Part shown: one piece after another, positions 1-64,000 of the stretch
Numbering within the stretch: position 1 is the first letter of the stretch
Layout of the letters: every line of letters begins with the position of its first letter
Source: Stappia sp. ES.058
GTDB taxonomy: Bacteria > Pseudomonadota > Alphaproteobacteria > Rhizobiales > Stappiaceae
DNA length: 64,000 bases
Direction: 5' to 3'
Assembly: GCF_900105595.1 (NCBI RefSeq)
Contig: NZ_LT629784.1
Coordinates: forward strand, 3,874,501-3,938,500
Notes under the pieces: model-generated
The model's database searches: none
Seen by the model: the letters and a program-made list of their open reading frames with translations, nothing else
Told to the model about the DNA's origin: nothing
Position numbers and translations under genes: made by a program

Positions 1-349
1 CGATGCCGGGCAGGCCATAGAGCGGGCGCGGTTCAGGAATGCCCTTCGCGCGCCAGGCGCGGCGGCCTTTGCCGAGGTCGCAATAGGTGATCGGCAGATA
101 ATCCTTCGCCGGGTTGCCAGCATCGTCCACATAGTCGAACCGGGCGACGTAGCCGATCAATCGGGCTTCAGGATCGTGATAAGGCCACGCCTTCACCGGC
201 TCCCCCAACTTCGGGTGCCGGAACTGCATGGCGGGCGCGTGATCGGGCACGGGAACGATCGGCAGCTTCTCGCCTGCCTTCGGCGCGGGGCTTTCGGCCA
301 GCGCGATTTCGTCCGCCGACAAGGGCGCAAACATCGCGTTCATAGTCAT
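1..349 (-). CDS. primase/helicase-like replication protein, N-terminal part (cut by window edge)
   Basis: The minus strand stays open from an ATG at 349 to the window edge, giving about 116 residues of a longer protein. The start codon overlaps the stop of the upstream gene as ATGA, so the two are translationally coupled. The visible part has an acidic leader and then a region with conserved-looking aromatic and charged residues (HDPEARLIGYVARFDY, then DYLPITYCDLGKGRRAW), a style I associate with the first domain of phage or plasmid DUF927/primase-helicase proteins. That assignment is inference, because the catalytic part lies outside the window. Its position after a short primase-like gene and an HTH gene fits a replication module of an integrated element. 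Confidence 0.55.
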   Translation of the reverse strand, partial: MTMNAMFAPLSADEIALAESPAPKAGEKLPIVPVPDHAPAMQFRHPKLGEPVKAWPYHDPEARLIGYVARFDYVDDAGNPAKDYLPITYCDLGKGRRAWRAKGIPEPRPLYGLPGI

Positions 350-636
350 GCGTCCACCCCCAGCATGTCAGCGAGGGCGCGGGCGGCTTCGGCCTGGCCG
401 GTTCCTGCCAGATACGCGGCAAGGCTCACCGGATCACCACCGCATTCGTCGGTGGCGAAGTCGGCCCATTTGCCGGTATTCATGTTCACCCGGAAGCTTC
501 CGGGGTTGCGATCGGATCGCCGAGGATTGCGCGCCACCCATTCGTGGCCGACGCGGCGACCATCGGGCAGCCACCGCGCCAAGAGCGACGGCAGTGCGGC
601 AATCGCGGCGGCATTGATGCGGGCGAAATCCAGCAC
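346..636 (-). CDS. short primase zinc-binding-domain-like protein
   Basis: A 96-residue protein with a GTG start at 636. The central part (NPRRSDRNPGSFRVNMNTG, then WADFATDECGGDPVSLAAYL) looks like the CHC2-type primase fold in which a DNA-like substrate pocket is followed by the GGDPVSL signature common in phage and plasmid primases. Only one cysteine remains near the usual zinc site, so zinc binding is doubtful. Its stop overlaps the ATG of the next gene (ATGA), so the pair probably makes a split primase: this domain first, the primase-helicase part second. Related phage or plasmid primases carry both parts in one chain. The function is inferred from motif style and gene order. Confidence 0.6.
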   Translation of the reverse strand: MLDFARINAAAIAALPSLLARWLPDGRRVGHEWVARNPRRSDRNPGSFRVNMNTGKWADFATDECGGDPVSLAAYLAGTGQAEAARALADMLGVDA

Positions 637-645
637 GATCCCGTC

Positions 646-924
646 CTAGCCGTGAGAGGTGTTGCGGACGGGATCGCCCAGCTTGTCGGCGGCCCAGCTA
701 TCCAGCTCCACAGTCGGATAGAGCGGGGTGCGGTTCACCTTCTGATAGGCAGGGCCGCCACCGACCGAAGCCCACTTCGCGAGCGTTGCCGGGGCAACCT
801 CGATCCCGTGAACGATCTTCAGATAATCGGCAGCTTCCCACCGACGAAGGCGGGGCTTGCGAAGGGCGGGCGGAAGGCAAGGCTCCGCCGTTCCCGCCGA
901 AGCGGGTTTCAATTCTTCAGTCAT
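646..924 (-). CDS. AlpA/excisionase-like helix-turn-helix protein
   Basis: A 92-residue protein. The segment RRWEAADYLKIVHGIEVAPATLAKW followed by GGGPAYQKVNRTPLYPTVELDSWAADKL has the classic layout of MerR-like AlpA or excisionase proteins: a helix-turn-helix that selects DNA, then a wing with a GGGPxYxK signature and a final helix. Such proteins regulate integrase or replication genes, or act as excision factors. It lies nine bases upstream of the primase-like pair on the same strand, so it is probably co-transcribed with it. I cannot say whether it works as excisionase or as repressor. The family call is secure by pattern. Confidence 0.75.
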   Translation of the reverse strand: MTEELKPASAGTAEPCLPPALRKPRLRRWEAADYLKIVHGIEVAPATLAKWASVGGGPAYQKVNRTPLYPTVELDSWAADKLGDPVRNTSHG

Positions 925-982
925 CTTCGGTTCCTTTCAGTCCGTCCCGGTCTTCACCGGCTTTGCTACAGACACCTTTCCG

Positions 983-1957
983 CTACGGCGGCGCGGTAAG
1001 CCCAAGGGCAACCCGCTTCATTTGCCGGATCGCTAACGAGGCGTTCACGTCCAGCTTCGTTTGAAATTGCTCCCACGCGCGGCGGGCTTCCGGCTCCTTC
1101 TCTTCGTCACGCAGAATGGATTTCGCTGTCCGGTCTTCCTGGCGAAGCTCGGCGATCGGCTCGAAGTCGAACGAAATGCTTTTGTGGTCGAAGCGCCTTT
1201 CCTGCCGCAGTTCCATCCACTGGAACACGTCAACGGCGTACTGGCGCGGGTCGGGATCGTGGTAGCGAACCCAAACCCAGCGGCCATCCACAATGTAGAA
1301 GTGATGATCCACCGCGTCGTGCGTGTCGGGCGACGTGTTGTTGAACTCGTAGATGCCGAGCGGATCGATTTCGGGCCGGTAGAGCGGTTCGCCGAAGCTG
1401 CGCCAGCCTTCAGGCAAGCCGCCGATCATTTCTTCCTGCCACACGGGCAACCATGCGATCTCACCGATGCTGACTTCTTTCGGTGCATCGACCTTCACGA
1501 TCGGGCGGCAATGCCTGTCGAAAACATGGCGAGGAACGTTATCGGTCGGCAACCATCCGCCATCCGGCTGTTCGATCGCCAGCATGGCAATGCCCCCATA
1601 GGGCGATGGAGACGCTTCGAGAAAATTGGGGCTGAAGTCGATTGTCTCGGTCGGGAAGCTCGCCAGCACGGGAACGGCATTCAACAGATTGGCGGCAGCC
1701 TCGATCGACAAGCCGCCCTTGCGAAGCGCTGCGACAATCGCCACCGCGTTGCGGGCCTGCCGGGAAATGCGGCGGGTGTTCTTGCTGCCGCGCCCACCGC
1801 CCTGAATCTGTCCGCGCATGTAGGGAGTATCGAGGATCAATCGAATGTCGCGTTCGGTCTGGCCCGTCCATTCGGCCAGCTCGGCATTGGTGATCCGTCC
1901 GGTCCACCATGCCAGAACCTTGCTTTGATCGAACGCTAACTTCCCGGTGTGCATCAC
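983..1957 (-). CDS. hypothetical element protein with N-terminal HTH-like segment
   Basis: A 324-residue soluble protein that I do not recognise. The first 60 residues (WWTGRITNAELAEWTGQT, ERDIRLILDTPYMRGQI) suggest a helix-turn-helix. The middle holds the aromatic-rich stretch HHFYIVDGRWVWVRYHD and the C-terminal quarter is charged and helical. No membrane segment or signal peptide is seen. Two ATG codons stand in tandem at 1957. Two 21-base near-identical repeats lie 19 to 78 bases upstream of the start, which suggests repression by an element regulator. It is on the same strand as the replication genes, 58 bases upstream of the HTH gene, and may be the first gene of that operon. Confidence 0.6.
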   Translation of the reverse strand: MMHTGKLAFDQSKVLAWWTGRITNAELAEWTGQTERDIRLILDTPYMRGQIQGGGRGSKNTRRISRQARNAVAIVAALRKGGLSIEAAANLLNAVPVLASFPTETIDFSPNFLEASPSPYGGIAMLAIEQPDGGWLPTDNVPRHVFDRHCRPIVKVDAPKEVSIGEIAWLPVWQEEMIGGLPEGWRSFGEPLYRPEIDPLGIYEFNNTSPDTHDAVDHHFYIVDGRWVWVRYHDPDPRQYAVDVFQWMELRQERRFDHKSISFDFEPIAELRQEDRTAKSILRDEEKEPEARRAWEQFQTKLDVNASLAIRQMKRVALGLTAPP

Positions 1958-1975
1958 GGCCTTCCTATCTCACGA

Positions 1976-2035
1976 AACGACACTTAGCTGTCATTTGAAT
2001 AGAGCGCAAGCCCTAACGACACCTTGCTGTCATTT
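1976..2035. promoter_or_regulatory. pair of operator-like direct repeats
   Basis: Two near-identical 21-base repeats occur at 1976-1996 and 2015-2035 (AACGACACTTAGCTGTCATT then T, and AACGACACCTTGCTGTCATT then T; 19 of 21 match). Each contains a small dyad, GACA-six bases-TGTC. They lie just upstream of the gene that starts at 1957. Related dyads occur next to the XRE regulator gene at 2681, so this is likely a shared operator set. The regulator is inferred. Confidence 0.6.
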
Positions 2036-2115
2036 CCACCGACTTTCGTTTTCCCGGCGTTGCTTCGGCTTTCCAGAATACGGGGAGCGGTAAGGGCGTG
2101 GATAAAGATCGGCAC

Positions 2116-2149
2116 AAAAAAGCCGTCCCACCGATCGAGCGGGACGGCT
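2116..2149 (-). terminator. Rho-independent terminator
   Basis: Read on the minus strand, a perfect nine-base-pair stem (arms 2121-2129 and 2141-2149, loop of 11) is followed by six T residues (plus-strand A run 2116-2121). It sits 22 bases after the stop of the gene at 2172-2561 and would end that transcript. Confidence 0.85.
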
Positions 2150-2171
2150 CCACAATCCGGCATCATGGAAG

Positions 2172-2561
2172 TCATCCGCGATTTTTGGTGGAATCCTCTT
2201 CGTCGCCGAGGGATAGCCCGGCGCATATGATTCGAGCTTCGGCGGCTTCCAGCACCGCAAGGAAGGCTTTGAAAAAATCGATGCTGTCTCGGATGCCGTT
2301 CCCGTAGAGCTCGAAGATGCCTTCACGATCCATGCCCGCGATCATCTCCATAAGTTCGGGCTTGGTCTTGAAGAGCGTCAGCCAGGCCATTCGGACAGAT
2401 ACGAGGTAGGGATTTGCCAGCCGCGCCCATTCCTCATTCGAAGGCGGCTTCCACTCGTCAGGCTCGTGCTGCCACGGCTCGAAATCCATCGCAGCAAAAT
2501 CTTCGTCCGTCATGTCATCGGGCAAGCCTTCGGCGGCTGCCGGAACGGTGCTGTTCGGCAT
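2172..2561 (-). CDS. hypothetical acidic element protein
   Basis: A 129-residue acidic protein without recognisable domain. It begins with a disordered acidic stretch (DDMTDEDFAAMDFEPW) and continues with amphipathic helices. A strong terminator follows directly. The start at 2561 lies 17 bases from a perfect CTGTCG-five-CGACAG dyad, shared with the divergent regulator gene at 2681, so it is probably controlled by that regulator. Codon use and length support a real gene; no function can be given. Confidence 0.55.
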   Translation of the reverse strand: MPNSTVPAAAEGLPDDMTDEDFAAMDFEPWQHEPDEWKPPSNEEWARLANPYLVSVRMAWLTLFKTKPELMEMIAGMDREGIFELYGNGIRDSIDFFKAFLAVLEAAEARIICAGLSLGDEEDSTKNRG

Positions 2562-2577
2562 CTTGCTATCTCCTGTT

Positions 2578-2594
2578 CTGTCGAAAAACGACAG
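2578..2594. promoter_or_regulatory. operator dyad between divergent genes
   Basis: CTGTCG (2578-2583), spacer AAAAA, CGACAG (2589-2594) is a perfect inverted repeat. Partial copies (TTCGACAG near 2635-2642 and GCGACAG near 2655-2661) follow before the XRE gene at 2681. The GACA/TGTC half-sites match those at 1976-2035. This suggests autoregulation by the XRE protein. Confidence 0.6.
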
Positions 2595-2680
2595 TTATGT
2601 TGATAACCGACGATTAGGGATAGATCAAGCTATTTTCGACAGTTCTGGTGTTAGGCGACAGATCATGATAAAGCCGAGGC

Positions 2681-2914
2681 ATGATTACGTCCGCACAATG
2701 CCGCGCCGGTCGCGCCCTTCTCGATTGGTCGCAACAGCAGCTCGCCGATGCCGCGCGCGTCGGCGTTGTCACCGTCCGCCAGTTTGAAGGCGGCGGATCG
2801 CAGCCGCGCAACGCCACGCTGGACGTGATCCAGCGCGCGCTTGAAGAGGCTGGCGTGATCTTCGTGGAAGAGAACGGCGAAGGGCCGGGCGTCCGGCTAA
2901 AGAAGGGGAGCTAG
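2681..2914 (+). CDS. XRE-family transcriptional regulator
   Basis: A 77-residue protein that is almost entirely one helix-turn-helix: ITSAQCRAGRALLDWSQQQL, then ADAARVGVVTVRQFEGG, ending EEAGVIFVEENGEGPGVRLK. This is a common small alphaproteobacterial XRE type in which an N-terminal HTH is followed by a short beta extension that begins GVIF. It is divergent from the gene at 2172-2561 and has dyads with GACA/TGTC half-sites on its upstream side, so it is likely an autoregulated repressor of this module. The next gene starts one base after its stop, which implies co-transcription. Confidence 0.85.
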   Translation: MITSAQCRAGRALLDWSQQQLADAARVGVVTVRQFEGGGSQPRNATLDVIQRALEEAGVIFVEENGEGPGVRLKKGS

Positions 2915-2915
2915 G

Positions 2916-3512
2916 ATGGAGATTTCGTCGTCGGCACTCACGGGTGCGCTCCGCGTCGGCGTTCAAGTTGTCGTCGGGCGAAAGCGGCCCGTCCTTGAAA
3001 TTTACCAGCAGCTCCACAACACGTTTGATCCGCCCTTTGAGATTGATCAGAAGGACAGTGCGGGGAAAACAGTCCGCGTTGACAAACACCGTTTCCAAAA
3101 CATCTTCATCGACCTCACGCTGATCAACATCGGCGGGGATCGGGCGGAAGGCGTGACGTTTGAAGTGTCGGGAGAGTTTCGGCGCGAAGAACCGCGCCAA
3201 GAGCTTCCGGAGCTATTCGGTGCAACGATCGGCCAGGTTGCGCCGGGGCAAACCCTCTACCTGATGCGCATCGATAGTCATGACTTGAACATCTATGCGC
3301 CCGAGAAGCCGGGAGACACCACCGCTTTCAAAGCGGTCGGTATCAAGAAGGACACTCTGGAAATCACCATGCACTATGATGGGCCGGACACGATCCTAAA
3401 CAAGTTGCTTCGGTGGCCTCGGCGTTGGCGCGGCTTAAGGCAGTATTCGAGCACCTTCATATTCAACCCGTCGATTTTTATTGGCGACCTTCCACCGCCC
3501 AGATACCAATAG
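2916..3512 (+). CDS. hypothetical protein
   Basis: A 198-residue protein that I do not recognise. It starts immediately after the XRE gene. The sequence is rich in beta-strand patterns (FIDLTLINIGGDRAEGVTFE, GEFRREEPRQELPELFGA) like a single immunoglobulin-like or C2-like fold, with a basic C-terminal tail. An internal hydrophobic segment strong enough to be a membrane helix is not visible. It is followed eight bases later by the small wHTH gene and the PemK-like toxin gene, so it may be part of that transcript. No function is assigned. Confidence 0.55.
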   Translation: MEISSSALTGALRVGVQVVVGRKRPVLEIYQQLHNTFDPPFEIDQKDSAGKTVRVDKHRFQNIFIDLTLINIGGDRAEGVTFEVSGEFRREEPRQELPELFGATIGQVAPGQTLYLMRIDSHDLNIYAPEKPGDTTAFKAVGIKKDTLEITMHYDGPDTILNKLLRWPRRWRGLRQYSSTFIFNPSIFIGDLPPPRYQ

Positions 3513-3519
3513 GGACGAT

Positions 3520-3798
3520 ATGAGCGAACCGATTACCTTTGACGAAGCCGACTGGCGGGAACTAACCGGGCACGACAAGAAGGCATTGCGCACGTTCTCA
3601 CGGGTCGCGATCGACTTCGAGCCGCTAGCGAAAGCGTCCGGCGTCGGCCAGAAGAGCATGGACGCGCTTGTAGCCAAGGGTCTTGCGGTCGAAGGCGAGA
3701 CAGGACTGCACGGGCGCACCTTCAAAATCACAAAAAAGGGCTGGCTGGCCGTTGAATGGCTTCATGGTCGCCGCACACGGGTCTATCCCGAAAGTTGA
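3520..3798 (+). CDS. small winged-helix-like protein, possible antitoxin
   Basis: A 92-residue protein placed three bases upstream of a PemK/MazF-family toxin gene, the usual antitoxin position. The sequence reads like one winged helix: a helical first half (DKKALRTFSRVAIDFEPLA, KASGVGQKSMDALVAKGL) and a beta-wing (GRTFKITKKGWLAVEWL). Ordinary MazE/PemI antitoxins have an AbrB swapped-hairpin or RHH DNA-binding domain and a flexible acidic tail; this one has neither. It may therefore be an atypical antitoxin or an unrelated gene in the same operon. The assignment rests only on context. Confidence 0.5.
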   Translation: MSEPITFDEADWRELTGHDKKALRTFSRVAIDFEPLAKASGVGQKSMDALVAKGLAVEGETGLHGRTFKITKKGWLAVEWLHGRRTRVYPES

Positions 3799-3801
3799 AC
3801 T

Positions 3802-4230
3802 ATGCCGCTCGCCTATTATCCTTCCCCTGGCGAAATCGTTCTCTGCGACTATGGGACAGGCTTCATCTCGCCTGAAATGGTGAAGCTTCGTCCCGTCGTG
3901 GTTGTTTCGCCGAGATTGCGGCGGCGCGCTGACCTGGTTGCCGTTGTGCCGCTCAGCACCACGCCCCCCAATCCGGCCGAGCCGCACCATTGCAGCTTCA
4001 CGCTTGCGGTGCCGCTGCCCAAGCCGTTTGAAAGTCCGCAGATGTGGGCAAAGTGCGATATGGTGGCGACCGTAGCCCTTTCCCGGCTCGATCGCTTCCG
4101 CGACGGTCGCGTGCCCGGCGGCGGCGCTCGCCGCTTCAGGACGGGCAAAATGAGTGCCGCCCAACTGGTCGAAATCCGCAAGGCAATCCTGCATGGCCTC
4201 GGCCTTGGTTCATTGACGATTCACCTGTAG
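3802..4230 (+). CDS. PemK/MazF-family toxin (mRNA interferase-like)
   Basis: A 142-residue protein with the family's opening pattern: PSPGEIVLCDYGTGF, then MVKLRPVVVVSPRLRRRADLVAVVPLSTT. In PemK/MazF toxins the GEI..D.g...G..RPv.v.S pattern builds the SH3-like barrel that cleaves mRNA in the cytoplasm. The later segment KCDMVATVALSRLDRF matches the conserved region of the second half. Length is slightly above the usual 110 residues because of a C-terminal helical extension. It is the last gene of its transcript and a Rho-independent terminator follows. A toxin-antitoxin module would stabilise the integrated element. Cognate antitoxin identity is uncertain. Confidence 0.8.
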   Translation: MPLAYYPSPGEIVLCDYGTGFISPEMVKLRPVVVVSPRLRRRADLVAVVPLSTTPPNPAEPHHCSFTLAVPLPKPFESPQMWAKCDMVATVALSRLDRFRDGRVPGGGARRFRTGKMSAAQLVEIRKAILHGLGLGSLTIHL

Positions 4231-4354
4231 GAGCCTATATAGGTGACTGTTCCCGCTCTGCTTCGGCATCGGGCTTGGAGACTGTCTCTTCAGTGAGGCA
4301 GCGGGTCTCGCGTCGGCGATAACAAGCTTGCGAGGCCGTCGTGTGTTCGCAAAG

Positions 4355-4380
4355 GCCCTACCGAAGAGGTGGGGCTTTTC
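4355..4380 (+). terminator. Rho-independent terminator
   Basis: Arms GCCCTACC (4355-4362) and GGTGGGGC (4368-4375) form an eight-pair stem with one G-U pair and a five-base loop, followed by TTTT (4376-4379). It ends the operon that finishes with the PemK-like gene. Confidence 0.7.
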
Positions 4381-4409
4381 GCGTTTTGGGCACGAGCCGC
4401 AGCGGTTTT

Positions 4410-4490
4410 GTAGCACCTGTAGCACCTGCCGATTTGCACGGTGCTACAGGATTTCCCTTTTATTTTCCGTGCTGTAGCACCTGTAGCACC
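4410..4490. repeat. GTAGCACCT repeat cluster downstream of the integrase
   Basis: The nonamer GTAGCACCT occurs in tandem at 4410-4418 and 4419-4427 and again at 4474-4482, with GTAGCACC at 4483-4490 and an inverted GGTGCTAC at 4440-4447. The cluster lies between the terminator and the 3' end of the integrase gene. It may bind a regulator or the AlpA-like protein; no binding protein is shown. Confidence 0.6.
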
Positions 4491-4517
4491 GCGAAAAACT
4501 GTGTCCGCGCGACGGCT

Positions 4518-5795
4518 TCAGGCGTTGCGCTTGCGGTTCGGCAGTTGCACCACCTTGCCTTCGGCTCCCGTCATCATCCCGTGGATCGTCCGCGCCACCT
4601 TGTCGGCAGCGGCAATCAACACGCTGTCGAGGTGATGCACATAGCGCGAAGTCACCGATCCCGCCGCATGGCCCAGCATCGCGGCGATCGTGCTTTCGGT
4701 GAAGCCAAGATCACCGGCCACGCTGGCGTAGGAATGCCGAAGGGTGTGCGGGGTTATGCCTTCCAGCTCAGCGCGCTTCACAATCCGACGCCATGCGCCC
4801 GGCATCCCGCCGAATGCGCCTTCGCCGCGAAGGGCAGTCAGCACGAAGGGGTTTTCCTTTCCCCGCTCTATCGTCGCCAGCACGTCGAACACTGGCCTTC
4901 CGATCGGGCGGACGGATGCACCTTCCTTCGAATCTTCGAGACGGAAGCACCCGCCTTCGTCATCGACTTCCGACCATTTCAGGTTTTCGACTTCGCCGAG
5001 GCGGCAGCCGGTGAGGGCAAGCAACCATGCGCCCTTGATCCCTTGTGCGGTTTCCGCGTCGGCCTCGGCAGCGGCCAGCGCCTCCCCAAGCGCCTTGTAT
5101 TCGTCGGCGGTCAATCGCCGCTGGCGTCGGTTATCGGCGGGACGCTTCACGCCGGTCGCGGGATTGAACGGGATCACGCCTTCCGACACGGCGAAGGACA
5201 GGATGCCGCCGAGAAGGCCAGCGGTGCGGGCTGCCGTGCCAGTGCCGCCTTCCACGATCGCCTTGCCGCGCTTGCGCTCGGTCTTCTCCACCACCGCCGT
5301 CTTGCCGCTGGCAACGTCTCGAATGAACCGGGCAACGTCCGCCTGGGTCATGTCGCGCACAAGCTTGTTGCCCAGCAGCGGGCGGATATGGCGATCGATC
5401 CTGCCGCGATCGGTGTAGAGCGTGGAAGCCTTCTTTGCCTTCCCACCCTTGCCCATGATCAAGCCGCGCTCGGCAGCCTGAAGGTAATTGTCGCAGAGCT
5501 GCGACACGGTGAGCGATTTGCGGCGCGTCACCCGATCCTCTTGCGGGTCTTCGCCGCGCGCCACGTCGCCGAGGATGCCTTTGGCTTCCTTCCTGGCCTC
5601 TTCCACCGTCAACGGGCCGTGCGTTCCAACCTTCACGCGCCGGGTGCGGACGCCAGCGCGGTATTGCGCCACATAGACCTTCCGGCCAGTCGGCCACACC
5701 CGCACACCGAAGCCGGGAAGCTCATCATCCCATTCGAAATAGTCGCTCGATTTCGGTTCAAGGCCATCGATCAGCCTCTTTGTGAGCTTCGCCAA
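4518..5795 (-). CDS. tyrosine recombinase (integrase) of the left element
   Basis: A 425-residue integrase of the P4-like type with an N-terminal arm-binding domain (DUF4102-like: LTKRLIDGLEPK, then FEWDDELPGFGVRVWPTGRK), a core-binding domain, and a catalytic domain. Catalytic residues are visible: the arginine in ALTGCRLGEVENLKWSEVD, and HTLRHSYASVAGDLG followed by MLGHAAGSVTSRYVHHLD, which gives the HxLR, H and the tyrosine nucleophile. I chose the TTG at 5795 because GGAGG stands six bases before it and the protein then begins (M)AKLTKRLIDG, as family members do. The gene points into the left element and its start faces phased repeats and a tRNA-Arg fragment, its probable attachment site. 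Confidence 0.92.
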   Translation of the reverse strand: MAKLTKRLIDGLEPKSSDYFEWDDELPGFGVRVWPTGRKVYVAQYRAGVRTRRVKVGTHGPLTVEEARKEAKGILGDVARGEDPQEDRVTRRKSLTVSQLCDNYLQAAERGLIMGKGGKAKKASTLYTDRGRIDRHIRPLLGNKLVRDMTQADVARFIRDVASGKTAVVEKTERKRGKAIVEGGTGTAARTAGLLGGILSFAVSEGVIPFNPATGVKRPADNRRQRRLTADEYKALGEALAAAEADAETAQGIKGAWLLALTGCRLGEVENLKWSEVDDEGGCFRLEDSKEGASVRPIGRPVFDVLATIERGKENPFVLTALRGEGAFGGMPGAWRRIVKRAELEGITPHTLRHSYASVAGDLGFTESTIAAMLGHAAGSVTSRYVHHLDSVLIAAADKVARTIHGMMTGAEGKVVQLPNRKRNA

Positions 5796-5816
5796 AATCG
5801 GCCTCCTAAACGCTAC

Positions 5817-5943
5817 AGGAAGCATATAGGAAGCAGCAGGAAGCAAATGCGGGTAATTTCGCGCGCAACCGATGCCTTTCCATATGCCTGGAAATTGCAG
5901 CGATCATAATAGTCTAGCGATGCCGGGTAAACAGCAGGAAGCA
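5817..5943. repeat. phased AGGAAGCA repeats, probable integrase arm sites
   Basis: The octamer AGGAAGCA occurs at 5817-5824, 5828-5835, 5838-5845 and 5936-5943. The first three are spaced 10 to 11 bases, that is one helical turn. They lie between the integrase start and the tRNA-Arg fragment, where P4- and lambda-type integrases have arm-type binding sites. The role is inferred. Confidence 0.65.
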
Positions 5944-7542
5944 GCGGAAAAGCACAACAACGCGCCCTCCGAAGGCAGAGGTCACAGGTTCGAATCCTGT
6001 CGGGTGCGCCATCTCACATTTTTTGATATTTTCCCGAAAAAAGCTAAACGGAACAGTTAGTTGCGGGGTTCGAAAACCCTGATTTCGTTGATAGGCTAAT
6101 CGCTCCGAAAACGTCAATTTTAGCACTGTTCTCCGGTCGGCTAAGCGCTCTGAAACCCATAATTTCCAAGGGTTTGAGAGGAACCCCATAGCGAGTTCGA
6201 ACATTTCCTCGAAGGTGCGCTTCGGCGCTGCTGCTATTGCGCGTTTTTCTGCGGCGATCAGCTTTTCCCGTTCGAGTTTCGCAATTTTCTGCTCATATGC
6301 TTTGACCGCTGTCGGACTTTCAGAATCGACGATGCGGTCCACAAGCTGTTCGATCTGTTTGTCCGCTTTTGCGATATCGCGCTCTAACGCCAGCTTCAGT
6401 TCTTCGGAGCGCGTGCGCTGCATTTCCCAACCACGCTTGAACATGTCCGCAATCATGTTGAACAGGTATGGTTTTGGTTGGAGGCTTTGCAGCATCGTTT
6501 CAAATTCGCTTTCCAGCTTGTCGCGTGGAATCGATTTGCCGCGGCTGTCACATGCGCGATTGTAGCAAAGATAATAGGGATGGCGCTTGCCGGTCTTGCT
6601 CTTGGAATAGCAGGCGGTCAAGGGTTTGTGGCAATCGCCGCATGTTACGAAACCGCGCAGCGGAAAGTCTTCGTTGATGTCCTTGCGCGCAGGCGCTCGC
6701 GCATTGCCTTTGAGGCGCTCCTGGATTTTCACGAACGTCTCGAAAGACACCAGACCTTCATGCTTAGCCTCTCGCAAGGAAACATTCCATTTCGGTGCTT
6801 CCAGATAACCGGCATAAACAGGCCGTGTCAGGATGTCGGTAATGCGCTGGTTGCGGATTTGTCCATCGGGCAGGTCTTTGGGGAAATCAGGCTGGCTTTC
6901 AAGAAAGCGCTTTACCTCGACCTGTGTGTCGAAACGGCCCGATGCGTATCCCTCCAACGCCTCCTGCAGAATCGAGGCTTGCGGCTCATCGCGCACCAAA
7001 AGCTTACCGTGACCACTTTGCTTTTCATATCGGTAACCGACAGGGGATTGAAATACCCAGTAGCCGTTCATGGAACGTGCACGCATGCGGTTGATGGTTT
7101 GTTCGGCGTTCTTGCGGCTTTGATGTTGCGATACGGAAGCTAGGATATATTCGTGCAGTTCGCCGTCTGCATCATCGCGCAGTTCGACGGAAGGCGATTC
7201 CAGGATGCCTCCTGCGGCGGCGATGGACTGGCGCAGGTCGAAATGGACACGCACATTACGAGCGAAGCGTGAAATATCGTCGATGATGACGACATGGGGA
7301 TTTTTACGGTTTGACTTCAGATATGAGAGCATGGCCGTGAAGCCGGGCCGGTTGGCGCTTTGGCCAGTAAGGTCGTCGGTAAAGACCTGCACCACGTCAT
7401 AGCCCTTGTAGCGCGCAAATTCGCGGCACCGCGTTTCCTGCGAACCGAGGCCGTCGCCGCGTTTTGTTTGTGCCTTGGATGACACGCGGCAATAGATCAG
7501 CGCGTCAGTGATATTGTGGCTGTGGCCGTCTTCATATCTCAT
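5914..7542 (-). CDS. large serine recombinase
   Basis: A 542-residue large serine recombinase. The resolvase domain begins ITDALIYCRVSSKAQ with the catalytic serine in YCRVSS, then GLGSQETRCREFARYKGYDV and DDISRFARN. A recombinase domain, a zinc ribbon (CGDCHKPLTACYSKS, later YLCYNRACDSRG) and a coiled coil (ELKLALERDIAKADKQIEQL) follow in the normal order. Such enzymes integrate or excise elements without a tyrosine nucleophile. Its last 30 or so codons run antisense through the tRNA-Arg fragment, giving the well-known artefactual tail MAHPTGFEPVTSAFGG, and end inside the left element. The true C-terminus was therefore probably altered. Start overlaps the upstream gene (ATGA). Confidence 0.9.
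   Translation of the reverse strand: MRYEDGHSHNITDALIYCRVSSKAQTKRGDGLGSQETRCREFARYKGYDVVQVFTDDLTGQSANRPGFTAMLSYLKSNRKNPHVVIIDDISRFARNVRVHFDLRQSIAAAGGILESPSVELRDDADGELHEYILASVSQHQSRKNAEQTINRMRARSMNGYWVFQSPVGYRYEKQSGHGKLLVRDEPQASILQEALEGYASGRFDTQVEVKRFLESQPDFPKDLPDGQIRNQRITDILTRPVYAGYLEAPKWNVSLREAKHEGLVSFETFVKIQERLKGNARAPARKDINEDFPLRGFVTCGDCHKPLTACYSKSKTGKRHPYYLCYNRACDSRGKSIPRDKLESEFETMLQSLQPKPYLFNMIADMFKRGWEMQRTRSEELKLALERDIAKADKQIEQLVDRIVDSESPTAVKAYEQKIAKLEREKLIAAEKRAIAAAPKRTFEEMFELAMGFLSNPWKLWVSERLADRRTVLKLTFSERLAYQRNQGFRTPQLTVPFSFFRENIKKCEMAHPTGFEPVTSAFGGRVVVLFRCFLLFTRHR
5963..6011 (+). other. 3' fragment of tRNA-Arg(CCG): attachment-site remnant
   Basis: The segment carries an anticodon arm with loop CTCCGAA (anticodon CCG), a T-arm with GGTTCGAATCC, and the acceptor 3' end GGGTGCGCCA. 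The 5' half (acceptor strand and D-arm) is absent; the sequence before 5960 does not resemble it. Such a 3' tRNA fragment is what integration of an element into a tRNA gene leaves at the distal end. The intact copy would lie left of the window. Not a functional tRNA gene here. Confidence 0.8.
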
Positions 7543-7898
7543 TGCGGCACCTCCTCTCCGGACTGCGCGCTGTCTTTGCGATCGGTCCGTGATTGCCTAA
7601 AGTCGCTCGATAGGAGCTGGGGCGGAGAGGCGGGAATTGCCTTTGCCGTTTCTTCGATATCAAGTTCATCAAGAACAGTTTGCACGGAGTCGACACGGTA
7701 GCCAAGATGAACGAAGGAGAGGACGATATTCCACCATGCCTTTACGTACTCGCACTTTTCTTCGTATGAGAGGTCCGGCTCATCAAGCATGGCTACATAG
7801 TAGTCCCAGTCGATACCGAGACTGGGCAGCGCCGCCTTGAGCTCCGCTCCTGCTGCGCTTTCTTCGCCTGGGGGCTGTTTCTTTTCTGTCATGCTCAC
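7539..7898 (-). CDS. hypothetical protein coupled to the serine recombinase
   Basis: A 119-residue acidic protein I do not recognise. The core (LGIDWDYYVAMLDEPDLSYE, then EKCEYVKAWWNIVLSFVHLGYRVDSVQ) is helical and aromatic-rich, and the C-terminal third is disordered. Its stop overlaps the recombinase start as ATGA, so the two are translated together. Small genes in this position upstream of a large serine recombinase sometimes encode recombination directionality factors or accessory proteins; here that is only a possibility. It is preceded by an AT-rich intergenic stretch that can hold the promoter. Confidence 0.6.
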   Translation of the reverse strand: MSMTEKKQPPGEESAAGAELKAALPSLGIDWDYYVAMLDEPDLSYEEKCEYVKAWWNIVLSFVHLGYRVDSVQTVLDELDIEETAKAIPASPPQLLSSDFRQSRTDRKDSAQSGEEVPQ

Positions 7899-8013
7899 GC
7901 TCTCCTTATTACCACTCTCCCTTGTCCATATCAGAACAAAAAGAGAACACTATAGGTATAAATTCCTATATTTTCAAGTACTTTCTCCAAAAATACTTGA
8001 GACCGCAGGCCAT

Positions 8014-8622
8014 CTACCGTGAAAGCGATAGGCTTTGCTGGCGCGGTTGCTGGGCACGCTGCTCTTCAGCTTCAATCTGCGGGCGATAATACTGGGTATC
8101 CAGATCCTTACCCCATTCGTAAAAATCGCGACCCTGCTGGAGCTTGAAGGCTTCACTCATGAGCCGCTTGGCCCCAAGCTCGGTAATATCGAGATTGGCT
8201 GCCATATCCTGGGCCTGGTGGGCGGCGGCGCGATGGAAGGAAATCTTGTTGCCATCGCGCACCATGGGCTCGACGGCGCGGGCATAAATCACGGCGCCGG
8301 ATTTTTGCTCTGGCGTTAAAGCCTCTTCATTGGCTTTGAGCCTTTCGCGCATCTGGTTCATGGTCATGCCGGTTCTGGCTTTGAACAGATCACGCACAAT
8401 GGTTTCGGCCTTCATCTGGTCGAACTTTTCCGTCCGGGCATAAGCGAAGGAAAAGTCCTGAAGCTTTTCCTTGAAAACGCCTGACTTTTTAATCTCCTGC
8501 TCGATGATACCGGTGATGGTCATCCCCTCATCAAACTGGCTATTGGTCAAAAGCCGCCCTGAAAAGCTCTCGCGGGCAGCAGCTACTCTTTCCATTTCCT
8601 TCGGATCGTAAGTGAGATTCAT
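8014..8622 (-). CDS. hypothetical transfer-region protein
   Basis: A 202-residue charged, helical, soluble protein (MNLTYDPKEMERVAAARESF, later RTEKFDQMKAETIVRDLFKA). No family is recognised. It is last in a minus-strand run that begins near 15.0 kb and includes the coupling protein, with short gaps and overlaps, so it probably belongs to the mobilization operon. The C-terminus is glutamine- and arginine-rich. It could be a relaxosome or coupling-protein accessory; no motif shows this. Confidence 0.6.
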   Translation of the reverse strand: MNLTYDPKEMERVAAARESFSGRLLTNSQFDEGMTITGIIEQEIKKSGVFKEKLQDFSFAYARTEKFDQMKAETIVRDLFKARTGMTMNQMRERLKANEEALTPEQKSGAVIYARAVEPMVRDGNKISFHRAAAHQAQDMAANLDITELGAKRLMSEAFKLQQGRDFYEWGKDLDTQYYRPQIEAEEQRAQQPRQQSLSLSR

Positions 8623-8655
8623 AGCGTCTTCTCCTTTTCTAGAGTGGGATGCCGC

Positions 8656-9180
8656 CTAAGGCTGGCGGCTGCGTTTTAGGGATGGTGAACGATGGAGCTG
8701 ACGTGCCTGCGGCTCAGACTTATTGCGGCGTTCAATGCCGCTCCTGCGATCTGCCGCGCGGGAGAAATCCTCATGCAACTGCCGGGATTTTGCGCGGGCG
8801 TGCTGGCAAGTATCGATCAGGCGTTTGATCTCACGCGCCTGCATCTTATCGATGGCGGCTAAGCGCCTGTGATGGGCATGCTGCACATCACGAACGGCCT
8901 GGCGGTTGATGTCGTCTTTGTTCAAGGCATCTCTGCCGAGAAACCGGGGCTTCAAGTCTTTGTTTTTGCGCCCGGCCTCATTGATTATGCGCCTGCGCGC
9001 CATCTCAACGCGCGTGTCGAATTCATTCCTGTAGGCCTTATCTTCGTGCACGCGCCGGGCCTCATGAACCTTCACGATGTCCTGATAGGTTTTCCATTCA
9101 CGGGGCGTGAGGATGAACTTTGCTTCGCGTTTCAAACTGGCCAGTTCAAAGGCGCGGCGAAGATCGTTTTGGATAGACAT
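8656..9180 (-). CDS. hypothetical basic coiled protein of the transfer region
   Basis: A 174-residue, very basic, helical protein with long runs of arginine, lysine and glutamate (HEARRVHEDKAYRNEFDTRV, then HAHHRRLAAIDKMQAREIKR). The composition resembles C-terminal tails of relaxases and nucleic-acid-binding accessory proteins, but no catalytic motif is seen. Its ATG at 9180 overlaps the stop of the preceding small membrane protein by one base (TGATG). A DNA-binding accessory role in mobilization is plausible from charge and position only. Confidence 0.6.
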   Translation of the reverse strand: MSIQNDLRRAFELASLKREAKFILTPREWKTYQDIVKVHEARRVHEDKAYRNEFDTRVEMARRRIINEAGRKNKDLKPRFLGRDALNKDDINRQAVRDVQHAHHRRLAAIDKMQAREIKRLIDTCQHARAKSRQLHEDFSRAADRRSGIERRNKSEPQARQLHRSPSLKRSRQP

Positions 9181-9434
9181 CAGCGCGCCCCCCTCAGCTT
9201 AAAAAACCGAATGAACGCGCACGCGCCATCGCGGGGAAAATGCACTTCAAAGCGGCCATAGGGACCCGAGTAATTGCAGCGGGAATGAATGCGCTGCTTA
9301 TGGCCTGCATAGGTTCGGCCATGCGTGCTGGTTAAAACATGCGGCAGGCCGTAGATGGCAACGGCCACATAAGCGGCCACCGGCACCGCCAGCCAGATGA
9401 AATAAACCGCGCGCAGGAAACGAGGTTTTTTCAT
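9180..9434 (-). CDS. small single-membrane-helix protein
   Basis: An 84-residue protein with one N-terminal hydrophobic helix (FLRAVYFIWLAVPVAAYVAV) after a short basic start, so it is either an anchored or an exported small protein. The rest is short, basic and contains one cysteine. Its start overlaps the coupling-protein stop (ATGA) and its stop overlaps the next start, so it is firmly inside the operon. This arrangement next to a TraG-like gene recalls small Tra membrane proteins, but I recognise no family. Confidence 0.65.
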   Translation of the reverse strand: MKKPRFLRAVYFIWLAVPVAAYVAVAIYGLPHVLTSTHGRTYAGHKQRIHSRCNYSGPYGRFEVHFPRDGACAFIRFFKLRGAR

Positions 9435-10885
9435 GTGCGCCTCCTGGGCGGCGCGGCGATGCGGACACGCGGATCAGGTGTTAAAACACCGCCTTCAAGC
9501 GGGTTCGGCGCAATCTCATGACAGTAAGGCGCAAGATGTTGCTGGCTGGCTTTTTCGCACACGATAAAGCCCACGCCGCTGACATAGATGACCTGACAAT
9601 TTGGCGGCAGGCGCATTAATTCTTCGGCGGTGAATATCCGCTCGCGGCCCGTGCTAAGCCCGCCGGAAAATTCAGGATTGCCTGAATTGTAATTGAGGCT
9701 GGAGCTCAATGTCTCGCGCTCACCCATGGCGCGGCTGACACGTTCGGCTTCTTCGACATTGGCAAATTTGAGCCATTGGACGACACGAACATTGTCTTCC
9801 AATGTCGCAATCAGCTTGTCGCCATTTTGCCGCTGCATATCTGAACGGGACTGCGCGATAAAAAGCGTGCGCAGACCAAAGGCGCGCTGGATCGTGACTT
9901 TTTCAATCATGTCACGCGCGGGCGTGTTGGCCGCTTCATCGAAGACGAGATCGGTACGGCCGCAGCCGCCAGCCATTTGCGCGCTCGTAAAGGCGTTAAA
10001 GTGCAGGCCGTAATAGATGCCAAGCCGCGCCGCATTGCGCTGGTTCTGGACCAGGAAAACGATGTAGTTTTCTTTTAAAAGCTGCTCATGCGTAATCTCG
10101 GCATGCGCTCCCGCATCTTGCAGCGGTCCTCCCGGTGCAAAGATGCGAAGGGCTGAAAGCGCGGCCAGATAATGCTGGCTGTAATGCTCCGGATCATTGT
10201 CATGCAGCTCTTTGATCTGCATGGCGCGCGAGCGGGTAAGCGGCGCGCCTTCTTCGGCCTCTGTCGCAACCGCGCTCATCCACATCTGCGGATCGGATAA
10301 GAAAGCCGCAACTCCGCCTGGCGTTGCCAGATTGGGAAAACGGCTAATCAAGATCAGTATCGCAAGCTCAAGAAATTCACGCGGAACCTGTCGCCAGAAG
10401 GTATTCTTTGGATCGTCCTTCGGCTCGTTGATGAAGATGTGCGAGACGTTTTCAATTTCCAGCATCAGGCTGGAACTCTTGGCCTGATACGCCGCTATCA
10501 AGTTGCTGAGTGGATTGAGAGAAATGCAATATGGGGCGAACTCATCGCCGAGCTCACTGTTGTCATCGAGGGCCGCGACTTTGCGGCCATAAGATTGACA
10601 GAGCCTGATAAGCTGCGCGGTAATCTCTCCGGACTTTACATCATTCACGACTAAAGACCGGTCTGTATCGGCCAGCATGGAAAGGACTTCCGGCACGGCC
10701 ACACAGGTCGTTTTACCCCCGCCAGCCGCTGCATAGATCAGCGACGAAGACGTACTATCCGGCTCGAAAATCGGGCTGCCGTCTTCCAGAGAAAAACCGA
10801 GTATTCGCCGGCAATCCCCGGAGGCGCCCCGGCGGGCCTTTCGGTTTAATCCCGCCGGAAAAAGCTTTTGCAAAAGGCCGCTCAT
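9431..10885 (-). CDS. VirD4/TraG-type coupling protein (type IV coupling ATPase)
   Basis: A 484-residue ATPase that would link the relaxosome to a type IV secretion channel at the inner membrane. Walker A is seen in SLIYAAAGGGKTTC and Walker B in DLVFDEAAN; the family motif around FGLRTLFIAQSRSDMQ follows. Family members usually have two N-terminal membrane helices; here the start at 10885 gives a soluble protein, and the helices may be provided by the preceding gene (10882-11169), which has them and overlaps it by ATGA. So the coupling protein seems split into a membrane piece and an ATPase piece. No VirB genes are in the window, so a helper element would be needed. Confidence 0.88.
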   Translation of the reverse strand: MSGLLQKLFPAGLNRKARRGASGDCRRILGFSLEDGSPIFEPDSTSSSLIYAAAGGGKTTCVAVPEVLSMLADTDRSLVVNDVKSGEITAQLIRLCQSYGRKVAALDDNSELGDEFAPYCISLNPLSNLIAAYQAKSSSLMLEIENVSHIFINEPKDDPKNTFWRQVPREFLELAILILISRFPNLATPGGVAAFLSDPQMWMSAVATEAEEGAPLTRSRAMQIKELHDNDPEHYSQHYLAALSALRIFAPGGPLQDAGAHAEITHEQLLKENYIVFLVQNQRNAARLGIYYGLHFNAFTSAQMAGGCGRTDLVFDEAANTPARDMIEKVTIQRAFGLRTLFIAQSRSDMQRQNGDKLIATLEDNVRVVQWLKFANVEEAERVSRAMGERETLSSSLNYNSGNPEFSGGLSTGRERIFTAEELMRLPPNCQVIYVSGVGFIVCEKASQQHLAPYCHEIAPNPLEGGVLTPDPRVRIAAPPRRRT

Positions 10886-11169
10886 CGCAGCATGCCCGCT
10901 TTGCGAAGCGCCTCGGCGCTTGCGAGTGTTGCAGACTTGGGCTGGGCACGCTTTGAATACTCCGCGAACAGCTTGAGCTTGCGCATCAAGGCAATAGCGC
11001 GAACAAGCAATTTGAATGACGAAATGGCAAGAAGAATGGAAAGGAAGCCAAAGCCCCACCATTCAATCGATGTTGGCCAGATGAAAAATGCGCTCGCGCC
11101 ACAGATTGTTGCCACCAGCAAATTGACATTGATCCTGACAATGTCCCCAAAGGCGTTATACGCACTCAT
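10882..11169 (-). CDS. two-helix membrane protein, probable membrane part of the coupling protein
   Basis: A 95-residue protein with two hydrophobic helices (LLVATICGASAFFIWP and WWGFGFLSILLAISSFKLLV) separated by a short loop, followed by a basic cytoplasmic tail. This is the same topology as the N-terminal membrane domain of VirD4/TraG proteins. Its stop overlaps the start of the soluble ATPase gene (ATGA). I infer that it anchors the ATPase, as a natural split of the usual single chain, but an independent small Tra protein cannot be excluded. Confidence 0.65.
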   Translation of the reverse strand: MSAYNAFGDIVRINVNLLVATICGASAFFIWPTSIEWWGFGFLSILLAISSFKLLVRAIALMRKLKLFAEYSKRAQPKSATLASAEALRKAGMLR

Positions 11170-11543
11170 GCAACGCCTCCATTGCTAGCGGCAACGGGTA
11201 GCGCTGCAACAATTTCTCTGCGCTTCGCATCGAGTTCGCCACGCGTGCCCCACACTGCGCCTGTCAGTTCGCTGCCCCGTAAATCGCGGGAAAGGAGTTG
11301 GAGCTGTGCAAGATGGAAACCGCTGAAAGCAGCGCCGATGGCGATGCCAATGCAGGCCTCAATCTCACCGGGATAAAGCAGATCAGAAAACGCTGCAGCG
11401 AAACCGCTAATGCCTCCCGCCAGAATGAGCGCAGGAGCAAGAAGTGGCCTGCGCACAGAGACAACTGAAAGAGTTGGCAACAGGTAGCTATCCCGGTGTG
11501 TTGAGACAGATCGCTCATCAATATGGAGATGACCAAAGATCAT
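11166..11543 (-). CDS. small membrane protein of the transfer operon
   Basis: A 125-residue protein with two likely membrane helices (LLAPALILAGGISGFAAAFS and EACIGIAIGAAFSGFHLAQL), then a charged cytoplasmic tail. Both start and stop overlap the neighbouring genes by four bases. No family is recognised. The chain of ATGA overlaps shows that five to six such small proteins are made together with the coupling protein. Confidence 0.65.
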   Translation of the reverse strand: MIFGHLHIDERSVSTHRDSYLLPTLSVVSVRRPLLAPALILAGGISGFAAAFSDLLYPGEIEACIGIAIGAAFSGFHLAQLQLLSRDLRGSELTGAVWGTRGELDAKRREIVAALPVAASNGGVA

Positions 11544-12064
11544 TTTGCACCTCCGTTAAATTTGCATTTTGGTGCGCGTGCAGCGCTGTCGAGCGTCGCC
11601 TGAAGGCGTGCGACAGATTCCGGCGTGACCATACGTAAGGAGCCGGCATAGAGTGCGAAGGGCATCCGCTTTTCTTCAACCGCCAATGCAATGGCGCAGG
11701 AACAAGTGGTCTCCACACCCTCCAGAGCCGCGTTGATACGGCTTGTTTCCAGCTTCTGGGCGCGGGCCTGCGCGGCCCGCGCCGGGGCGCTTAACAGATC
11801 AAAAAAGCCGCATAGCCCTGCGCTTGAAGGATCGAATTGCCCGGCAATCGCGCGGCAATCAAAGGCATCTAATGGCGCATCGCTTTTATGTTCGCGGCGG
11901 ATGCTGGCCCGCAGGCCAGCCTGGCATTGTGTTTCCCATCCCGACATCGCGATGGTGCGCTTGGCCACCAGAGGTCCAGCAACAAAGTAGGCGGTAAGAG
12001 CAATGACCGCGGCGCCCATCATTAGACCTCCGCTCATCGGTAAGCTGGACAAATCAGCGCGCAT
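11540..12064 (-). CDS. membrane-anchored protein with cysteine-bearing outer domain
   Basis: From the ATG at 12064 this is a 174-residue protein with one N-terminal helix (GGLMMGAAVIALTAYFVAGP), then a soluble domain with about six cysteines (GWETQCQAG, DAFDCRAI, SAGLCGFF, TTCSCAIA, APKCKF). Paired cysteines after an anchor suggest a periplasmic domain held by disulfides. The start overlaps the preceding gene by eleven bases. No family is recognised; a longer start at 12109 is possible but would put residues before the anchor that look out of place. Confidence 0.6.
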   Translation of the reverse strand: MRADLSSLPMSGGLMMGAAVIALTAYFVAGPLVAKRTIAMSGWETQCQAGLRASIRREHKSDAPLDAFDCRAIAGQFDPSSAGLCGFFDLLSAPARAAQARAQKLETSRINAALEGVETTCSCAIALAVEEKRMPFALYAGSLRMVTPESVARLQATLDSAARAPKCKFNGGAK

Positions 12065-12296
12065 CGTTGCCTCCGCTACCAGGGCGGCAGCGGGGATAAC
12101 CGCTCTCACGCGTCTTGCAGGTAATAATCAGGGTCACAGGCGGGCGGGTAGAGACTTCCGCTGCGCCTTCTTCATCAATGATGCCCTTGATGGCGGGATT
12201 TGTGGTCACGAACAGGGTCATAAGGCAAAGGGCGATCAACAGCCCGAAACCCATGGTGGACAGGATGTCGCTCAAAAAACCAAGAAAACGCTGCAT
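12054..12296 (-). CDS. small membrane protein
   Basis: An 80-residue protein with one membrane helix (TMGFGLLIALCLMTLFVTT) preceded by an amphipathic start and followed by a short outer part with two cysteines (ITCKTRESGYPRCRPG). It overlaps the next gene and lies nine bases after the previous one. I recognise no family; it belongs to the same run of small transfer-region membrane proteins. Confidence 0.6.
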   Translation of the reverse strand: MQRFLGFLSDILSTMGFGLLIALCLMTLFVTTNPAIKGIIDEEGAAEVSTRPPVTLIITCKTRESGYPRCRPGSGGNDAR

Positions 12297-12305
12297 CTCA
12301 GGCCC

Positions 12306-12830
12306 TCACTTATTGTCTGAGCGTTCGCGCGGATCGAAGGCGCCGAACTGGCAGTGAGTCTTGGCAGTCGCCCGCAAAGCGGCGGCGCTGAAGCCCATAT
12401 CGCTCAGCACTCCTTTTGGGGCATTTTCCAATGAAGTGTAGGTCGGAGTTGCACCTCCTTGGGCATTGCCAAGGTCGATGCGAGTGGACACATCACCACC
12501 TCCGGCGCTGATGTAGCACCACTGGCTTTTGATAGTGCCCGCAACAACATCCGCACTAGAGGCGAATGTGGTGCCAGTTGAAACCTCGTACTTCGTACCT
12601 TCAATGCGCTTACGGGCGAAGAACGTAATGTCTTCAACGCCTTTCAGCGCCGTTTTCAGATCCTCTTCCGGCTTGTCGAAGTTTTTCCAAAAATCCGCTA
12701 CCGACGCACCGAAATTCATCAGCGCATTCTTTCCGTCAAAATCGCGGGCAATGAGAGCGGTGATGCCGAACATCGTAGCTCCAGTGAGTACTCCGGCGGC
12801 GGTGGTTCCAAGAAGACGGGAAACGCTCAT
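12306..12830 (-). CDS. membrane-anchored or exported protein of the transfer region
   Basis: From the ATG at 12830 a 174-residue protein begins with a hydrophobic segment (LLGTTAAGVLTGATMFGITA) that is a signal anchor or signal peptide, then a soluble domain with two cysteines (KSQWCYISAGG and KTHCQFGAF). The sequence CYISAGGGDVSTRIDLGNAQ suggests a beta-rich periplasmic domain. No family is recognised. It sits between the four-helix protein gene upstream and the cysteine-bearing proteins downstream, all minus strand. Confidence 0.6.
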   Translation of the reverse strand: MSVSRLLGTTAAGVLTGATMFGITALIARDFDGKNALMNFGASVADFWKNFDKPEEDLKTALKGVEDITFFARKRIEGTKYEVSTGTTFASSADVVAGTIKSQWCYISAGGGDVSTRIDLGNAQGGATPTYTSLENAPKGVLSDMGFSAAALRATAKTHCQFGAFDPRERSDNK

Positions 12831-12862
12831 AATCCTTCCTTTCAAAGAATGTTGGTGGCGGG

Positions 12863-14194
12863 TCAGGTGGAAGAGACTTGGTCGTCGTCGTGTTCATCGC
12901 CTTTGCGCGCTTCAACCTCGCGGAAGGCTGTAATCAGGATGATCAGCAACGCTCCTGGCGCGATATCGATGAAGACGGCCGCCAGCCACTGCGGAAACAG
13001 CGGTTTCCACTTGGTGCGGATGGCGGTCATTGCATCTTGTGGCCGAACGCGCTTGAGTTCGGGTTCGTCGATAGCGCGGAGCTGTGTTGCCGCTGACTGC
13101 AACGCTTCGGCCACCGGCTTCGCCATCTCAGCAATGATGCCAAGCTGTGCATTCTGATTTTTCTCGAACGCTGATGAGGCAGTTGTCGGTGCCGGAAAAA
13201 TTGCCTTTAAGCTCGTAAGCGTTGCTTCTATCGATACCGCGTAATCCAGTTGAGAAAGCCGACCCAAAAGGTCGTCCATCTGATCGGCAGCGTTAGATAC
13301 AGCTTCAACACGCGGGCGGATCGGTCCTTGCGTAAAGGTTGCGCGTTTAAGCTGGCTTGATGCCGCGCTGATACGTGACTGCAGCTGCTGGGACGCGGCA
13401 ATGCCAGATTTAAGTTCAGTCAACGTTGTATCGAGCAGACTGGCAACCTGACCAAAGCCAGACGAAACTTTTCCTGGGCCGGGACTACCCGAATAGGTCC
13501 CGTGCTTGATTTCACCCTCTTCGAGCTTGCGGAACCTTTCGGCTTGAGCCTGAATCGCTGGAACAAGGCGCTGCGCCATCGTCGCACGCGCAAAAATGGC
13601 ACTCTTCTGATCTTCATAAAATATCGTTGTATCGGTCAGCGTCATCTGCACTGCCGAACCGCCGCCGAGCGCCAGCATGTTGAACGGCGCATCAATCGCG
13701 GCAATGGAGAGTACGTAAAACACGGCGGCAGCAAGAGAAGCTCCGAGCCGTTTGCCGCGCAGGCGGTAAATCAAGCCGAAGAGGTAAAACCAGCCCAGCC
13801 ACGAAAAGACGCCAATGGTAATGGCAAAGGCGAGCGCCTGACCTTTCTGGACAATATCACCGCCAAGTTCGGTCAGCGGAACCGACACGCCGTAATAGGT
13901 CAGCATGACCGTGGCGGTGCTTGGGATCATCAGCAAAATGCCGGTCAGCATTTCGCGGAACGTCACTTTCTTGAACAAGATGCTGGAGTTGCTGCGCTTG
14001 GACCGAAGCCAGCGATGGATTGCACGAGGGAGTATTTGTAAAATGGCATACAGCGAATGCGGGGTGGTATTGTTAGACGAGCAAGTCGTGTCAGCGACAT
14101 CGTTTGGATGCCTACTATTTACCTTGTCAGCGGTTTTTGATTTCGGCTTACGGCCGTGCGGCGTACCGCCTTCTAGTGTATTTAGGACAGCCAT
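12863..14194 (-). CDS. multi-span membrane protein with large helical domain
   Basis: A 443-residue protein with four membrane helices: three grouped at about residues 85-180 (GILLMIPSTATVMLTYYGV, FAITIGVFSWLGWFYLFGLI, GASLAAAVFYVLSIAAIDAP) and one at about 408-428 (LAAVFIDIAPGALLIILITA). Between them lies a 200-residue helical, coiled-coil-like domain, probably periplasmic. The first 80 residues are soluble and basic. This topology resembles a scaffold or pore-associated protein and not a transporter. No family is recognised. It is the first membrane gene of the operon, so it may nucleate the complex formed with the smaller proteins downstream. Confidence 0.65.
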   Translation of the reverse strand: MAVLNTLEGGTPHGRKPKSKTADKVNSRHPNDVADTTCSSNNTTPHSLYAILQILPRAIHRWLRSKRSNSSILFKKVTFREMLTGILLMIPSTATVMLTYYGVSVPLTELGGDIVQKGQALAFAITIGVFSWLGWFYLFGLIYRLRGKRLGASLAAAVFYVLSIAAIDAPFNMLALGGGSAVQMTLTDTTIFYEDQKSAIFARATMAQRLVPAIQAQAERFRKLEEGEIKHGTYSGSPGPGKVSSGFGQVASLLDTTLTELKSGIAASQQLQSRISAASSQLKRATFTQGPIRPRVEAVSNAADQMDDLLGRLSQLDYAVSIEATLTSLKAIFPAPTTASSAFEKNQNAQLGIIAEMAKPVAEALQSAATQLRAIDEPELKRVRPQDAMTAIRTKWKPLFPQWLAAVFIDIAPGALLIILITAFREVEARKGDEHDDDQVSST

Positions 14195-14212
14195 GTTTCA
14201 TGCTCCTTTTTG

Positions 14213-15022
14213 CTATTTTTCGCTGAGGATCAAAGGCTTTGCACAGGTAGTGCAGGTCAGGGCCGCCTGTGGCTTCGCCCAGGCATTCAAGCCGCACACG
14301 CTGCAAGTGAATTTCGCGCGCGTTTGTTTTTTCTTCGGAACTTTGGTCTTTCGGCTGCGCCCTGTAGCGAAGGGGTTGGCTTTGTCGAAGCTATTGGCGG
14401 GCTCAGCGTCTATGGCTTCATGCCAATTGAAGCGCATACCGCTCTCAAAGAGCCGTGTTGCGAGTTGATCGAAAGGGCCATCCGGGATGATGTAATGCAT
14501 CACCTGTTGGCCCGTTTCCTTTCCCCCGGGGCAACCAGTATTGGAAGGGAAGAGACCGATGCGCTTCATCTCGTCACCCCAGGCTTTATCGTGATATCCG
14601 ACGCTACCGCGATTGCCTTTGCTATCGACGGGACCAAGTGTGTGCCGCCAATGGTGCGCCATCTCATGGGCAAGAATGCTGGTAGCCGAAATCGGGTGCA
14701 GTAGAGCCAAATGGACAGGGTTGAGTGCAATCTTGGCGCATCGTTCGCCACTACTGCGAACCAGGCTCTTCGGGGAATAATATCCGAGAATTCTCGTTTG
14801 GTGGGTGTAGGTAAAGATACAATCAGACAGCGCCCCGTCCCAAAAGGCGGAATTGAACTCATCGAAAATTGTGATGAATTCTTGCGGAACCTCTACAGCT
14901 GGACGGTAGTTTGTCTGCGAGCTGGCGGTAGGATTATTTTGTACAATAGAATTTTGAAAATTTTTGCCTGCAGAGACTACGCCTGATGGGGTTTTTGCAA
15001 TTTGGTTGTTTGTAGAGGTCAT
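14213..15022 (-). CDS. SprT-like zinc metalloprotease
   Basis: A 269-residue protein with a SprT-like catalytic core: SATSILAHEMAHHWRHTLGP contains HExxH, and a further histidine lies downstream (GYHDKAWGDEMKRIG). The C-terminus has a zinc ribbon (FTCSVCGLNAWA, then ALTCTTCAKPL) as in SprT/Spartan-type proteins. I chose the ATG at 15022, which has GGAGAG seven bases upstream. Chromosomal SprT proteins are shorter; copies on conjugative elements and phages are common and are proposed to act on DNA-bound proteins during transfer. Here it is the first gene of the minus-strand transfer run. Confidence 0.8.
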   Translation of the reverse strand: MTSTNNQIAKTPSGVVSAGKNFQNSIVQNNPTASSQTNYRPAVEVPQEFITIFDEFNSAFWDGALSDCIFTYTHQTRILGYYSPKSLVRSSGERCAKIALNPVHLALLHPISATSILAHEMAHHWRHTLGPVDSKGNRGSVGYHDKAWGDEMKRIGLFPSNTGCPGGKETGQQVMHYIIPDGPFDQLATRLFESGMRFNWHEAIDAEPANSFDKANPFATGRSRKTKVPKKKQTRAKFTCSVCGLNAWAKPQAALTCTTCAKPLILSEK

Positions 15023-15152
15023 TAAGCTCTCCAAGGTTTTTCATATGCCTTGGGATCGCTTTTTTGCCGCAGAAGCGCCAACAGAACGCTTGTGAAATTT
15101 TCTGCAAAAAACAGAAGCGCTCTGATAATACTTTATTTAAACGTAAAATTAC

Positions 15153-15181
15153 TTGACATAATTATGCACACAAAGTATTTA
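15153..15181 (+). promoter_or_regulatory. sigma70-type promoter of the 15.2-18.4 kb cassette
   Basis: TTGACA (15153-15158), a spacer of 17, then TATTTA (15176-15181) lie in a very AT-rich stretch 36 bases upstream of the ATG at 15217. It would drive the three plus-strand genes that follow. Confidence 0.65.
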
Positions 15182-15216
15182 TTTGTCTTATTATTTGATT
15201 AATTGATATTTAAGAG

Positions 15217-15645
15217 ATGAAAAACGGAATAAAAGAAATATATACGATTGAAGTAGACTATTATCCGGAGACAGACATACCGAAAGAGATGAATATTCGT
15301 CTTTTGACTGGCGAATTTCATAGTCCGCCCGATGGTCGACCTTCAAGTGTTGAGTTTGATGACCAGGGACGTCCGACAGAGATGGCTTGGCACCATCGAA
15401 ACCTTCTTCACCGATTTAGCGGCCCGGCAATGGTTCGTATAAATCCTGAAAACGGTGTCCATATCGCGGAGTTTTTTCGTATCGTTGTAGACGAAGAAGA
15501 AGATGTTGCCCGCGGACAGAACGAACTCAGTACGATTTTTCGCGATGAGATAACGGGCGAGGTTAAGCAAAAGATGTATGGAGGACGATACAGCAATATC
15601 AAAGGGCACACTGAAGGGTTAAAGGCGCCAAAGCCAATCCGTTGA
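15217..15645 (+). CDS. hypothetical protein, first gene of a cargo cassette
   Basis: A 142-residue soluble protein that I do not recognise. It is acidic in the middle (YNRIVV-like strand, then VVDEEEDVARGQNELSTIF) and basic at the end. The start at 15217 follows a strong promoter and an AAGAG site. Its base composition is lower in GC than the transfer genes on the left, a sign of separate origin. Two plus-strand genes follow after 56 and 3 bases, so the three form one likely operon. A regulatory or immunity-type small partner is possible; nothing in the sequence proves it. Confidence 0.6.
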   Translation: MKNGIKEIYTIEVDYYPETDIPKEMNIRLLTGEFHSPPDGRPSSVEFDDQGRPTEMAWHHRNLLHRFSGPAMVRINPENGVHIAEFFRIVVDEEEDVARGQNELSTIFRDEITGEVKQKMYGGRYSNIKGHTEGLKAPKPIR

Positions 15646-15701
15646 TTTTATTAAGAACCTAAGGCAGATTTCCCCACGCAGATAACTTGAGGGAATGTAA
15701 G

Positions 15702-16778
15702 TTGAAAGCTCGCGCAGTACGTACTTACGAAGAGTTTAGGAGACTGATACCGGATACATATATCAAAAAGCGGGCCGAACATTACGGCGAATTTAAAATG
15801 GCTGTCGGTAAAGAGTTGCAACGATTTCGCAACAACGGCAATGTCCCTCCGACGCGTACAGAAAAAGATCGCCATCAGCGCTGGCAGAACTGGCTGGCAG
15901 AGGTCGAATTCGACATATCCGCTGATACAATTAAGAACTTTGACGACGACATTGTTTACGCTTTGGCACGCGGACAATCCACTGGTGAAAATGCGCTAGC
16001 AGCTTATTACCGCCTTCATGCGCATCTGGCCGATCTTAGTTTTGCTGAGAATATCGATAAGCTTGTTTTTAATAAAACCCTGCGTGAAAAAGGAATCGTC
16101 GTTTTTGAAGCAACTCCTGGGATGCGCGCGCAAAGCGCTGAGTCGGGTTCAGAAAAGGTTGCTGAAAACCCGGCTTGCTTTTGGGGGCTCTACCCCGTTG
16201 AGGCGAAAGCCGTCTTAAGAGAAATATGTTCGTTTTCTCTTTTTGATCGCCAGCCTCCGCGCACCGGCGGGGATGTCGCTATCTTTCTTGAAGTCTCAGC
16301 GCTTTCTACTCCTGATGAGAACGGGCGGCGATATGGCTTTGGCGAGCTTGTTGTGCGGCTACTTTTCACCGGCAAGGACGTTTCATCTCTTGAGTATAAT
16401 AGTTGGTACAATAGAGAACGAAATCTGTCAGAGGGGAAATTTGCCAAACTGTTTGGTTCCGGCTCGGACACCAGCATGCGCCTTAGGTCAGAGCCAGGCT
16501 ATCTTGATGGCCGATACGAAATTCTTGAGCAGGGACATTTCCTAAAAATTCGATCCATAGAAAACGAAATCGAATTTCTAGCCCAGCTTGAATTTAACAA
16601 GCAAGAAAAGAGCCTTGTTTATGCAGATGGTGAGAGCTTGGCATCCGATACCAAGGCAGCCCTGATTTCACTCATCGAATCCGAACAATATGGCGAGAGC
16701 AATCATCTCTTAGGGTGGCTCGTTTTGAACGTCCACAAGTACCAAATCAAGCCGGTTTGCGAGAAGGTTGGAGTCTAG
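15702..16778 (+). CDS. unrecognised 358-residue protein, partner of the pentapeptide fusion
   Basis: I chose the TTG at 15702 because GAGGGA stands seven bases before it; an upstream TTG at 15687 is in frame but has no site. The protein has a helical, basic N-terminal half (TYEEFRRLIPDTYIKKRAEH, then RWQNWLAEVEFDISADTIKN) and a beta-rich C-terminal half (GDVAIFLEVSALSTPDENGR, then YGFGELVVRLLFTG) that could be a ligand-binding or lectin-like fold. There are no membrane helices, no signal peptide, and no nuclease, ATPase or protease motif that I can see. The next gene begins three bases after its stop, so the two products are probably made together. Confidence 0.65.
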   Translation: MKARAVRTYEEFRRLIPDTYIKKRAEHYGEFKMAVGKELQRFRNNGNVPPTRTEKDRHQRWQNWLAEVEFDISADTIKNFDDDIVYALARGQSTGENALAAYYRLHAHLADLSFAENIDKLVFNKTLREKGIVVFEATPGMRAQSAESGSEKVAENPACFWGLYPVEAKAVLREICSFSLFDRQPPRTGGDVAIFLEVSALSTPDENGRRYGFGELVVRLLFTGKDVSSLEYNSWYNRERNLSEGKFAKLFGSGSDTSMRLRSEPGYLDGRYEILEQGHFLKIRSIENEIEFLAQLEFNKQEKSLVYADGESLASDTKAALISLIESEQYGESNHLLGWLVLNVHKYQIKPVCEKVGV

Positions 16779-16781
16779 GTC

Positions 16782-18362
16782 ATGGCTAGCGTTTCCGAGC
16801 GAATTCAGGCTGTTGAACAGGCCGAAACAGAAAATTTTCTTGAGCTTGTGAAGATCGCGAAGCTGGACCCTTCAAAAAGCTTTCAATACGCCAACCTGCG
16901 CGGCGTAGATTTTAGCAACTGCGATCTTGGCGGCTTCAATTTCACGGGCTCGGCCCTCTCAGGAGCGAATTTCTCAGGCTGCAAAATCTCTGACGCATTG
17001 TTTGACAATGTACAACTTCAGCTCCCCGAACTTAGCCGCGCCGACGACTACGATCTTCTCATTAAGAACAGCGTAAATAGGTTCCTTTCTCAGGATGAAA
17101 TAAGAACCAAGAACAAACTGAAATCCCATTTTGAAAGCGCAATTTTTCAATCATCTCCTGAAGCGCAAATTCCTAGAAACTTGCCCGAGAAGCCTTTGGG
17201 TAGAACCATCTTGGTATCTATCGGAAAAGCGGCATCTTCCGCAGCAAAGGCGTTCGAAACTCATTGGGACGGGCCATTGGACGGTCTTGTTCTGACACCC
17301 TATGGCATAGGAGAGCCGAGTGATCGCTTTGCAGTGATCGAAGCAGGATTTCCAGTCCCCGACGGCAATGCACTGTCAGCGGCTGGGAAAATACAAAATC
17401 TAATCTCAAATCTGACGAAAGATGACCTTGTTGTCTTGCTTCTCTCACCCGGCGCGACAGCGCTCACTGCCGCCCCGATTGGCGATATTACTCTGAGCGA
17501 GTTGTCTGATTTGAACCGGCGCCTGCTATCGGTGGGCGCGTCTCTAAGCGACATGAATTTGGTTAGGTCTTATTTGACGGCACATGGCTGCGGCAGGCTC
17601 GCAAATGAAGCTTATCCCGCTCAGCTTGTAACCTTGGTTATTCATGATGGGCCGGCCGATAGTATCGCGCAGGTCGGTGGCTCCCAGACACGCGCAGTTA
17701 ATGTCACCAGCGATGAGGTGGCAGAAATCCTGCATCGGCATCGGATCGACACGCCCATTTCGGTTGATGCCGTGTTGAAAAGTCCCGATTTGGCCCCTCC
17801 CAGTCCCGACGCCCCATGCTTCCAACGAACGACAACAAAGATCGTAACCAGTTGGGATTTAATGCTCAAATATTTTGCAGATTCCGAGGTGTTGGAAGGG
17901 ACTGAGATCGTCAATCTTGGCGCGCTGGAAGGACAAGCCCAGAATATGGCGCAGGAGTTTGCAAATCGCTGCCGCGCGGTTATTGCAGAACGTCACCAGC
18001 ACCCGGTCATGTTAGTTTCAGGAGGTGAAGCAACGGTAGACTACAACGGGGGCGGTATTGGTCAGGGTGGCAGAAACGCGGAATTTTTGCTTAGCCTTGC
18101 AATTGCGCTTGATGGCCAGGCAGGGGTTTCAGCGATAGCTGTAGACACAGATGGGCACGATGGAACAATGGACGCGGCAGGAGCGTTTATAAGTCCGACA
18201 ACATTGGCTCGTGCCAGAGCATCCAATATCGATCCCCAAACATTTCTGCGCCAGCACCATTCGTTCTACTTTTTCCAGCAACTGGATGACCTCATCGTAA
18301 CCGGTCCAACAGGCACCGGTATGAGTGACTTAAGGGCAATCCTGATCGAGCCAGTGAGTTAA
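16782..18362 (+). CDS. pentapeptide-repeat / glycerate-kinase-MOFRL-like fusion protein
   Basis: A 526-residue protein with two parts. Residues about 15-80 hold a helix (AVEQAETENFLELVKIAKLD) and then pentapeptide repeats (YANLRGVDFSNCDLGGFNF, TGSALSGANFSG). From about 140 on it follows the glycerate 2-kinase (TtuD/GckA) plan: VSIGKAASSAAKAFE, then LLLSPGATAL, MNLVRSYL, and a well-kept MOFRL domain (VSGGEATV, GQGGRNAEF, DTDGHDGTMDAAGA, TGPTGTGMSDL). Compared with the ordinary enzyme at 61442-62722, several kinase-domain motifs have changed: SGGAS became SPGAT, the RKALS-RLKGGG stretch became RSYLTAHGCG, and the SGPT loop became VGGSQT. Kinase activity is therefore doubtful. The pentapeptide fusion and the mobile-element cargo position are unusual. 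Confidence 0.8.
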   Translation: MASVSERIQAVEQAETENFLELVKIAKLDPSKSFQYANLRGVDFSNCDLGGFNFTGSALSGANFSGCKISDALFDNVQLQLPELSRADDYDLLIKNSVNRFLSQDEIRTKNKLKSHFESAIFQSSPEAQIPRNLPEKPLGRTILVSIGKAASSAAKAFETHWDGPLDGLVLTPYGIGEPSDRFAVIEAGFPVPDGNALSAAGKIQNLISNLTKDDLVVLLLSPGATALTAAPIGDITLSELSDLNRRLLSVGASLSDMNLVRSYLTAHGCGRLANEAYPAQLVTLVIHDGPADSIAQVGGSQTRAVNVTSDEVAEILHRHRIDTPISVDAVLKSPDLAPPSPDAPCFQRTTTKIVTSWDLMLKYFADSEVLEGTEIVNLGALEGQAQNMAQEFANRCRAVIAERHQHPVMLVSGGEATVDYNGGGIGQGGRNAEFLLSLAIALDGQAGVSAIAVDTDGHDGTMDAAGAFISPTTLARARASNIDPQTFLRQHHSFYFFQQLDDLIVTGPTGTGMSDLRAILIEPVS

Positions 18363-18796
18363 AATTAACGAGCGATTTTTCTGTCCGGGCAGGCTCTATT
18401 GCGCTCACGCTCCACGAAACCCGGAATTCGGTTTTCGCCCATGCGGGTGACGATCCTTGACAGATTGGAATAATGCGGCGGCCTTGGCCGCCATTTTAAT
18501 ATCCGGCGCGTGGATGCCACGCGCTTGGAACCCAAAGACCAGCTTATATCAAAACCGCCGACGCCTGCCGGCTGTGGTTCAATGATCTTCCGCCGCTATT
18601 CGCGGTCTCCCGAGAAGGTCATTGACCCATCGGCGGATTTTGACCGATCGCCCTGTGTAGTCCGCGGCCTTATAGCCGCGGTCATTTTACTTGTTACAGA
18701 CCAGGGTCGCTCGCCGCTTGGCAAGGGTTCATGCGCGGGGTTTTCTCTTTGAAGGCTTCGCAGTTTTGAACCCTTTTCAGCAGTTGCGAGGCCGAT
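18363..18796. other. 434-base gene-free stretch with three strong hairpins
   Basis: No convincing gene is present. Three perfect hairpins stand out: arms 18477-18483 and 18486-18492 followed by ATTTTAAT; arms 18506-18513 and 18517-18524 with loop ATG; arms 18662-18668 and 18675-18681 followed by TCATTTTA. The first may terminate the upstream cassette. The stretch leads into the ArdA gene and could be a structured leader, a single-strand promoter of the kind known upstream of ard genes on conjugative plasmids, or an origin-like region. Confidence 0.5.
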
Positions 18797-19306
18797 ATGA
18801 CACTACTTTTTTACGCCCAACCCTACGACATTTCAGCGGTAGGATTTTATTTCGAGACGATTGAAGAATATGACAAAAAGGCCAGCGGCCTTAAAAACCG
18901 CTCCGGCGACAAGGTCGAAGAATTTGAAATCCAGTTCATTGATGGCGAAGACATCGACACCGCCTTTGCGGCGGCGTGGGGCCTTAGCCAGTGCAATATT
19001 GCGGCCTTTATCGAAGCCGCCCTTGAGTGGGAAGACGATCATAAGACCCGCTATGTCCTCGCCGTTGGTGAATGTGGCTACGATCACGAACAAGTAGCAA
19101 TCGACCCGGACCGCGTGGACATCGACATTTATCATTTGGACAGCATGAAAGAGCTGGCCGAGCAGTTTGTCGATGAAGGGTTATTCGGCGACATCCCCGA
19201 ACGGTTGCAATTTTACCTAGATTACGACGCCATCGCCCGTGATCTGGCGGTTGATTATTCAGAAACTGAAATCGCAGGCCAGCGGCTCATTTACCGCTGC
19301 GCCTGA
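18797..19306 (+). CDS. ardA: ArdA-family antirestriction protein
   Basis: A 169-residue, strongly acidic protein with the ArdA layout: an early GFYFETIEEYDKKASGLKNR, then EEFEIQFIDGEDIDTAFAAA and a late EQFVDEGLFGDIPERLQFYL, YDAIARDL. ArdA proteins mimic bent B-DNA by surface charge and inhibit type I restriction enzymes when a mobile element enters a new cell. Start ATG at 18797 has GAGG upstream. It stands before a ParB-like gene and after a region with hairpins, a typical place for early-entry genes on conjugative elements. Confidence 0.85.
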   Translation: MTLLFYAQPYDISAVGFYFETIEEYDKKASGLKNRSGDKVEEFEIQFIDGEDIDTAFAAAWGLSQCNIAAFIEAALEWEDDHKTRYVLAVGECGYDHEQVAIDPDRVDIDIYHLDSMKELAEQFVDEGLFGDIPERLQFYLDYDAIARDLAVDYSETEIAGQRLIYRCA

Positions 19307-19433
19307 TGCGCTGCCCTGATGCCAGCACAGGGCAGCGCCGCGAGTGTCTGAAACTTCAATCAGTTCCCGCGCTGTCCTCTGGTGCCATCACGCACCGATT
19401 GAAACCACTTGCATTCAACAGGAGGACAAAACC

Positions 19434-21155
19434 ATGCAACTGCAACACATCAATCTCGATCAGCTGAAGACCACTAAAATCAATGTCCGCAAGAAAGGCG
19501 GCAGCGATGTTGACGACCTCATTCCGAGCATTCGCTCGCTCGGCATTGTGCAGCCGCTACTTGTGTGGCCAAACTGCGAAGGATTTGAAATCATCGCAGG
19601 CCAGCGCCGTTACAACGCTCTCAAGAAGATCGCCCTTGATGACGGCGAAGAAAACACCGCCCAGCCCGTGCCTTGTATCATCATGGATGATGGCGACGAT
19701 GCCAAAGCCATTGAAGCATCTCTGGCCGAAAACATCGCCCGTTTGCCGATGGATGAAATCGACCAGTACAAGGCTTTTGCCGCGCTCTCCGGCAAAGGGT
19801 TGTCGCCTTCGGATATTGCCAGCCAGTTCGGCGTGAGTGAGCGCCTTGTCAATCAACGTATGGCAATCGCCAATCTTATTGCGCCTGTCTTAGACCTTTA
19901 TCGCAGCGGCGATATTCGCCCCGAAACGGTGCGGACGCTGACACTGGCAACCAAGGCACAGCAAAAAGAATGGGTACGGCTTTACAAAAGTGATGATGAC
20001 TACGCCCCGCAAGGACGCGCTCTCAAGGATTGGCTTTTTGGCGGTCAGCACATTGCCACAAGCGCGGCGCTGTTTGACTTGCCCGATTATAAAGGCGCGG
20101 TTGTCTCGGACCTCTTCGGTGAGGAAGCCTATTTTTCCGATATCGGGAAGTTCTGGTCACTGCAAAATCAGGCCATCGCCGATGCCAAAGAAAGATATCT
20201 GGCCAAAAGCTGGCGCGAAGTCATTGTCATGGATATTGGCGAGCATTGGTATAGCTGGGAACATGAAGCGACCCCGAAAGATGCAGGCGGCAGGGTCTAT
20301 ATCCAGATTAACGCCAACGGCGAAGTGGCCTGCCACGAGGGTTATCTGACCCGCAAGGAAGCCCAGAAGCTGCAACGGGTTCTCAGCGGTGAAAAAGCAG
20401 AAAAACCGCAGCGCCCCGAACTCACTGGCCCCATGCAGAATTATTTGGACCTGCACAGACATGCCGCCGTGCGCTGCCAGCTTCTATCCCATCAAGGCAT
20501 TGCTTTGCGGCTGGCCGTGGCCCAGATCATCGCAGGCTCTACCCTGTGGTCCTGCGAAGCCGACCCGCAAAAAGCTTCCAATGATGCGACCAGCGAAAGC
20601 TTAACTCACAACAAGGCACAGAGCGCCTTCATAGCCGAACGTGATGCGGTTCGCGATCTATTGGGATTGCATGATGAAGAAGGCGAGACACTGGTTGCCA
20701 AGAAAGGAGAGTTTTGGCGCAGCGCCGATTTCGACACCGTTTTTGCCAAGCTGCTCAAGATGAAAGACAAGGACGTTCAGCGCGTTTTCACCTTTGTTGT
20801 CGCTGAAACGCTGCCTGCGGCAAGCGCGGCGGTCGAGGTACTCGGCGCGATGTTCAAGACCAATATGCTTGATGTCTGGCAGGCCGATCAGACCTTTCTG
20901 GATTTGCTTCGTGACAAAGAAGCCATCAATACCGTTCTGGCCGATATTGGCGGCAAGCAAACAGCGAGCGCCCATATTGCATCAACCGCCAAGGTTCAAA
21001 AGCAGGTTATTGCCCAATATCTTGATGGCACCAGAAAACCAGCCAAAGCGAATTGGAAACCGCGCTACATGGAATTTCCAATGCGCAGCTATACAAGGCG
21101 CGGCGGCATTGATGCCATTGACCGCTATGCCAGCGTTAAAAAGCAATATAGCTGA
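19434..21155 (+). CDS. ParB/RepB/Spo0J-family protein of mobile elements
   Basis: A 573-residue ParB-like protein. The ATG at 19434 has AGGAGG upstream. The ParB N-terminal nuclease-like domain is clear: LDQLKTTKINVRKKGGSDVD, SIRSLGIVQPLLVWP, EIIAGQRRYNAL, ASLAENIARLPMDEIDQYKA, and then the helix-turn-helix KGLSPSDIASQFGVSERLVN. The long C-terminal half (about 350 residues) is the extended form found on plasmids and integrative elements; it is helical and ends in basic residues. No ParA partner is adjacent, so a role as element regulator or DNA-binding factor is as likely as partition. Confidence 0.88.
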   Translation: MQLQHINLDQLKTTKINVRKKGGSDVDDLIPSIRSLGIVQPLLVWPNCEGFEIIAGQRRYNALKKIALDDGEENTAQPVPCIIMDDGDDAKAIEASLAENIARLPMDEIDQYKAFAALSGKGLSPSDIASQFGVSERLVNQRMAIANLIAPVLDLYRSGDIRPETVRTLTLATKAQQKEWVRLYKSDDDYAPQGRALKDWLFGGQHIATSAALFDLPDYKGAVVSDLFGEEAYFSDIGKFWSLQNQAIADAKERYLAKSWREVIVMDIGEHWYSWEHEATPKDAGGRVYIQINANGEVACHEGYLTRKEAQKLQRVLSGEKAEKPQRPELTGPMQNYLDLHRHAAVRCQLLSHQGIALRLAVAQIIAGSTLWSCEADPQKASNDATSESLTHNKAQSAFIAERDAVRDLLGLHDEEGETLVAKKGEFWRSADFDTVFAKLLKMKDKDVQRVFTFVVAETLPAASAAVEVLGAMFKTNMLDVWQADQTFLDLLRDKEAINTVLADIGGKQTASAHIASTAKVQKQVIAQYLDGTRKPAKANWKPRYMEFPMRSYTRRGGIDAIDRYASVKKQYS

Positions 21156-21158
21156 TTT

Positions 21159-21779
21159 TCAGGATTTTAAGCTGTCGGCCAGCGGGTCACCGCTGGCCGA
21201 ACTTGTCTCAAGCCGCCTGATCGCTCTGACCAAACTCCATGGATGCATATTCTTTTTAGCAGCGAGATCAGACAGCGAAATCTCGTCTTGCTCCAATTTC
21301 CTCTTAGCTTCCAAAAGTTCCGTGTCACAAAGTTTCGGCGGGCGGCCCAATCGCGCGCCTCTGGCGCGGGCGGCGGCAAGCCCCTCGCGGGTACGCTCCA
21401 CCAGATGCTCTCTCTCATGCTGGGCGATGGCCGCCATAATAGAATAGACCAACCGTCCATGCCGGGTGGACGTATCGAGATTCATCGCAACTATCTGAAA
21501 TCCGATACCGCGCTCCAAAAGATCATCCGAACATTTGAGCGCGTCGAAGCTTGAGCGAAAAGCCCGGTCAATATCCCAAACGACAAGACAATCACCGCGC
21601 CGAAGGTCCGAAATAAGCTTCTCAAAAACAGGGCGCGACCTGGAAGCGGCAGATACGCGCTCCAATCGCATTTCATCGCAAATAGCTGACAAGCCATCAA
21701 TTTGACGATCAAGGCATTGGTTTTCGCGCGAAACACGCAAATATCCTATTTTCCTGCCATCGTGTGAATTTTCCTTCAT
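21159..21779 (-). CDS. small serine resolvase/invertase
   Basis: A 206-residue resolvase-family recombinase. The catalytic serine lies in KIGYLRVSRENQCLDRQIDG. The conserved core follows: DCLVVWDIDRAFRSSFDALK, then FQIVAMNLDTSTRHGRLVYS, IMAAIAQHEREHLVERTREG, and a C-terminal helix-turn-helix (LSDLAAKKNMHPWSLVRAIR). It could resolve element dimers or invert a segment. It is convergent with the ParB-like gene, with a gap of only three bases. It is distinct from the large serine recombinase at the left end of the element. Confidence 0.9.
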   Translation of the reverse strand: MKENSHDGRKIGYLRVSRENQCLDRQIDGLSAICDEMRLERVSAASRSRPVFEKLISDLRRGDCLVVWDIDRAFRSSFDALKCSDDLLERGIGFQIVAMNLDTSTRHGRLVYSIMAAIAQHEREHLVERTREGLAAARARGARLGRPPKLCDTELLEAKRKLEQDEISLSDLAAKKNMHPWSLVRAIRRLETSSASGDPLADSLKS

Positions 21780-21996
21780 CTTTCAATTATTTCAATAACT
21801 TACATATATCTAAAGAGCTGATTTCTATTTGACATAACCGACCGTTTTTGTTGCGGCTTTAAATCTTTACTTTTCCGAACCTCGTCGGCTCTCTGAAATT
21901 CTATTTTCCCTGTCATTTCAATATTTTCCCATATTTGACAGATGGAATACAAATTTGCCTTTGTTCCATTTTTAATTATCGCATTAACGGTCGTTT

Positions 21997-22332
21997 TTGC
22001 GCCGCACGTCGCAGCAGGCTGCCGTGATGGCCGCACTGGCCATGACCAGCGCGAGCGCAGCGAGCGCGACGAATTTAAATGCCGGGTATGTCCTCGACAA
22101 AATGAACAATGACCAGATGGTCAGCTACGTTTCCGGCGTAGTCGAGGGATTAGCCTATGCGCGGTTCCTGAAAGATCGCCCAAGCGAAGACGGCATGAAC
22201 TGCTTTTACGGCTGGTATGACAAGCTCGATAAGCAAGGCTGGACCAAAATGGAAGCGTGGTTTCGCCGCCATGAGGACAAACCTGTCGGCGTTCTTCTTC
22301 ATGTTCTGATCAAGAAGGAATGCGGGGAATAG
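21997..22332 (+). CDS. small secreted protein of unknown function
   Basis: A protein of 111 residues from TTG 21997, or 101 from ATG 22027. Both give a signal peptide (AAVMAALAMTSASAASA, cleavage likely before TNLNAG). The mature part (DKMNNDQMVSYVSGVVEGLA, then GMNCFYGWYDKL) resembles the small helical periplasmic fold of Rap1a/Tai-like immunity proteins, with two cysteines. This family link is by impression. In the other frame from ATG 21942 a second signal-peptide-like, lipobox-bearing start exists but stops early. Three bases after its stop the next gene begins. Confidence 0.6.
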   Translation: MRRTSQQAAVMAALAMTSASAASATNLNAGYVLDKMNNDQMVSYVSGVVEGLAYARFLKDRPSEDGMNCFYGWYDKLDKQGWTKMEAWFRRHEDKPVGVLLHVLIKKECGE

Positions 22333-22334
22333 CT

Positions 22335-23075
22335 ATGGTGCAGCTTGGTGAACATTTCAGAAGCGATGACGTAAGCCGCCATTCCGATTGGTTGCGGCAG
22401 CAGAAATGGTTCATCAAGGCTCAGGATCAGCGCGAGCGCCGCGAGAAGGCTGATGAGAAACTCAGCGACATGATGGACACCGTGGTCAGCGCTGCTGTCA
22501 TGGCGACCAATGAGCAACTTCAGGCGTTCCAAACCAAACTCGACGCCTATGATGAGGCAACCGTTATCGCCTTGATGGAAAATCAGGAAAAGTTGGACCT
22601 GATTAACGCCGAGGTCGATGAGCTACTGAGCCAAGCCTACGTCATGGAGGACGGCAGACGCGTCTTTAAATCTGAAGATGGCAGCTATGTCATCGATGAG
22701 TTTGGCGAAATCGTCGAGCCTGACGAACTGGACCCGATGGCCATTCCAGATGGGCACCCAAGTGCCGAAACTTACGAAGGCAAGCTCGATACTCGGAAGC
22801 AGCTAACGCAAGAGCGTCAGGACATTCTGGATTTTCAGGAAAAAGTGGACGCCGCCAGAGAAGATATCGCTGACGGTAAAATCAGCGAACAAGAGCTCGA
22901 AGATCTTGATGCCGAGTTGCTCGATGCCATGCCGGAATCTGTTCGTGACCATATCCCCGGTCTGGAGAGCCCAGAAGTCACACCAGACCTCAAAGCCGAT
23001 ATCCAGCCTGCCGCAAATCCGGCCACACCGGAAAACCTCCACGTCAAAACTTTCGACGCAAACGTGCCCGGCTAA
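22335..23075 (+). CDS. hypothetical acidic coiled protein
   Basis: A 246-residue acidic protein made largely of helices with coiled-coil character (QRERREKADEKLSDMMDTVV, then NQEKLDLINAEVDELLSQAY). A middle segment, DGRRVFKSEDGSYVIDEFGE, and a glutamate-rich helix (QDILDFQEKVDAAREDIADG) follow; the C-terminus is proline-rich. I take the ATG at 22335 (GGGGA six bases before); an in-frame ATG at 22320 is possible. No family is recognised. It is co-oriented with the small secreted protein and the membrane protein that follow. Confidence 0.6.
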   Translation: MVQLGEHFRSDDVSRHSDWLRQQKWFIKAQDQRERREKADEKLSDMMDTVVSAAVMATNEQLQAFQTKLDAYDEATVIALMENQEKLDLINAEVDELLSQAYVMEDGRRVFKSEDGSYVIDEFGEIVEPDELDPMAIPDGHPSAETYEGKLDTRKQLTQERQDILDFQEKVDAAREDIADGKISEQELEDLDAELLDAMPESVRDHIPGLESPEVTPDLKADIQPAANPATPENLHVKTFDANVPG

Positions 23076-23131
23076 TTCAGCCGCTCACCTCTCACCCGAA
23101 ATTTCCAGTTTGCTTACTCAGGAGAAACGTC

Positions 23132-23455
23132 ATGGGCAAAAAAGGGAGCGACTTTTACAAGGCGGCCATTGGCGCGCCGGACAATTTCATGAGCACATAT
23201 TATTATGTGGAATTGAAGAACTTGGACGCTTCTCTGAAACAGAAGCCCAAAAAGATAAAATCACCCCAACAACACCGCTCGGTATTCGAATTGAATCCAG
23301 GCCAGACAGAAGTTGATCTGGATAATCCCGTAACACGGTTTTTTGCTTATGCTATTGGGTGGTTCTTTCTCGCCTTCGGCATGATTGGCATGTCTATGTA
23401 TATAATCATGGGGCTGATAGGCTGGTTAAAGAGCCTGTTCTCTGCGGTTCTATGA
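23132..23455 (+). CDS. small membrane protein
   Basis: A 107-residue protein: a polar first part with many lysines, then two close hydrophobic helices (FFAYAIGWFFLAFGMIGMSM and YIIMGLIGWLKSLFSAVL). GGAGA precedes the ATG at 23132. No family is recognised. It ends a plus-strand run (secreted protein, coiled protein, membrane protein), which suggests a small envelope-associated set carried by the element. Confidence 0.6.
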   Translation: MGKKGSDFYKAAIGAPDNFMSTYYYVELKNLDASLKQKPKKIKSPQQHRSVFELNPGQTEVDLDNPVTRFFAYAIGWFFLAFGMIGMSMYIIMGLIGWLKSLFSAVL

Positions 23456-24113
23456 CCCTTCGGTGAGCCAGTTCATTCTGGTTCAAGACCAAATTTTTCC
23501 GCGTAATACGTGTAGTACAAATCCGATTTCAGGGCTGTATTACGTTTACCGCAAGATGTGTGCGGTGTAGTACACGCACCATCTTGACAAGGGGAACCCG
23601 CTGCGCGTTCCCCGTTGCATCCCCTCCGGCTTTGGCCCGTCCTCGGCATTGAGCCTTACCGCGCCATAGGCCGTATCGCCGGCCAGCCCACTCATCAGGG
23701 AGATTGCCGCTCTCCCCGACGCCCCATCGGTCAAAGGGCCTATCGACGCCCCTTGAAACCACCTCGCCAGATCCGGAGAAACTGCCTCTCCACCGGCGCC
23801 AGGCCATGCACAAGCGACTGGCCGCTTGATCGCCATTCAAGGGGACATCCAAGCTCCCCTGAAAACCCCATTGATTCACTGTTTCGCGGTCATTGTTGTC
23901 AGATCCGCAATCGGGCGAGTGCTGTCGCAATTCATTACCACAATGCTAGCCTTGCGCTGTCCCATCCAAGGGTAATTCGTGCTACGTCTGTCCGAGGAAT
24001 CAGACCAACACGGTCGTAATGCCAAAATCCACCCAGAAATATTCAATGTGAATAAATCTGGTGCTTTTGCGAGTTTTGTTTGGGCTTCTTAGCTCATTGT
24101 TTAAGATGGTGTC
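23456..24113. other. 658-base gene-free stretch with short repeats
   Basis: No convincing gene is seen. Between 23502 and 23574 there are an inverted pair CGTAATAC (23502-23509) and GTATTACG (23537-23544) and a direct repeat GTGTAGTACA (23510-23519 and 23565-23574). The later part is GC-rich and then turns AT-rich before the restriction-methylase gene at 24114. It marks the boundary between mobility genes and the defence cargo and could hold a protein-binding or origin site. Confidence 0.45.
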
Positions 24114-27100
24114 ATGATTGAGAGCATTATCCAAGGAAGCCTTTTCACAGCCGACTTCATTACGCAGTCGATAAAAGAAAATACAGACTGGCAAACCATC
24201 ACCGACGATGAGGTAGATGATCTGCGGGAGAAGCTAAGCGGTTTGTTCGATGCATTTCCGAGCGAACAGTCACCGAATGAAACACGCACAGAAGATGACT
24301 TGATATGGCCGATCCTGAAGATTTTGGGATGGGATCAGTTCATGCGTCAGCAAAACTTAACTGTAAAAGGCAGGGATGATGTGCCAGACGGATTGTTGTT
24401 CGCTGACGCAGATACCAAAATACAAGCCGACCAATTTCCTGAAGAATATAAACGATACCAGTTTGGCCTCGCGATAGTAGAGTCCAAGCGCTGGCGTAGG
24501 CCCCTTGATCGCCAGTCGGGAAAGCGTGGTGAGGAGCTGGCACCGTCCACACAGATGCTGCGCTATCTGCGTAGAGTCGACGACCTGACTACCGGCAATT
24601 TGCGGTGGGGCATCCTTACGAATGGCGGCAGATGGCGACTCTACTTTTCGGGTGCGCGCTCTGTATCCGAACAGTTCTTTGAAATAGATCTAGCTGCAGT
24701 GCTCGGGATCGCCGGGCATGGCGATGGTTTATTCGCGCTTGATGATGAGCAGAAGCGACACGCGTTGCGCGTTTTTGCACTCGTTTTTCGCAAGCAAGCA
24801 TTTCTGCCTTCGGCGACTGATCCGCGCACGTTCCATATCCGCGCCCTTGAAGAAGGCAAGTTCTATGAAGAACGTGTAGCTTCTGACCTTTCGGACCTCG
24901 TGTTCGATAAGCTCTACCCGCTGTTGGCGCGCTCGATTGCAGATAAGGCGCCGGATGCGCCGCTCCAGGATGTGCGCGAAGCGGCGCTGATCCTTCTCTA
25001 CAGGCTGCTCTTCATCCTCTATGCGGAAGACCGCGACCTTCTGCCGGTCAATGACCGCCGCTATGACGACTACGGCCTGCGCGACCGTGTCAGGCTCGAT
25101 GTCGGCGACCGCAAGGACAAGGGCGATACATTTTCGAATACGGCGGCGCGATACTGGTCAGTCCTTGACGATCTTTGCCGAGCTATCGACGAAGGCGACA
25201 CCTCGATTGGATTGCCTCCCTATAACGGAGGACTCTTCGACCCGGAACGCACGCCGCTTCTGCGGCAGGTGCGTCTTTCCGACTCGGTCATGGCGGAAGT
25301 GATCGACAAGCTCTCTTTCGAGCGCGCTGACGACACGCGCAAATACATCAACTACCGCGACCTGAGTGTGCAGCAGCTCGGCTCGATCTACGAACGGCTT
25401 CTCGAACACGAAGTCGTCAGGGAGGGCGCGATTGTGGATATCCGCCCGAACATCTTCGCGCGCAAGGGATCGGGCAGCTACTACACGCCTGACGATCTCG
25501 TAAATCTCATCATTCGCGAAACGCTTGAACCGCTGATCGAAGCACGCCTTGCCGCGTTCAGGAACAAGGCCGAAGAGCTCGCGGCCTCGGATCAGGACGA
25601 AGGGCGCAAGCTCGGCATTTTAAGGCGGCTCGATCCGGCCGAAAGGCTGCTCGATCTTAAAATCTGCGATCCGGCCATGGGCTCGGGACACTTCCTTGTC
25701 AGCCTCGTCGACTACATGGCCGACCAGGTCATCACCGCCATGGCGGAAACCGAAACCATGGTCGAGTGGGCGGACTATATCTCGCCGCTTGCCGATCGGA
25801 TCGAAGGCATCCGCAATACCATCCTCGGCAACGCCGAGGAGCGGAGCTGGACAGTCGATCCCGAACAGCTCGATGACCGGCATATCATCCGCCGCATGGT
25901 GTTGAAGCGCTGCGTCTATGGCGTCGATAAGAACCAGATGGCGGTCGAACTGGCCAAGGTTGCTCTCTGGCTGCACAGCTTTACGGTCGGCGCGCCGCTC
26001 TCCTTCCTCGACCACCATCTGCGCTGCGGCGACAGCCTATTCGGCTCCTGGGTGAAGACGGGCATCGAGAAAGCGACGGCCTATGGCAGTCCGCTTCTCC
26101 TGCACGAGCCGGTGAAGACCGCGCTCGGTTCGGCTGCCTCGGTGCAGACCATCGAGGGCCTGCCGGACGCGGAAATCGCGGAAGCGCACCGTTCGCAGGA
26201 AATATTTGAAGGCGTCCAGGTGATGACGGCGCCGCTCAATGCGTTCCTGTCTTTGCTACACGCCATCGAATGGCAAAACCTGAAAGGGAAGGACAACGCC
26301 AAGGCCATTCAGGGCTTCTTCGACGGCTCCTTCGGAGATCCTTTCGAGATTGCGCTTGGCAAGCGTGAGCCGCAGGTGCGCGATGACCACGGCCGCCGCT
26401 TCCTCGAAATCCTGAACGTTGCGCGCGAGCTGGTAGCGGAAGAGCGCTTCCTGAACTGGCAGGTCGCGTTTCCGGGCGTTTGGACGGACTGGGAGAATGA
26501 AGGCTTGTCCGGCGGCTTCGACGCCATCATCGGCAATCCGCCGTGGGATCGCATGAAGCTCCAGCAAGTCGAATGGTTTGCTGCGCGTAAGCGTGAGATT
26601 GCCTTTGCGCAGAAAGCGGCCGATCGCAAGCGGATGATAGACGAACTGGAAAGGAATAACGATCCGCTTTCCGGCGATTTCATAAAAGCGAACGAGCGGG
26701 CCGAAGCGGCAACGCGCATGGCTCGGTCTGGCGGCGATTATCTGCTGCTGTCCGGCGGCGACGTGAATATCTATTCGCTCTTCGTCGAGCGCGCCATGGC
26801 GCTGGTCAAGCGGGACGGCATGGTGGGCCTGCTCACGCCATCCGGTATCGCTTCAGACAAAACGTCATCGACCTTTTTCAAAGGCGTTTCGACACAAGGT
26901 CGGCTGAAGGCGCTGTATGATTTCGAGAATCGGCGCACGCGCTACAATGCCCCTCCGTTCTTCCCCGATGTCGATAGTCGCTTCAAATTCTGCGTTTTTG
27001 TCGCAAGTCCGTCACCGACGCCCGAAGCGGCCATGTGCGCCTTCTTCCTGCAAAGTGTCGCCGAACTTAACGACACTGAACAGCGTTTCCCGCTCACCGC

Positions 27101-28196
27101 CGAAGATTTTTCGCGGGTAAATCCCAACACAGGTACTGCGCCGATATTCCGCTCGCGCCGTGATGCGGAACTGACAACAGCAATCTATTCCAGCGGAAAA
27201 ATCCTGTCTGACCGGTCAGGTGACGAGGAGATCAAGGCGTGGCCGCTGAAATACTGCACGATGTTTCATATGACCAATGACTCCGGGCATTTCCGGACGC
27301 GGCAGGAATTGGAGGAACAGGAAGGAGGCTGGCATAAAGGGGGAAATCGCTATGGCAGCCCGAAGGGAGATTGGGTTCCACTTTATGAAGGCAAGATGAT
27401 TCAAGCCTTCGATCACCGGGCCGCAAGCGTAATCGTCAACCCGGAAAACCAGCACCGCCCCGCGCAACCAGAACCCGCAACATTGGAGCAACATCGCGAC
27501 CCGTCATGGCTTCCTGCTCCGCAGTTTTGGGTATTGGAGGAAAAGTGCAAATGGCCCACCGAATGGGGATGGGTTCTTGGGTTCAAGGAAATTACCGCGC
27601 CGACGAACGTGCGAACGTTTATCGCAGCTCTGTTGCCAACAGTCGCTTTCGGTAACAAAGTGCCATTGCTGCTGCGCCAAGATGAGTCTCGGGAAGAGTG
27701 GCTGCTTGCCGCAAACCTGAATTCAATACCCTTCGATTATGTGACAAGACAAAAGGTTCAGGGCCAGACTTTGAACCTATTCATCGTTGAGCAGCTTCCG
27801 GTGATTTCGCCTGAGCGCTTCCACGAATCGAAGTTTGGATCGAGCTCGGCCGCTGAACTCCTGCGCGATATTGTTTTGGAGCTTACGTACACCGCTGAGG
27901 ACATGGCACCGTTCGCGCGTGACATGGGCTACACCAATGATGCTGGTAACGTCCTCCCACCGTTTGAATGGGACGAAGAACGGCGGCTGAGGTTGCGTGC
28001 AAAGCTTGATGCCATTTTCTTCCATCTGTACGGCATTACGGATCGTGAAGATGTCCGGCATATTTATTCTACCTTTCCGATTGTGGAGCGGCAGGAAAGG
28101 GAATTGTACGGCGGTCAATATCGTTCCAGCGATTTATGCCTCGCGTATTTGAGCGCGCTTGCGGCCGGCAGCACTGAAACTGACATGGTTGCGTGA
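24114..28196 (+). CDS. large fused restriction-modification enzyme (Eco57I/type IIG-like)
   Basis: A 1360-residue protein. A PD-(D/E)xK-like nuclease site is visible near the N-terminus: VPDGLLF (Asp92) and later IVESKRW (Glu123, Lys125). The adenine methyltransferase core follows: YYTPDDLVNLIIRETL, the SAM-binding DPAMGSGHFLVSLVDYM near residue 520, and the catalytic NPPW near residue 807 (IIGNPPWDRMK). The C-terminal part should hold target recognition. The protein would methylate one adenine site and cut unmodified foreign DNA. No separate specificity subunit or helicase is near. It is followed six bases later by a phospholipase-D-family gene, so the two form one operon. The usual type IIG enzyme is 900-1100 residues, so this one is long. 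Confidence 0.87.
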   Translation: MIESIIQGSLFTADFITQSIKENTDWQTITDDEVDDLREKLSGLFDAFPSEQSPNETRTEDDLIWPILKILGWDQFMRQQNLTVKGRDDVPDGLLFADADTKIQADQFPEEYKRYQFGLAIVESKRWRRPLDRQSGKRGEELAPSTQMLRYLRRVDDLTTGNLRWGILTNGGRWRLYFSGARSVSEQFFEIDLAAVLGIAGHGDGLFALDDEQKRHALRVFALVFRKQAFLPSATDPRTFHIRALEEGKFYEERVASDLSDLVFDKLYPLLARSIADKAPDAPLQDVREAALILLYRLLFILYAEDRDLLPVNDRRYDDYGLRDRVRLDVGDRKDKGDTFSNTAARYWSVLDDLCRAIDEGDTSIGLPPYNGGLFDPERTPLLRQVRLSDSVMAEVIDKLSFERADDTRKYINYRDLSVQQLGSIYERLLEHEVVREGAIVDIRPNIFARKGSGSYYTPDDLVNLIIRETLEPLIEARLAAFRNKAEELAASDQDEGRKLGILRRLDPAERLLDLKICDPAMGSGHFLVSLVDYMADQVITAMAETETMVEWADYISPLADRIEGIRNTILGNAEERSWTVDPEQLDDRHIIRRMVLKRCVYGVDKNQMAVELAKVALWLHSFTVGAPLSFLDHHLRCGDSLFGSWVKTGIEKATAYGSPLLLHEPVKTALGSAASVQTIEGLPDAEIAEAHRSQEIFEGVQVMTAPLNAFLSLLHAIEWQNLKGKDNAKAIQGFFDGSFGDPFEIALGKREPQVRDDHGRRFLEILNVARELVAEERFLNWQVAFPGVWTDWENEGLSGGFDAIIGNPPWDRMKLQQVEWFAARKREIAFAQKAADRKRMIDELERNNDPLSGDFIKANERAEAATRMARSGGDYLLLSGGDVNIYSLFVERAMALVKRDGMVGLLTPSGIASDKTSSTFFKGVSTQGRLKALYDFENRRTRYNAPPFFPDVDSRFKFCVFVASPSPTPEAAMCAFFLQSVAELNDTEQRFPLTAEDFSRVNPNTGTAPIFRSRRDAELTTAIYSSGKILSDRSGDEEIKAWPLKYCTMFHMTNDSGHFRTRQELEEQEGGWHKGGNRYGSPKGDWVPLYEGKMIQAFDHRAASVIVNPENQHRPAQPEPATLEQHRDPSWLPAPQFWVLEEKCKWPTEWGWVLGFKEITAPTNVRTFIAALLPTVAFGNKVPLLLRQDESREEWLLAANLNSIPFDYVTRQKVQGQTLNLFIVEQLPVISPERFHESKFGSSSAAELLRDIVLELTYTAEDMAPFARDMGYTNDAGNVLPPFEWDEERRLRLRAKLDAIFFHLYGITDREDVRHIYSTFPIVERQERELYGGQYRSSDLCLAYLSALAAGSTETDMVA

Positions 28197-28202
28197 GGTT
28201 TC

Positions 28203-29318
28203 ATGGAAAAGAAGGGCGGAAAACTCCGGGTAGTAAACCAGACCTACGAAGGCACGGTCCGGTTCTATTCGCAAATCAACGAAATCCTGGCAGCAGGCGG
28301 ATTGAAGAAAGTGTGTTTCGCCGTCGCCTATGCACGGTGGGACGGACTAGGCCTTATTTCTGAAAACCTCGAACAGTTTCTGCGGGCTGGCGGCGTTTTG
28401 GAGACCGCATATGGCTTCGACAACGATGTCACGTCACCTGACAGCTTTCTCTACGGGCTGTATCTCAAGGAACTTTATCCGGGGAACGTGTTCTGCGGGG
28501 CATTTGAAGACAAGTATCGCAACGCGGTATTTCACCCAAAGCTGCTCCTCTTCGAAGGGGACGATTATTTCAAGGCTGTCATTGGGTCGGCCAACCTAAC
28601 CGGCGCAGGGCTGAGCCGGAACATAGAGCTGGGCACGAGACTAGAAGTGCCCCGAGGTTCCAAGATCGCAAATGACTTGGAAGGGGCTTGGAGCTATGTG
28701 AAAGGACGTGCCGTCGAAGTCGATATCTCGTTCGTTCGTTCGATGAAGGCACAAAACCGGTTGGATCAGGAAGGCGACGGTGGCGACGGCGCCAATTTGG
28801 AGACGGGCCAGCCCGCGAAACCTCCGTTGTCAGTTGGGGCCAAAGCGGCTCCGAAACCGCTATTCGAAAAGGTTCTTGATATTGCAAATCCCCGGAAGCG
28901 GGATTTGATTTTGCGCAAGCTTGACCCGCTTAGTGAACGGCCCCGAAGGCTTTATCTTCAGATACTGGCCGGTGAGACAGGAGCCCCCAATTCAAGTGTT
29001 ATGGGGTATCAAATCCAGCTACCGGTGGCCACTCTGTCGGCCTATTTCGGTGTTGGCCCAGCACAAACCAAAGAGGTACTCTTTCATTTTGTTGCAGAGG
29101 ACATTCGCGTCCATCTCACCCATTTCGAAAACAATACTCATCGCGTCCGATTACGGCCGCTACGAGAGGTACCTCGGCCGGCAATTGTCATTTTTGAACG
29201 AGACGGGCCAAGCGAGTTTACTTGTTCAATTGTGCCGCCAAAAGACTATACGCGAGTGATCGCGGAAAAGTGCAACCAACAAACGAGAACTGGCGCGAGG
29301 AAGTGGGGCCTGGAATAG
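28203..29318 (+). CDS. phospholipase-D-family (HKD) nuclease-like protein paired with the RM enzyme
   Basis: A 371-residue protein with one HKD-type active site: His111 and Lys113 (FHPKLLLFEGD) and the following GSANLTG (Ser129, Asn131). One site per chain means it should act as a dimer, as in NgoFVII/BfiI-type restriction enzymes and in DrmC of DISARM. The N-terminal part (KVCFAVAYARWDGLGLISEN, then FLRAGGVLETAYGFD) is the usual first half of the PLD fold. The C-terminal 170 residues are unrecognised. Six bases separate it from the restriction-methylase stop, so it is a co-expressed partner, perhaps a second nuclease. It converges with the CBASS operon, with 12 bases between stops. Confidence 0.82.
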   Translation: MEKKGGKLRVVNQTYEGTVRFYSQINEILAAGGLKKVCFAVAYARWDGLGLISENLEQFLRAGGVLETAYGFDNDVTSPDSFLYGLYLKELYPGNVFCGAFEDKYRNAVFHPKLLLFEGDDYFKAVIGSANLTGAGLSRNIELGTRLEVPRGSKIANDLEGAWSYVKGRAVEVDISFVRSMKAQNRLDQEGDGGDGANLETGQPAKPPLSVGAKAAPKPLFEKVLDIANPRKRDLILRKLDPLSERPRRLYLQILAGETGAPNSSVMGYQIQLPVATLSAYFGVGPAQTKEVLFHFVAEDIRVHLTHFENNTHRVRLRPLREVPRPAIVIFERDGPSEFTCSIVPPKDYTRVIAEKCNQQTRTGARKWGLE

Positions 29319-29330
29319 GCGATAATATTA

Positions 29331-29798
29331 CTACCGCAGCATCCGGCGAGTTCGGCGGTTACCTTCTAATGACGCATCTGGGTCGGGATGTTCTCCTTCT
29401 CCTTTCCACTCATCTGTCGCTAGCCATTCCTCGAAATAGTAAAGCCATAGGATGGTCCAGGGAACGATCGTTTGGTCAATTCGCCTCCCAGCGTGCCATT
29501 GGTGTTTTCGGGGTAAGTAGAGGCATAGCCTGAGCGGGTCGCAATAAATGTGAGGTATGTCGCGATCACCGGCTAAAGTGGTCAGGTTCGGTTGCAAAAC
29601 ACGAACGTCCGGTACATCGCCCTGCTTGTACTCGATTTCGATTTCATACTCGCGACTTATTGGCGTTGGGCAGGTCTTGAAACGCCAAATCAAATGGCCG
29701 TTTGTCAACTTACCCGAGCCCGGGCAAACCTCACAATTCCTTAGAAACAGGAACTGCTGCGCAACGGACAACTGCCTGTTTGTTTTCGGGCCGGCCAT
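29331..29798 (-). CDS. CBASS E2-like protein (short type II Cap2)
   Basis: A 155-residue protein with the pattern of the stand-alone E2-like proteins of short type II CBASS: HIYCDPLRLCLYLPRKHQW, then TIVPWTILWLYYFEEW and a WKGEGEHP ending. The conserved cysteine in LCLYLP (Cys92) is the expected conjugation residue; Cys86 is close by. E2-like Cap2 proteins link the CD-NTase C-terminus to a target and so prime cyclic-nucleotide synthesis. There is no E1 domain, which defines the short type. It starts directly after the cyclase stop (TGAATG), so the two are translated together. Confidence 0.87.
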   Translation of the reverse strand: MAGPKTNRQLSVAQQFLFLRNCEVCPGSGKLTNGHLIWRFKTCPTPISREYEIEIEYKQGDVPDVRVLQPNLTTLAGDRDIPHIYCDPLRLCLYLPRKHQWHAGRRIDQTIVPWTILWLYYFEEWLATDEWKGEGEHPDPDASLEGNRRTRRMLR

Positions 29799-31007
29799 TC
29801 AATCTCCAAAGAAATCGTTTTTGGGAATGGGAACGGCAGCAGCTGCAGGTGTTGTCGTCAGGCCGATAGTCGGAGCAACTAACAGTCGATTCGACTTTCG
29901 GGCGTCGGATACGGCTTTGTTGCGCTTAGACATGACACGGTCGACAACCCGTTGACCGAACTGATTGCGAGAACTGCCAATAACCTCATCCAGCCCAACA
30001 GCATCACGAACTGCCTCGAAGTCGGAAAGTGCCTTTTTGTGCCACGCATAGAACGCTTTTGCCCGCTCAGGTTCTGCATTCCATCTGTCAGCAAAGTTCT
30101 CTCCTTCAGTCGTTTCGTTCCAAACCGCGTAGATTGTGCGGCCATCCAAAGAGCCATTTTCTATGAAATGCGGCATCATGCGGATCACCTCAACCAACAA
30201 TTCCAGTTCATCGCTAAACGTGTACCAACTCACGCAGTGCTCATAGGAACGCATGGCCAGCGTTGTGATGATGACCGAGATGGGCGCAACATCTTGCTCG
30301 ATTTCAAGAAAATGATGGTCCCGGTGTCGCTTCAGGAGCTGGACGAGACGCCGCAGCACACCTTTGATCTTCGATTGTTCAGGAAAGGGTTCAATCTGGG
30401 CCGCAGCGGCATCACCCTTTGAAAGCGCGACGAATGATCGCTTGAACCTCGGTTGCAACATTGTACGCCGCTCGAAAAGATTCTTGAAGCCGCGCGGATT
30501 TGTTGGATGCCATTCCTTCAATGCCTTATCGGGAACAAGTTCTCCGTCATTCACGCATTTTGGGTTTGGGATCGTACCAGCGACATCAATGTGAAAGTCA
30601 CCTGGGAAATTGAGGCGCCAGCAACGCTTTTTCTCTTCCAAGATTTTGCGGTACTCGGGGTGTTCCCTGAGGCGGGTTCCAATCAGCTTCTTTATCGACG
30701 CAGGATCAAGACCTGCATGTCCTCGTTTGAGCAGGCAAATTAGATCAATGTCGAATTCTGCGCGACCAAGGGGCTTGTTCGCGGTACCCAATGCAAACGA
30801 ACCATGTGGGTAGACAACAATGTCGGTAAGCAAAGGTTCTAGAGCCGCAGCCAGCCACTTGCAGAGTTTGTCGTGCTCCTGCCGCGCCTTTTCCACCTGT
30901 GCCTCTGTCAGGTCCAGGTCTTGTCCGATCTCTTCGAGATAGCGGTAAATTTCAACGCGGCGACGCCAGTCGCGGTCAATCGGAAATCTATGCTCCAGCG
31001 TATTCAT
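29799..31007 (-). CDS. CBASS CD-NTase (cGAS/DncV-like nucleotidyltransferase)
   Basis: A 402-residue nucleotidyltransferase. The GS motif (YPHGSFALGT, Gly69-Ser70) and the metal-binding acids (FDIDLICLL, Asp86 and Asp88; third Asp141 in FHIDVAGTIP) are all present, so activity is expected. On phage infection such enzymes make a cyclic oligonucleotide that activates the effector, here a patatin-like lipase. The C-terminus is a flexible alanine- and proline-rich tail ending in FFGD, a suitable conjugation end for the E2-like partner. It overlaps the effector gene by ATGA. Clade is not determined; clades B and G are possible. Confidence 0.9.
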   Translation of the reverse strand: MNTLEHRFPIDRDWRRRVEIYRYLEEIGQDLDLTEAQVEKARQEHDKLCKWLAAALEPLLTDIVVYPHGSFALGTANKPLGRAEFDIDLICLLKRGHAGLDPASIKKLIGTRLREHPEYRKILEEKKRCWRLNFPGDFHIDVAGTIPNPKCVNDGELVPDKALKEWHPTNPRGFKNLFERRTMLQPRFKRSFVALSKGDAAAAQIEPFPEQSKIKGVLRRLVQLLKRHRDHHFLEIEQDVAPISVIITTLAMRSYEHCVSWYTFSDELELLVEVIRMMPHFIENGSLDGRTIYAVWNETTEGENFADRWNAEPERAKAFYAWHKKALSDFEAVRDAVGLDEVIGSSRNQFGQRVVDRVMSKRNKAVSDARKSNRLLVAPTIGLTTTPAAAAVPIPKNDFFGD

Positions 31008-31996
31008 GCCGCGTCCTCGATTTTGTAGTAGGGCTCGAAGATCTCAGCAGGGCTCCTGAAGAAAATCTGCTGAAGTTCGGGAAATGCAGATCTAGCCATT
31101 GAAGCGCCGATACCGCTTAAGCGTTCAATCTTCGTCGTATCGTCAAGCTTGAAGAAACCCGCGGGTGCCGAGGGCGAATATCGGAATATCCGGTTCCCTG
31201 TGTGAGGGTGGCCTGTTATCAGTTTTGCGGCGCCCAAAGAATTGCTGGATTGGCCATCCATAAACAGATTCAGGAACCCGGCCTTTCTGAGACCAAGCGA
31301 CAATTTTCCCGGATTTTCCGAGAGCATGTAGACTTCTTCCATGCAGCCTAAGCTGAGAATGCGCAGACTGTCTTTTGGCCAATCTAAAAGCGTGATGGCC
31401 TCGACCGCAGCTGTTCCAGTTGGGTTGTTTGCCCAAACACCGCCATCCAAGAGCCCGATACTGTCGCTAGTTTTATGCCGCCTGAAATATGTCGGCGCGG
31501 CAGCCGTGGCCATCGCCGCGTCACTTGCAAGACGCTTGTAATCCGTTGTTAGCCGCTCGTGATGCGCTGTCTTATAAATGTAGCAGCTGCGTAAATCTGC
31601 ATCCCACGCAGGAATCAGAAGGCGTGTCTTTGCATCGCCTATACGTTTACCTTGCAACGTCTGTTCAAGAATGCGCTTCAGCGCTGCTTCATCATGCTTT
31701 GCCCCGACGAACGAGCGGGCCGAGCGAAAGCGCCGAAGCATCCAAGACGCAACCTTGCCAAGGTTCTCGGATTCTCCGAAAATTTCTGGGCCCCGTTCAA
31801 CATATAACTTATGCAACTCTTTGGCGCTCAGGCCGAGCCCCAGACCAATAGCGAGAATACCACCAGTCGAGGTGCCTGCAATGAGATCAAAATAACTCCC
31901 GATAGGCTTCGGAAGTTTTTCCTCTATAGCCGCCAAAAATGCAGCTGGGCATGTGCCTTTAATTCCTCCACCGTCGATTGAAAGTATTCTCCGCAA
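31004..31996 (-). CDS. capV: CBASS patatin-like phospholipase effector
   Basis: A 330-residue patatin-like lipase that starts at a TTG (31996) with AAGGAAGAG just upstream. The oxyanion motif is ILSIDGGGIKGTCPAAFLA, the nucleophile elbow GTSTGG (Ser43), and the catalytic aspartate is in GLLDGGVWANNP (Asp184). In CBASS, CapV binds the cyclic nucleotide and degrades membrane phospholipids, which kills the infected cell. It directly precedes the cyclase and the E2-like gene on the same strand. A DUF2188 gene lies eleven bases upstream in the same transcript. Confidence 0.92.
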   Translation of the reverse strand: MRRILSIDGGGIKGTCPAAFLAAIEEKLPKPIGSYFDLIAGTSTGGILAIGLGLGLSAKELHKLYVERGPEIFGESENLGKVASWMLRRFRSARSFVGAKHDEAALKRILEQTLQGKRIGDAKTRLLIPAWDADLRSCYIYKTAHHERLTTDYKRLASDAAMATAAAPTYFRRHKTSDSIGLLDGGVWANNPTGTAAVEAITLLDWPKDSLRILSLGCMEEVYMLSENPGKLSLGLRKAGFLNLFMDGQSSNSLGAAKLITGHPHTGNRIFRYSPSAPAGFFKLDDTTKIERLSGIGASMARSAFPELQQIFFRSPAEIFEPYYKIEDAA

Positions 31997-32007
31997 TTCG
32001 CTCTTCC

Positions 32008-32241
32008 TTATCCCTTCGGCGGGAACGGATCGCCACCGTGGCTATCGCTACTCGCGATCCGACCGTCTTTGTTGTGGATGCGAAGTTCTGTCCGCTGGTT
32101 GTTGCTTACGCTACGACCGGCATCGATTGCTTCGCGCTTTGTTTCGTGGTGGCTGCTGGCGCGACTTGCGCCGCCACGCTTCACATCCCATCCTCCGTTC
32201 GAGTTCGGGACCACATGATGAGTCTTCGGACCACCTGCCAT
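32008..32241 (-). CDS. DUF2188 protein at the head of the CBASS operon
   Basis: A 77-residue protein from the ATG at 32241, with GGAGATTG just before it. It fits the DUF2188 pattern: THHVVPNSNGGWDVKRGGAS, RASSHHETKREAIDAGRSVS, NKDGRIASSDSHGGDPFPPKG. Members are small basic proteins of unknown role, found in many genomes. Here it is the first gene of the minus-strand operon and lies eleven bases before the patatin gene. Its promoter region is shared with the divergent repressor gene. Whether it acts in CBASS is not known to me. Confidence 0.82.
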   Translation of the reverse strand: MAGGPKTHHVVPNSNGGWDVKRGGASRASSHHETKREAIDAGRSVSNNQRTELRIHNKDGRIASSDSHGGDPFPPKG

Positions 32242-32272
32242 TTCAATCTCCTTTCCCTTGACCATTCACCTA

Positions 32273-32359
32273 TTTCGTCATATATTTGTTGACGAAAACG
32301 TAGGACATCATGGCTTAAAAAAATGCCCGAGGGCAAGCTACGAAATCCTACGATATCGT
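32273..32359. promoter_or_regulatory. operators in the CBASS / capH-like divergent intergenic region
   Basis: Between divergent genes there are: TTTCGTCA (32273-32280) paired with TGACGAAA (32290-32297); CGTAGGA (32299-32305) paired with TCCTACG (32346-32352); and the perfect palindrome ACGATATCGT (32350-32359). These are good targets for the XRE protein encoded at 32384, which would repress both its own operon and the CBASS operon. Confidence 0.65.
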
Positions 32360-32383
32360 CAATATATAACATCCAGGAACGTA

Positions 32384-32725
32384 ATGTCAATATCCGCAGA
32401 CGGAGAGAACAACTTTGGCGATAGGTTACGAGAAGCACGGGAATCACGGTCGTTGAATCAGACCGAACTCGCAAAGCTCGCGAACCTGCAACCGGCGGCA
32501 ATCGGCCATTTTGAAAAGAACCGCCGCAAGCCATCATTTGCGAATATTCGCTCTTTGGCAAAGGCGTTGAATGTTACGTCAGACTACTTGCTTGGCCGTA
32601 CCCCAACTATGAGCGGAGCAACCACGGCCTTCAGGAACGAAGAAAACCTGTCTGATTCTGACCGTGAAAGCATACAGATGATGATCGACACGCTTGCTCA
32701 GCGCCGGAAGGATCGTACCGAATGA
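32384..32725 (+). CDS. XRE-family repressor, CapH-like
   Basis: A 113-residue protein: a standard XRE helix-turn-helix (FGDRLREARESRSLNQTELA, then KLANLQPAAIGHFEKNRRKP) followed by a short helical tail. GGAACG precedes the ATG at 32384. It is divergent from the CBASS operon and overlaps a metallopeptidase gene by ATGA. This matches the CapH/CapP arrangement known from other CBASS loci, in which CapH represses transcription and the protease CapP cleaves it after DNA damage. I infer that role from position and partner. Confidence 0.82.
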   Translation: MSISADGENNFGDRLREARESRSLNQTELAKLANLQPAAIGHFEKNRRKPSFANIRSLAKALNVTSDYLLGRTPTMSGATTAFRNEENLSDSDRESIQMMIDTLAQRRKDRTE

Positions 32726-33606
32726 GCAAATTTCGGCTTAAGATGGCAAGGCAGCTCGGTGAGAAGACGGCCCAGGATCATGGTTTTGATTCCTTCCCGG
32801 TCAACCCATTTAAGATTGCCAGCGATGAAGAAATAGTCGTGGAAGCCAAGCGGCCAGAGAAGGAAGGAATGAGTGGCTGCATCGTTTTTAATGATGATGG
32901 CGTTGGAATTATCTATTCGACCTCAATTCAGAACGAAGGATTTCAGAATTTTACAGTTGCTCATGAATTGGGGCATTACTTCATCGACGGTCATCCGGAC
33001 GAAATTCTAAAAACCGGACCGATGCATGTTTCGCGCGCCGGATTTTCGCAAGGCGATAGCTCAATAGAAATTGAGGCAGATCACTTCGCGTCTGGTCTGC
33101 TGATGCCCACTCATCTCGTGAAGAAAGAACTTCAAGGTAGCCCTGTTGGCCTGGAAGCAATTCGGGCTCTGGCCACCGTTTCAAAAAGTTCACTTACCGC
33201 CGCCGCAATTCGAACTTCGGAGTGTGCAGCCTATCCCATGGCTATCGTTGTAAGTTCGGGACAGAAAGTGTGCTACGCATTCATGTCGGACGCATTCAAG
33301 AATCTCGGGCAGCTCAGGTTTCTTCGGAAAGGCGACTTGTTGCCAGCTTCGGGGACATCCGATTTCAATCGTGATCGTGACCGAATTCTTGCCGGTGATT
33401 CCATGTGTGTGGAATGCAAGCTCGCGACTTGGTTTGAAGGCCCAAGCCACATCACTCTTGATGAAGAAATCGTTGGACTGGGCAGCTACGGTTTCACTTT
33501 GACTGTCTTGTCCAGCGAGGAAATCTCTGAAGATCCCTATGAAGATGAGGACGAGGATGAGAAGCTTGAAAATAGCTGGACGCCAAGGTTCGCCTATGGA
33601 CGGTAG
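32722..33606 (+). CDS. ImmA/IrrE-family metallopeptidase, CapP-like
   Basis: A 294-residue protein with the ImmA/IrrE zinc site NFTVAHELGHYFIDGH (His81, Glu82, His85) and a later glutamate (EIEADHFASGLLMP, about Glu118). Such proteases cut a partner XRE repressor, which here is encoded just upstream with ATGA overlap. Cys53 (EGMSGCIVF) precedes the active site and is a candidate for the cysteine switch described for CapP. The C-terminal third, with further cysteines (SMCVECKLATWF) and an acidic end, may sense the signal. It fits CapP; it could also belong to a general element-induction pair. Confidence 0.82.
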   Translation: MSKFRLKMARQLGEKTAQDHGFDSFPVNPFKIASDEEIVVEAKRPEKEGMSGCIVFNDDGVGIIYSTSIQNEGFQNFTVAHELGHYFIDGHPDEILKTGPMHVSRAGFSQGDSSIEIEADHFASGLLMPTHLVKKELQGSPVGLEAIRALATVSKSSLTAAAIRTSECAAYPMAIVVSSGQKVCYAFMSDAFKNLGQLRFLRKGDLLPASGTSDFNRDRDRILAGDSMCVECKLATWFEGPSHITLDEEIVGLGSYGFTLTVLSSEEISEDPYEDEDEDEKLENSWTPRFAYGR

Positions 33607-33624
33607 TTTAGCTTGCCGTATGGC

Positions 33625-34896
33625 CTAGTCCCACTCACGCCTACGGGCGCGTTTGATTTTGCCGGACGGCTTGGGAGCGACGCCAGCAATCTGAAGCCTT
33701 TGGTCTCGCATTTCCAGTTCTAAGCGCCGACGAATGACGCTCACGCGGTGTAGGATGAGACGTTTTTCATTCTGCAGGATTCGCCGGGCCTTAAGTTGCC
33801 TGTCAATCAGCGCCTGCATCTCGGCGCGGTCGCGTCTCTCACATTGCGCTGCTTCAAGCGCATTCTGGTTTTTAATGGCCTTGTAGCGGCCTGTCAGCCG
33901 AAAGAGCAGCGCCTTGAGCCCCCTCGGCAATCGTGCCGCTCGCGCGGCATTTTCGTTCTGTCGTCTATCTTTTTGCGTCAAGCGCTGGTTCTCCCGCTCG
34001 GCGCGGTGAACGTCCGTCATTGTCTGCCGTTTGACAGCGAATTCTTCCAGAAGCGTGTCCTGCTCATTGGCAGCTTCAGCGGCGAAAGACTTGAGCTTAC
34101 CGGTATAATCTTCTGCTATTCGCCTCCGCATTAAATCAACGGCAGGCAGGTTGTCAGGCTCTCTCAGCTTGGCAACAACTTCCTTGCTCTTGCGGCCGAT
34201 CATACGGGCGATGGAATAGACCTCTCCATGCCAATCCAGCGCAACAAAGCCACGCCGATCACCTTTGGCCAGATAATAGCCGCGCTCTTTGAGCGCCCTC
34301 GCAAAGCCTTTGAGGGAGTCGGACACTGTCCAGCATTCCTGAAACGCCTGCTTGATTGCGCGTGGGTCTTTACTGGCTCGCTTGGCCTGTTGCCACTCTG
34401 CAAGTGTAAAGTTCAGCGGATTGTGTTGATTGCGACTGACCAGCCCTTGCGGCATCTTCCAGTCATGCTCCAGATAGAGTCGGCGAGACATGTCTTGCAG
34501 CTTGAGCTTGAAGTGCGGCAGGTTGATCGCCTTCATGCGCCTGGCATCAATGCGCGACCAGACGCAGTGCGCGTGCCGGCGTCCTTCTTTTTCGTGGAAG
34601 ACGATGGCTCGGGGCTGGCCGCTCAAACCGACTTTGGCCTCGATAGCAACAATGGCCTTCTCGAAGACTTCAATAGGCACTTTCGCCGTTTCCGGCGGAC
34701 TGAGGCTTAAGGAGAACAGAAATTGCCTGCAGCGCGTTCCCCGGCTGATGGCATGGGCTTCCTTAAAAGCTCCGTGCAGATCGCTCGCAACGAACCCACG
34801 CAATTCGTGCACGCGGACATGGTCGTTGTCAGTGTCGTTCAGAAGATGGCGGGCAAGCTGCGCGCCTCCGCCGCGCTGGCTGGCTTTCAGGATCAT
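33625..34896 (-). CDS. relaxase / mobilization nuclease
   Basis: A 423-residue relaxase. The first 130 residues carry the catalytic plan: an early SRGTRCRQFLFSLSLSPPE strand pattern, and the three-histidine-like motif in EGRRHAHCVWSRIDARRMKA, which binds the metal. The C-terminal 170 residues are highly basic and coiled, typical for MobA/VirD2-like relaxases of alphaproteobacterial mobilizable elements. It would nick oriT and stay bound to the transferred strand. It is preceded seven bases upstream by a MobC-like gene on the same strand. An oriT is expected in or upstream of these genes but is not identified. It lies 23 kb from the coupling-protein gene, which is unusual. Confidence 0.88.
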   Translation of the reverse strand: MILKASQRGGGAQLARHLLNDTDNDHVRVHELRGFVASDLHGAFKEAHAISRGTRCRQFLFSLSLSPPETAKVPIEVFEKAIVAIEAKVGLSGQPRAIVFHEKEGRRHAHCVWSRIDARRMKAINLPHFKLKLQDMSRRLYLEHDWKMPQGLVSRNQHNPLNFTLAEWQQAKRASKDPRAIKQAFQECWTVSDSLKGFARALKERGYYLAKGDRRGFVALDWHGEVYSIARMIGRKSKEVVAKLREPDNLPAVDLMRRRIAEDYTGKLKSFAAEAANEQDTLLEEFAVKRQTMTDVHRAERENQRLTQKDRRQNENAARAARLPRGLKALLFRLTGRYKAIKNQNALEAAQCERRDRAEMQALIDRQLKARRILQNEKRLILHRVSVIRRRLELEMRDQRLQIAGVAPKPSGKIKRARRREWD

Positions 34897-34903
34897 TATC
34901 GGC

Positions 34904-35296
34904 CTACCTTTCCAGTAGGCCGAGCGCCTTGATTAAGCAGGCCCGCATCTGAGCGATATGGGCGCAGGCCTGATCTATCTGTGTCAAGGTCTGTTTATCC
35001 AGCAGTAACGAACCTGTTTGGGCTTCTTCGACCAGTATCGCTAAACTCTCGGCATAGCCGGACTGACCGAGAAGGCCGAGCATTTCCGCCAATTCGGAAC
35101 GGTTCGGCTTCCCCTCATCGAACAGGCGGGACTTAATGTAGCCGCCCAGCGATTTTCCAGCAGCTTCCCTTTTAAGCCGCGCGCGCTCTTTATCACTAAG
35201 CCGCAGGGAGAACGGCGCAGCTTTGCGGGTGCGCTCCGGCGGAGCCGCCTTGCTGGCATCTTTGAATTCGGCGGGGAGAAACGTCGGGCCACTCAT
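34904..35296 (-). CDS. MobC-like mobilization protein
   Basis: A 130-residue protein from ATG 35296. The core RTRKAAPFSLRLSDKERARL followed by KREAAGKSLGGYIKSRLFDE is the ribbon-helix-helix-like MobC/plasmid mobilization relaxosome motif, and a helical dimer part follows. Such proteins help the relaxase open oriT. Its start overlaps the stop of the gene before (ATGA) and it lies seven bases before the relaxase gene. An upstream in-frame start exists at 35410 but would put most of a neighbouring gene in double use. Confidence 0.8.
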   Translation of the reverse strand: MSGPTFLPAEFKDASKAAPPERTRKAAPFSLRLSDKERARLKREAAGKSLGGYIKSRLFDEGKPNRSELAEMLGLLGQSGYAESLAILVEEAQTGSLLLDKQTLTQIDQACAHIAQMRACLIKALGLLER

Positions 35297-35508
35297 AGCG
35301 ACGGCCCCCGCTGTCTGCGTCTGGTCCGCCGCTCTGGAGAAGCGGGGCTTTGCAAAGCCTGAGTGGGCTTTTCGTATGCCGTTTGAATGTGTTGGAGTTG
35401 GCTGTTCCAATCAGCTAAAATGTTAAATAGCGCGTTCGAAGTTTCTCCTTCTAGGCGCGCCATCTCGCATTCAAACACGAAGACTTGCGCGGTCGCCAAG
35501 TGATGCAT
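35293..35508 (-). CDS. small mobilization-operon protein
   Basis: A 71-residue protein beginning MHHLATAQVFVFECEMARLE and ending in a basic tail (ERRTRRRQRGPSL). The basic end and the ATGA overlap with the MobC-like gene suggest a relaxosome accessory. It is the first gene of the minus-strand mob operon. I recognise no family. Its existence rests on the exact overlap and on sensible composition. Confidence 0.55.
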   Translation of the reverse strand: MHHLATAQVFVFECEMARLEGETSNALFNILADWNSQLQHIQTAYEKPTQALQSPASPERRTRRRQRGPSL

Positions 35509-36103
35509 CAGCGTGCGACGAGCCCGAAAGCATCACGGCAATAGTCGGGATCGGGAGTGGCGCGAAGTGGTGGCCCACGGCGGTATACTTCCCGGCTTCG
35601 CGCACCATCTGCCATGCAGAATGCACAACGTCGATCGATCGTTGACCGACAGGATTCGGACGCGCCTGAAACTGCAGCAGGTTCATATCAGCAGGGCGCA
35701 TCCATCATAACTTGCCGCCAGACGGCTGACCCATGGGGCCGACCAATGTTGGCGATGTTGCCAAGCAAGTAAAGATGGTTGCGGGGACCAGCTCCCATCT
35801 TTACTTGCTATTTCGGTCAGCAGCGTAACCGGCTCAATCTTGTTGAGCTCTGACGGATGACAGGTTCGGCGCGTCCCTGTCGCGCAAAGCGGCGAGCGCC
35901 TCACGAAAGTCGTCGGTAGCAATGCCGCACAGGTGAAGGATCGGCAGCGCGCGGTCCAGGCTCTTCGTCCGTCACGCCCATTTCGGCTGGATCACGGATG
36001 TGAAGGTGATGTGATCGTCACGGGAATCTGCCTGGATACGCCGCCCCCATCAGGTCGTCGTCACCTGCATTCCGCCGTAGCTCCGGCTCATTCGATCAAT
36101 CTG
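35509..36103. other. boundary region without a convincing gene
   Basis: About 600 bases between the mob operon and the LysR gene. A minus-strand frame of 76 codons (35471-35701) and the gene-end-like minus-strand frame near 35850-35920 (peptide GIATDDFREALAALRDRD then a stop) look like fragments of former genes. Nothing complete is seen. This is the likely right edge of the mobilizable element and the start of an older accessory region. Confidence 0.4.
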
Positions 36104-36979
36104 CTATCCGAGGTGCTCAACCAGCATGTCGCGCGCATCCGATACAAACTTTGGTTCTCCACGCCGCGGCAGAGATAGCTTGAATTCGACATCTGGCAGT
36201 TTTGGAAGCTCTGGATCGCTTACGAATATTCTCATTCCTTCAGGAATTGCAGAGTCGTTCAGGCAAGCAATACCGAGCCCAGCGGACAAGGCCAGATGGA
36301 GACCTCCTATTCCGGACGCGGAATGTTCAACGGCATAGCGAATGCGGTTGCTGTCCAGTGATTTTATGATGAAACGTTGCAGAGAGCAGGTATCGGGCAT
36401 CACCACAAGAGGCAGCTCGCCTCCGGGAGGTGACCTGAACGACTCTTCCGCAATCCAGCGCAAGGGCTCGCGGCGCAATGTTACCCGCCTGTCCTGGTTC
36501 ATCTCTGCCGTTTGAGCGCTATTCAGGATGGTCATGGACAGCCCGATGTCGAATGCGCCGCTTTCAGCCTCTTCCACAATGCGAGCGCTTTTCAGTATCG
36601 ATACGCTTAAATGGAGCCGGGGAAACTGATCCCGTAATCGCTTCAGGATTTCGGGCAGAACCGCCGGACGAAAATAATCGGTGATCGCCAACCGCAGGCT
36701 TCCTGCGATTTCGGATCCGTGCATGTCGCGATAGGCGGTTTCGCTTAAGGCGAGAATCTTCCGGGCGTGCTCCACCAGCCGTTTGCCGGCAGGTGTCAGG
36801 CACGAGCCAGCCTTGCTCCGGATCAGAAGCGACTGGCCGCAGGCCTCTTCAAGCTTGCGGACCTGTTCGCTCACGGCGGATTGCGATCGGAAGAGGCGCG
36901 GCGCGGCGCCGGAAAGGCTGCCTGTTTCGGCAACGGTCACCAATGTGCCGAGCAGTTGCAGGTCGAAGTGGGTCATCAT
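36104..36979 (-). CDS. LysR-family transcriptional regulator
   Basis: A 291-residue LysR protein. The N-terminal winged HTH is clear (FDLQLLGTLVTVAETGSLSG, AAPRLFRSQSAVSEQVRKLE, EACGQSLLIRSKAGSCLTPA), and the effector-binding domain follows to the end. The start is ATG 36979 (a second ATG at 36976). It is divergent from a tautomerase gene, with about 106 bases between, which is the usual place for a LysR target promoter, so it probably controls that gene. Confidence 0.9.
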   Translation of the reverse strand: MMTHFDLQLLGTLVTVAETGSLSGAAPRLFRSQSAVSEQVRKLEEACGQSLLIRSKAGSCLTPAGKRLVEHARKILALSETAYRDMHGSEIAGSLRLAITDYFRPAVLPEILKRLRDQFPRLHLSVSILKSARIVEEAESGAFDIGLSMTILNSAQTAEMNQDRRVTLRREPLRWIAEESFRSPPGGELPLVVMPDTCSLQRFIIKSLDSNRIRYAVEHSASGIGGLHLALSAGLGIACLNDSAIPEGMRIFVSDPELPKLPDVEFKLSLPRRGEPKFVSDARDMLVEHLG

Positions 36980-37085
36980 CCATCCAACATATTTTCCGAT
37001 GGATGATATCATATATTCCCGTTTTTCAAATGGAAGAACCGGTCCTAGAGTGAGTTCAAACACACGCAAACAAGGAGGTTTCAAG

Positions 37086-37499
37086 TTGCCAGGGATCATT
37101 CTTACCCATTCCGGACTGCCCGGCCCGGTGCAAGCCGCCCAGCTCGCTGCGGATCTGGCGGAGCTGACATGCAGAATCCTCAAGAAGGAACTCGGCAGAA
37201 CCATGGTGATGCTTCGCCACCAGCCAAAGGATCAGTGGTTTATCGCCGGACAATCCCTTGCCGAGGACGGCAGGAATTCCTTTCGGCTCGAAGTCTCGAT
37301 AACCGAGGAGACCAACACCAAGGATGAGAAGGCGGATTTTCACAAGGCTGCATTCGAATTGCTATCCGATCGGTTGGGCAATTTGCATCCCCATTCCAAC
37401 GTTCATGTCATCGACTGCAGCGCGACCTCTTACGGGTATGGCGGCGTAACGCAGGAATGGCGCTATCACCATGGCTCCCCACAAGCTCCGCACACTTAG
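37086..37499 (+). CDS. tautomerase-superfamily protein
   Basis: A 137-residue protein that starts at TTG 37086 with AGGAGG seven bases upstream; this puts proline as residue 2, so the mature N-terminus is the catalytic proline of the 4-oxalocrotonate tautomerase/MIF superfamily (PGIILTHSGLPGPVQ). Two beta-alpha-beta halves follow (RTMVMLRHQPKDQWFIAG, then NSFRLEVSITEETNTKDEKA), as in the longer tautomerases. It could isomerise enol-keto acids in aromatic or aliphatic catabolism. The divergent LysR gene is its likely regulator. Substrate unknown. Confidence 0.8.
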   Translation: MPGIILTHSGLPGPVQAAQLAADLAELTCRILKKELGRTMVMLRHQPKDQWFIAGQSLAEDGRNSFRLEVSITEETNTKDEKADFHKAAFELLSDRLGNLHPHSNVHVIDCSATSYGYGGVTQEWRYHHGSPQAPHT

Positions 37500-37808
37500 G
37501 TGGTCGATGTGTAGGACGCCACGGTGGCCTGCCCGATTCGGGTCGACTCTGACGTTTCCCCCGAGGTTTCCCGCAGGCCTGAATCTCGGAGGTGTCGAAG
37601 AACAGCCGGTTGGCGATGGGGCCGCACGGAGCGCCGGCACGGCCCATCGACTGATGCAAGCCGACGCCGCGCTCCACGCGGAGACGATGGGATGGACGAC
37701 ATGATCGCCGTCGTCCCGGCGTTTGAGACCCGCTGAGTCAAGACCATGCCCCGAGGGTTATCCAGTGAGGATTGCACGGTGAGAACAGGCCGCCTTACCG
37801 ATTTCCGC
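37500..37808. other. gene-free stretch
   Basis: About 300 GC-rich bases with overlapping short frames but no start, Shine-Dalgarno site or recognisable peptide. I see nothing supportable in it. It may be debris of a former gene. Confidence 0.4.
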
Positions 37809-38428
37809 CTATCGCGCCACCGCCATGACCGCGCTGCCGCCGAGCATGAGCCCACCGCCCCCGTAGCCCATGCGGCGACGGGCGATCTGGCTGCGAAAAA
37901 ACCGTCTTGCCTGCGCCGCGATGAGTGCATAGGCGGCAAGAAGCACCACGACGACCAGGCTGGATGTCAGCGTCAGCAGGGCTAGTTGCAGTGGCAGGTC
38001 GCCATCCGGGTCGATGAACTGTGCAAGGAACGCCATGTAGAAGACAATCGCCTTCGGGTTCAGAATCGCCGTCATGGCTCCTGCCCAGAAGCTTGCCCAA
38101 GAGGAAGACCCTTGCGAATCGAACGCCATGTCCGGTCCCTCGCGGCGTGCGGCCATGATCTGGCTCAGCCCCAACCATGCGAGGTAGAGGACGCCGGCCC
38201 ATTTGACAATCTGGAACAAAAGGGCTGACGAGTGAGAATGGCGCCGACACCGGCAAAGGACAGTCCCACGAGCACGATGCTGCCCACGACATCGCCGAAG
38301 ATGCACATGGCGGTGGCCCACCTGCCGCGCGTCAGCGACTGCGCGACTACCAGCATGACGCTCGGCCCCGGGATGAGGGTCAGAACGACACAGGCGATGG
38401 TGTAGGCAAGCCAGGTTTCCAATGACAT
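37809..38428 (-). pseudogene. LysE/RhtB amino-acid exporter broken by a frameshift
   Basis: The first 75 residues (LETWLAYTIACVVLTLIPGP, SVMLVVAQSLTRGRWATAMC, GDVVGSIVLVGLSFAGVGAI) and the rest (FQIVKWAGVLYLAWLGLSQI, MTAILNPKAIVFYMAFLAQF) together make one normal LysE/RhtB exporter of about 205 residues, but they are in different frames. The shift lies near 38225-38240 (around CTCACTCGTCAGCCC on the minus strand). All six expected membrane helices are present. It is either a recent pseudogene or a one-base sequencing error. ATG at 38428. Confidence 0.8.
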
Positions 38429-38584
38429 GTTCTCATACCTTTCAAGTGACTCGCTTTCACTTCATGCCGACAGGTGCCCACCGCCACGGTGGCATCGGGG
38501 CGCAGTAAGATAGCCACGGTTAAGGCACGGGTAAGATTTTGTCCGGCGTCTCGACGTCGCCGGCAATGCGGACCGAACCGGCCT

Positions 38585-39190
38585 TCACGGTCTACCCGTG
38601 ACCTCAACTCCCGTGAAATCCAGTTCCCGAAAGTCCACCACCATCGGCGCCCAGCCGGTGGCCGCCTTTAGCTTTGCAGCAGTCATTTGCTGATTAAGCG
38701 CGGGGCCCTCGGCCCAGGCTCCGAACCTGGCAACGACCTCGTCGACACCGAGCGTTGCAGGGTCATAGGGTCGTGAGAACTGCGCGCAAAGCGCGCTCAC
38801 GACGTCACCGACACGCACACCTGCTTGTGCAACCGCGCTAAAATGCCCGCTCAAGTCTGTCCGGTCCAACAAATTGCAGTAGGCACACGCCAAATCACGG
38901 CGCTCGATCAGGGGCCAGCGCGTCGAAGGATTGCCCCAGATCTCGACAGGTTTCGGCTCTCGCCGTGACGCCAGAATATCCTCAAATACGCCGCCACCCT
39001 CATGGTAAGCCATCGCCGGATGAACGATTGCCGCCGAGATACTGCTGGCATTCAGCAGCATTTCACTGTGATCGAACATCCACCTTAACGCTGGCAACGA
39101 ATCGAAGGAATGGTCTTCGGATGCGACCTCATCGCCGGTTTCGCCATAAAGCCGACAACCGCCTGTATAAAGCCATTTGAATGCCGATTG
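38585..39190 (-). pseudogene. 5'-truncated NAD-dependent epimerase/SDR gene
   Basis: From about KWLYTGGCRLYGETGDEVAS on, the protein is a close paralog of the intact gene at 41832-42707, with aligned LYTGGC-LYGETG, AIVHPAM-Y, GGGVFEDILA, EIWGNPSTRWPLIERRDLA and C-terminal GWAPMVVDFRELDF. The N-terminal Rossmann part with the dinucleotide-binding glycines is missing, and the in-frame sequence before 39190 is unrelated. It cannot bind NAD(P) normally and is most likely a pseudogene. Confidence 0.75.
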
Positions 39191-39353
39191 ACAGCCTGCG
39201 CTTCCTGACGTGGACTCATCCATTGCCCGGCAGGCGATGCTTGCTTCGTCGAGAGGGATCGGCTCAGTCTCCCAAATCATTAGGAAAACTGAATCAGCCC
39301 CAGCCGGCCGTTTCAAGCGGAGTTGTTTACACAATCAGCTCATATTGGTTCTT

Positions 39354-39800
39354 TTACCGCTTGTATTTTACGAATGGCGTACAGCTTGCGACGCGGTCGT
39401 AGAGCTTCCTGGCAACATGGTTATTCTTGTCGGTTAACCAGTAAACCTGCGAGGAATATTGCGCATCCGCCTCAGCATATACTGCTTCAATGAGGGCGCG
39501 CCCGACTCCCTGCCCCCTTGCAGATGGATCGGCGAATAAATCTTGCATGTAGCAACGCGGATTCCAGTCTGAAGTCGATGGTACAAAAAAATAATTCGCA
39601 AAACCGACAAGGTGGCCATTCATTTCAGCCACGAGCCCATTAGGTTGTCCTGTATTTTCAACAAGGGCCGTCCACGTTCTCTGGGTAGTTCTTTCTTCCA
39701 CCTTGCGAAAATAAAAATCATTGTACCCAGACCAGAGCGCCAACCAGTCTAATCTGTCGTCCACTAAAGCATCACGAATTTTTATGCCTAGCATCTGCAA
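39354..39800 (-). CDS. GNAT-family N-acetyltransferase
   Basis: A 148-residue GNAT protein. The acetyl-CoA site is seen as DLFADPSARGQGVGRALIEA (R/QxxGxG/A), preceded by the central strand VGFANYFFVPS and followed by the family's last part, VYWLTDKNNHVARKLYDRVA. It would acetylate an amine, peptide or antibiotic. The full family length is present. It lies between a broken epimerase gene and a GST gene and has no obvious operon partner. Confidence 0.88.
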   Translation of the reverse strand: MQMLGIKIRDALVDDRLDWLALWSGYNDFYFRKVEERTTQRTWTALVENTGQPNGLVAEMNGHLVGFANYFFVPSTSDWNPRCYMQDLFADPSARGQGVGRALIEAVYAEADAQYSSQVYWLTDKNNHVARKLYDRVASCTPFVKYKR

Positions 39801-39856
39801 TCCTTAATAAGCTCATAACCTTCATATTCGTGCATGACTTGTCCGAAATGGCGCAT

Positions 39857-40477
39857 TTATGGCGTCGGGAACGGGAAAGCAGAAAACGCTTTGGTTGCCT
39901 CTGCGCGGGCGCAAAGAGCGGCGAGTGCCGGGTGAGACTCGGCACCGACAAGGTCCGGAAGCGATTCTCGGGAGAATCGGAATGCGACGGCACACGTGAT
40001 GTCTGCCTGAAGCGGGCGGGCATCGAAGAGCCAAGGGTCGGCCTTTCCTACATGTTCCTCCAGCAGCCGATAGGCCTCTGACAATTGGCCGCCGACGCGA
40101 TCGACCCAAGGCTGATGCCGCTTTTCCGCCGGACGGAGATTGTGTTCATAAACGATCTGGACGGTCTTCTCGCAAGCAACAAGAGCCAGGCCGATAACCC
40201 TTTGTGCCTGGACATGCACATTGATGTCGCTCGGCGTGAGCTTGCGATCGGAAGAGGCCAGCCGCTCGCCAAGCTCAAGGAGCAAGCCGGAATCCATCAG
40301 GACGGTTCCACCATTCATCATCAGTGTCGGTGCTTTCACGACTGGGTTGATGGCAGCGAATGCGTCGAAGGCTGAGAAGACGGATAGAGGCTTGTGCTCG
40401 AAGCTGATGCCCTGAAGGCGAAAGGAAATCGCCACACGCCGCACATAGGGAGAATCCAGCATCCCGATCAATTTCAT
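39857..40477 (-). CDS. glutathione S-transferase family protein
   Basis: A 206-residue GST. The thioredoxin-fold N-terminal domain starts MKLIGMLDSPYVRRVAISFR and contains the cis-proline region VVKAPTLMMNGGTVLMDS with the glutathione-binding DS. The helical C-terminal domain follows (WLFDARPLQADITCAVAFRF). In this type the SPYVRRV motif supplies the activating serine or the nearby tyrosine. It would conjugate or isomerise electrophiles. ATG 40477 is preferred; a GTG nine bases upstream is possible. It is divergent from the GlxA-like regulator gene, with about 120 bases between. Confidence 0.88.
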   Translation of the reverse strand: MKLIGMLDSPYVRRVAISFRLQGISFEHKPLSVFSAFDAFAAINPVVKAPTLMMNGGTVLMDSGLLLELGERLASSDRKLTPSDINVHVQAQRVIGLALVACEKTVQIVYEHNLRPAEKRHQPWVDRVGGQLSEAYRLLEEHVGKADPWLFDARPLQADITCAVAFRFSRESLPDLVGAESHPALAALCARAEATKAFSAFPFPTP

Positions 40478-40596
40478 TGTCTGCACCCCGGATCAAACCT
40501 CGTTTATGGGAAGCTCTTTGATCCTCCCGCACCGATGACGCTACCGGGACGGCAGCATCATTGCGAGTGGCCGAATTTGCCACTATCGTAACAATC

Positions 40597-41625
40597 ATGC
40601 CAAACGACTATCGTCCACTCGTCGTCATCATTGCTTATGACCAGCTCTGCACATTCGAGTTCGGCTGCGCCTTCGAAGTCTTCGGCCTTTCACGCCCTGA
40701 AATGGGGCCCGGCTGGTATCGCTGCAGGACGGCCGCTGTCGAGCCGGAGCCGATCCGGGGCGCAGGTGGATTGCGCCTGGAGACCGATGGCGGGCTGGAA
40801 CTTCTCGAAGCGGCAGATACGATTGTCATTCCGGGTTGGCGCGGACCGACCGCAGCTGGTCCCGAAAGGCTCCTCGATGCTCTCCGCCGAGCGAATGCGG
40901 CGGGGACCCGCATCGTCGCGATCTGCGGCGGGGCGTTCTTGCTCGCTCAAGCCGGTCTGCTTGAGGGCAAGCGTGCGACGACGCATTGGCGCCACCTCGA
41001 TGCATTGTCATCTCGCTATCCGGAGATCGTGGTTGAACGAGACGCCCTTTATGTCGATGAGGACGATATCCTCACGTCGGCCGGAAGCGCCGCTGGCCTC
41101 GATTTGTGCATCCATATTGTCCGAAAGGATTTTGGAGCGAAAGCTGCCAACAGTGTCGCGCGCAGATTGGTCGTTGCGGCTCACAGAGATGGCGGCCAAT
41201 CGCAATTCATCGAACGATCACTTCCTCCCCCGTCCGGCGCGAGGCTCTCGAATCTGCTCGAAGCGGTTCAGAGGCGAATTGGTGAAAAATGGACCATCGA
41301 ACGCATGGCGGCGGAGGCCCATGTCAGCGTTCGTACGCTTCACCGACACATCCGTGAGGCAACCGGTCTTGCACCTGGCGACTGGCTTCAACGACAGCGC
41401 CTAGCTTATGCTCGCGATCTTCTCGAGGAAACAACCCTGTCCATAAAAGAGGTTACAGTTCGAGCCGGTTTCGGCACAACCACGAATTTCCGTCAGCATT
41501 TCCGCGCCGCCAGCGGTTTGTCTCCGGCGACATTTCGGGCCCGGTTTCACCTTAGGCAAGACACGTTGGGTCAGTCTGCCGATTGTTCAGATATGAACAC
41601 AAGTGGCGGCGGAGCTTCAATCTGA
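40597..41625 (+). CDS. GlxA/FtrA-like transcriptional regulator (DJ-1/PfpI plus AraC domains)
   Basis: A 342-residue regulator. The N-terminal half is a DJ-1/PfpI class I amidotransferase-like domain (ADTIVIPGWRGPTAAGPERL, then IVAICGGAFLLAQAGLLEGK, with the nucleophile-elbow cysteine), used for ligand sensing. The C-terminal half is an AraC helix-turn-helix pair (WTIERMAAEAHVSVRTLHRH, then SIKEVTVRAGFGTTTNFRQH). Such proteins control catabolic or stress genes. The likely start is ATG 40597. It is divergent from the GST gene and may regulate it. Its ligand is unknown. Confidence 0.9.
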   Translation: MPNDYRPLVVIIAYDQLCTFEFGCAFEVFGLSRPEMGPGWYRCRTAAVEPEPIRGAGGLRLETDGGLELLEAADTIVIPGWRGPTAAGPERLLDALRRANAAGTRIVAICGGAFLLAQAGLLEGKRATTHWRHLDALSSRYPEIVVERDALYVDEDDILTSAGSAAGLDLCIHIVRKDFGAKAANSVARRLVVAAHRDGGQSQFIERSLPPPSGARLSNLLEAVQRRIGEKWTIERMAAEAHVSVRTLHRHIREATGLAPGDWLQRQRLAYARDLLEETTLSIKEVTVRAGFGTTTNFRQHFRAASGLSPATFRARFHLRQDTLGQSADCSDMNTSGGGASI

Positions 41626-41831
41626 GGTTGATGAACATCCGACGCAATTGAAGTGGTCCCCATGCCGCCAGTTTCGGATCTCGCCCATGCGAAGCTCAAC
41701 CGCTGATCCTGCGGTGAATGGAATGCGGCTTCGGGAAAACGGATATGGCAGTTTCACAAAAGTCGTTTGACCAAGAATATCGTCTGAAGCAGTAAAAACG
41801 TCGATGCAACTCTCGCGAAAAAGAGGGAGAC

Positions 41832-42707
41832 ATGAGGGTATTCATTCTGGGTGGGACGGGGTCCATTGGCACCGCAATTGTTCGCGAACTGCACTCCCGA
41901 TCGCACGACGTTGTCGCTCTATGCCGTTCCGAGATCTCTGAAGAAAAGATCAGAAACCTCGGCGCAATACCTTATCGAGGCGACATGCGCGCACCGGAAG
42001 CATGGGTGAACGCCGCCATCGACCATGATGCTATTATTCAAACCGCCGCAACCTTTACTGAGGACATGGAAGATGTTGATGCGCGGGTTGTTTCGGCTCT
42101 AATCTATGCATCGGCAAATGCAAAGAAAACACGTCGTCTGCTCTACACTGGCGGATGTTGGCTCTATGGCGAGACCGGAGGAAACCTAGCAACGGAAGAT
42201 TGGCCGTTTAATCCCCTACCAGCATTTGCCTGGATGGTGAGACATGCCGAACGGCTGTTGCGTGCCGAATTCCTCTCAACCGCCGTCGTTCATCCGGCAA
42301 TGGTTTATTCCGAAGACGGCGGCGTGTTCGAAGAGTTCATTGACGAGGCACGAGGCGGGCGCGCGATTGAAATCTGGGGAAGCCCCGATACACGTTGGCC
42401 AATAATACACCGCTCTGACCTCGCACGCGCCTATTGCGATCTGCTGGAAAGACCTGATCTGACTGGGCATTTCAACGCCGGTGCAGAACAAGGTGTCCGG
42501 GTGAGCGACATTGTGAAAACCTTGGCTGACCGGCATGGCAATACGCTTGAACCGTTGATCTTGGGAGTCGAAGATCTTGTCGAACGCCATGGCGACTGGG
42601 CCAAGGGGCCGACGCTTGATCAGCAAATGTCATCGCACAAACTGCGTCAGGCGACTGGTTGGGAACCGAAAGTCGGCGATTATCGTCTGTCAGATCTGCT
42701 TGCCTGA
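41832..42707 (+). CDS. NAD-dependent epimerase/dehydratase (extended SDR)
   Basis: A 291-residue extended SDR. The Rossmann motif is MRVFILGGTGSIGTAIVREL (GGxGxxG). Further parts are RRLLYTGGCWLYGETG (the serine/threonine-tyrosine region) and VVHPAMVYSEDGGVFEEF. The usual YxxxK motif is not evident, since the tyrosine of WLYGETG is not followed by lysine, so the chemistry is uncertain. A good site (GAGGGAGAC) precedes ATG 41832. A truncated paralog lies 2.6 kb upstream on the other strand. Confidence 0.85.
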   Translation: MRVFILGGTGSIGTAIVRELHSRSHDVVALCRSEISEEKIRNLGAIPYRGDMRAPEAWVNAAIDHDAIIQTAATFTEDMEDVDARVVSALIYASANAKKTRRLLYTGGCWLYGETGGNLATEDWPFNPLPAFAWMVRHAERLLRAEFLSTAVVHPAMVYSEDGGVFEEFIDEARGGRAIEIWGSPDTRWPIIHRSDLARAYCDLLERPDLTGHFNAGAEQGVRVSDIVKTLADRHGNTLEPLILGVEDLVERHGDWAKGPTLDQQMSSHKLRQATGWEPKVGDYRLSDLLA

Positions 42708-42753
42708 ATTCAGATTTTGACAGCAAAGCCGACCACAAGGAGGAAAACCGGTT

Positions 42754-43392
42754 GTGAGCCAAACCACGCATGACAATCGCCAGGGTGTTTTGTTCGAGCC
42801 ACTGCTGCTGCCCTGCGGCACCATATTGAAAAATCGCATCGTTAAGTCGGCAATGTCGGATTCCCTGGGCGATGGGACCGGGCATCCCACGCAAGCACAG
42901 ATCAGATTGTATCAACGCTGGGCCGAGGGCGGTGTGGCCCTGTCGATTATCGGAGAGGTTCAGGGCAGCGGAAAACTTGCCGAGAAACCGGGAAATCTCG
43001 TTCTCGACGACAACGCCGATCCGGAACGGTTCGAGGCGCTTGCCTTTTTCGGTGCCACGCATGGTGCCCAGCTTTGGCTCCAGCTCGGTCACGCCGGCGC
43101 CTTGGCTTATCCCTCGACCAGCACCCCCACGGGTCCGAGCGCACTCAACCTGCCCGGCTTGATCTGCGCGGAGCTGTCGCGGGACGAGATAACAGCGCTG
43201 CCCTTCGAGTTTGCGCGAACGGCTCGACTGGCTCGGGACGGGGGTTTCGGCGGGGTTGAAATTCATGCGGCGCATGGATTCCTGATCAGCCAGTTCCTGT
43301 CACCTTTGTTCAACCGGCGCACCGATGACTATGGCGGCTCCATCGACGGGCGGATGCGGCTCTTGCTCGAAGTCGTGGGGGCACTTCACTGA
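42754..43392 (+). pseudogene. 3'-truncated NADH:flavin oxidoreductase (Old Yellow Enzyme family)
   Basis: A 212-residue product from GTG 42754 with the OYE N-terminal half: FEPLLLPCGTILKNRIVKSA, then RWAEGGVALSIIGEVQ, HGAQLWLQLGHAGAL, and the strongly conserved GVEIHAAHGFLISQFLSPLF, NRRTDDYGGSIDGRMRL. It stops right after LLLEVVGALH. Family members are 360-410 residues, and the FMN-phosphate-binding C-terminal half of the barrel is absent, so it is almost surely inactive. It starts 46 bases after the intact epimerase gene. Confidence 0.82.
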
Positions 43393-43523
43393 GCCAGACA
43401 CCCTGGAAATTCCGGCCCAGGGCGATCCAAAGACTGGGAGCACTTCAAAGCGTGAGCAAGGCTGATTGGCGAACGCGGACAAAACGGGAAGCAGCCCAGT
43501 AACACTTCGGGACATCGGTGCCG

Positions 43524-44324
43524 TCAGATTTCCAGCAGGAGCGGCAGATGGTCCGAGACCTCGGGTTGTTCGGGCACCTCGAATGAGACGACCTCGACCG
43601 CGCCATTGACCAGCATGTAGTCGGCGAACCGGCCCGGTTTCTTGTAGTGCGACGACCGCGTGCCGGAAAACCCGCAGCCAGTCACGAGTTCATCCATGCC
43701 GATCTCGTTGAACACCTCAAAGGTTTGGCTGTCCGGTTCGACGTTGAAGTCGCCGCAAATGATGAGGCGGTCGCCCGGTTCTGAAACGCATGTGGCAAGG
43801 CCGGCAAGCCTTTGCGCTTGTTCCATGCGCTCGGGCGTGTCCATTTTTCCCCGCAGATCCCGCAGGCCATGCATATGCGCGATTGTCACCGGCCAGCCCC
43901 TTTCGTAGTCGTAGAGACGCACCGCGTGAGCGCTGCGGGACCGGGGGTGCTCCCCATAGCCGTACGCGGAGAAGGATTTGTGGACGAACCCCTGTATCTG
44001 CGCGATCACTGGAAAATCCGCGCGAACGAAGGTGGCCAGCCCCCATTGGGACGGGATACTCTTGTCATCGTCCCAGAGAACACCCTGCGCCGCCGGGCAG
44101 AACGTGGCTGTGTGTCCCGGCAAGGCCTCGCGGACGTCGCGAAAGAAGTTCGCGCGCTGTGGCAGGACATGATCGCCATCGCGATAGGTCAACCAGTCTT
44201 TTTGCGTGGCGGGCGTGTGCACGACCTCCTGGAGGCACAGCACGTCGGGCGATGTTTCGCGAAGGTAGTTCTGCAGGTGACTGTCAAGCTTGCCGCCCCA
44301 TCCGTTCAGACACATGATACGCAA
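43524..44324 (-). CDS. endonuclease/exonuclease/phosphatase-family protein
   Basis: A 266-residue EEP-fold hydrolase. Conserved parts are LRIMCLNGWGGKL, TSPDVLCLQEVVHTPA (metal-binding Glu), DRLIICGDFNVEPDSQTFEV (GDFN) and PEVSDHLPLLLEI (SDH), all the metal and catalytic residues of the family. Substrate is open: nucleic acid, phospholipid head or nucleotide. I take the TTG at 44324 as start because AAGGAG stands eight bases upstream; an ATG three codons on is the alternative. No signal peptide, so cytoplasmic. Confidence 0.85.
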   Translation of the reverse strand: MRIMCLNGWGGKLDSHLQNYLRETSPDVLCLQEVVHTPATQKDWLTYRDGDHVLPQRANFFRDVREALPGHTATFCPAAQGVLWDDDKSIPSQWGLATFVRADFPVIAQIQGFVHKSFSAYGYGEHPRSRSAHAVRLYDYERGWPVTIAHMHGLRDLRGKMDTPERMEQAQRLAGLATCVSEPGDRLIICGDFNVEPDSQTFEVFNEIGMDELVTGCGFSGTRSSHYKKPGRFADYMLVNGAVEVVSFEVPEQPEVSDHLPLLLEI

Positions 44325-44739
44325 TTGGCATTCTCCTTGTTTCACCGTTCGACTGGCCGGGGGCGCGATCTCCATTCCCGATCTGGAAAATGGGGCCAGG
44401 ACACTCGTGTGGCGCTCGCAAGGCGCATTCAGACCGGTGATGCGCGATGGTCAGGTTTCAGGCGTGCCCCCACAGTCCGGCAATTGAGCGAAGTACACGG
44501 ATGAAATCCCGGCTGGTCTTGCCAAGCGTACCAACCAATTCCATTTTCAGAATTGAGAATGTTTTTCACAGCATAAAGTTGATCCCGAAAATTTTGATCA
44601 GATCGCTCAGCGGCACTGATGCTGTGATCGCACCCGCAATATCTTTGGAAAAAGAAGAAATTTTCGTACGCCGCCAATCTGGCACCGGCGCGCCAAGCGG
44701 GCCGGTGTGAGTGAGGAGTTCCTTCTATCTGCTTATTCG
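44325..44739. other. gene-free stretch
   Basis: Some 415 bases between two minus-strand genes with only overlapping low-quality frames. No start with a ribosome site and no recognisable peptide is seen. Confidence 0.4.
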
Positions 44740-44988
44740 TTACATCCAGCGACTTGCGCCGACGAGCCAAGCAGCATGATCGGGGGAACATGCGTTGCAG
44801 GCTTTGAAGCCGTGCTTTCGAGCCTCATCCGGCGTATCGAAAAACTGGACATCGTCCCGGTCAGTCGGGCGGTTGCGGCAAAGTGGGGAATGGTAGAGAT
44901 CATCGGCCATGTTTCCATAAACAAATGTTCCGGCAGCCTGCGTATCGCAAGTCTGGATAGACTGCCAACGTAGGTCATTCTTGGTCAT
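44740..44988 (-). CDS. Ada zinc-binding-domain protein, stand-alone
   Basis: An 82-residue protein that is just the Ada N-terminal metal-binding domain: LRWQSIQTCDTQAAGTFVYG, then LYHSPLCRNRPTDRDDVQFF and GFKACNACSPDHAA. In Ada, four cysteines bind zinc and the first of them accepts the methyl group from DNA phosphotriesters. Here the first cysteine (YCRPSC in the Ada at 46126) is histidine (YHSPLC), so a zinc site of three Cys and one His is possible but the methyl acceptor is missing. Its ATG overlaps the EamA gene stop (ATGA). Confidence 0.8.
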   Translation of the reverse strand: MTKNDLRWQSIQTCDTQAAGTFVYGNMADDLYHSPLCRNRPTDRDDVQFFDTPDEARKHGFKACNACSPDHAAWLVGASRWM

Positions 44989-45941
44989 GATATCGTCGTT
45001 TCCCTTTTTCGGGATGTTGTTGTGCGGACGGCCTTCCATGGTCGTCCATCGATCGCCGCCAGGCCGATGCCGATCAACGCCATGCCCGCGAAATGGCGGG
45101 CAAGCAGGACTTCGCCGAGAAACAAGGTGCCAAGGAGAATTGCACTCACTGGAATGAGGAAAGTCACCAACAAAAGATTTGTCGCCCCCGCCGTGGCGAG
45201 GATGCGGAAATAGAGCACATAGGCCAATGCGGTTGAGATCGCCGCCACACCGATCAATGCACCGACAGCGATCAGGCTGGGTGCCTGAAGCGTCCAGGGA
45301 CGATCCACCAGCATGACGAGCGGTAACATGATTAGACTCGACGCAACGACCTGCCCGGTCGCTGTGCTCATCGGACTGATGCCCATTGCCCTGAAACGAC
45401 GCCCGTAGATGCCTGCGAAGGCATAGGAGACCGCCCCGGCCAGACATATCAGTTGCGCTACGACATTCACGCCGAAATTACGGAACGCATCCGCACCGAT
45501 CATAACTGCGACTCCGATGAAGCCGATCAACACACCGGACAACTTGCCCCCAGTCATACGCTCATCGCGGGTCAGGACGTGGGCAAGAATAACTGTGAAC
45601 AGCGGCGTCGAGGCGTTCAGGATCGAGGCTACGCCCGAGGCGATGTGCTGCTGTCCCCAGACGATCAGAGAAAAGGGAATGGCATTATTTAGAAGCCCCA
45701 TGCCGAAAAAGGCCGTCCAGACCCGTCTGTCGCGGGGCATCCTTTCACCCCGCAACCGCATGATGACAAGCAGAATGATGGCAGCAAGCGCGACGCGGGA
45801 TACCACCACGGTGAAAACCGGCAGTTCCCGCACGGCAATGCCATTGAAAAAGAACGACCCGCCCCACACAGTCGCCAGGGCAAGCAACATGGTCCATTCG
45901 AAAGGGGTCATCGGGCGGTTCGTTGTGGATGCTGCCGACAC
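44985..45941 (-). CDS. EamA/DMT-family transporter
   Basis: A 318-residue inner-membrane transporter with ten predicted helices in two five-helix EamA repeats (WTMLLALATVWGGSFFFNG, then VVSRVALAAIILLVIMRLRG in the first; AVSYAFAGIYGRRFRAMG and IGVAAISTALAYVLYFRILA in the second). DMT/EamA proteins export metabolites or amino acids. The start is GTG 45941 with AAAGGA upstream. It heads a two-gene operon with the small Ada-domain gene and is divergent from the ada gene at 46126. Confidence 0.9.
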   Translation of the reverse strand: MSAASTTNRPMTPFEWTMLLALATVWGGSFFFNGIAVRELPVFTVVVSRVALAAIILLVIMRLRGERMPRDRRVWTAFFGMGLLNNAIPFSLIVWGQQHIASGVASILNASTPLFTVILAHVLTRDERMTGGKLSGVLIGFIGVAVMIGADAFRNFGVNVVAQLICLAGAVSYAFAGIYGRRFRAMGISPMSTATGQVVASSLIMLPLVMLVDRPWTLQAPSLIAVGALIGVAAISTALAYVLYFRILATAGATNLLLVTFLIPVSAILLGTLFLGEVLLARHFAGMALIGIGLAAIDGRPWKAVRTTTSRKRETTIS

Positions 45942-46125
45942 GTCAAGTCCTTTGTTTCAGTCTGTGGTTGTTCTGCGAGACAACGGTGTCATGTAAGGGT
46001 TTTGCTGCGCGATCCGTTTCTTGCGCTCAAAACCGGAAGACCTGCTTTAAAAGCAAGGAACGGAGTGAGACCGATATCCGGTTCCCTTATGTTGTTCTCG
46101 ACATCTTCAACCGAACGAGTCCGAC

Positions 46126-47190
46126 ATGGCCGAAAAGCAGACACCCACCGAACTTGATCCGCGCTGGAAAAATGTGGTGGCGCGTGATGCCGGGGCTGAC
46201 GGTTCTTTCGTTTTTGCCGTGAAAACGACCGGCATCTATTGCCGGCCCTCGTGTCCGTCACGTCGGGCGAAGCCATCGAATGTGACATTCTACGACACGT
46301 CTGCGGATGCGGAGACAGCGGGCTATCGCGCTTGTCGGCGGTGCAATCCGAACGGGCAGTCGTCGGCAGAAGCAACTGCGGAGATTATCGCGGAGGCCTG
46401 CCGGCTTATCGAGGCATCTGACAAGATGCCAAAACTCGACGATCTGGCCCGGCTGGTCGGCTTGAGCCCGTTCTACTTCCATCGTCAGTTCAAGGCGATC
46501 ACAGGTCTGACGCCGAAACAGTGGGCCTCGGCACACCAGGCCAGCAAGATTCTGACCGGGCTTGCGGACCAGACGGAGAGCGTCACCGGCGTCATTTACA
46601 GCGCTGGCTTCAATACCAACAGCCGCTTCTATGAACGTTCCAATGACGTGCTCGGAATGACGCCGACCGCCTACAGGAACGGTGGCGCGGACACCGACAT
46701 CCGCTTTGCCATGGCCCAATCTTCGCTCGGAGCGATTCTCGTAGCCCAAAGTTTGCGGGGAATTTGCGCGATCAGCCTTGGCGACGATCCGGAACAATTG
46801 CTCCGTGACCTCCAGGATCGCTTTCCCAAAGCCAATCTGATCGGCGGCGATGAAGCGTTCGAGGCGCATATCGCTCAGGTGGTGGGTTTCATCGAGGCGC
46901 CGCAGATCGGCCTGGACCTGCCGCTCGACATACGCGGAACCGCGTTTCAGAAACGCGTATGGCAGGCTCTGCGGCAGATCCCACCGGGCCAGACGGCGTC
47001 CTATACCGACATCGCCCGTGAAATCGGCGAACCGAAGGCTGTGCGGGCCGTGGCCCAGGCCTGCGCGGCTAACAAGATCGCGGTGGCTATTCCCTGCCAT
47101 CGGGTTGTCAGGAACGATGGCGCGCTTTCCGGGTATCGCTGGGGTGTGGAGCGCAAACGCGCTCTTCTCGAAAAAGAGGCTCAGGCGTGA
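46126..47190 (+). CDS. ada: Ada: methylphosphotriester/O6-methylguanine-DNA methyltransferase and transcription activator
   Basis: A 354-residue complete Ada. The zinc domain has all four cysteines (TTGIYCRPSCPSRRAKPSNV, then GYRACRRCNP). An AraC-type HTH domain follows (KLDDLARLVGLSPFYFHRQF). The C-terminal O6-methylguanine methyltransferase carries the active IPCHRVV cysteine and the RVWQALRQIPPGQTASYTDI region. Methylation of the first zinc ligand turns it into an activator of its own promoter. It is divergent from the EamA/Ada-domain operon, with 184 bases between. Confidence 0.95.
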   Translation: MAEKQTPTELDPRWKNVVARDAGADGSFVFAVKTTGIYCRPSCPSRRAKPSNVTFYDTSADAETAGYRACRRCNPNGQSSAEATAEIIAEACRLIEASDKMPKLDDLARLVGLSPFYFHRQFKAITGLTPKQWASAHQASKILTGLADQTESVTGVIYSAGFNTNSRFYERSNDVLGMTPTAYRNGGADTDIRFAMAQSSLGAILVAQSLRGICAISLGDDPEQLLRDLQDRFPKANLIGGDEAFEAHIAQVVGFIEAPQIGLDLPLDIRGTAFQKRVWQALRQIPPGQTASYTDIAREIGEPKAVRAVAQACAANKIAVAIPCHRVVRNDGALSGYRWGVERKRALLEKEAQA

Positions 47191-47233
47191 GCATAGCCAC
47201 GGATGTCATGCCTTTAGCGGAGGAGAGGCAACG

Positions 47234-47974
47234 GTGCGTAACAGAAAAATAGTTATTACAGGTGCGGGCCGCGGTCTCGGTAGAGCCTTGTCGATTGTTG
47301 CCGCGCGTCGAGGTGCGTTTCCCATCTTGCTGGGCCGATCCGAGGATGCCCTGCAAAGCGTTGCTGACGTGATATCCAACGATAGCTCTCCGAGGCCGAA
47401 CATCGTGGTTTGCGACCTGTCCGACACTGCATCAGTGACTCAAGCGGCCACCGAGATTGCCATCTCTCATCCAGACATCGACATCCTTGTCAACAATGGC
47501 GCTCATTGGACAGGCGGAGCCTTTGAGCATCAAACCAACGATCAGATATTGGCAGTCGTCAACTCCGTGGTTACCGGTACATTGGTCCTTACCCGGCAAC
47601 TGCTGCCCTTGCTCAAGGCTAGGGCGCACGCGGATATTCACACAGTCGTATCGATGTCGGGCTTGTCGTATACGAGGTTTGCGGGAGCCTCACTGCCATT
47701 CCGGGCCGCAAAATCGGCCCAGGATGGCTTTGCGAAAGGGCTTGTCGAGGAACTGCAGGGGAGCTCGGTTCGCGTGACATCGATCTATCCGGGTATGATC
47801 GAAGACGTATCGCCGGAGGCGCCGGAGTGGAACAGAGAACGCGGGATCAATGAGAGTCTGACAAACAGGGACGTGGTCGATGCGATCCTTTTCGCTTTGT
47901 CCGCCCCGGCGAATGTTTCATTTCGCCAGATTGTCATTGAACGCACCCGCTCCGATTTCCTGCTTTCTGGATGA
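47234..47974 (+). CDS. short-chain dehydrogenase/reductase with altered active site
   Basis: A 246-residue classical SDR that starts at GTG 47234 with GGAGGAGAGG upstream. Cofactor motif: KIVITGAGRGLGRALSIVAA (TGxxxGxG). The NNAG-like motif is ILVNNGAHW. The active serine is in SMSGLSYTRFAGAS, but the catalytic YxxxK is replaced by LPFRAAKSA, that is phenylalanine instead of tyrosine with the lysine kept. Normal hydride-transfer chemistry is therefore in doubt. It follows ada after 43 bases on the same strand. Confidence 0.85.
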   Translation: MRNRKIVITGAGRGLGRALSIVAARRGAFPILLGRSEDALQSVADVISNDSSPRPNIVVCDLSDTASVTQAATEIAISHPDIDILVNNGAHWTGGAFEHQTNDQILAVVNSVVTGTLVLTRQLLPLLKARAHADIHTVVSMSGLSYTRFAGASLPFRAAKSAQDGFAKGLVEELQGSSVRVTSIYPGMIEDVSPEAPEWNRERGINESLTNRDVVDAILFALSAPANVSFRQIVIERTRSDFLLSG

Positions 47975-48059
47975 TCATGCAGCGAGGATTGATTGAGCTA
48001 CTCGCCACCGCTTGGACAGGCTTAGGTGTTTGATCCCATGTTTTGATGGTGCACTCTTT

Positions 48060-48706
48060 TCACCGGAATGGAGGGAAGCACTATGGGACAGGTTCTACAC
48101 GGCAGCGCCACAACGACAGAGGCGATCCGCCAGAACGATGGCCTTGGATAGTAGCCGGGAAAGCAGCGGCAGCGCCTGGTGGCCGTCATAGGCCTGGCCT
48201 TCGCTCAGGCTCAATCCGATCGACAGCTCTTCGATCCGCGTCCACCAGCATGGTGCCGGCGCGAAAAAGGGGGATCTGAAGATCCGTGCATGGGACAGTC
48301 CCGCGGCGGTTTGACGACCAGGATCCATGCACTGGTCGACGCCGAAGGTCGCCCGGTGCGGATCGAACTCACCGCCGGGCAGGCCGGCGACGCGCCGATG
48401 GCGACGAAACGGCTCGAGACGGTGGCGACGGGCGCAATCTTGCTGGCCGACAAGGCTTACGATACCGACGGCATCCGCACTTTCGTGGCTGCACGCGGCG
48501 GATGGGCGAACATCCCGCCACGGATCACCCGCAAAGGCACATTCGCCTTCAGTCGCTGGGGTTATCGCCAGCGCAACCTCGTCGAACGCTTCTTCAACCG
48601 CCTCAAGCAGATGCGCGGTATCGCCACACGGTACGATCGGCGTGCCGACAACTACCTCGCAGCAATCAAACTCGCCGCGATCCGCATCTGGATCAAAGCG
48701 TTATGA
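48060..48706 (+). mobile_element. nested insertion-sequence remnants (IS481-like and IS5-like)
   Basis: Three fragments lie together. At 48083 an ATG begins MGQVLHGSATTTEAIRQ, the usual N-terminus of an IS481-type transposase, which ends after some 20 codons. At about 48110-48225, on the minus strand, is an IS5-like fragment (LSEGQAYDGHQALPLLSRLL, then SKAIVLADR). From about 48210 on, the plus strand holds the second part of an IS5-family transposase (QSRGGLTTRIHALVDAEG, then LLADKAYDTDGIR, RQRNLVERFFNRLKQMRGIA), nearly complete at its 3' end. OrfA and OrfB of that IS5 join at an A-run (CGAAAAAGGGGG near 48257-48268), as in the subgroup that uses programmed frameshifting. None is functional alone. 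Confidence 0.8.
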
Positions 48707-49107
48707 GTCCGCTACCTAACTCACCTGTCGTGGGTGCATCCGGCAGCACGTCAAGGACCCGGAGACTCTTCAAGATGGCTGCAGGGAAGGCGGGACCTGC
48801 GTCATCGACGCTGCCTGTCAACCGGCGCGTTTACCAGTATCCGCTCGGGGAAATCGGCTCACTGGAACGGTGCGAAGAGGGCCGTCTTCGCGAAATCGCG
48901 GCGAGTGTCTCAGGCAGTGTTTACTTGCAACCCAGGGCGGGCCTTGGCCAGTGGAATAAAACCTGTTTTTCTTTAGTGTTAAATGAGCATGAAGTGCTAT
49001 TAGATAATATATAAGCTAAATCATTATGCCAATAATTCGGAAAAAAGTAGGAGAATTAGAATTGACAAGCCGGTGAGGGGGACATAGCGTTTTGATACTG
49101 GAGCGAC
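48707..49107. other. gene-free stretch leading into the hyuA operon
   Basis: About 400 bases. The first 260 are GC-rich debris. The last 130 are AT-rich (TTAGTGTTAAATGAGCATG, then ATTAGATAATATATAAGC), a good place for the promoter of the plus-strand run that starts at 49108. A ribosome site GGAG precedes the GTG. Confidence 0.5.
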
Positions 49108-51171
49108 GTGAGTGTATGGGGGTCTTCATTGTACAAGGTGGGAATCGATATTGGCGGCACGTTTACTGACTACGTTGGGTGGAAGCGTGGTGACCCGGGC
49201 CTTCTGACGTTCAAGACGCCGTCCACTCCTGGTGATTTTGCCGATGGCTTTCGCACCGGCCTCGACCACGTCATCGAAGCGCTTTCCATCAACAAGGAAG
49301 CCTCCGTGGTGGTGATGCATGGGACCACCATTACAACGAACACAATCATCGAGCGCAACGGAGACAGTATCGCCCTGTTCGTGACGCGCGGCTTCCGGGA
49401 TTTGCTGGAGCTTCAACGCTTGAGGCTAAAATCGGTCAACGATCTTTTCGGTAGCCGGACTCTTCCCCTTGTGGATCGAAGCATGGTTTTCGAGGTCGAC
49501 GAACGCTTGATGTCGGACGGCAGCGTTCGGGAGGCAATCGATACGTCGCAAGTGCAGGAACTGGCGCGCCGCGCAATTGCGGCCGGAGCGAAAGGGTTCG
49601 CCATCGCATTCATGCACAGCTATCGCGATCCTGTGCACGAAATAGCTGCGCGAGACGCAATCGCAGAGATTCTGCCTGATGCTCATGTCAGCCTTTCAAG
49701 CGACATCTGGCCGCGCATTGGCGAATATGAGCGAGCAACGCTTGCCGTGCTCAATGCGTATGTGCAGGGCAAGGTAGACAAGTATTTCAGCGACGTTGCC
49801 GGATATCTGGCGACCCGCCTCCCCAATGCGCGGATGTTCATTACGCGGTCGAACGGTGGTGCCATGGCCGAGGGCGAGGCACGCCAGAAGCCCGTACACA
49901 CGCTCTTGTCGGGACCTGCTTCCGGTGTCACCGCTGCGCAGATGCAGGCCCGATATTCCAGTATCGACAAGGTCCTGACAATGGATATGGGCGGCACGAG
50001 TACCGATGTGTCTCTCGTGATCGAAGGGCGATCAACGATCTCGGAAGATGCGGAGGTCGGAGATTTTCCGCTCATCATGCCGTCAACAGGTATCGAGGCC
50101 ATCGGCGCCGGGGGTGGATCCATCGCCTGGATCGATCACGGAGTGCTTCGAGTCGGTCCCCGTAGCGCCGGAGCGTCGCCCGGCCCGGCTTGCTTCGGGC
50201 GAGGGGGCACCCAGCCAACGCTGTCGGATGCCTACCTCGTTTGCGGCTACATCAACCCCGAAAATTTCCTCGGCGGTCGAATGACGCTCGATCGGGAAGC
50301 GGCCCAAGCAGCGCTCAAGCCGCTGGCGGACCATTTGAACAAGGACGTTGCCGCGACCGCGCAGGCGATCGTCAATGTCGCGACATCCAACATGGGTGCG
50401 CAGATCATGCCTTACCTCGCACGTCATACTGTGGACCCGCGGCAAGTCACTTTGCTGCCATTCGGCGGAGCCGGAGGCATTCATGGACCGTTGCTGGCGG
50501 CCGAAATCGGGCTTCATACGGTCCTGATTCCGATGCAGCCGTCTGTTTTCTGTGCCCTCGGCGGCGTCATGTCCGATCTGGTCCAAGATCAGGTCCGGAT
50601 GGTGCAGGGGCAGGTCGTTGATAGCGCGCTGATTGCGAAGACCTTCAATGAACTTGAGGCGGAGGCGCGAGAGTGGCTCTCGCAGCAGGTCAACGCGGGT
50701 GCCGATATCGAAGCCGAATTCGACTACTCCGGCGAGGTTCGCTACGCGGGGCAGTCCTATCAATTGACGATTCCGGTGAGTTCTTCGGCCGCGAAAGAAG
50801 GGGATCTGAATGCGCTGGTAAGCGCGTTTCACGCCGAGCACCACCGCGTCTATACCCATTCGGATCCCGATGCGCGCGTCGAGATCACCGCCCTTTGGGT
50901 TCGCATTCGAGGCGTCCAGGCAAAGCCGGGAATGGCGCCGATTTCCACATCGGCGTCCAAAGAAGCTGCGGTTATTTCACGGCGACAGGTATATTTCGGC
51001 GAGGAAATCGCAAACGACACCCCCGTCTACGACCGAAGCAGTCTGGCACCGGGAACCCGTCTGGCGGGCCCGGCGATAATCGAGCAAAAAGACACGACCA
51101 TCCTGCTGCATCCGGCATTCGATGCCGAGGTGCTGGAGGCTGGACAAATCCTGATGACACGGAACGCTTGA
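49108..51171 (+). CDS. hyuA: hydantoinase/oxoprolinase alpha subunit (HyuA-type)
   Basis: A 687-residue HyuA-type ATPase, from GTG 49108. The N-terminal actin-like fold has YKVGIDIGGTFTDYVGW and VVMHGTTITTNTIIERNGD. The middle has KVLTMDMGGTSTDVSLVIEG, and the C-terminal part RPTLSDAYLVCGYINPE-like (GTQPTLSDAYLVCGY) and LLPFGGAGGIHGPLLA match the family. With HyuB it makes an ATP-dependent ring-opening amidase (N-methylhydantoin, 5-oxoproline) or a carboxylase such as the acetone/acetophenone type. The hyuB gene begins one base after its stop, and TRAP transporter genes follow. Substrate is not readable from sequence. Confidence 0.9.
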   Translation: MSVWGSSLYKVGIDIGGTFTDYVGWKRGDPGLLTFKTPSTPGDFADGFRTGLDHVIEALSINKEASVVVMHGTTITTNTIIERNGDSIALFVTRGFRDLLELQRLRLKSVNDLFGSRTLPLVDRSMVFEVDERLMSDGSVREAIDTSQVQELARRAIAAGAKGFAIAFMHSYRDPVHEIAARDAIAEILPDAHVSLSSDIWPRIGEYERATLAVLNAYVQGKVDKYFSDVAGYLATRLPNARMFITRSNGGAMAEGEARQKPVHTLLSGPASGVTAAQMQARYSSIDKVLTMDMGGTSTDVSLVIEGRSTISEDAEVGDFPLIMPSTGIEAIGAGGGSIAWIDHGVLRVGPRSAGASPGPACFGRGGTQPTLSDAYLVCGYINPENFLGGRMTLDREAAQAALKPLADHLNKDVAATAQAIVNVATSNMGAQIMPYLARHTVDPRQVTLLPFGGAGGIHGPLLAAEIGLHTVLIPMQPSVFCALGGVMSDLVQDQVRMVQGQVVDSALIAKTFNELEAEAREWLSQQVNAGADIEAEFDYSGEVRYAGQSYQLTIPVSSSAAKEGDLNALVSAFHAEHHRVYTHSDPDARVEITALWVRIRGVQAKPGMAPISTSASKEAAVISRRQVYFGEEIANDTPVYDRSSLAPGTRLAGPAIIEQKDTTILLHPAFDAEVLEAGQILMTRNA

Positions 51172-51172
51172 A

Positions 51173-53179
51173 ATGGATCCGATTCAAACCACCATCATGA
51201 ATAATCGCTTCACAGCGATTGCCGAAGAAGCTTCCGCGACGTTGCGCCGGACCGCGCACACCACCTTCGTCAAACTCGTTCAGGACTATCAGTGCGCGAT
51301 GGCCACGCCGGATGGTGACATGTTCGCCTACCCGACCCAGAACGGCGTCAATGTCTTTATCGGGTTGCCGCTCAAAGCGTTGATCGATGCGATTGGCATC
51401 GAGAACATGCGCCCTGGCGACTGTTTCATCACAAACGACCCGTTTACCACCAAGGGCGTCGTAACGCATTTGATGGACGTCACCATGCTCAGGCCCGTGT
51501 TCTACGACGGAGAACTGGTGGCGGTCACCTGGGCGTTTGTGCATTGTTCGGATATCGGCGGCGCTGTTCCCGGGAGTATTTCGCCAAAGTTTACCGAATA
51601 CTTCCAGGAAGGTTTGCGGGTGCGTCCGATGCGCCTTATCGACCAAGGCAAGATCGTACCGGAAATCCGGGACATATTCTTGTATAATTCCCGCATTCCC
51701 GATGCGATGTGGGGCGACTTCATGGCGATGCTGTCGGCCCTGCAAAGCATGGACAAGCGGTTGGGCGAGTTGTTCGATCGCTACGGCGTGACCATGATCA
51801 AGGATGGCATCAACGACGCGATCGATTTCGCCGAATTGAAAGCCAGAAGCATCATCCGCGAAATACCCGACGGAACCTACTATTTCGCAGATTACCTGGA
51901 GGGAATATCGCCAGGAGACTATTATTTCCTGAATACGAGTATGCGGATCGAGGGGGATTCAATCTTTTTCGACTTCTCCGGCTCCGATCCGCAGATGCCG
52001 TCGTCGTATAACTTCGTGACCGGCGATCTTACGCATCCCTACCTCGTCCAGGCCGTGGTGTATTTCCTGCTGTCCAAGGACAAGGATATACCCAGGAATG
52101 CCGGCATTCTGCGGCCCGTAAAGGTCAATACGCCCCAAGGCACCTTGATGAACGCCCTCCCTCCGGCCGCAACCGGCGTGCGGACAGCGTCGAGTACCCG
52201 CATCTACGACACGATTATCGGGTGTCTCAACCAGGCCTATGAAAAGCCCGTTATCGCGGCGGGAACGGGGCAGGCGGGGATCATGGTGGTCAACGATTTC
52301 TCTCCGGTCGATGGCCGCGAGCGCGTAAACGTGATCAATCCGCTGTGTGGCGGCGGCGGTGCGCGAAACATCGTGGATGGGATCGACGGCACCGACCCGA
52401 GGTTCGGGCATCTTCAAAGCGTGCCAACGGAAGTCATCGAAGTTGAAACCGTGATGCTGGTCCATGCCTACCGGCTCGTGTCAGACAGCCAGGCGGCCGG
52501 AGAATATCGCAGCGGCACCGGCATCGAGTTCGTTATGGAAAATACCGGCCTTCCTGCAAAAATGACCGTTCGCGGCATGAACCGCTTCAACTTCCGGCCC
52601 TGGGGCGTCGGTGGCGGCCACCCTGGGTCTCTCGGTCAGGTTATCCTCAATCCGGGAGAGAAAACGGAAAAGAACATCGGCAAGATCGATGTCCTTAACC
52701 TCGAGACCGGCGATGTCGTCCAAATTCGGACCCCCACGGGTGGCGGCTTCGGCAACCCGCTTGACCGTTCGCTTGATGCAATTGCCAGTGATCTGAAGCG
52801 CGAGCTGCTGAGCCAGTCGCGCGCCGAGGAAGTCTACGGCGTTGTATTCGGCCCGGGCGGTGAAATCGATCGTGAGGCGACCGAAGAAAACCGCAAGAGG
52901 ATTTTAGAGACACCGCAGAACAAAAGCCATTCGATATTCGATCGTGGCCCCGAAATGGATGCCTATCGTACTATCTGGAGCGATGAAGCCCGTTCATGGC
53001 TCGCCAAAGAGGCGCTCAAGCAAACCTTTTCCCTGCGGCAGGCGCTTTTGACCAAGGTTCGCGACGATTTTTCAGGCCGGGGCGAGCCAGTGGAATTGCA
53101 TGAATTGAAATTGGCTTTCGATGCGCAACTGGCGCGGCTAACAGGTTCCAAAAAACTCGTACCCGCCACTGCAGATTGA
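51173..53179 (+). CDS. hyuB: hydantoinase/oxoprolinase beta subunit (HyuB-type)
   Basis: A 668-residue HyuB-type protein. Typical segments: MNNRFTAIAEEASATLRRTA, GDCFITNDPFTTKGVVTHLM, VTWAFVHCSDIGGAVPGSIS and FGNPLDRSLDA near the C-terminus with the preceding glycine-rich GVGGGHPGSLGQVI. It partners the HyuA protein, whose gene lies just upstream (TGA, one base, ATG). Family members are commonly 520-600 residues, so this one has a longer C-terminal part (about 80 residues, helical). Cytoplasmic. Confidence 0.9.
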   Translation: MDPIQTTIMNNRFTAIAEEASATLRRTAHTTFVKLVQDYQCAMATPDGDMFAYPTQNGVNVFIGLPLKALIDAIGIENMRPGDCFITNDPFTTKGVVTHLMDVTMLRPVFYDGELVAVTWAFVHCSDIGGAVPGSISPKFTEYFQEGLRVRPMRLIDQGKIVPEIRDIFLYNSRIPDAMWGDFMAMLSALQSMDKRLGELFDRYGVTMIKDGINDAIDFAELKARSIIREIPDGTYYFADYLEGISPGDYYFLNTSMRIEGDSIFFDFSGSDPQMPSSYNFVTGDLTHPYLVQAVVYFLLSKDKDIPRNAGILRPVKVNTPQGTLMNALPPAATGVRTASSTRIYDTIIGCLNQAYEKPVIAAGTGQAGIMVVNDFSPVDGRERVNVINPLCGGGGARNIVDGIDGTDPRFGHLQSVPTEVIEVETVMLVHAYRLVSDSQAAGEYRSGTGIEFVMENTGLPAKMTVRGMNRFNFRPWGVGGGHPGSLGQVILNPGEKTEKNIGKIDVLNLETGDVVQIRTPTGGGFGNPLDRSLDAIASDLKRELLSQSRAEEVYGVVFGPGGEIDREATEENRKRILETPQNKSHSIFDRGPEMDAYRTIWSDEARSWLAKEALKQTFSLRQALLTKVRDDFSGRGEPVELHELKLAFDAQLARLTGSKKLVPATAD

Positions 53180-53282
53180 CCAAATGAAGGAGGGATCACT
53201 GACCAAAATAGGGAATACTTCACCATAGCAATTCTCGGTCGTGCAGAGCGCGTTTCGAGGGCCTAAAACAGGAGAAGGCAAA

Positions 53283-54272
53283 GTGAAATTATTCACTATC
53301 GCGACAACGATCGCATTCGCCGCGAGCATAGCGGCAACCAACATCGCTTCGGCGGAAACCTGGAAACTGGCGGCGCAGCACGGCACGGATTCGGTCGAGG
53401 GCATGGCCATAACCAAGTTCTCCGAGCTCACGAAGGAATATACGGGCGGCGACCTGGAAATCCAGGTCTTCCCCAACGAGCAGCTGGGGAAGATCGGGAC
53501 GGTCATCGACCAGGTCAGCGCCGACGTGATTCAGATCGCACCGACCTCGGCAACCTTCTTGTCCAAGTGGGTTCCCGCCATCAGCTACATCAGTGCTCCG
53601 TTCATTTTCAAAGACTACGATCATTGGGTCCGTTTCATGGATTCCGATCTTGTGGAGGGCTGGATCAGCGAAGCCGAGGAAAAGGGCAATATCAAAGTCC
53701 TGGGGGACATCGCCGCATGGCCGCGTAGTTCCTATCGTGTGCTCCTCTCCGACAAGCCGGTTAGCGGGCTGGAGGACCTTCAGGGTCTGCGCGTGCGTCA
53801 GTTCTCCAACGAGCTTATCGTGGACGCCTGGACTCATCTGGGCACCGAGGTGCGGGTACTCGGATCCAGCGAAGTGTATGATGCAATCAACCGCAAAATC
53901 GTTTCAGCCGCAACTTCGCCGCTGGCCGAGGTTCTGTCATCCAAGAACTATGAGGTCGCGCCGTACGTCATGCGTACAAACGAATATCCGCAGGGCCTGG
54001 CATTCCTGATGAGCCGCGAGGCATTCGAAGGCTTGAGCTCCGAAAATCAGGAAGCGTTGGAAAAAGCCTTTGCCGACGCGGCGCAATATGTGCGCGACCT
54101 TCTGGCCTCCAACGATCAAGCTACCATCAGTGAACTTAGCAATCTGGGCGTAACCTATACCGAGGTGCCGCTCGGCGATATCTACGAGCGGATGGCCACG
54201 TTCTACCAGGGGCGTGACGACAAAGGGGAGTTGCCGGACGGATTTCTGGCTGTAGTCGAACAAACAAAGTAA
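53283..54272 (+). CDS. dctP: TRAP transporter substrate-binding protein (DctP type)
   Basis: A 329-residue periplasmic binding protein. GTG 53283 with GGAGAAGG upstream gives a clean signal peptide (LFTIATTIAFAASIAATNIA, cut after ASA before ETWKLA). The DctP fold is seen in NEQLGKIGTVIDQVSADVIQ, AISYISAPFIFKDYDHWVRF and DLQGLRVRQFSNELIVDAWT, which holds the carboxylate-binding arginine. It would bind an organic acid and hand it to the DctQM proteins encoded next. The ligand is probably the substrate or product of HyuAB. Confidence 0.9.
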   Translation: MKLFTIATTIAFAASIAATNIASAETWKLAAQHGTDSVEGMAITKFSELTKEYTGGDLEIQVFPNEQLGKIGTVIDQVSADVIQIAPTSATFLSKWVPAISYISAPFIFKDYDHWVRFMDSDLVEGWISEAEEKGNIKVLGDIAAWPRSSYRVLLSDKPVSGLEDLQGLRVRQFSNELIVDAWTHLGTEVRVLGSSEVYDAINRKIVSAATSPLAEVLSSKNYEVAPYVMRTNEYPQGLAFLMSREAFEGLSSENQEALEKAFADAAQYVRDLLASNDQATISELSNLGVTYTEVPLGDIYERMATFYQGRDDKGELPDGFLAVVEQTK

Positions 54273-54316
54273 TCCCTCGGCGTAAAACATGAAAGTATAG
54301 GATTGGGATTTCCGAT

Positions 54317-54832
54317 ATGCGCGGAGGCGTTCTTTATAAAATTCGCAGTATTTTTGCGGGCATGGCCGGTGCTCTTTTGCTCGTTATTATTGCTGCAAAT
54401 GCGGTGAACATTTTTTACCGGTTCGCCTTCGGCAAGGCTTTCAACGCCGTATATCCCTGGACGATAGTTATATTTACCTGGGTCGTGTTCCTCGGTTTTT
54501 ATGTCTACGTCTACGACAAAAAGGACGTCGCGGTCGATGGCATCATCAAGCGGCTTCCCGTTCCCCTACAGAAGGCAGTGGCGATTTTCGTCACTGCCTT
54601 GATGTTATTCATTCTCGGGCTCATTCTCTGGACGGCCCCGGAACTGATTTCCATTCAGTTCAATCCCATGGATATGGTGGGGTTGCCTTATTACACGCTC
54701 GCGCTTCCGCTTTTTGCCTCGGCCATTCTGATCTCGATCACGGTGACGTTACGGCTTTGGCAGGTCCTGACCGACGAAAAGCCGCCCTATGCGCGCGAGC
54801 CACTTCACGAAACCGAAACAGGACTGGATTAG
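54317..54832 (+). CDS. dctQ: TRAP transporter small membrane subunit (DctQ type)
   Basis: A 171-residue protein with four membrane helices (GMAGALLLVIIAANAVNIFY, WTIVIFTWVVFLGFYVYVYD, AVAIFVTALMLFILGLILWT, YYTLALPLFASAILISITVT). This is the DctQ layout. It joins the large DctM subunit in a proton- or sodium-driven importer. The DctM gene starts three bases after its stop. Confidence 0.9.
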   Translation: MRGGVLYKIRSIFAGMAGALLLVIIAANAVNIFYRFAFGKAFNAVYPWTIVIFTWVVFLGFYVYVYDKKDVAVDGIIKRLPVPLQKAVAIFVTALMLFILGLILWTAPELISIQFNPMDMVGLPYYTLALPLFASAILISITVTLRLWQVLTDEKPPYAREPLHETETGLD

Positions 54833-54835
54833 GTT

Positions 54836-56119
54836 ATGGTCGGTATTGCCATATTGATCGCTCTATTCGGCTTGATCATGCTCGCTGTACCGGTGAGCTT
54901 CGCAATTCCGGCCGCAGCCCTGACAGGATTTTTGTTTGCCGGCTGGGATTCGAGCTACGTCATTGTAACTCAGCAACTAATCGACGGCGTGAGCAAGCCG
55001 GCTCTTGTTGCGATCCCGTTCTTCATTTTCACGGGAAGCGTCATGAACCGCATCGGCCTGACGGAGCGAATTTTTGCGCTTGCGCTGGCATTTGTGGGCC
55101 ACTTCCGCGCGGGACTCGCGCATGTGAACGTACTTGCCTCCCTAATCTTCGCCGGCGTTTCGGGCTCCGCTACAGCCGATATAGCCGGCCTGGGCCAGAT
55201 CGAAGTCAAAGCCATGCGGGCCCGTGGCTATTCGCTGGATTTCGCCGCAGCCCTGACCGTTGCGACGTCCATCGTCGGGCCGATTATTCCTCCCTCGATC
55301 ACGCTCATCGTATACGCTTGGTTGTCAAACACCTCGATTGCGCGTCTCTTTCTCGCAGGCCTCGTTCCCGGTTTACTGGTCGGTCTGGCCTTCATGGTTT
55401 ATATCCGGGTTACCGCCATCTGGACTAAGTATCCGGTTGAGCCGCGCGCCACATTTCCACAAATCACCAAGGCGGCAATTGACGGGCTCCCGGCTGTCGG
55501 GGCGCCTTTGATCATCCTTTGCTCGATCACCTTCGGTTTGACGACCGCGACGGAAGCTGGTGTGCTCGCCGCAGTCTACGCGCTGTTACTCGGGGTGTTT
55601 TATCGCACCATCAGCTTCGAGACCGTGTGGGGAGCCGCGCTCGAAACAGTCAACGTGACCGCGTTCATCATGATGATCATCGGTGCGTCCACGATCATGA
55701 GCTGGATATTGACGTTCGAACAGGTGCCACAGTCCTTCGCCAGCGCGGTTCTGGAGTATGTCGACAGTCGCACCGCATTCTTGCTGGTAGCCATTTTGAT
55801 CTTCGTAGTCTGCGGGTTTTTTCTGGAAGCGACACCTTCCCTGATCATTCTCATGCCTCTGCTGCTGCCATCTGTCGATGCTTTTGGTGTCGACCGAGTC
55901 CAGTTTGGCATCGTATCAGCTCTGGCGCTTCTGATCGGGCTGGCAACCCCGCCAGTGGGGGTAGGCCTCTACGTTATGTCCGGCATGGTCAACATTTCGC
56001 TTGAGCGTTTGAGCCTGGCAATCCTTCCCTTGCTCATACCTGTCTTTGTCGCACTGTTTCTCATTGCGTTCTTTCCGCAATTAACGCTCTGGCTCCCCAA
56101 TCTTCTACTAGGAGGGTAG
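54836..56119 (+). CDS. dctM: TRAP transporter large membrane subunit (DctM type)
   Basis: A 427-residue protein with about twelve membrane segments and the DctM signatures: PALVAIPFFIFTGSVMNRIG, HVNVLASLIFAGVSGSATAD, VATSIVGPIIPPSITLIVYA and LALLIGLATPPVGVGLYVMS. It forms the ion-coupled channel of the TRAP importer. It overlaps nothing but is tightly spaced after dctQ. The binding protein, DctQ and DctM are all present, so the transporter looks complete. Confidence 0.93.
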   Translation: MVGIAILIALFGLIMLAVPVSFAIPAAALTGFLFAGWDSSYVIVTQQLIDGVSKPALVAIPFFIFTGSVMNRIGLTERIFALALAFVGHFRAGLAHVNVLASLIFAGVSGSATADIAGLGQIEVKAMRARGYSLDFAAALTVATSIVGPIIPPSITLIVYAWLSNTSIARLFLAGLVPGLLVGLAFMVYIRVTAIWTKYPVEPRATFPQITKAAIDGLPAVGAPLIILCSITFGLTTATEAGVLAAVYALLLGVFYRTISFETVWGAALETVNVTAFIMMIIGASTIMSWILTFEQVPQSFASAVLEYVDSRTAFLLVAILIFVVCGFFLEATPSLIILMPLLLPSVDAFGVDRVQFGIVSALALLIGLATPPVGVGLYVMSGMVNISLERLSLAILPLLIPVFVALFLIAFFPQLTLWLPNLLLGG

Positions 56120-56232
56120 CAACCCGACCTACGAGGTGAGGTTGAGCTGCCGCGCAAACTGCCAGGAGCCGTATCATCGCAAATTCAGCGCGACGCCCGC
56201 ATTCCGCTCATTGGGGCGCCTTCTATCCCGTT

Positions 56233-58500
56233 GTGGAGAACGGGAAATTCGTGGGTGTTGAACCATTTCCGTCAGATCCGGCGCCATCGCCGATCCTTAA
56301 CGCCATGCCCGAGATGGTGGATGGTAGGGCGCGGGTACGTCAGCCGGCAATTCGACGCGGCTGGATGGAGAATGGTCGAGGGCGCGCGACCGACAAGCGG
56401 GGCGCCGACGAATATGTGCTTGTGAGTTGGGCAGATGCACTTGATTTGCTCTCACAGGAATTATTGCGCGTTCGCGAGACGTGCGGGAATGAAGCCATTT
56501 TTGCGGGCTCTTACGGTTGGTGCTCAGCAGGACGGTTTCACCACGCCAAATCTCACCTGCAGCGGTTCATGAACCTGTTCGGTGGCGCTGTCGGCCAGAT
56601 CAACAGCTACAGCTTCGCTGCCGCCCAAGCACTCCTGCCCCATGTTATCGGTACTCTTGATCCGCTTACAGGACCCCTGTCCTCATATGACGGCATTCTT
56701 GAAAACACCCGGATGATGGTCATGTTCGGCGGCGCGCCCGCCAAGAACATGCAAGTCGAATCCGGCGGTGCCGGAGAGCATATGGGAAGCGTATGGCTAC
56801 GCAGGTGCTCCGAGGCGTCCATCCGGATGGTATCCGTCAGCCCGATACGCGACGACGTCGATACGAGTCTCGGTGCACAGTGGTTGCCGATCCGGCCCAA
56901 CACGGATACGGCCTTGATTTTGGCCTTGTGTCACGTGCTGGTGACGGAAGAACTGCACGATGCGGACTTTCTCGCGAAATACTGTGTGGGCTTCGAGCGT
57001 TTCGAGTCCTATGTCCTCGGCAAGGCCGACAATATTGCGAAAACGCCGGAATGGGCCGAGGCCATTTCGGGCGTTCCTGCGCGCCAGATTTACGATCTGG
57101 CCCGCGCGATGGTCCGGAGCAGAACGATGATCACGATGGCGTGGTCGCTTCAGCGGGCCGATCACGGTGAACAACCGTATTGGGCAGCGATCGCCCTGGC
57201 GGCGATGCTGGGCCAAATCGGCTTGCCGGGTGGAGGATTCGGTTTCGGGTACGGAGCCGAGGCAAATCTGGGAAACCCTCTGCAACTTATGGACCTGCCG
57301 ACATTTCCAACCGGCAGCAGTCCTCTGCCAACCAGAATTCCGGTAGCACGCATTGCCGACATGTTGCTCGAGCCGGGCCGGGAGTATGAGTTTAACGGAA
57401 CCAAGGCGTCTTATCCCGATATCAAGCTGGTATATTGGGCCGGCGGCAATCCCTTTCATCACCATCAGGACATCAACAAATTGGTCCGTGCCTTCCACAG
57501 GCCCGATACCATAGTCGTGAACGAATGCTGGTGGACCGCCACGGCACGGCATGCCGACATCGTGTTGCCGGTAACAACGACCCTTGAACGCAACGACATC
57601 GGCGCCGCTCGGCGCGACCGGTTCTTGATCGCGATGCACAAGGCCGTTTCACCTGTCGGTGACGCCCGCACGGACTTCGAAATATTCGCGGCATTGGCCG
57701 TGCGGTGCGGCTTCGGCTCGGCCTACGATGAAGGGCGAGACGAGATGCGGTGGTTACACCACATGTATCGGACGGCGCAGCATCAAAACGGTCCGCGAGG
57801 AATCGATTTCCCGGACTTTGACCAGTTCTGGAGCGAGGGGCATGTGGAGGTGCCGATGCCGTCCAGGCCATACACTGCATTCGAGGATTTCCGCGACGAT
57901 CCGGTTGCCCATCCCTTGCGGACTCCCTCCGGCCGCATCGAGTTGTTCAGCAGCCGGATCAGCGGTTTCGATTATGAAGATTGTCCCGGTCATCCCGTGT
58001 GGATTCCGCCGTGCGAGTATCTGGGTGCCCCGCTCGCTCAAAAATTTCCGCTGCATTTGCTGTCGAACCAGCCAAAAACGAGACTGCATTCGCAGATGGA
58101 TGCTGCGGGCCCAAGTCTCGAGAGCAAGATTCTTGGACGTGAGCCAATGCGAATGCATCCTGCGGATGCCGCCAGGCGAGGAATTGCAGACGGGCAGATC
58201 GTTCGGGTCTGGAACGATCGGGGCTCGGTTTTTGCCGGCTCGGTCCTTTCGGAAGACGTCATGCCGGGGGTTGTCGAACTGGCCACGGGGGCCTGGTATG
58301 ATCCAGCGCAGCCGTTTGGTCCGTGCCTGCATGGCAATCCCAACGTACTAACAGAGGATAAGGGGACCTCGCGGCTTGCGCAGGGCCCTGTCGCTCACAG
58401 TTGTCTCGTTGACATCGAACCGTGGTTTTGGGATCTGCCGGCAGTGACAGTGCACGATGGCGTGAAGGCAGCTCTGCCTGAGCGACCGGCAGAAGACTGA
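56233..58500 (+). CDS. molybdopterin oxidoreductase, biotin-sulfoxide-reductase/TorA-like
   Basis: A 755-residue DMSO-reductase-family enzyme. Seen: GSYGWCSAGRFHHAKSHLQR, FGGAVGQINSYSFAAAQALL (region of the molybdenum-ligand serine), MVMFGGAPAKNMQVESGGAG, WAGGNPFHHHQDINKLVRAF and HLLSNQPKTRLHSQMDAAGP. There is no iron-sulfur CxxC motif and no Tat signal, so it is like cytoplasmic BisC, which reduces S- or N-oxides with bis-MGD. GTG 56233 is the first usual start, but the conserved HWGAFYPVVENG begins 18 bases earlier in frame; an AGGAG site (56164-56168) precedes in-frame ATC codons at 56173 and 56176. The true start is probably there or mutated. Confidence 0.88.
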   Translation: MENGKFVGVEPFPSDPAPSPILNAMPEMVDGRARVRQPAIRRGWMENGRGRATDKRGADEYVLVSWADALDLLSQELLRVRETCGNEAIFAGSYGWCSAGRFHHAKSHLQRFMNLFGGAVGQINSYSFAAAQALLPHVIGTLDPLTGPLSSYDGILENTRMMVMFGGAPAKNMQVESGGAGEHMGSVWLRRCSEASIRMVSVSPIRDDVDTSLGAQWLPIRPNTDTALILALCHVLVTEELHDADFLAKYCVGFERFESYVLGKADNIAKTPEWAEAISGVPARQIYDLARAMVRSRTMITMAWSLQRADHGEQPYWAAIALAAMLGQIGLPGGGFGFGYGAEANLGNPLQLMDLPTFPTGSSPLPTRIPVARIADMLLEPGREYEFNGTKASYPDIKLVYWAGGNPFHHHQDINKLVRAFHRPDTIVVNECWWTATARHADIVLPVTTTLERNDIGAARRDRFLIAMHKAVSPVGDARTDFEIFAALAVRCGFGSAYDEGRDEMRWLHHMYRTAQHQNGPRGIDFPDFDQFWSEGHVEVPMPSRPYTAFEDFRDDPVAHPLRTPSGRIELFSSRISGFDYEDCPGHPVWIPPCEYLGAPLAQKFPLHLLSNQPKTRLHSQMDAAGPSLESKILGREPMRMHPADAARRGIADGQIVRVWNDRGSVFAGSVLSEDVMPGVVELATGAWYDPAQPFGPCLHGNPNVLTEDKGTSRLAQGPVAHSCLVDIEPWFWDLPAVTVHDGVKAALPERPAED

Positions 58501-58514
58501 TTTGGATTTGAGAC

Positions 58515-59981
58515 ATGCCAGATATTCGCCGTACTCTCATTGGCGGTCAGGGACTCGCTGCGCTCGAGACGCGCCTCAAAGAGGATCTGCAACTGCTGTG
58601 CTACCCGGGCAAGTCATGGGTACCCCCACGCCAGGGTGTAACGGACGTCACCATCATAGGTGGGGGAATGTGCGGCATGGTGGCTTGGTTTGCGCTCCAG
58701 ACCGCCGGGATCGTAAATACCCGGGTGCTGGACCGCAGTCCGCGCGGGTTCGAGGGGCCCTGGCTGAATTATGCGCGGATGGAGACCCTGCGTTCGCCAA
58801 AGGAACTCACAGGGCCGGCCTTCGGCCACGGTGCACTAACGTTTCAAGCCTGGTACCGGGCCGGTTTCGGAGACCAGCAATGGGAACAGCTCGGACTGAT
58901 TCCGCGCCCGGTGTGGATGGATTATCTTCGCTGGTACCGGGATGTGCTCGGCATTCCCATTGAAAACGAGACTTCCCTCGACAAGGTCGAGCGCGAGGGC
59001 GACGTACTGCGATTGCACTTCTCCGGGGAGACGTCCGGCTCCTTTCTTTCCCGAAAGCTTGTCTTCGCGACGGGCCGCGACGGAACCGGAGAACCGAACA
59101 TACCGGGCTTCGTCGACGGACTGGATCGACGATATTGGGCTCATAGTGCGGACGACATCGATTTCGATTCCCTGAAAGGTAAACGGGTTGCGGTGATCGG
59201 GGTCGGTGCGTCAGCCGTCGACAATGCGGCCGAAGCGCTAGAGCACGGGGCTGCCGAAGTCCGCCACTTCATTCGCCGCAAGCAAATGCCGACAATAAAC
59301 AAGCTGACCGGTGCCGGCAGCATCGGGTTCAACCACGGTTTCGCCACCCTTTCCGATGAACTGCGATGGCGGATCATGCAATATGTGTTTGCCAGCCAAA
59401 CGCCGCCACCGAATGGTTCAGTTCGGCGTGTCAGTCAGCATCGGAACGCGTTTTTCCATTTCGACAAGGGCATCGCCGGCCTCAGTGAAACCGGTGGTGC
59501 CGTGGAGCTCAAGTTCTCCGACGGGAGGCGCCATGTCGCAGATTTTGTCATCCTCGGCACAGGGTTCAGGACCAATCCGCTTTCGCGCACGGAGCTCGGC
59601 GACGCCTCCGGCAACATTCGCCTGTGGAAGGATGTCTACCAACCGCCCGCTGACGAGCATTCGGAGGATCTGGCCCTGTTTCCTTATCTGAACTCAGATT
59701 TCAGCTTCAGCGAAAAGATTCCCGGCAAATCGCCGTGGATCAACAATATCTACTGCTTCAACTATGGCGCTACAGCCAGTCTCGGCAAAATCAGCGGTGA
59801 TATTCCGGGTATTTCCGAAGGCGCTGCATGGCTGGCGCGTGCGACCGCAGCGAAAATCTTTTCCGAAGATGCCGACCAGCATTTGCAGGCTATCAAGGCC
59901 TATGACAAGCCCGAACTCGACGGGAGCGAATGGGTGTCGACACAGATGCCGGACATACAAGGGAAGGAGCATATCGCGTGA
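58515..59981 (+). CDS. FAD-dependent flavin-monooxygenase-like protein
   Basis: A 488-residue two-dinucleotide-binding protein. The FAD site is DVTIIGGGMCGMVAWFALQT (about residues 45-62) and the NADPH site is KRVAVIGVGASAVDNAAEAL (about 230-248). Further family parts are LVFATGRDGTGEPNIPGF and FVILGTGFRTNP. It resembles flavin monooxygenases and ornithine-hydroxylase relatives that oxygenate N or S atoms. Its gene lies 14 bases after the molybdoenzyme gene and overlaps the next gene by GTGA, so oxygenation and oxide reduction are encoded together. Substrate unknown. Confidence 0.87.
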   Translation: MPDIRRTLIGGQGLAALETRLKEDLQLLCYPGKSWVPPRQGVTDVTIIGGGMCGMVAWFALQTAGIVNTRVLDRSPRGFEGPWLNYARMETLRSPKELTGPAFGHGALTFQAWYRAGFGDQQWEQLGLIPRPVWMDYLRWYRDVLGIPIENETSLDKVEREGDVLRLHFSGETSGSFLSRKLVFATGRDGTGEPNIPGFVDGLDRRYWAHSADDIDFDSLKGKRVAVIGVGASAVDNAAEALEHGAAEVRHFIRRKQMPTINKLTGAGSIGFNHGFATLSDELRWRIMQYVFASQTPPPNGSVRRVSQHRNAFFHFDKGIAGLSETGGAVELKFSDGRRHVADFVILGTGFRTNPLSRTELGDASGNIRLWKDVYQPPADEHSEDLALFPYLNSDFSFSEKIPGKSPWINNIYCFNYGATASLGKISGDIPGISEGAAWLARATAAKIFSEDADQHLQAIKAYDKPELDGSEWVSTQMPDIQGKEHIA

Positions 59982-60460
59982 CGAGCCCAAGGACGACAGC
60001 GCTTTCGCAAGCCCACGTTTTGGAAGGGTCCGGCCTGGCAAATGCCAATGCGGGGCGTGCGGACATTTTTGAAATGACGCAGGCCGCCGAGGATGCCGTG
60101 TTAAGGCCACGCGAGCCGGGAGCCTGGTCTCTTCCGCTGCGTTCGGCGCTTGCCGCCCGGATTGCCCGGCGGAATGGCGAGGCTGCGCTTTGCGACAAGT
60201 ATGTCGCTGATGCCGCGAATTTCTCTCAACTCGCCGACCCCTCCGTTGATGGTACCGAAGAGGGACTGGTCGAAGTCGTGTCATTCACAGATAAAGTGGC
60301 GACCGAGACCAAACGCGTGGGGGCTTCCGACATTGCCGCGCTCAAGGATGCTAGCATATCAGATGAGGATATCGTGCGCTTGGCCGAACTCAATGCCTTT
60401 ATATCGTACCAGATCCGGGTGATTGCCGGTTTGCGCCTGATGGCGGGAGGCGTTGCGTGA
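59978..60460 (+). CDS. CMD-domain protein (Avi_7170-like)
   Basis: A 160-residue protein from GTG 59978 with AAGGAG upstream. It has the carboxymuconolactone-decarboxylase fold pattern (RSALAARIARRNGEAALCDK, then DIAALKDASISDEDIVRLAE, FISYQIRVIAGLRLM). The usual CxxCxxxH is reduced to one cysteine, so peroxidase chemistry is unlikely for this chain alone. Proteins of this type occur beside a second, complete CMD protein, as here (60457). I recall the pair as the Avi_7170/Avi_7169 families; a subunit pair is likely. Overlaps at both ends couple its translation. Confidence 0.8.
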   Translation: MTSPRTTALSQAHVLEGSGLANANAGRADIFEMTQAAEDAVLRPREPGAWSLPLRSALAARIARRNGEAALCDKYVADAANFSQLADPSVDGTEEGLVEVVSFTDKVATETKRVGASDIAALKDASISDEDIVRLAELNAFISYQIRVIAGLRLMAGGVA

Positions 60461-61059
60461 GTGATATTGTCAGGAAATTCACGCGAACGGTGCCCCATTG
60501 GCAGCCGCGAATACAGCCAGTTGTTCTTGAAGAAGCGACCGATGAGCAACTGGACGCACTGCAGGTAACACCCTCGAATACCAAGGTGTCTGAGTATGTG
60601 CTGACTCTCGCCCATGACGTCGAGACCCTGAAAGTGCGCTCACCGCTATTCAATGCGATTATGTACGGTAAAGGGGGGATGAGCCGGACGGAACGAGAAC
60701 TGGGTGCCATCAGCGCGTCCGTGGTGAATGGTTGCATCTACTGCGCGGCCGTTCATGCGTCACGTCATGCACAACTCGATCGATCGACAGAAGTCACCGA
60801 CAACCTCTTCAGGGACGGACCGAACGCGAGTCTCTCCGCGCGCAATCGCGCGATATTTGAATTTGCAAGTGCGCTTTCGGCGTGTCCGCCGGCCCCGACT
60901 GGTACGCAGATTGGTGCATTGCGTGAGCAGGGACTTAGCGAGGCGGAAATACTCGACCTTATTCTGTCAACCGCGCTTTTCGGCTGGGCTAACCGGCTGA
61001 TGCATGTGCTGGGAGATCCCGTGCGGCCAAAAGCCTCCGACAAAAAAGGACGCAGCTGA
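60457..61059 (+). CDS. alkylhydroperoxidase/CMD-domain protein (Avi_7169-like)
   Basis: A 200-residue AhpD/CMD-like protein. The full active motif is present: SRTERELGAISASVVNGCIY, then CAAVHASRHAQ, giving Glu81, Cys93, Cys96 and His100 (CxxCxxxH). Such proteins reduce hydroperoxides or act on strained rings. The gene overlaps the first CMD gene (ATGA-type) and ends the long plus-strand run. Its place after a monooxygenase gene suggests removal of peroxide by-products or a late catabolic step. Confidence 0.87.
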   Translation: MSDIVRKFTRTVPHWQPRIQPVVLEEATDEQLDALQVTPSNTKVSEYVLTLAHDVETLKVRSPLFNAIMYGKGGMSRTERELGAISASVVNGCIYCAAVHASRHAQLDRSTEVTDNLFRDGPNASLSARNRAIFEFASALSACPPAPTGTQIGALREQGLSEAEILDLILSTALFGWANRLMHVLGDPVRPKASDKKGRS

Positions 61060-61441
61060 AGGATCCTCTTAACGGACTGATCATCCACTTCTGGGAACAA
61101 AAACGGACGGTCGCCCGGCGTTGTTCATTCGGCGGCGGCGGCCAACCCGATATGACTGTTGTGTCGCTGTTGGTGGAGAGTCAGATCGTCTTAATCAGCC
61201 GGTCCGCGACGCGTTACTACTTCAATTTTGCACTATCGCACGGTCTCGCCGCCGCTCATCCTACTGGCGCTATTTCCACCTTGGATGTCGCCATTCAATC
61301 ATGCTTCTGAAAAGCATGTTAGCGTAAATTCGCGTGCCGCGAAGCGTTCTTGCGGACCGCGCCTGCCGGCTGACAATTATTGCCGTGACAGCGGGAATTC
61401 GCGCTGCGAAAGTCGAGACCTGAACCAACGCGGAAGGGGCC
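61060..61441. other. gene-free stretch
   Basis: About 380 bases between the CMD gene and the glycerate kinase gene. No start with a ribosome site or recognisable peptide. A GC-rich run near 61125-61142 and a weakly AT-rich part near 61200-61330 may contain the promoter of the glycerate kinase gene. Confidence 0.4.
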
Positions 61442-62722
61442 ATGGCCGGAAACAAGGAACTGAAGCAAGACGCCCGCGACATCTTCCTCGCCGGCGTGGC
61501 GGCGGCGGACCCGCATGACGCGGTGGTCCAGGCGCTGCAGATCCATGACGGCGAATGGTCGGAGGCGGGCAGGATCCATGTGATAGCGGCGGGCAAGGCG
61601 GCTGTGCCGATGATGCGCGCCGTGCTCGAGACACTGCCCGGCGGCAAGATCGCGGAGGCGCTCGCTGTCACCAATTACGAAAATGTCGCCGAGATCGAAG
61701 GCGTCACCGTAATCGGCGCATCGCACCCGCTGCCCGACGAGAACGGCGCAAAGGGCGCGCGCGAGGCGGAGCGCATCGCCCATGGAGCGAAGGCGAGCGA
61801 TCTCGTGCTGTGCCTGATCTCCGGCGGCGCCTCGGCGCTGCTGCCGGCGCCGGTAGAGGGAGTCACGCTCGCCGAGAAGATCGCCGCCAACGACCTATTG
61901 CTGAAATCCGGCGCCGATATCGTCGCCATGAACAGGGTGCGGAAAGCCCTGTCGCGGCTGAAGGGCGGCGGGCTGGCGCGTGCGATCTCGCCGGCACAGG
62001 GGCTGGCCCTGATCCTCTCCGACGTGCCGTGTGACGATCTCGCCATTATCGCCTCCGGCCCGACGGTCGCCGATCCGGCTCCGCCGGCAAAGGCGCTGGA
62101 GATCGTGCGCGATCTCGGCCTTTCCGACCGCATGGCGCCAAGCGTCATGGCGCATCTTCAGGTGCGTGCTGAGCTTCCGGCGGAGGATTTTGTCCACACG
62201 ACCAAAAACCGGCTTATCGGCTCCAACCGCATCAGCCTGCACGCGACGGAAAGCGCCGCGCACCACCACAGCTACAAGGTGATCGTCTTGTCGGAATGGC
62301 TCGAGGGTGACGTGCAGGACGCGGCCGAGGCCTTCCATGACGCGGCGCGTGCCGCGCCGACCGGGCAGAAGATCGCCATCCTCGCCGGCGGCGAGACCTC
62401 CGTGCATGTCACCGGCCCGGGCAAGGGCGGCCGGAACCAGGAGATGGCGTTGCGCTTCGCCGCGCTCTGCGAAAGCACTCCCTTACCAAGGGTGTGGGCC
62501 TTCCTGTCCGGCGGTACCGACGGCCGCGACGGCCCGACCGACGCGGCGGGCGGCCTTGTCACGGCGGAGACGATAGCGGCGCTAGAGGTGAAAGGCGTGT
62601 CGACGGATGCTCACCTCGCCGAGAACGACGCCTATCACGCGCTTGCAGCGGCCGACGCGCTGGTGATGACGGGCGCGACGGGCACGAATGTGGCGGATTT
62701 GCAGGTGCTGCTGCTGGGGTGA
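61442..62722 (+). CDS. glycerate 2-kinase / hydroxypyruvate reductase-type (TtuD/GckA, MOFRL family)
   Basis: A 426-residue complete enzyme. The GLYCTK domain has HVIAAGKAAVPMMRAVLETL (catalytic lysine), CLISGGASALLPAP, NRVRKALSRLKGGGLARA and LILSDVPCDDLAIIASGPTV. The MOFRL domain has ILAGGETSVHVTGPGKGGRN, SGGTDGRDGPTDAAGG and TGATGTNVADLQVLL. It phosphorylates glycerate to 2-phosphoglycerate, in glyoxylate, serine or tartrate metabolism. The gene is more GC-rich than its neighbours. It serves as an internal reference for the degenerate relative fused to pentapeptide repeats at 16782-18362. Confidence 0.92.
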   Translation: MAGNKELKQDARDIFLAGVAAADPHDAVVQALQIHDGEWSEAGRIHVIAAGKAAVPMMRAVLETLPGGKIAEALAVTNYENVAEIEGVTVIGASHPLPDENGAKGAREAERIAHGAKASDLVLCLISGGASALLPAPVEGVTLAEKIAANDLLLKSGADIVAMNRVRKALSRLKGGGLARAISPAQGLALILSDVPCDDLAIIASGPTVADPAPPAKALEIVRDLGLSDRMAPSVMAHLQVRAELPAEDFVHTTKNRLIGSNRISLHATESAAHHHSYKVIVLSEWLEGDVQDAAEAFHDAARAAPTGQKIAILAGGETSVHVTGPGKGGRNQEMALRFAALCESTPLPRVWAFLSGGTDGRDGPTDAAGGLVTAETIAALEVKGVSTDAHLAENDAYHALAAADALVMTGATGTNVADLQVLLLG

Positions 62723-62796
62723 ACAGGAGTCGATGGCGCGGGTTTCCTTGATCCTCCGCACTGAGTTGATCCACCGTCATGCCTAGTTACGTGAAT

Positions 62797-63426
62797 CTAA
62801 AGTTCGCCACATAGGGTTTGCTCCATTCTCTGGCAGGACCGATTGACGGCAGCGAGGATTTGGTCGGCAGACTTGACCCATCGATAGGGTTTGGGGTGTT
62901 CGTTGTGGGCTTCGATGAAGACGGCAATGTCGGCCTCCAGTTCGGCGGTGGAGCGGTGGACGCCCCGTTGCAATTGCTTACGCGTCAACTCGGCGAACCA
63001 GCGTTCCACCTGATTGATCCAGTTGGCCGGGGTCGGCGTGAAATGCACATGCCAATGCGGGCGTCGCGCGAGCCAGGCCTTGATCTTGGGTGTCTTGTGG
63101 GTGGCGTAATTATCCATCACCAGATGCACCTCCGGCCCCTCCGGCGTGGCCTCGTGACGGTTGTAGCCATAAGCCGGATGTGCCAGGGCAAGCGCCTTGA
63201 TGTGGCTCTTGTGGATCGGCGGCAGATCCTTCAGCCCCTCGAAGCCCTGGGTCTGAAATCGCCGTTTCCATTCGTAGAAGCTGGTCCGGTCAAGGCCGCG
63301 CTGCCGACAAGCCTCTGCAACATTGCCGAGTTGCTTCGCCAGTTCGATGACGCTCAGACGGCTCTGAGCCAGCTTGCTGGCCGCATCACGCGGCTCCGAT
63401 CTATTGGCTGTCGATGATCGTCCCAT
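62797..63426 (-). mobile_element. chimeric transposase: IS481-type N-terminus joined to IS630-type C-terminus
   Basis: A 209-residue open reading frame. The first 95 residues (LSVIELAKQLGNVAEACRQR, then FYEWKRRFQTQGFEGLKDLP, ALALAHPAYGYNRHE) are the HTH part of an IS481-family transposase. From about EVHLVMDNYATHKTPKIKAW on (WHVHFTPTPANWINQVERWF, then QILAAV) it is the second half of an IS630-family DDE transposase. The join lies near 63125-63145. Neither catalytic domain is complete: the first DDE acid is absent. It is a remnant left by deletion between two insertion sequences, in frame by chance or selection. Confidence 0.8.
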
Positions 63427-63540
63427 GGCAGTATTCTCCTATCCAAAAAGAGCATGGATAGAAGCTTAAGAGGACACTTGACGGTAGAGCCATTGTCATA
63501 CTTGATCGGCGGGGCAACGCTGCTCTTTGCTCTGAAATGA

Positions 63541-63924
63541 TATGCCGGAGGCGGACGGGTCGTTCAACGCGGGCGTTCCAATGAAGGTGCAGCGATAGCA
63601 GGCACCGCTTCGGGCGTGACCACGATGGTCGCCCATTCTGGCGGTCCACAGCTCGCGATGTATCTCCTGCCATTGGGAGTACTGAAAAGTATCTATGCCG
63701 GACCGGCCAGCCTTTTCTTCACTGCTGGGAATAATGTAAAACTGTTTTCATGGATTTGGCTTGCGTCGATTGCCGGCGCGCCGTGGTTTTTGATTCTGCT
63801 TGCCCTTCTCGCCGTTCCGCTTGGTGCATGAGTTGGCTGGAGGTTGCACGAACGTTTTGACCAAACGCTGTTTTGCAAGGTGTTATTTGCTCTTCTCGTC
63901 CTCGTTGCTGCTAATTTTGTCTGA
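63541..63924 (+). pseudogene. TauE/SafE (TSUP) transporter fragment with in-frame stop
   Basis: The plus strand encodes the second half of a sulfite-exporter-type transporter: GAAIAGTASGVTTMVAHSGG, PQLAMYLLPLGVLKSIYAGP, then a helix and LLALLAVPLGA. A TGA at 63829-63831 interrupts, and the same frame continues with the family's usual end (GWRLHERFDQTLFCKVLFAL, then LVLVAANFV and a stop at 63922-63924). The N-terminal half is missing next to the chimeric transposase. It is a decayed gene, cut by an insertion or deletion and carrying a nonsense codon. Confidence 0.8.
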
Positions 63925-64000
63925 GACGGGCCAGCGGATACATTGTTGCGTAGTGCCCGCCGCGACTTCACAAGTCGTCCCTCTGAGCCCATTCTTGAAG
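63925..64000. other. window end
   Basis: The last 76 bases hold no recognisable feature. Confidence 0.3.

Follow-up and report, generated by a model that had tools for sequence, protein, structure and literature searches.

A three-gene cargo cassette in Stappia sp. ES.058 with a mosaic partner protein and a pentapeptide connector fused to a glycerate-kinase-like domain

The window analysed here, 64,000 nt from Stappia sp. ES.058, carries three co-directional open reading frames, of which genes 2 and 3 are separated by 3 nt (Table 1). The tight plus-strand trio of 142, 358 and 526 residues described in the initial annotation consists of real reading frames. We count gene 2 as 358 residues from the TTG at 15702; the ORF caller starts at the TTG at 15687, which gives 363 residues. 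The promoter proposed upstream of gene 1 is plausible as read from the sequence, with TTGACA at 15153 and TATTTA 17 nt further, but it is unproven, since a consensus scan lists other sites there (8 found versus 3.9 expected) and not this pair. The terminator-like stem is weak because the scan finds 7 such elements versus 5.1 expected.

Table 1. Positions of the cassette features in the window.
Feature	Position	Strand	Basis
Promoter-like TTGACA-17-TATTTA upstream of gene 1	15153..15181	+	Read directly from the letters
Gene 1 (142 aa), small protein resembling the LHRxxGPA-repeat type	15217..15645	+	ORF; relatives P0006, G145, Stappia
Gene 2 (358 aa), partner with predicted helical N-terminal and beta C-terminal domains	15702..16778	+	ORF, homologues, model
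Gene 2 N-terminal domain (residues 1-150), exchanged or strongly diverged relative to P0002	15702..16151	+	
Gene 2 C-terminal beta domain (residues 151-358)	16152..16778	+	Identity to P0002-4 and Stappia
Gene 3 (526 aa)	16782..18362	+	ORF
Gene 3 connector (residues 1-113): helix, LDP motif, short pentapeptide run	16782..17120	+	Pfam PF00805, alignment A6
Gene 3 glycerate-2-kinase-like domain (DUF4147 + MOFRL)	17118..18362	+	Pfam, homology to solved structures
Terminator-like stem of 6 G-C pairs and T-rich tail, some 115 nt past gene 3	18477..18502	+	Consensus scan

The GC content is 0.458 in 15001-17000, as compared with 0.535-0.559 to the left (8001-15000) and 0.52-0.54 to the right (17001-21000); gene 3 is less deviant (0.498 in 16001-18000). 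The ORFs read as transfer genes occupy the minus strand at 8014-15034 and include a coupling-protein gene (9431-11062), for which tblastn shows 49% identity with a PF02534 protein from the genome G145. A relaxase gene lies at 33625-34896; the interval from the transfer genes to this gene also holds CBASS genes with CapP and a type IIG/DrmMI-like gene. Both the lower GC content and the orientation opposite to the transfer operon are borne out, and the gene context, with transfer genes next to the cassette and defence genes around it, supports the view that it is cargo.

Gene 3 reads through as one open frame with no stop, in a genome that forms a single contig, so that the reported pentapeptide/glycerate-kinase-like fusion is genuine. 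It comprises a pentapeptide region (PF00805, residues 37-74, 2.9e-9), DUF4147 (residues 113-332, 8.4e-48) and MOFRL (residues 409-516, 4.5e-32). With 163.3 bits for DUF4147 and 110.8 for MOFRL against Pfam cut-offs of 23 and 28.3, the protein carries both domains of the class II glycerate 2-kinases. It is clearly homologous to the solved glycerate kinases 2b8n (E 6e-54) and 1x3l and up to 44% identical to full-length relatives of the order. When the window protein was scanned alone against the NCBIfam glycerate 2-kinase equivalogs, it scored 155.2 bits versus a cut-off of 550 (NF041176) and 119.9 versus 670 (NF040791), models whose names suggest narrow thermophile lineages.

While the whole fold is shared by sequence with the class II enzymes, gene 3 differs from them in its N-terminal pentapeptide connector, its cargo context and the loss of 12 of the 42 residues that are invariant in 31 relatives. 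The 30 residues kept represent the lowest retention among 32 sequences. The loss is confined to DUF4147 (12 of 30 invariant columns, versus 0 of 11 in MOFRL) and includes H190 as well as some residues in the SGGGS and SGP stretches. Since K149, D289, E416 and the GGRN motif are kept, as is DTDGxDG, and about five of the 12 losses are mild exchanges, catalysis is possible. The earlier description of an enzyme-like fold stands as far as the domains are concerned, less so for the residues that are invariant in the family. The pentapeptide-kinase fusion was found once only, in a search that needs shared five-residue words and is limited by length. Apparent fusions on Bradyrhizobium plasmids (residues 20-524) were discarded as an artefact because in H1, the one record opened, the alignment crosses the border between two annotated genes, for a tartrate dehydrogenase and a glycerate kinase.

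The connector itself (residues 3-101) is 42% identical to its counterpart in a second Stappia genome, L086 (E 1e-28), which is meant wherever Stappia stands alone. At other loci it is fused to a formylglycine-enzyme-like (FGS) domain (L096), to STAND plus TPR, and to TPR, LRR, HEAT (below the cut-off) or Sel1 domains, i.e. mainly to recognition or repeat folds. The C-terminal domain of gene 3 is exchanged between loci, and the pentapeptide part, initially regarded as the scaffold of an enzyme, is better read as a connector with an exchangeable companion domain. A partner-type gene abuts upstream (-23 to +5 nt) at 13 of the 21 connector loci tabulated. Against the cassette model proposed below count the six loci of these 21 without a recognisable partner, the regions drawn from a class-wide search, in which a partner abuts in just three of nine, and the absence of gene 1 from 19 other connector loci, of each of which 6-12 kb were covered. 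The broad profile A6 has matches in 233 of 385 genomes, a number that is no gauge of system frequency because the profile mostly gathers other pentapeptide proteins.

Gene 2 has three relatives besides itself among 5.8 billion proteins, plus a Stappia homologue. Its residues 151-358 are 92-93% identical to P0002 and P0003, 40% to P0004 and 22% to the Stappia protein. An alignment with P0002 revealed 192 of 206 identical positions over this stretch and 29 of 129 before it. As judged from these alignments gene 2 is a mosaic, with a near-identical C-terminal half, an unlike N-terminal half and a sharp break between them; L100/L101, too, match in their C-terminal parts only. A structure model (pLDDT 63) places helices within residues 9-123 and strands within 160-352. 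The N-terminal domain shows a weak match to the corresponding profile of P0002-4 (5.9 bits, hhalign E 0.028). That of P0002 resembles a domain heading a STAND-like NTPase in G145, encoded beside a homologue of the 142-residue gene. Since the window's own domain matches the G145 domain weakly (E 0.17-0.26), this likeness belongs to P0002 and does not clearly extend to the window protein. Pfam, NCBIfam, PADLOC and PHROGs assign no significant family to gene 2 (best PADLOC hit HamB, E 0.037), in line with the earlier note of an unrecognised product; in these databases it matches no metabolic or transfer family. No locus emerged when genome contigs and viral contigs were scanned with a gene-2 alignment, gene 2, P0004 and the Stappia partner had no match on plasmids, and the class-wide profile search (A4) matched the window genome alone among 385.

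The C-terminal 110 residues, a tail picked after the sequences had been viewed, are common to partner groups A and C (hhalign E 2.9e-5; score 34.0, versus 11.7 for the best of 60 column shuffles and 17.8 for the best of 24 unrelated profiles); it is the tail of the gene 2 C-terminal domain that matches group C. Group B partners have a weak link to A (E 0.0018), and their link to C is not clear (E 0.038). Full-length links are not significant (A-C2, E 0.0042, probability 8%; A-B, E 0.027), and the N-terminal parts of groups A and B do not match (E 0.43). Some group B N-termini look Xre/HTH-like to the eye, a resemblance on which we base no claim. At L054 and L072 there are two-gene pairs whose second gene is short and ankyrin-like; these were set aside, since their sequences show no significant relation to the partners.

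Relatives of gene 1 are P0006 and proteins encoded in G145 (L006:8633-9136; 27%, E 3e-6) and Stappia (L086:2350-2841; 27%, E 4e-7). By eye, (L)HR-x-x-G-PA motifs can be read in the proteins from the window, Stappia and L043, and the gene 1 product looks like a member of the LHRxxGPA-repeat type. Such proteins go by the name YwqK/MORN-type. Gene 1 shares the motifs with that type, but it has no significant match in Pfam, NCBIfam or PADLOC, and even the clearest member, L043, reaches no Pfam model. Likewise, none of the proteins from the window, G145, Stappia and L043 reached a significant score with a curated family model. The small protein had been proposed as a regulator or immunity protein; it resembles this repeat type by sequence and no recognised regulator.

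All three gene types recur, in the same order and at a matching element site, in Stappia sp. TSB10P1A (L086), which by inference shares its GTDB genus with the window genome. The three genes are a conserved module, and the expected conservation of genes 2 and 3 together is confirmed there, in the sole full second example found. In L086, Sel1 repeats replace the kinase-like domain, and Gabija follows next downstream of the cassette (GajA 5e-232, GajB 8e-218). In G145, the small gene and the STAND-like gene are located between transfer genes and ParB and adjoin an ApeA-like gene (PF18862, 1.7e-7), for which PADLOC gave no match.

From these data it is reasonable, if still tentative, to propose a modular, probably anti-phage or anti-element, conflict cassette in which gene 3 supplies an exchangeable recognition domain. 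The gene 3 product would be the recognition protein: with its helix-plus-pentapeptide connector it would dock on gene 2, at the C-terminal beta domain, and with the domain behind the connector, which is swapped wholesale between elements, it would recognise a trigger. In the window this trigger domain would be a class II glycerate-2-kinase fold with drifted DUF4147 loops, and because of this drift it is more probably a binder of some ligand or target protein than a kinase acting on glycerate. The helical N-terminal domain of gene 2 may relay the signal; a related element encodes a STAND-like NTPase that carries a domain like the P0002-4 one in the same position. Gene 1, the small repeat protein, may tune or restrain the gene 2/3 pair.

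An unlikely alternative is that gene 3 itself is the effector, an active kinase of small molecules which when triggered phosphorylates or depletes a metabolite (an altered substrate rather than glycerate), the pentapeptide part merely tethering it to gene 2. The two complete Pfam domains, the retained K149, D289, E416, GGRN and DTDGxDG, the intact MOFRL columns and the homology to solved kinases speak for it; the loss of invariant residues, the heaviest among 32 sequences, and the other domains in the same slot, mainly recognition or repeat folds, speak against it. We give hardly any credence to the idea that the cassette is no more than a metabolic gene carried along for the use of glycerate. 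The domain's family is metabolic and widespread (419 plasmid records), but the host has two other glycerate kinases, one of them in the window at 61442-62722, signature residues are lost, and Sel1 repeats stand in for the domain in Stappia.

It is quite improbable that gene 2 carries, in its beta C-terminal domain, a membrane-active effector of pore-forming-like kind that genes 3 and 1 restrain until infection. Improbable to much the same degree is the idea that the cassette keeps the mobile element stable as a toxin-antitoxin-like or element-competition module, gene 1 encoding the neutralising protein. A small first gene, a tight operon and a mobile element would fit such a module, and LHRxxGPA-like proteins are sometimes annotated as YwqK-type antitoxins. 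However, genes 2 and 3 have no known toxin domain in Pfam, NCBIfam or PADLOC, gene 1 homologues are lacking at the 19 other connector loci over the 6-12 kb covered of each, and a gene-1-like protein also occurs without genes 2 and 3 (L043).

Returning to the recognition cassette, a broader and rather doubtful extension would be an undescribed immune architecture, seen here in alphaproteobacteria. One helix-plus-pentapeptide connector would plug interchangeable FGS, LRR, HEAT, TPR, Sel1, STAND or retired-enzyme domains onto a common beta-domain partner with an independently swapped N-terminal module; the glycerate-kinase domain would have turned from a metabolic enzyme into a sensor of pathogens or metabolites, or would serve as decoy for a phage protein attacking such enzymes. 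If the modular reading is right, PADLOC 2.0.0 (2023) lacks a two-gene modular system that occurs in several alphaproteobacterial genomes and mobile elements. The system would also offer a natural series, with the same connector and partner type and varied recognition domains, for domain-by-domain tests of trigger specificity, and would exemplify how an enzyme fold of central metabolism comes to fill a recognition slot.

PADLOC 2.0.0 gave no match for genes 1 and 3 or the three Stappia genes, and no convincing match for genes 1-3 and the partner or connector proteins tested (best E 0.002). Literature searches at the level of titles and abstract beginnings returned no paper that describes a pentapeptide connector paired with a partner or that ties MOFRL to phage defence. 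Gabija and ApeA-like genes (at the element site in relatives) and CBASS (further along the window) have no genes in common with the cassette; they are context, not relatives. Closer in design are the EAD-/TRADD-N-type conflict systems, for which Kaur et al. (2020, PMC7159879; 2021, PMC8195603) describe FGS lectin-like domains as sensors and kinase domains with disrupted catalytic residues. In common with EAD-type systems, one small N-terminal domain, the gene 3 connector, is joined to different domains. The window operon differs in that genes 2 and 3 carry unlike N-terminal parts, with no second copy of the connector. Moreover, the pentapeptide segment is here part of the constant connector and not of the variable set, and the connector has an abutting upstream partner gene.

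The cassette comprises three open reading frames, as the initial annotation had described, and both their orientation opposite to the transfer genes and the lower GC content of genes 1 and 2 could be corroborated. The 142-aa product of gene 1 and the 358-aa product of gene 2 were rightly called unrecognised: neither matches Pfam, NCBIfam, PADLOC or PHROGs significantly. Gene 3 (526 aa), proposed to be a pentapeptide/glycerate-kinase-like fusion, joins a pentapeptide segment in a single frame to DUF4147 and MOFRL, which together make up class II glycerate 2-kinases. Two such kinases are encoded elsewhere in the host genome, one of them within the window. Searches of 5.8 billion proteins gave three relatives for gene 2, itself not counted (P0002, P0003 and P0004), and one for gene 1, while residues 1-140 of gene 3 matched seven other proteins, none of which (0/7) carries a kinase domain according to a Pfam check; these searches depend on shared five-residue words and thus miss distant relatives. 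Gene 2 occurs in 2/87 genomes of its own family, 2/397 of the order sample (one of them matching just the N-terminal part of the profile) and 1/385 of the class sample.

Residues 1-113 of gene 3 (the connector) gave matches in 96 of 347 genomes of the order, many to the repeats only. Flanks were taken for nine matches starting within the first 18 residues, with at least four others of this kind left out (G158 C45, G141, G024 and G169). All nine are preceded by a partner-type (gene-2-like) gene, which abuts in seven cases and lies at 460 nt in locus L096 and at about 420 nt in L101. In a class-wide profile search, nine regions starting near the profile start were taken among the matches listed (G428 and G461 left out), and 3/9 have an abutting partner. 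Altogether, 21 connector loci were tabulated, including the window, L086 from Stappia sp. TSB10P1A and the plasmid loci L007 and L008; the partner-type gene abuts (-23 to +5 nt) in 13, is more distant in two and is missing in six. The upstream ORFs of L166, L168 and L174 were rejected as partners on reading, and L173 was dropped as a connector locus when re-reading gave no connector match. In the 19 connector loci outside the window and L086, no homologue of gene 1 turned up within the 6-12 kb covered of each.

The connector is joined to a glycerate-kinase-like domain in the window, Sel1 in L086, and formylglycine-enzyme-like domains in L096 (PvdO/GldK/EgtB models, which we take to represent this fold), L099 and, in shortened forms, L100 and L101 (the last three by reading). 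HEAT repeats follow in L008 (below cut-off) and L098 (by reading), LRR in L104 and L166 (the latter by reading), TPR in L103 and STAND plus TPR in L167; L097, L102, L169 and L170 have no assigned domain.

With the ParB-like gene located downstream of the cassette as query, 55 loci were obtained from genome_contigs and scanned. One of these, L086, contains all three gene types in the same order as the window, with Sel1 repeats in place of the kinase domain. Since the 443-aa transfer-region protein of the window has a homologue at the left end of L086 (64% identical over the 169 residues present) and a ParB-like gene 48% identical to the window's lies to the right, the module occupies the same site. 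Gabija genes adjoin it, next in order. The match in this genome (G844) shares contig number and coordinates with that in G841, listed as the window genome's genus; we infer that G844 and G841 are the same genome and that the window comes from a Stappia-like host.

A third arrangement is present in G145, a genome from another family of the order. Its related element (ParB 58%, T4CP 49% identical) gave no BLAST match to the 443-aa protein. It carries, in the interval from the transfer genes to ParB, a homologue of gene 1 followed by the gene for a 783-aa protein, which an ApeA-like gene adjoins. The N-terminal domain of this protein matches the gene-2 profile A1 (E 1.1e-12) through P0002-P0004 (5e-16 to 1e-8), its similarity to the window's own gene-2 N-terminal domain being weak (E 0.17-0.26). 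A STAND-like NTPase follows (weak nSTAND5 match, E 0.012). This NTPase resembles the one that the connector is joined to in L167 (27% identity across 180 residues; E 1e-6), so a single NTPase type is combined with two dissimilar N-terminal modules.

Gene 2 itself is a mosaic. Residues 151-358 are nearly identical to P0002 (192/206) and P0003 (190/206), whereas residues 1-150 share only 29/129 and 27/129 positions; by contrast, P0002 and P0004 agree at 65/130 positions in the N-terminal and 84/208 in the C-terminal half. Exchange by recombination is the simplest reading. Because the P0002-4 N-terminal profile matches the window's N-terminal part weakly (5.9 bits over 32 residues; hhalign E 0.028), this part may be a far relative of their domain or another helical domain. 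The similarity of the L100 and L101 partners is likewise confined to C-terminal parts (E 5e-22 over 134-278).

Using phmmer, the partners fall into group A (window, P0002-4, Stappia), group B (L096, L099, L100, L101) and group C (L097, L098, L008, L102, L104, L167, L169, L170, L103), some pairs within C being weakly linked (E 0.002-0.05). Full-length profile comparison gave no link between the groups. For the last 110 residues, A matched C with E 2.9e-5 (score 34.0 over 77 columns; 60 column shuffles ≤11.7, 24 unrelated profiles ≤17.8) and B with E 0.0018 (23.8; shuffles ≤17.2). B versus C (E 0.038, score 17.1) exceeds the shuffles (13.2) and barely the best scores of unrelated profiles (16.4 and 15.5). 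When A and C were combined, the match to B had E 0.0058 over 17 columns. The tail was chosen after inspection of the sequences, so that the A-C link appears good, yet is not independent proof; any inclusion of group B is provisional.

To assess the kinase-like domain, it was aligned with 32 other kinases, of which 31 relatives remained after removal of fragment L133. It keeps 30 of the 42 columns invariant among these, the lowest share of the 32 sequences; in leave-one-out scoring, the next lowest are L003 (42/53) and L130, a truncated sequence (42/50). Residues 154, 190, 223, 226, 255, 266, 270, 288, 300, 301, 302 and 313 are lost, about five by mild exchange (154, 226, 255, 266, 313). All losses lie within DUF4147 (12/30 invariant columns), and MOFRL keeps 11/11. 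K149, D289, E416 and the GGRN motif are intact. By sequence, the domain may thus be a kinase whose substrate has changed or one that has been retired. One literature search found no paper on the active site.

A constant connector and partner carrying exchanged outer domains would be the expected look of a modular conflict system, and it is this architecture, together with Gabija beside it in one relative, an ApeA-like gene in a related arrangement, and the CBASS/CapP and IIG/DrmMI-like genes of the window, that gives the cassette such an appearance. The modular unit itself is nearly certain. A defence or conflict role is rather probable, while recognition by the kinase-like domain has slightly less than even chances; the combined statement, a modular conflict system with the kinase-like domain in recognition, is a shade more tentative still.

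Features of the window and of related loci
Locus	Coordinates	Feature	Remarks
Window	14213-15034	SprT-like metallopeptidase gene	between transfer genes and cassette; relatives at L061, L075, L087
Window	18797-19306	ArdA-like antirestriction gene	between cassette and ParB-like gene
Window	24114-29318	1360-aa type IIG/DrmMI-like methyltransferase gene, then PLD-domain gene	
Window	29799-33606	CBASS genes	CD-NTase (PADLOC 1.8e-112), patatin phospholipase effector (1.9e-95), CapP-type peptidase (8.7e-67)
Window	61442-62722	second glycerate kinase gene, close to the end of the window	29% identical to cassette kinase domain
L086	2350-2841	gene-1 homologue	
L086	2897-4036	gene-2 homologue	
L086	4036-5028	gene-3 homologue	
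L167	3481-7351	partner overlapping 969-aa connector-STAND-TPR protein	best PADLOC match weak, E 0.002
L043	5907-6500	197-aa protein, clear (L)HRxDGPA repeats	in related element
L054	6180-7681	two-gene pair, 4-nt overlap	between transfer genes and ParB
L072	2663-4071	two-gene pair, 4-nt overlap	between transfer genes and ParB

The PLD-domain gene shows weak DrmC/ZacB similarity. An ArdA homologue lies directly upstream of ParB in 16/55 related loci as well. The repeat protein of L043 has no Pfam match, and genes 2 and 3 were not found beside it in the stretch covered. The pairs in L054 and L072 encode an unknown protein of 339-363 aa and, second, a short protein that looks ankyrin-repeat-like by eye; they are perhaps another modular pair.
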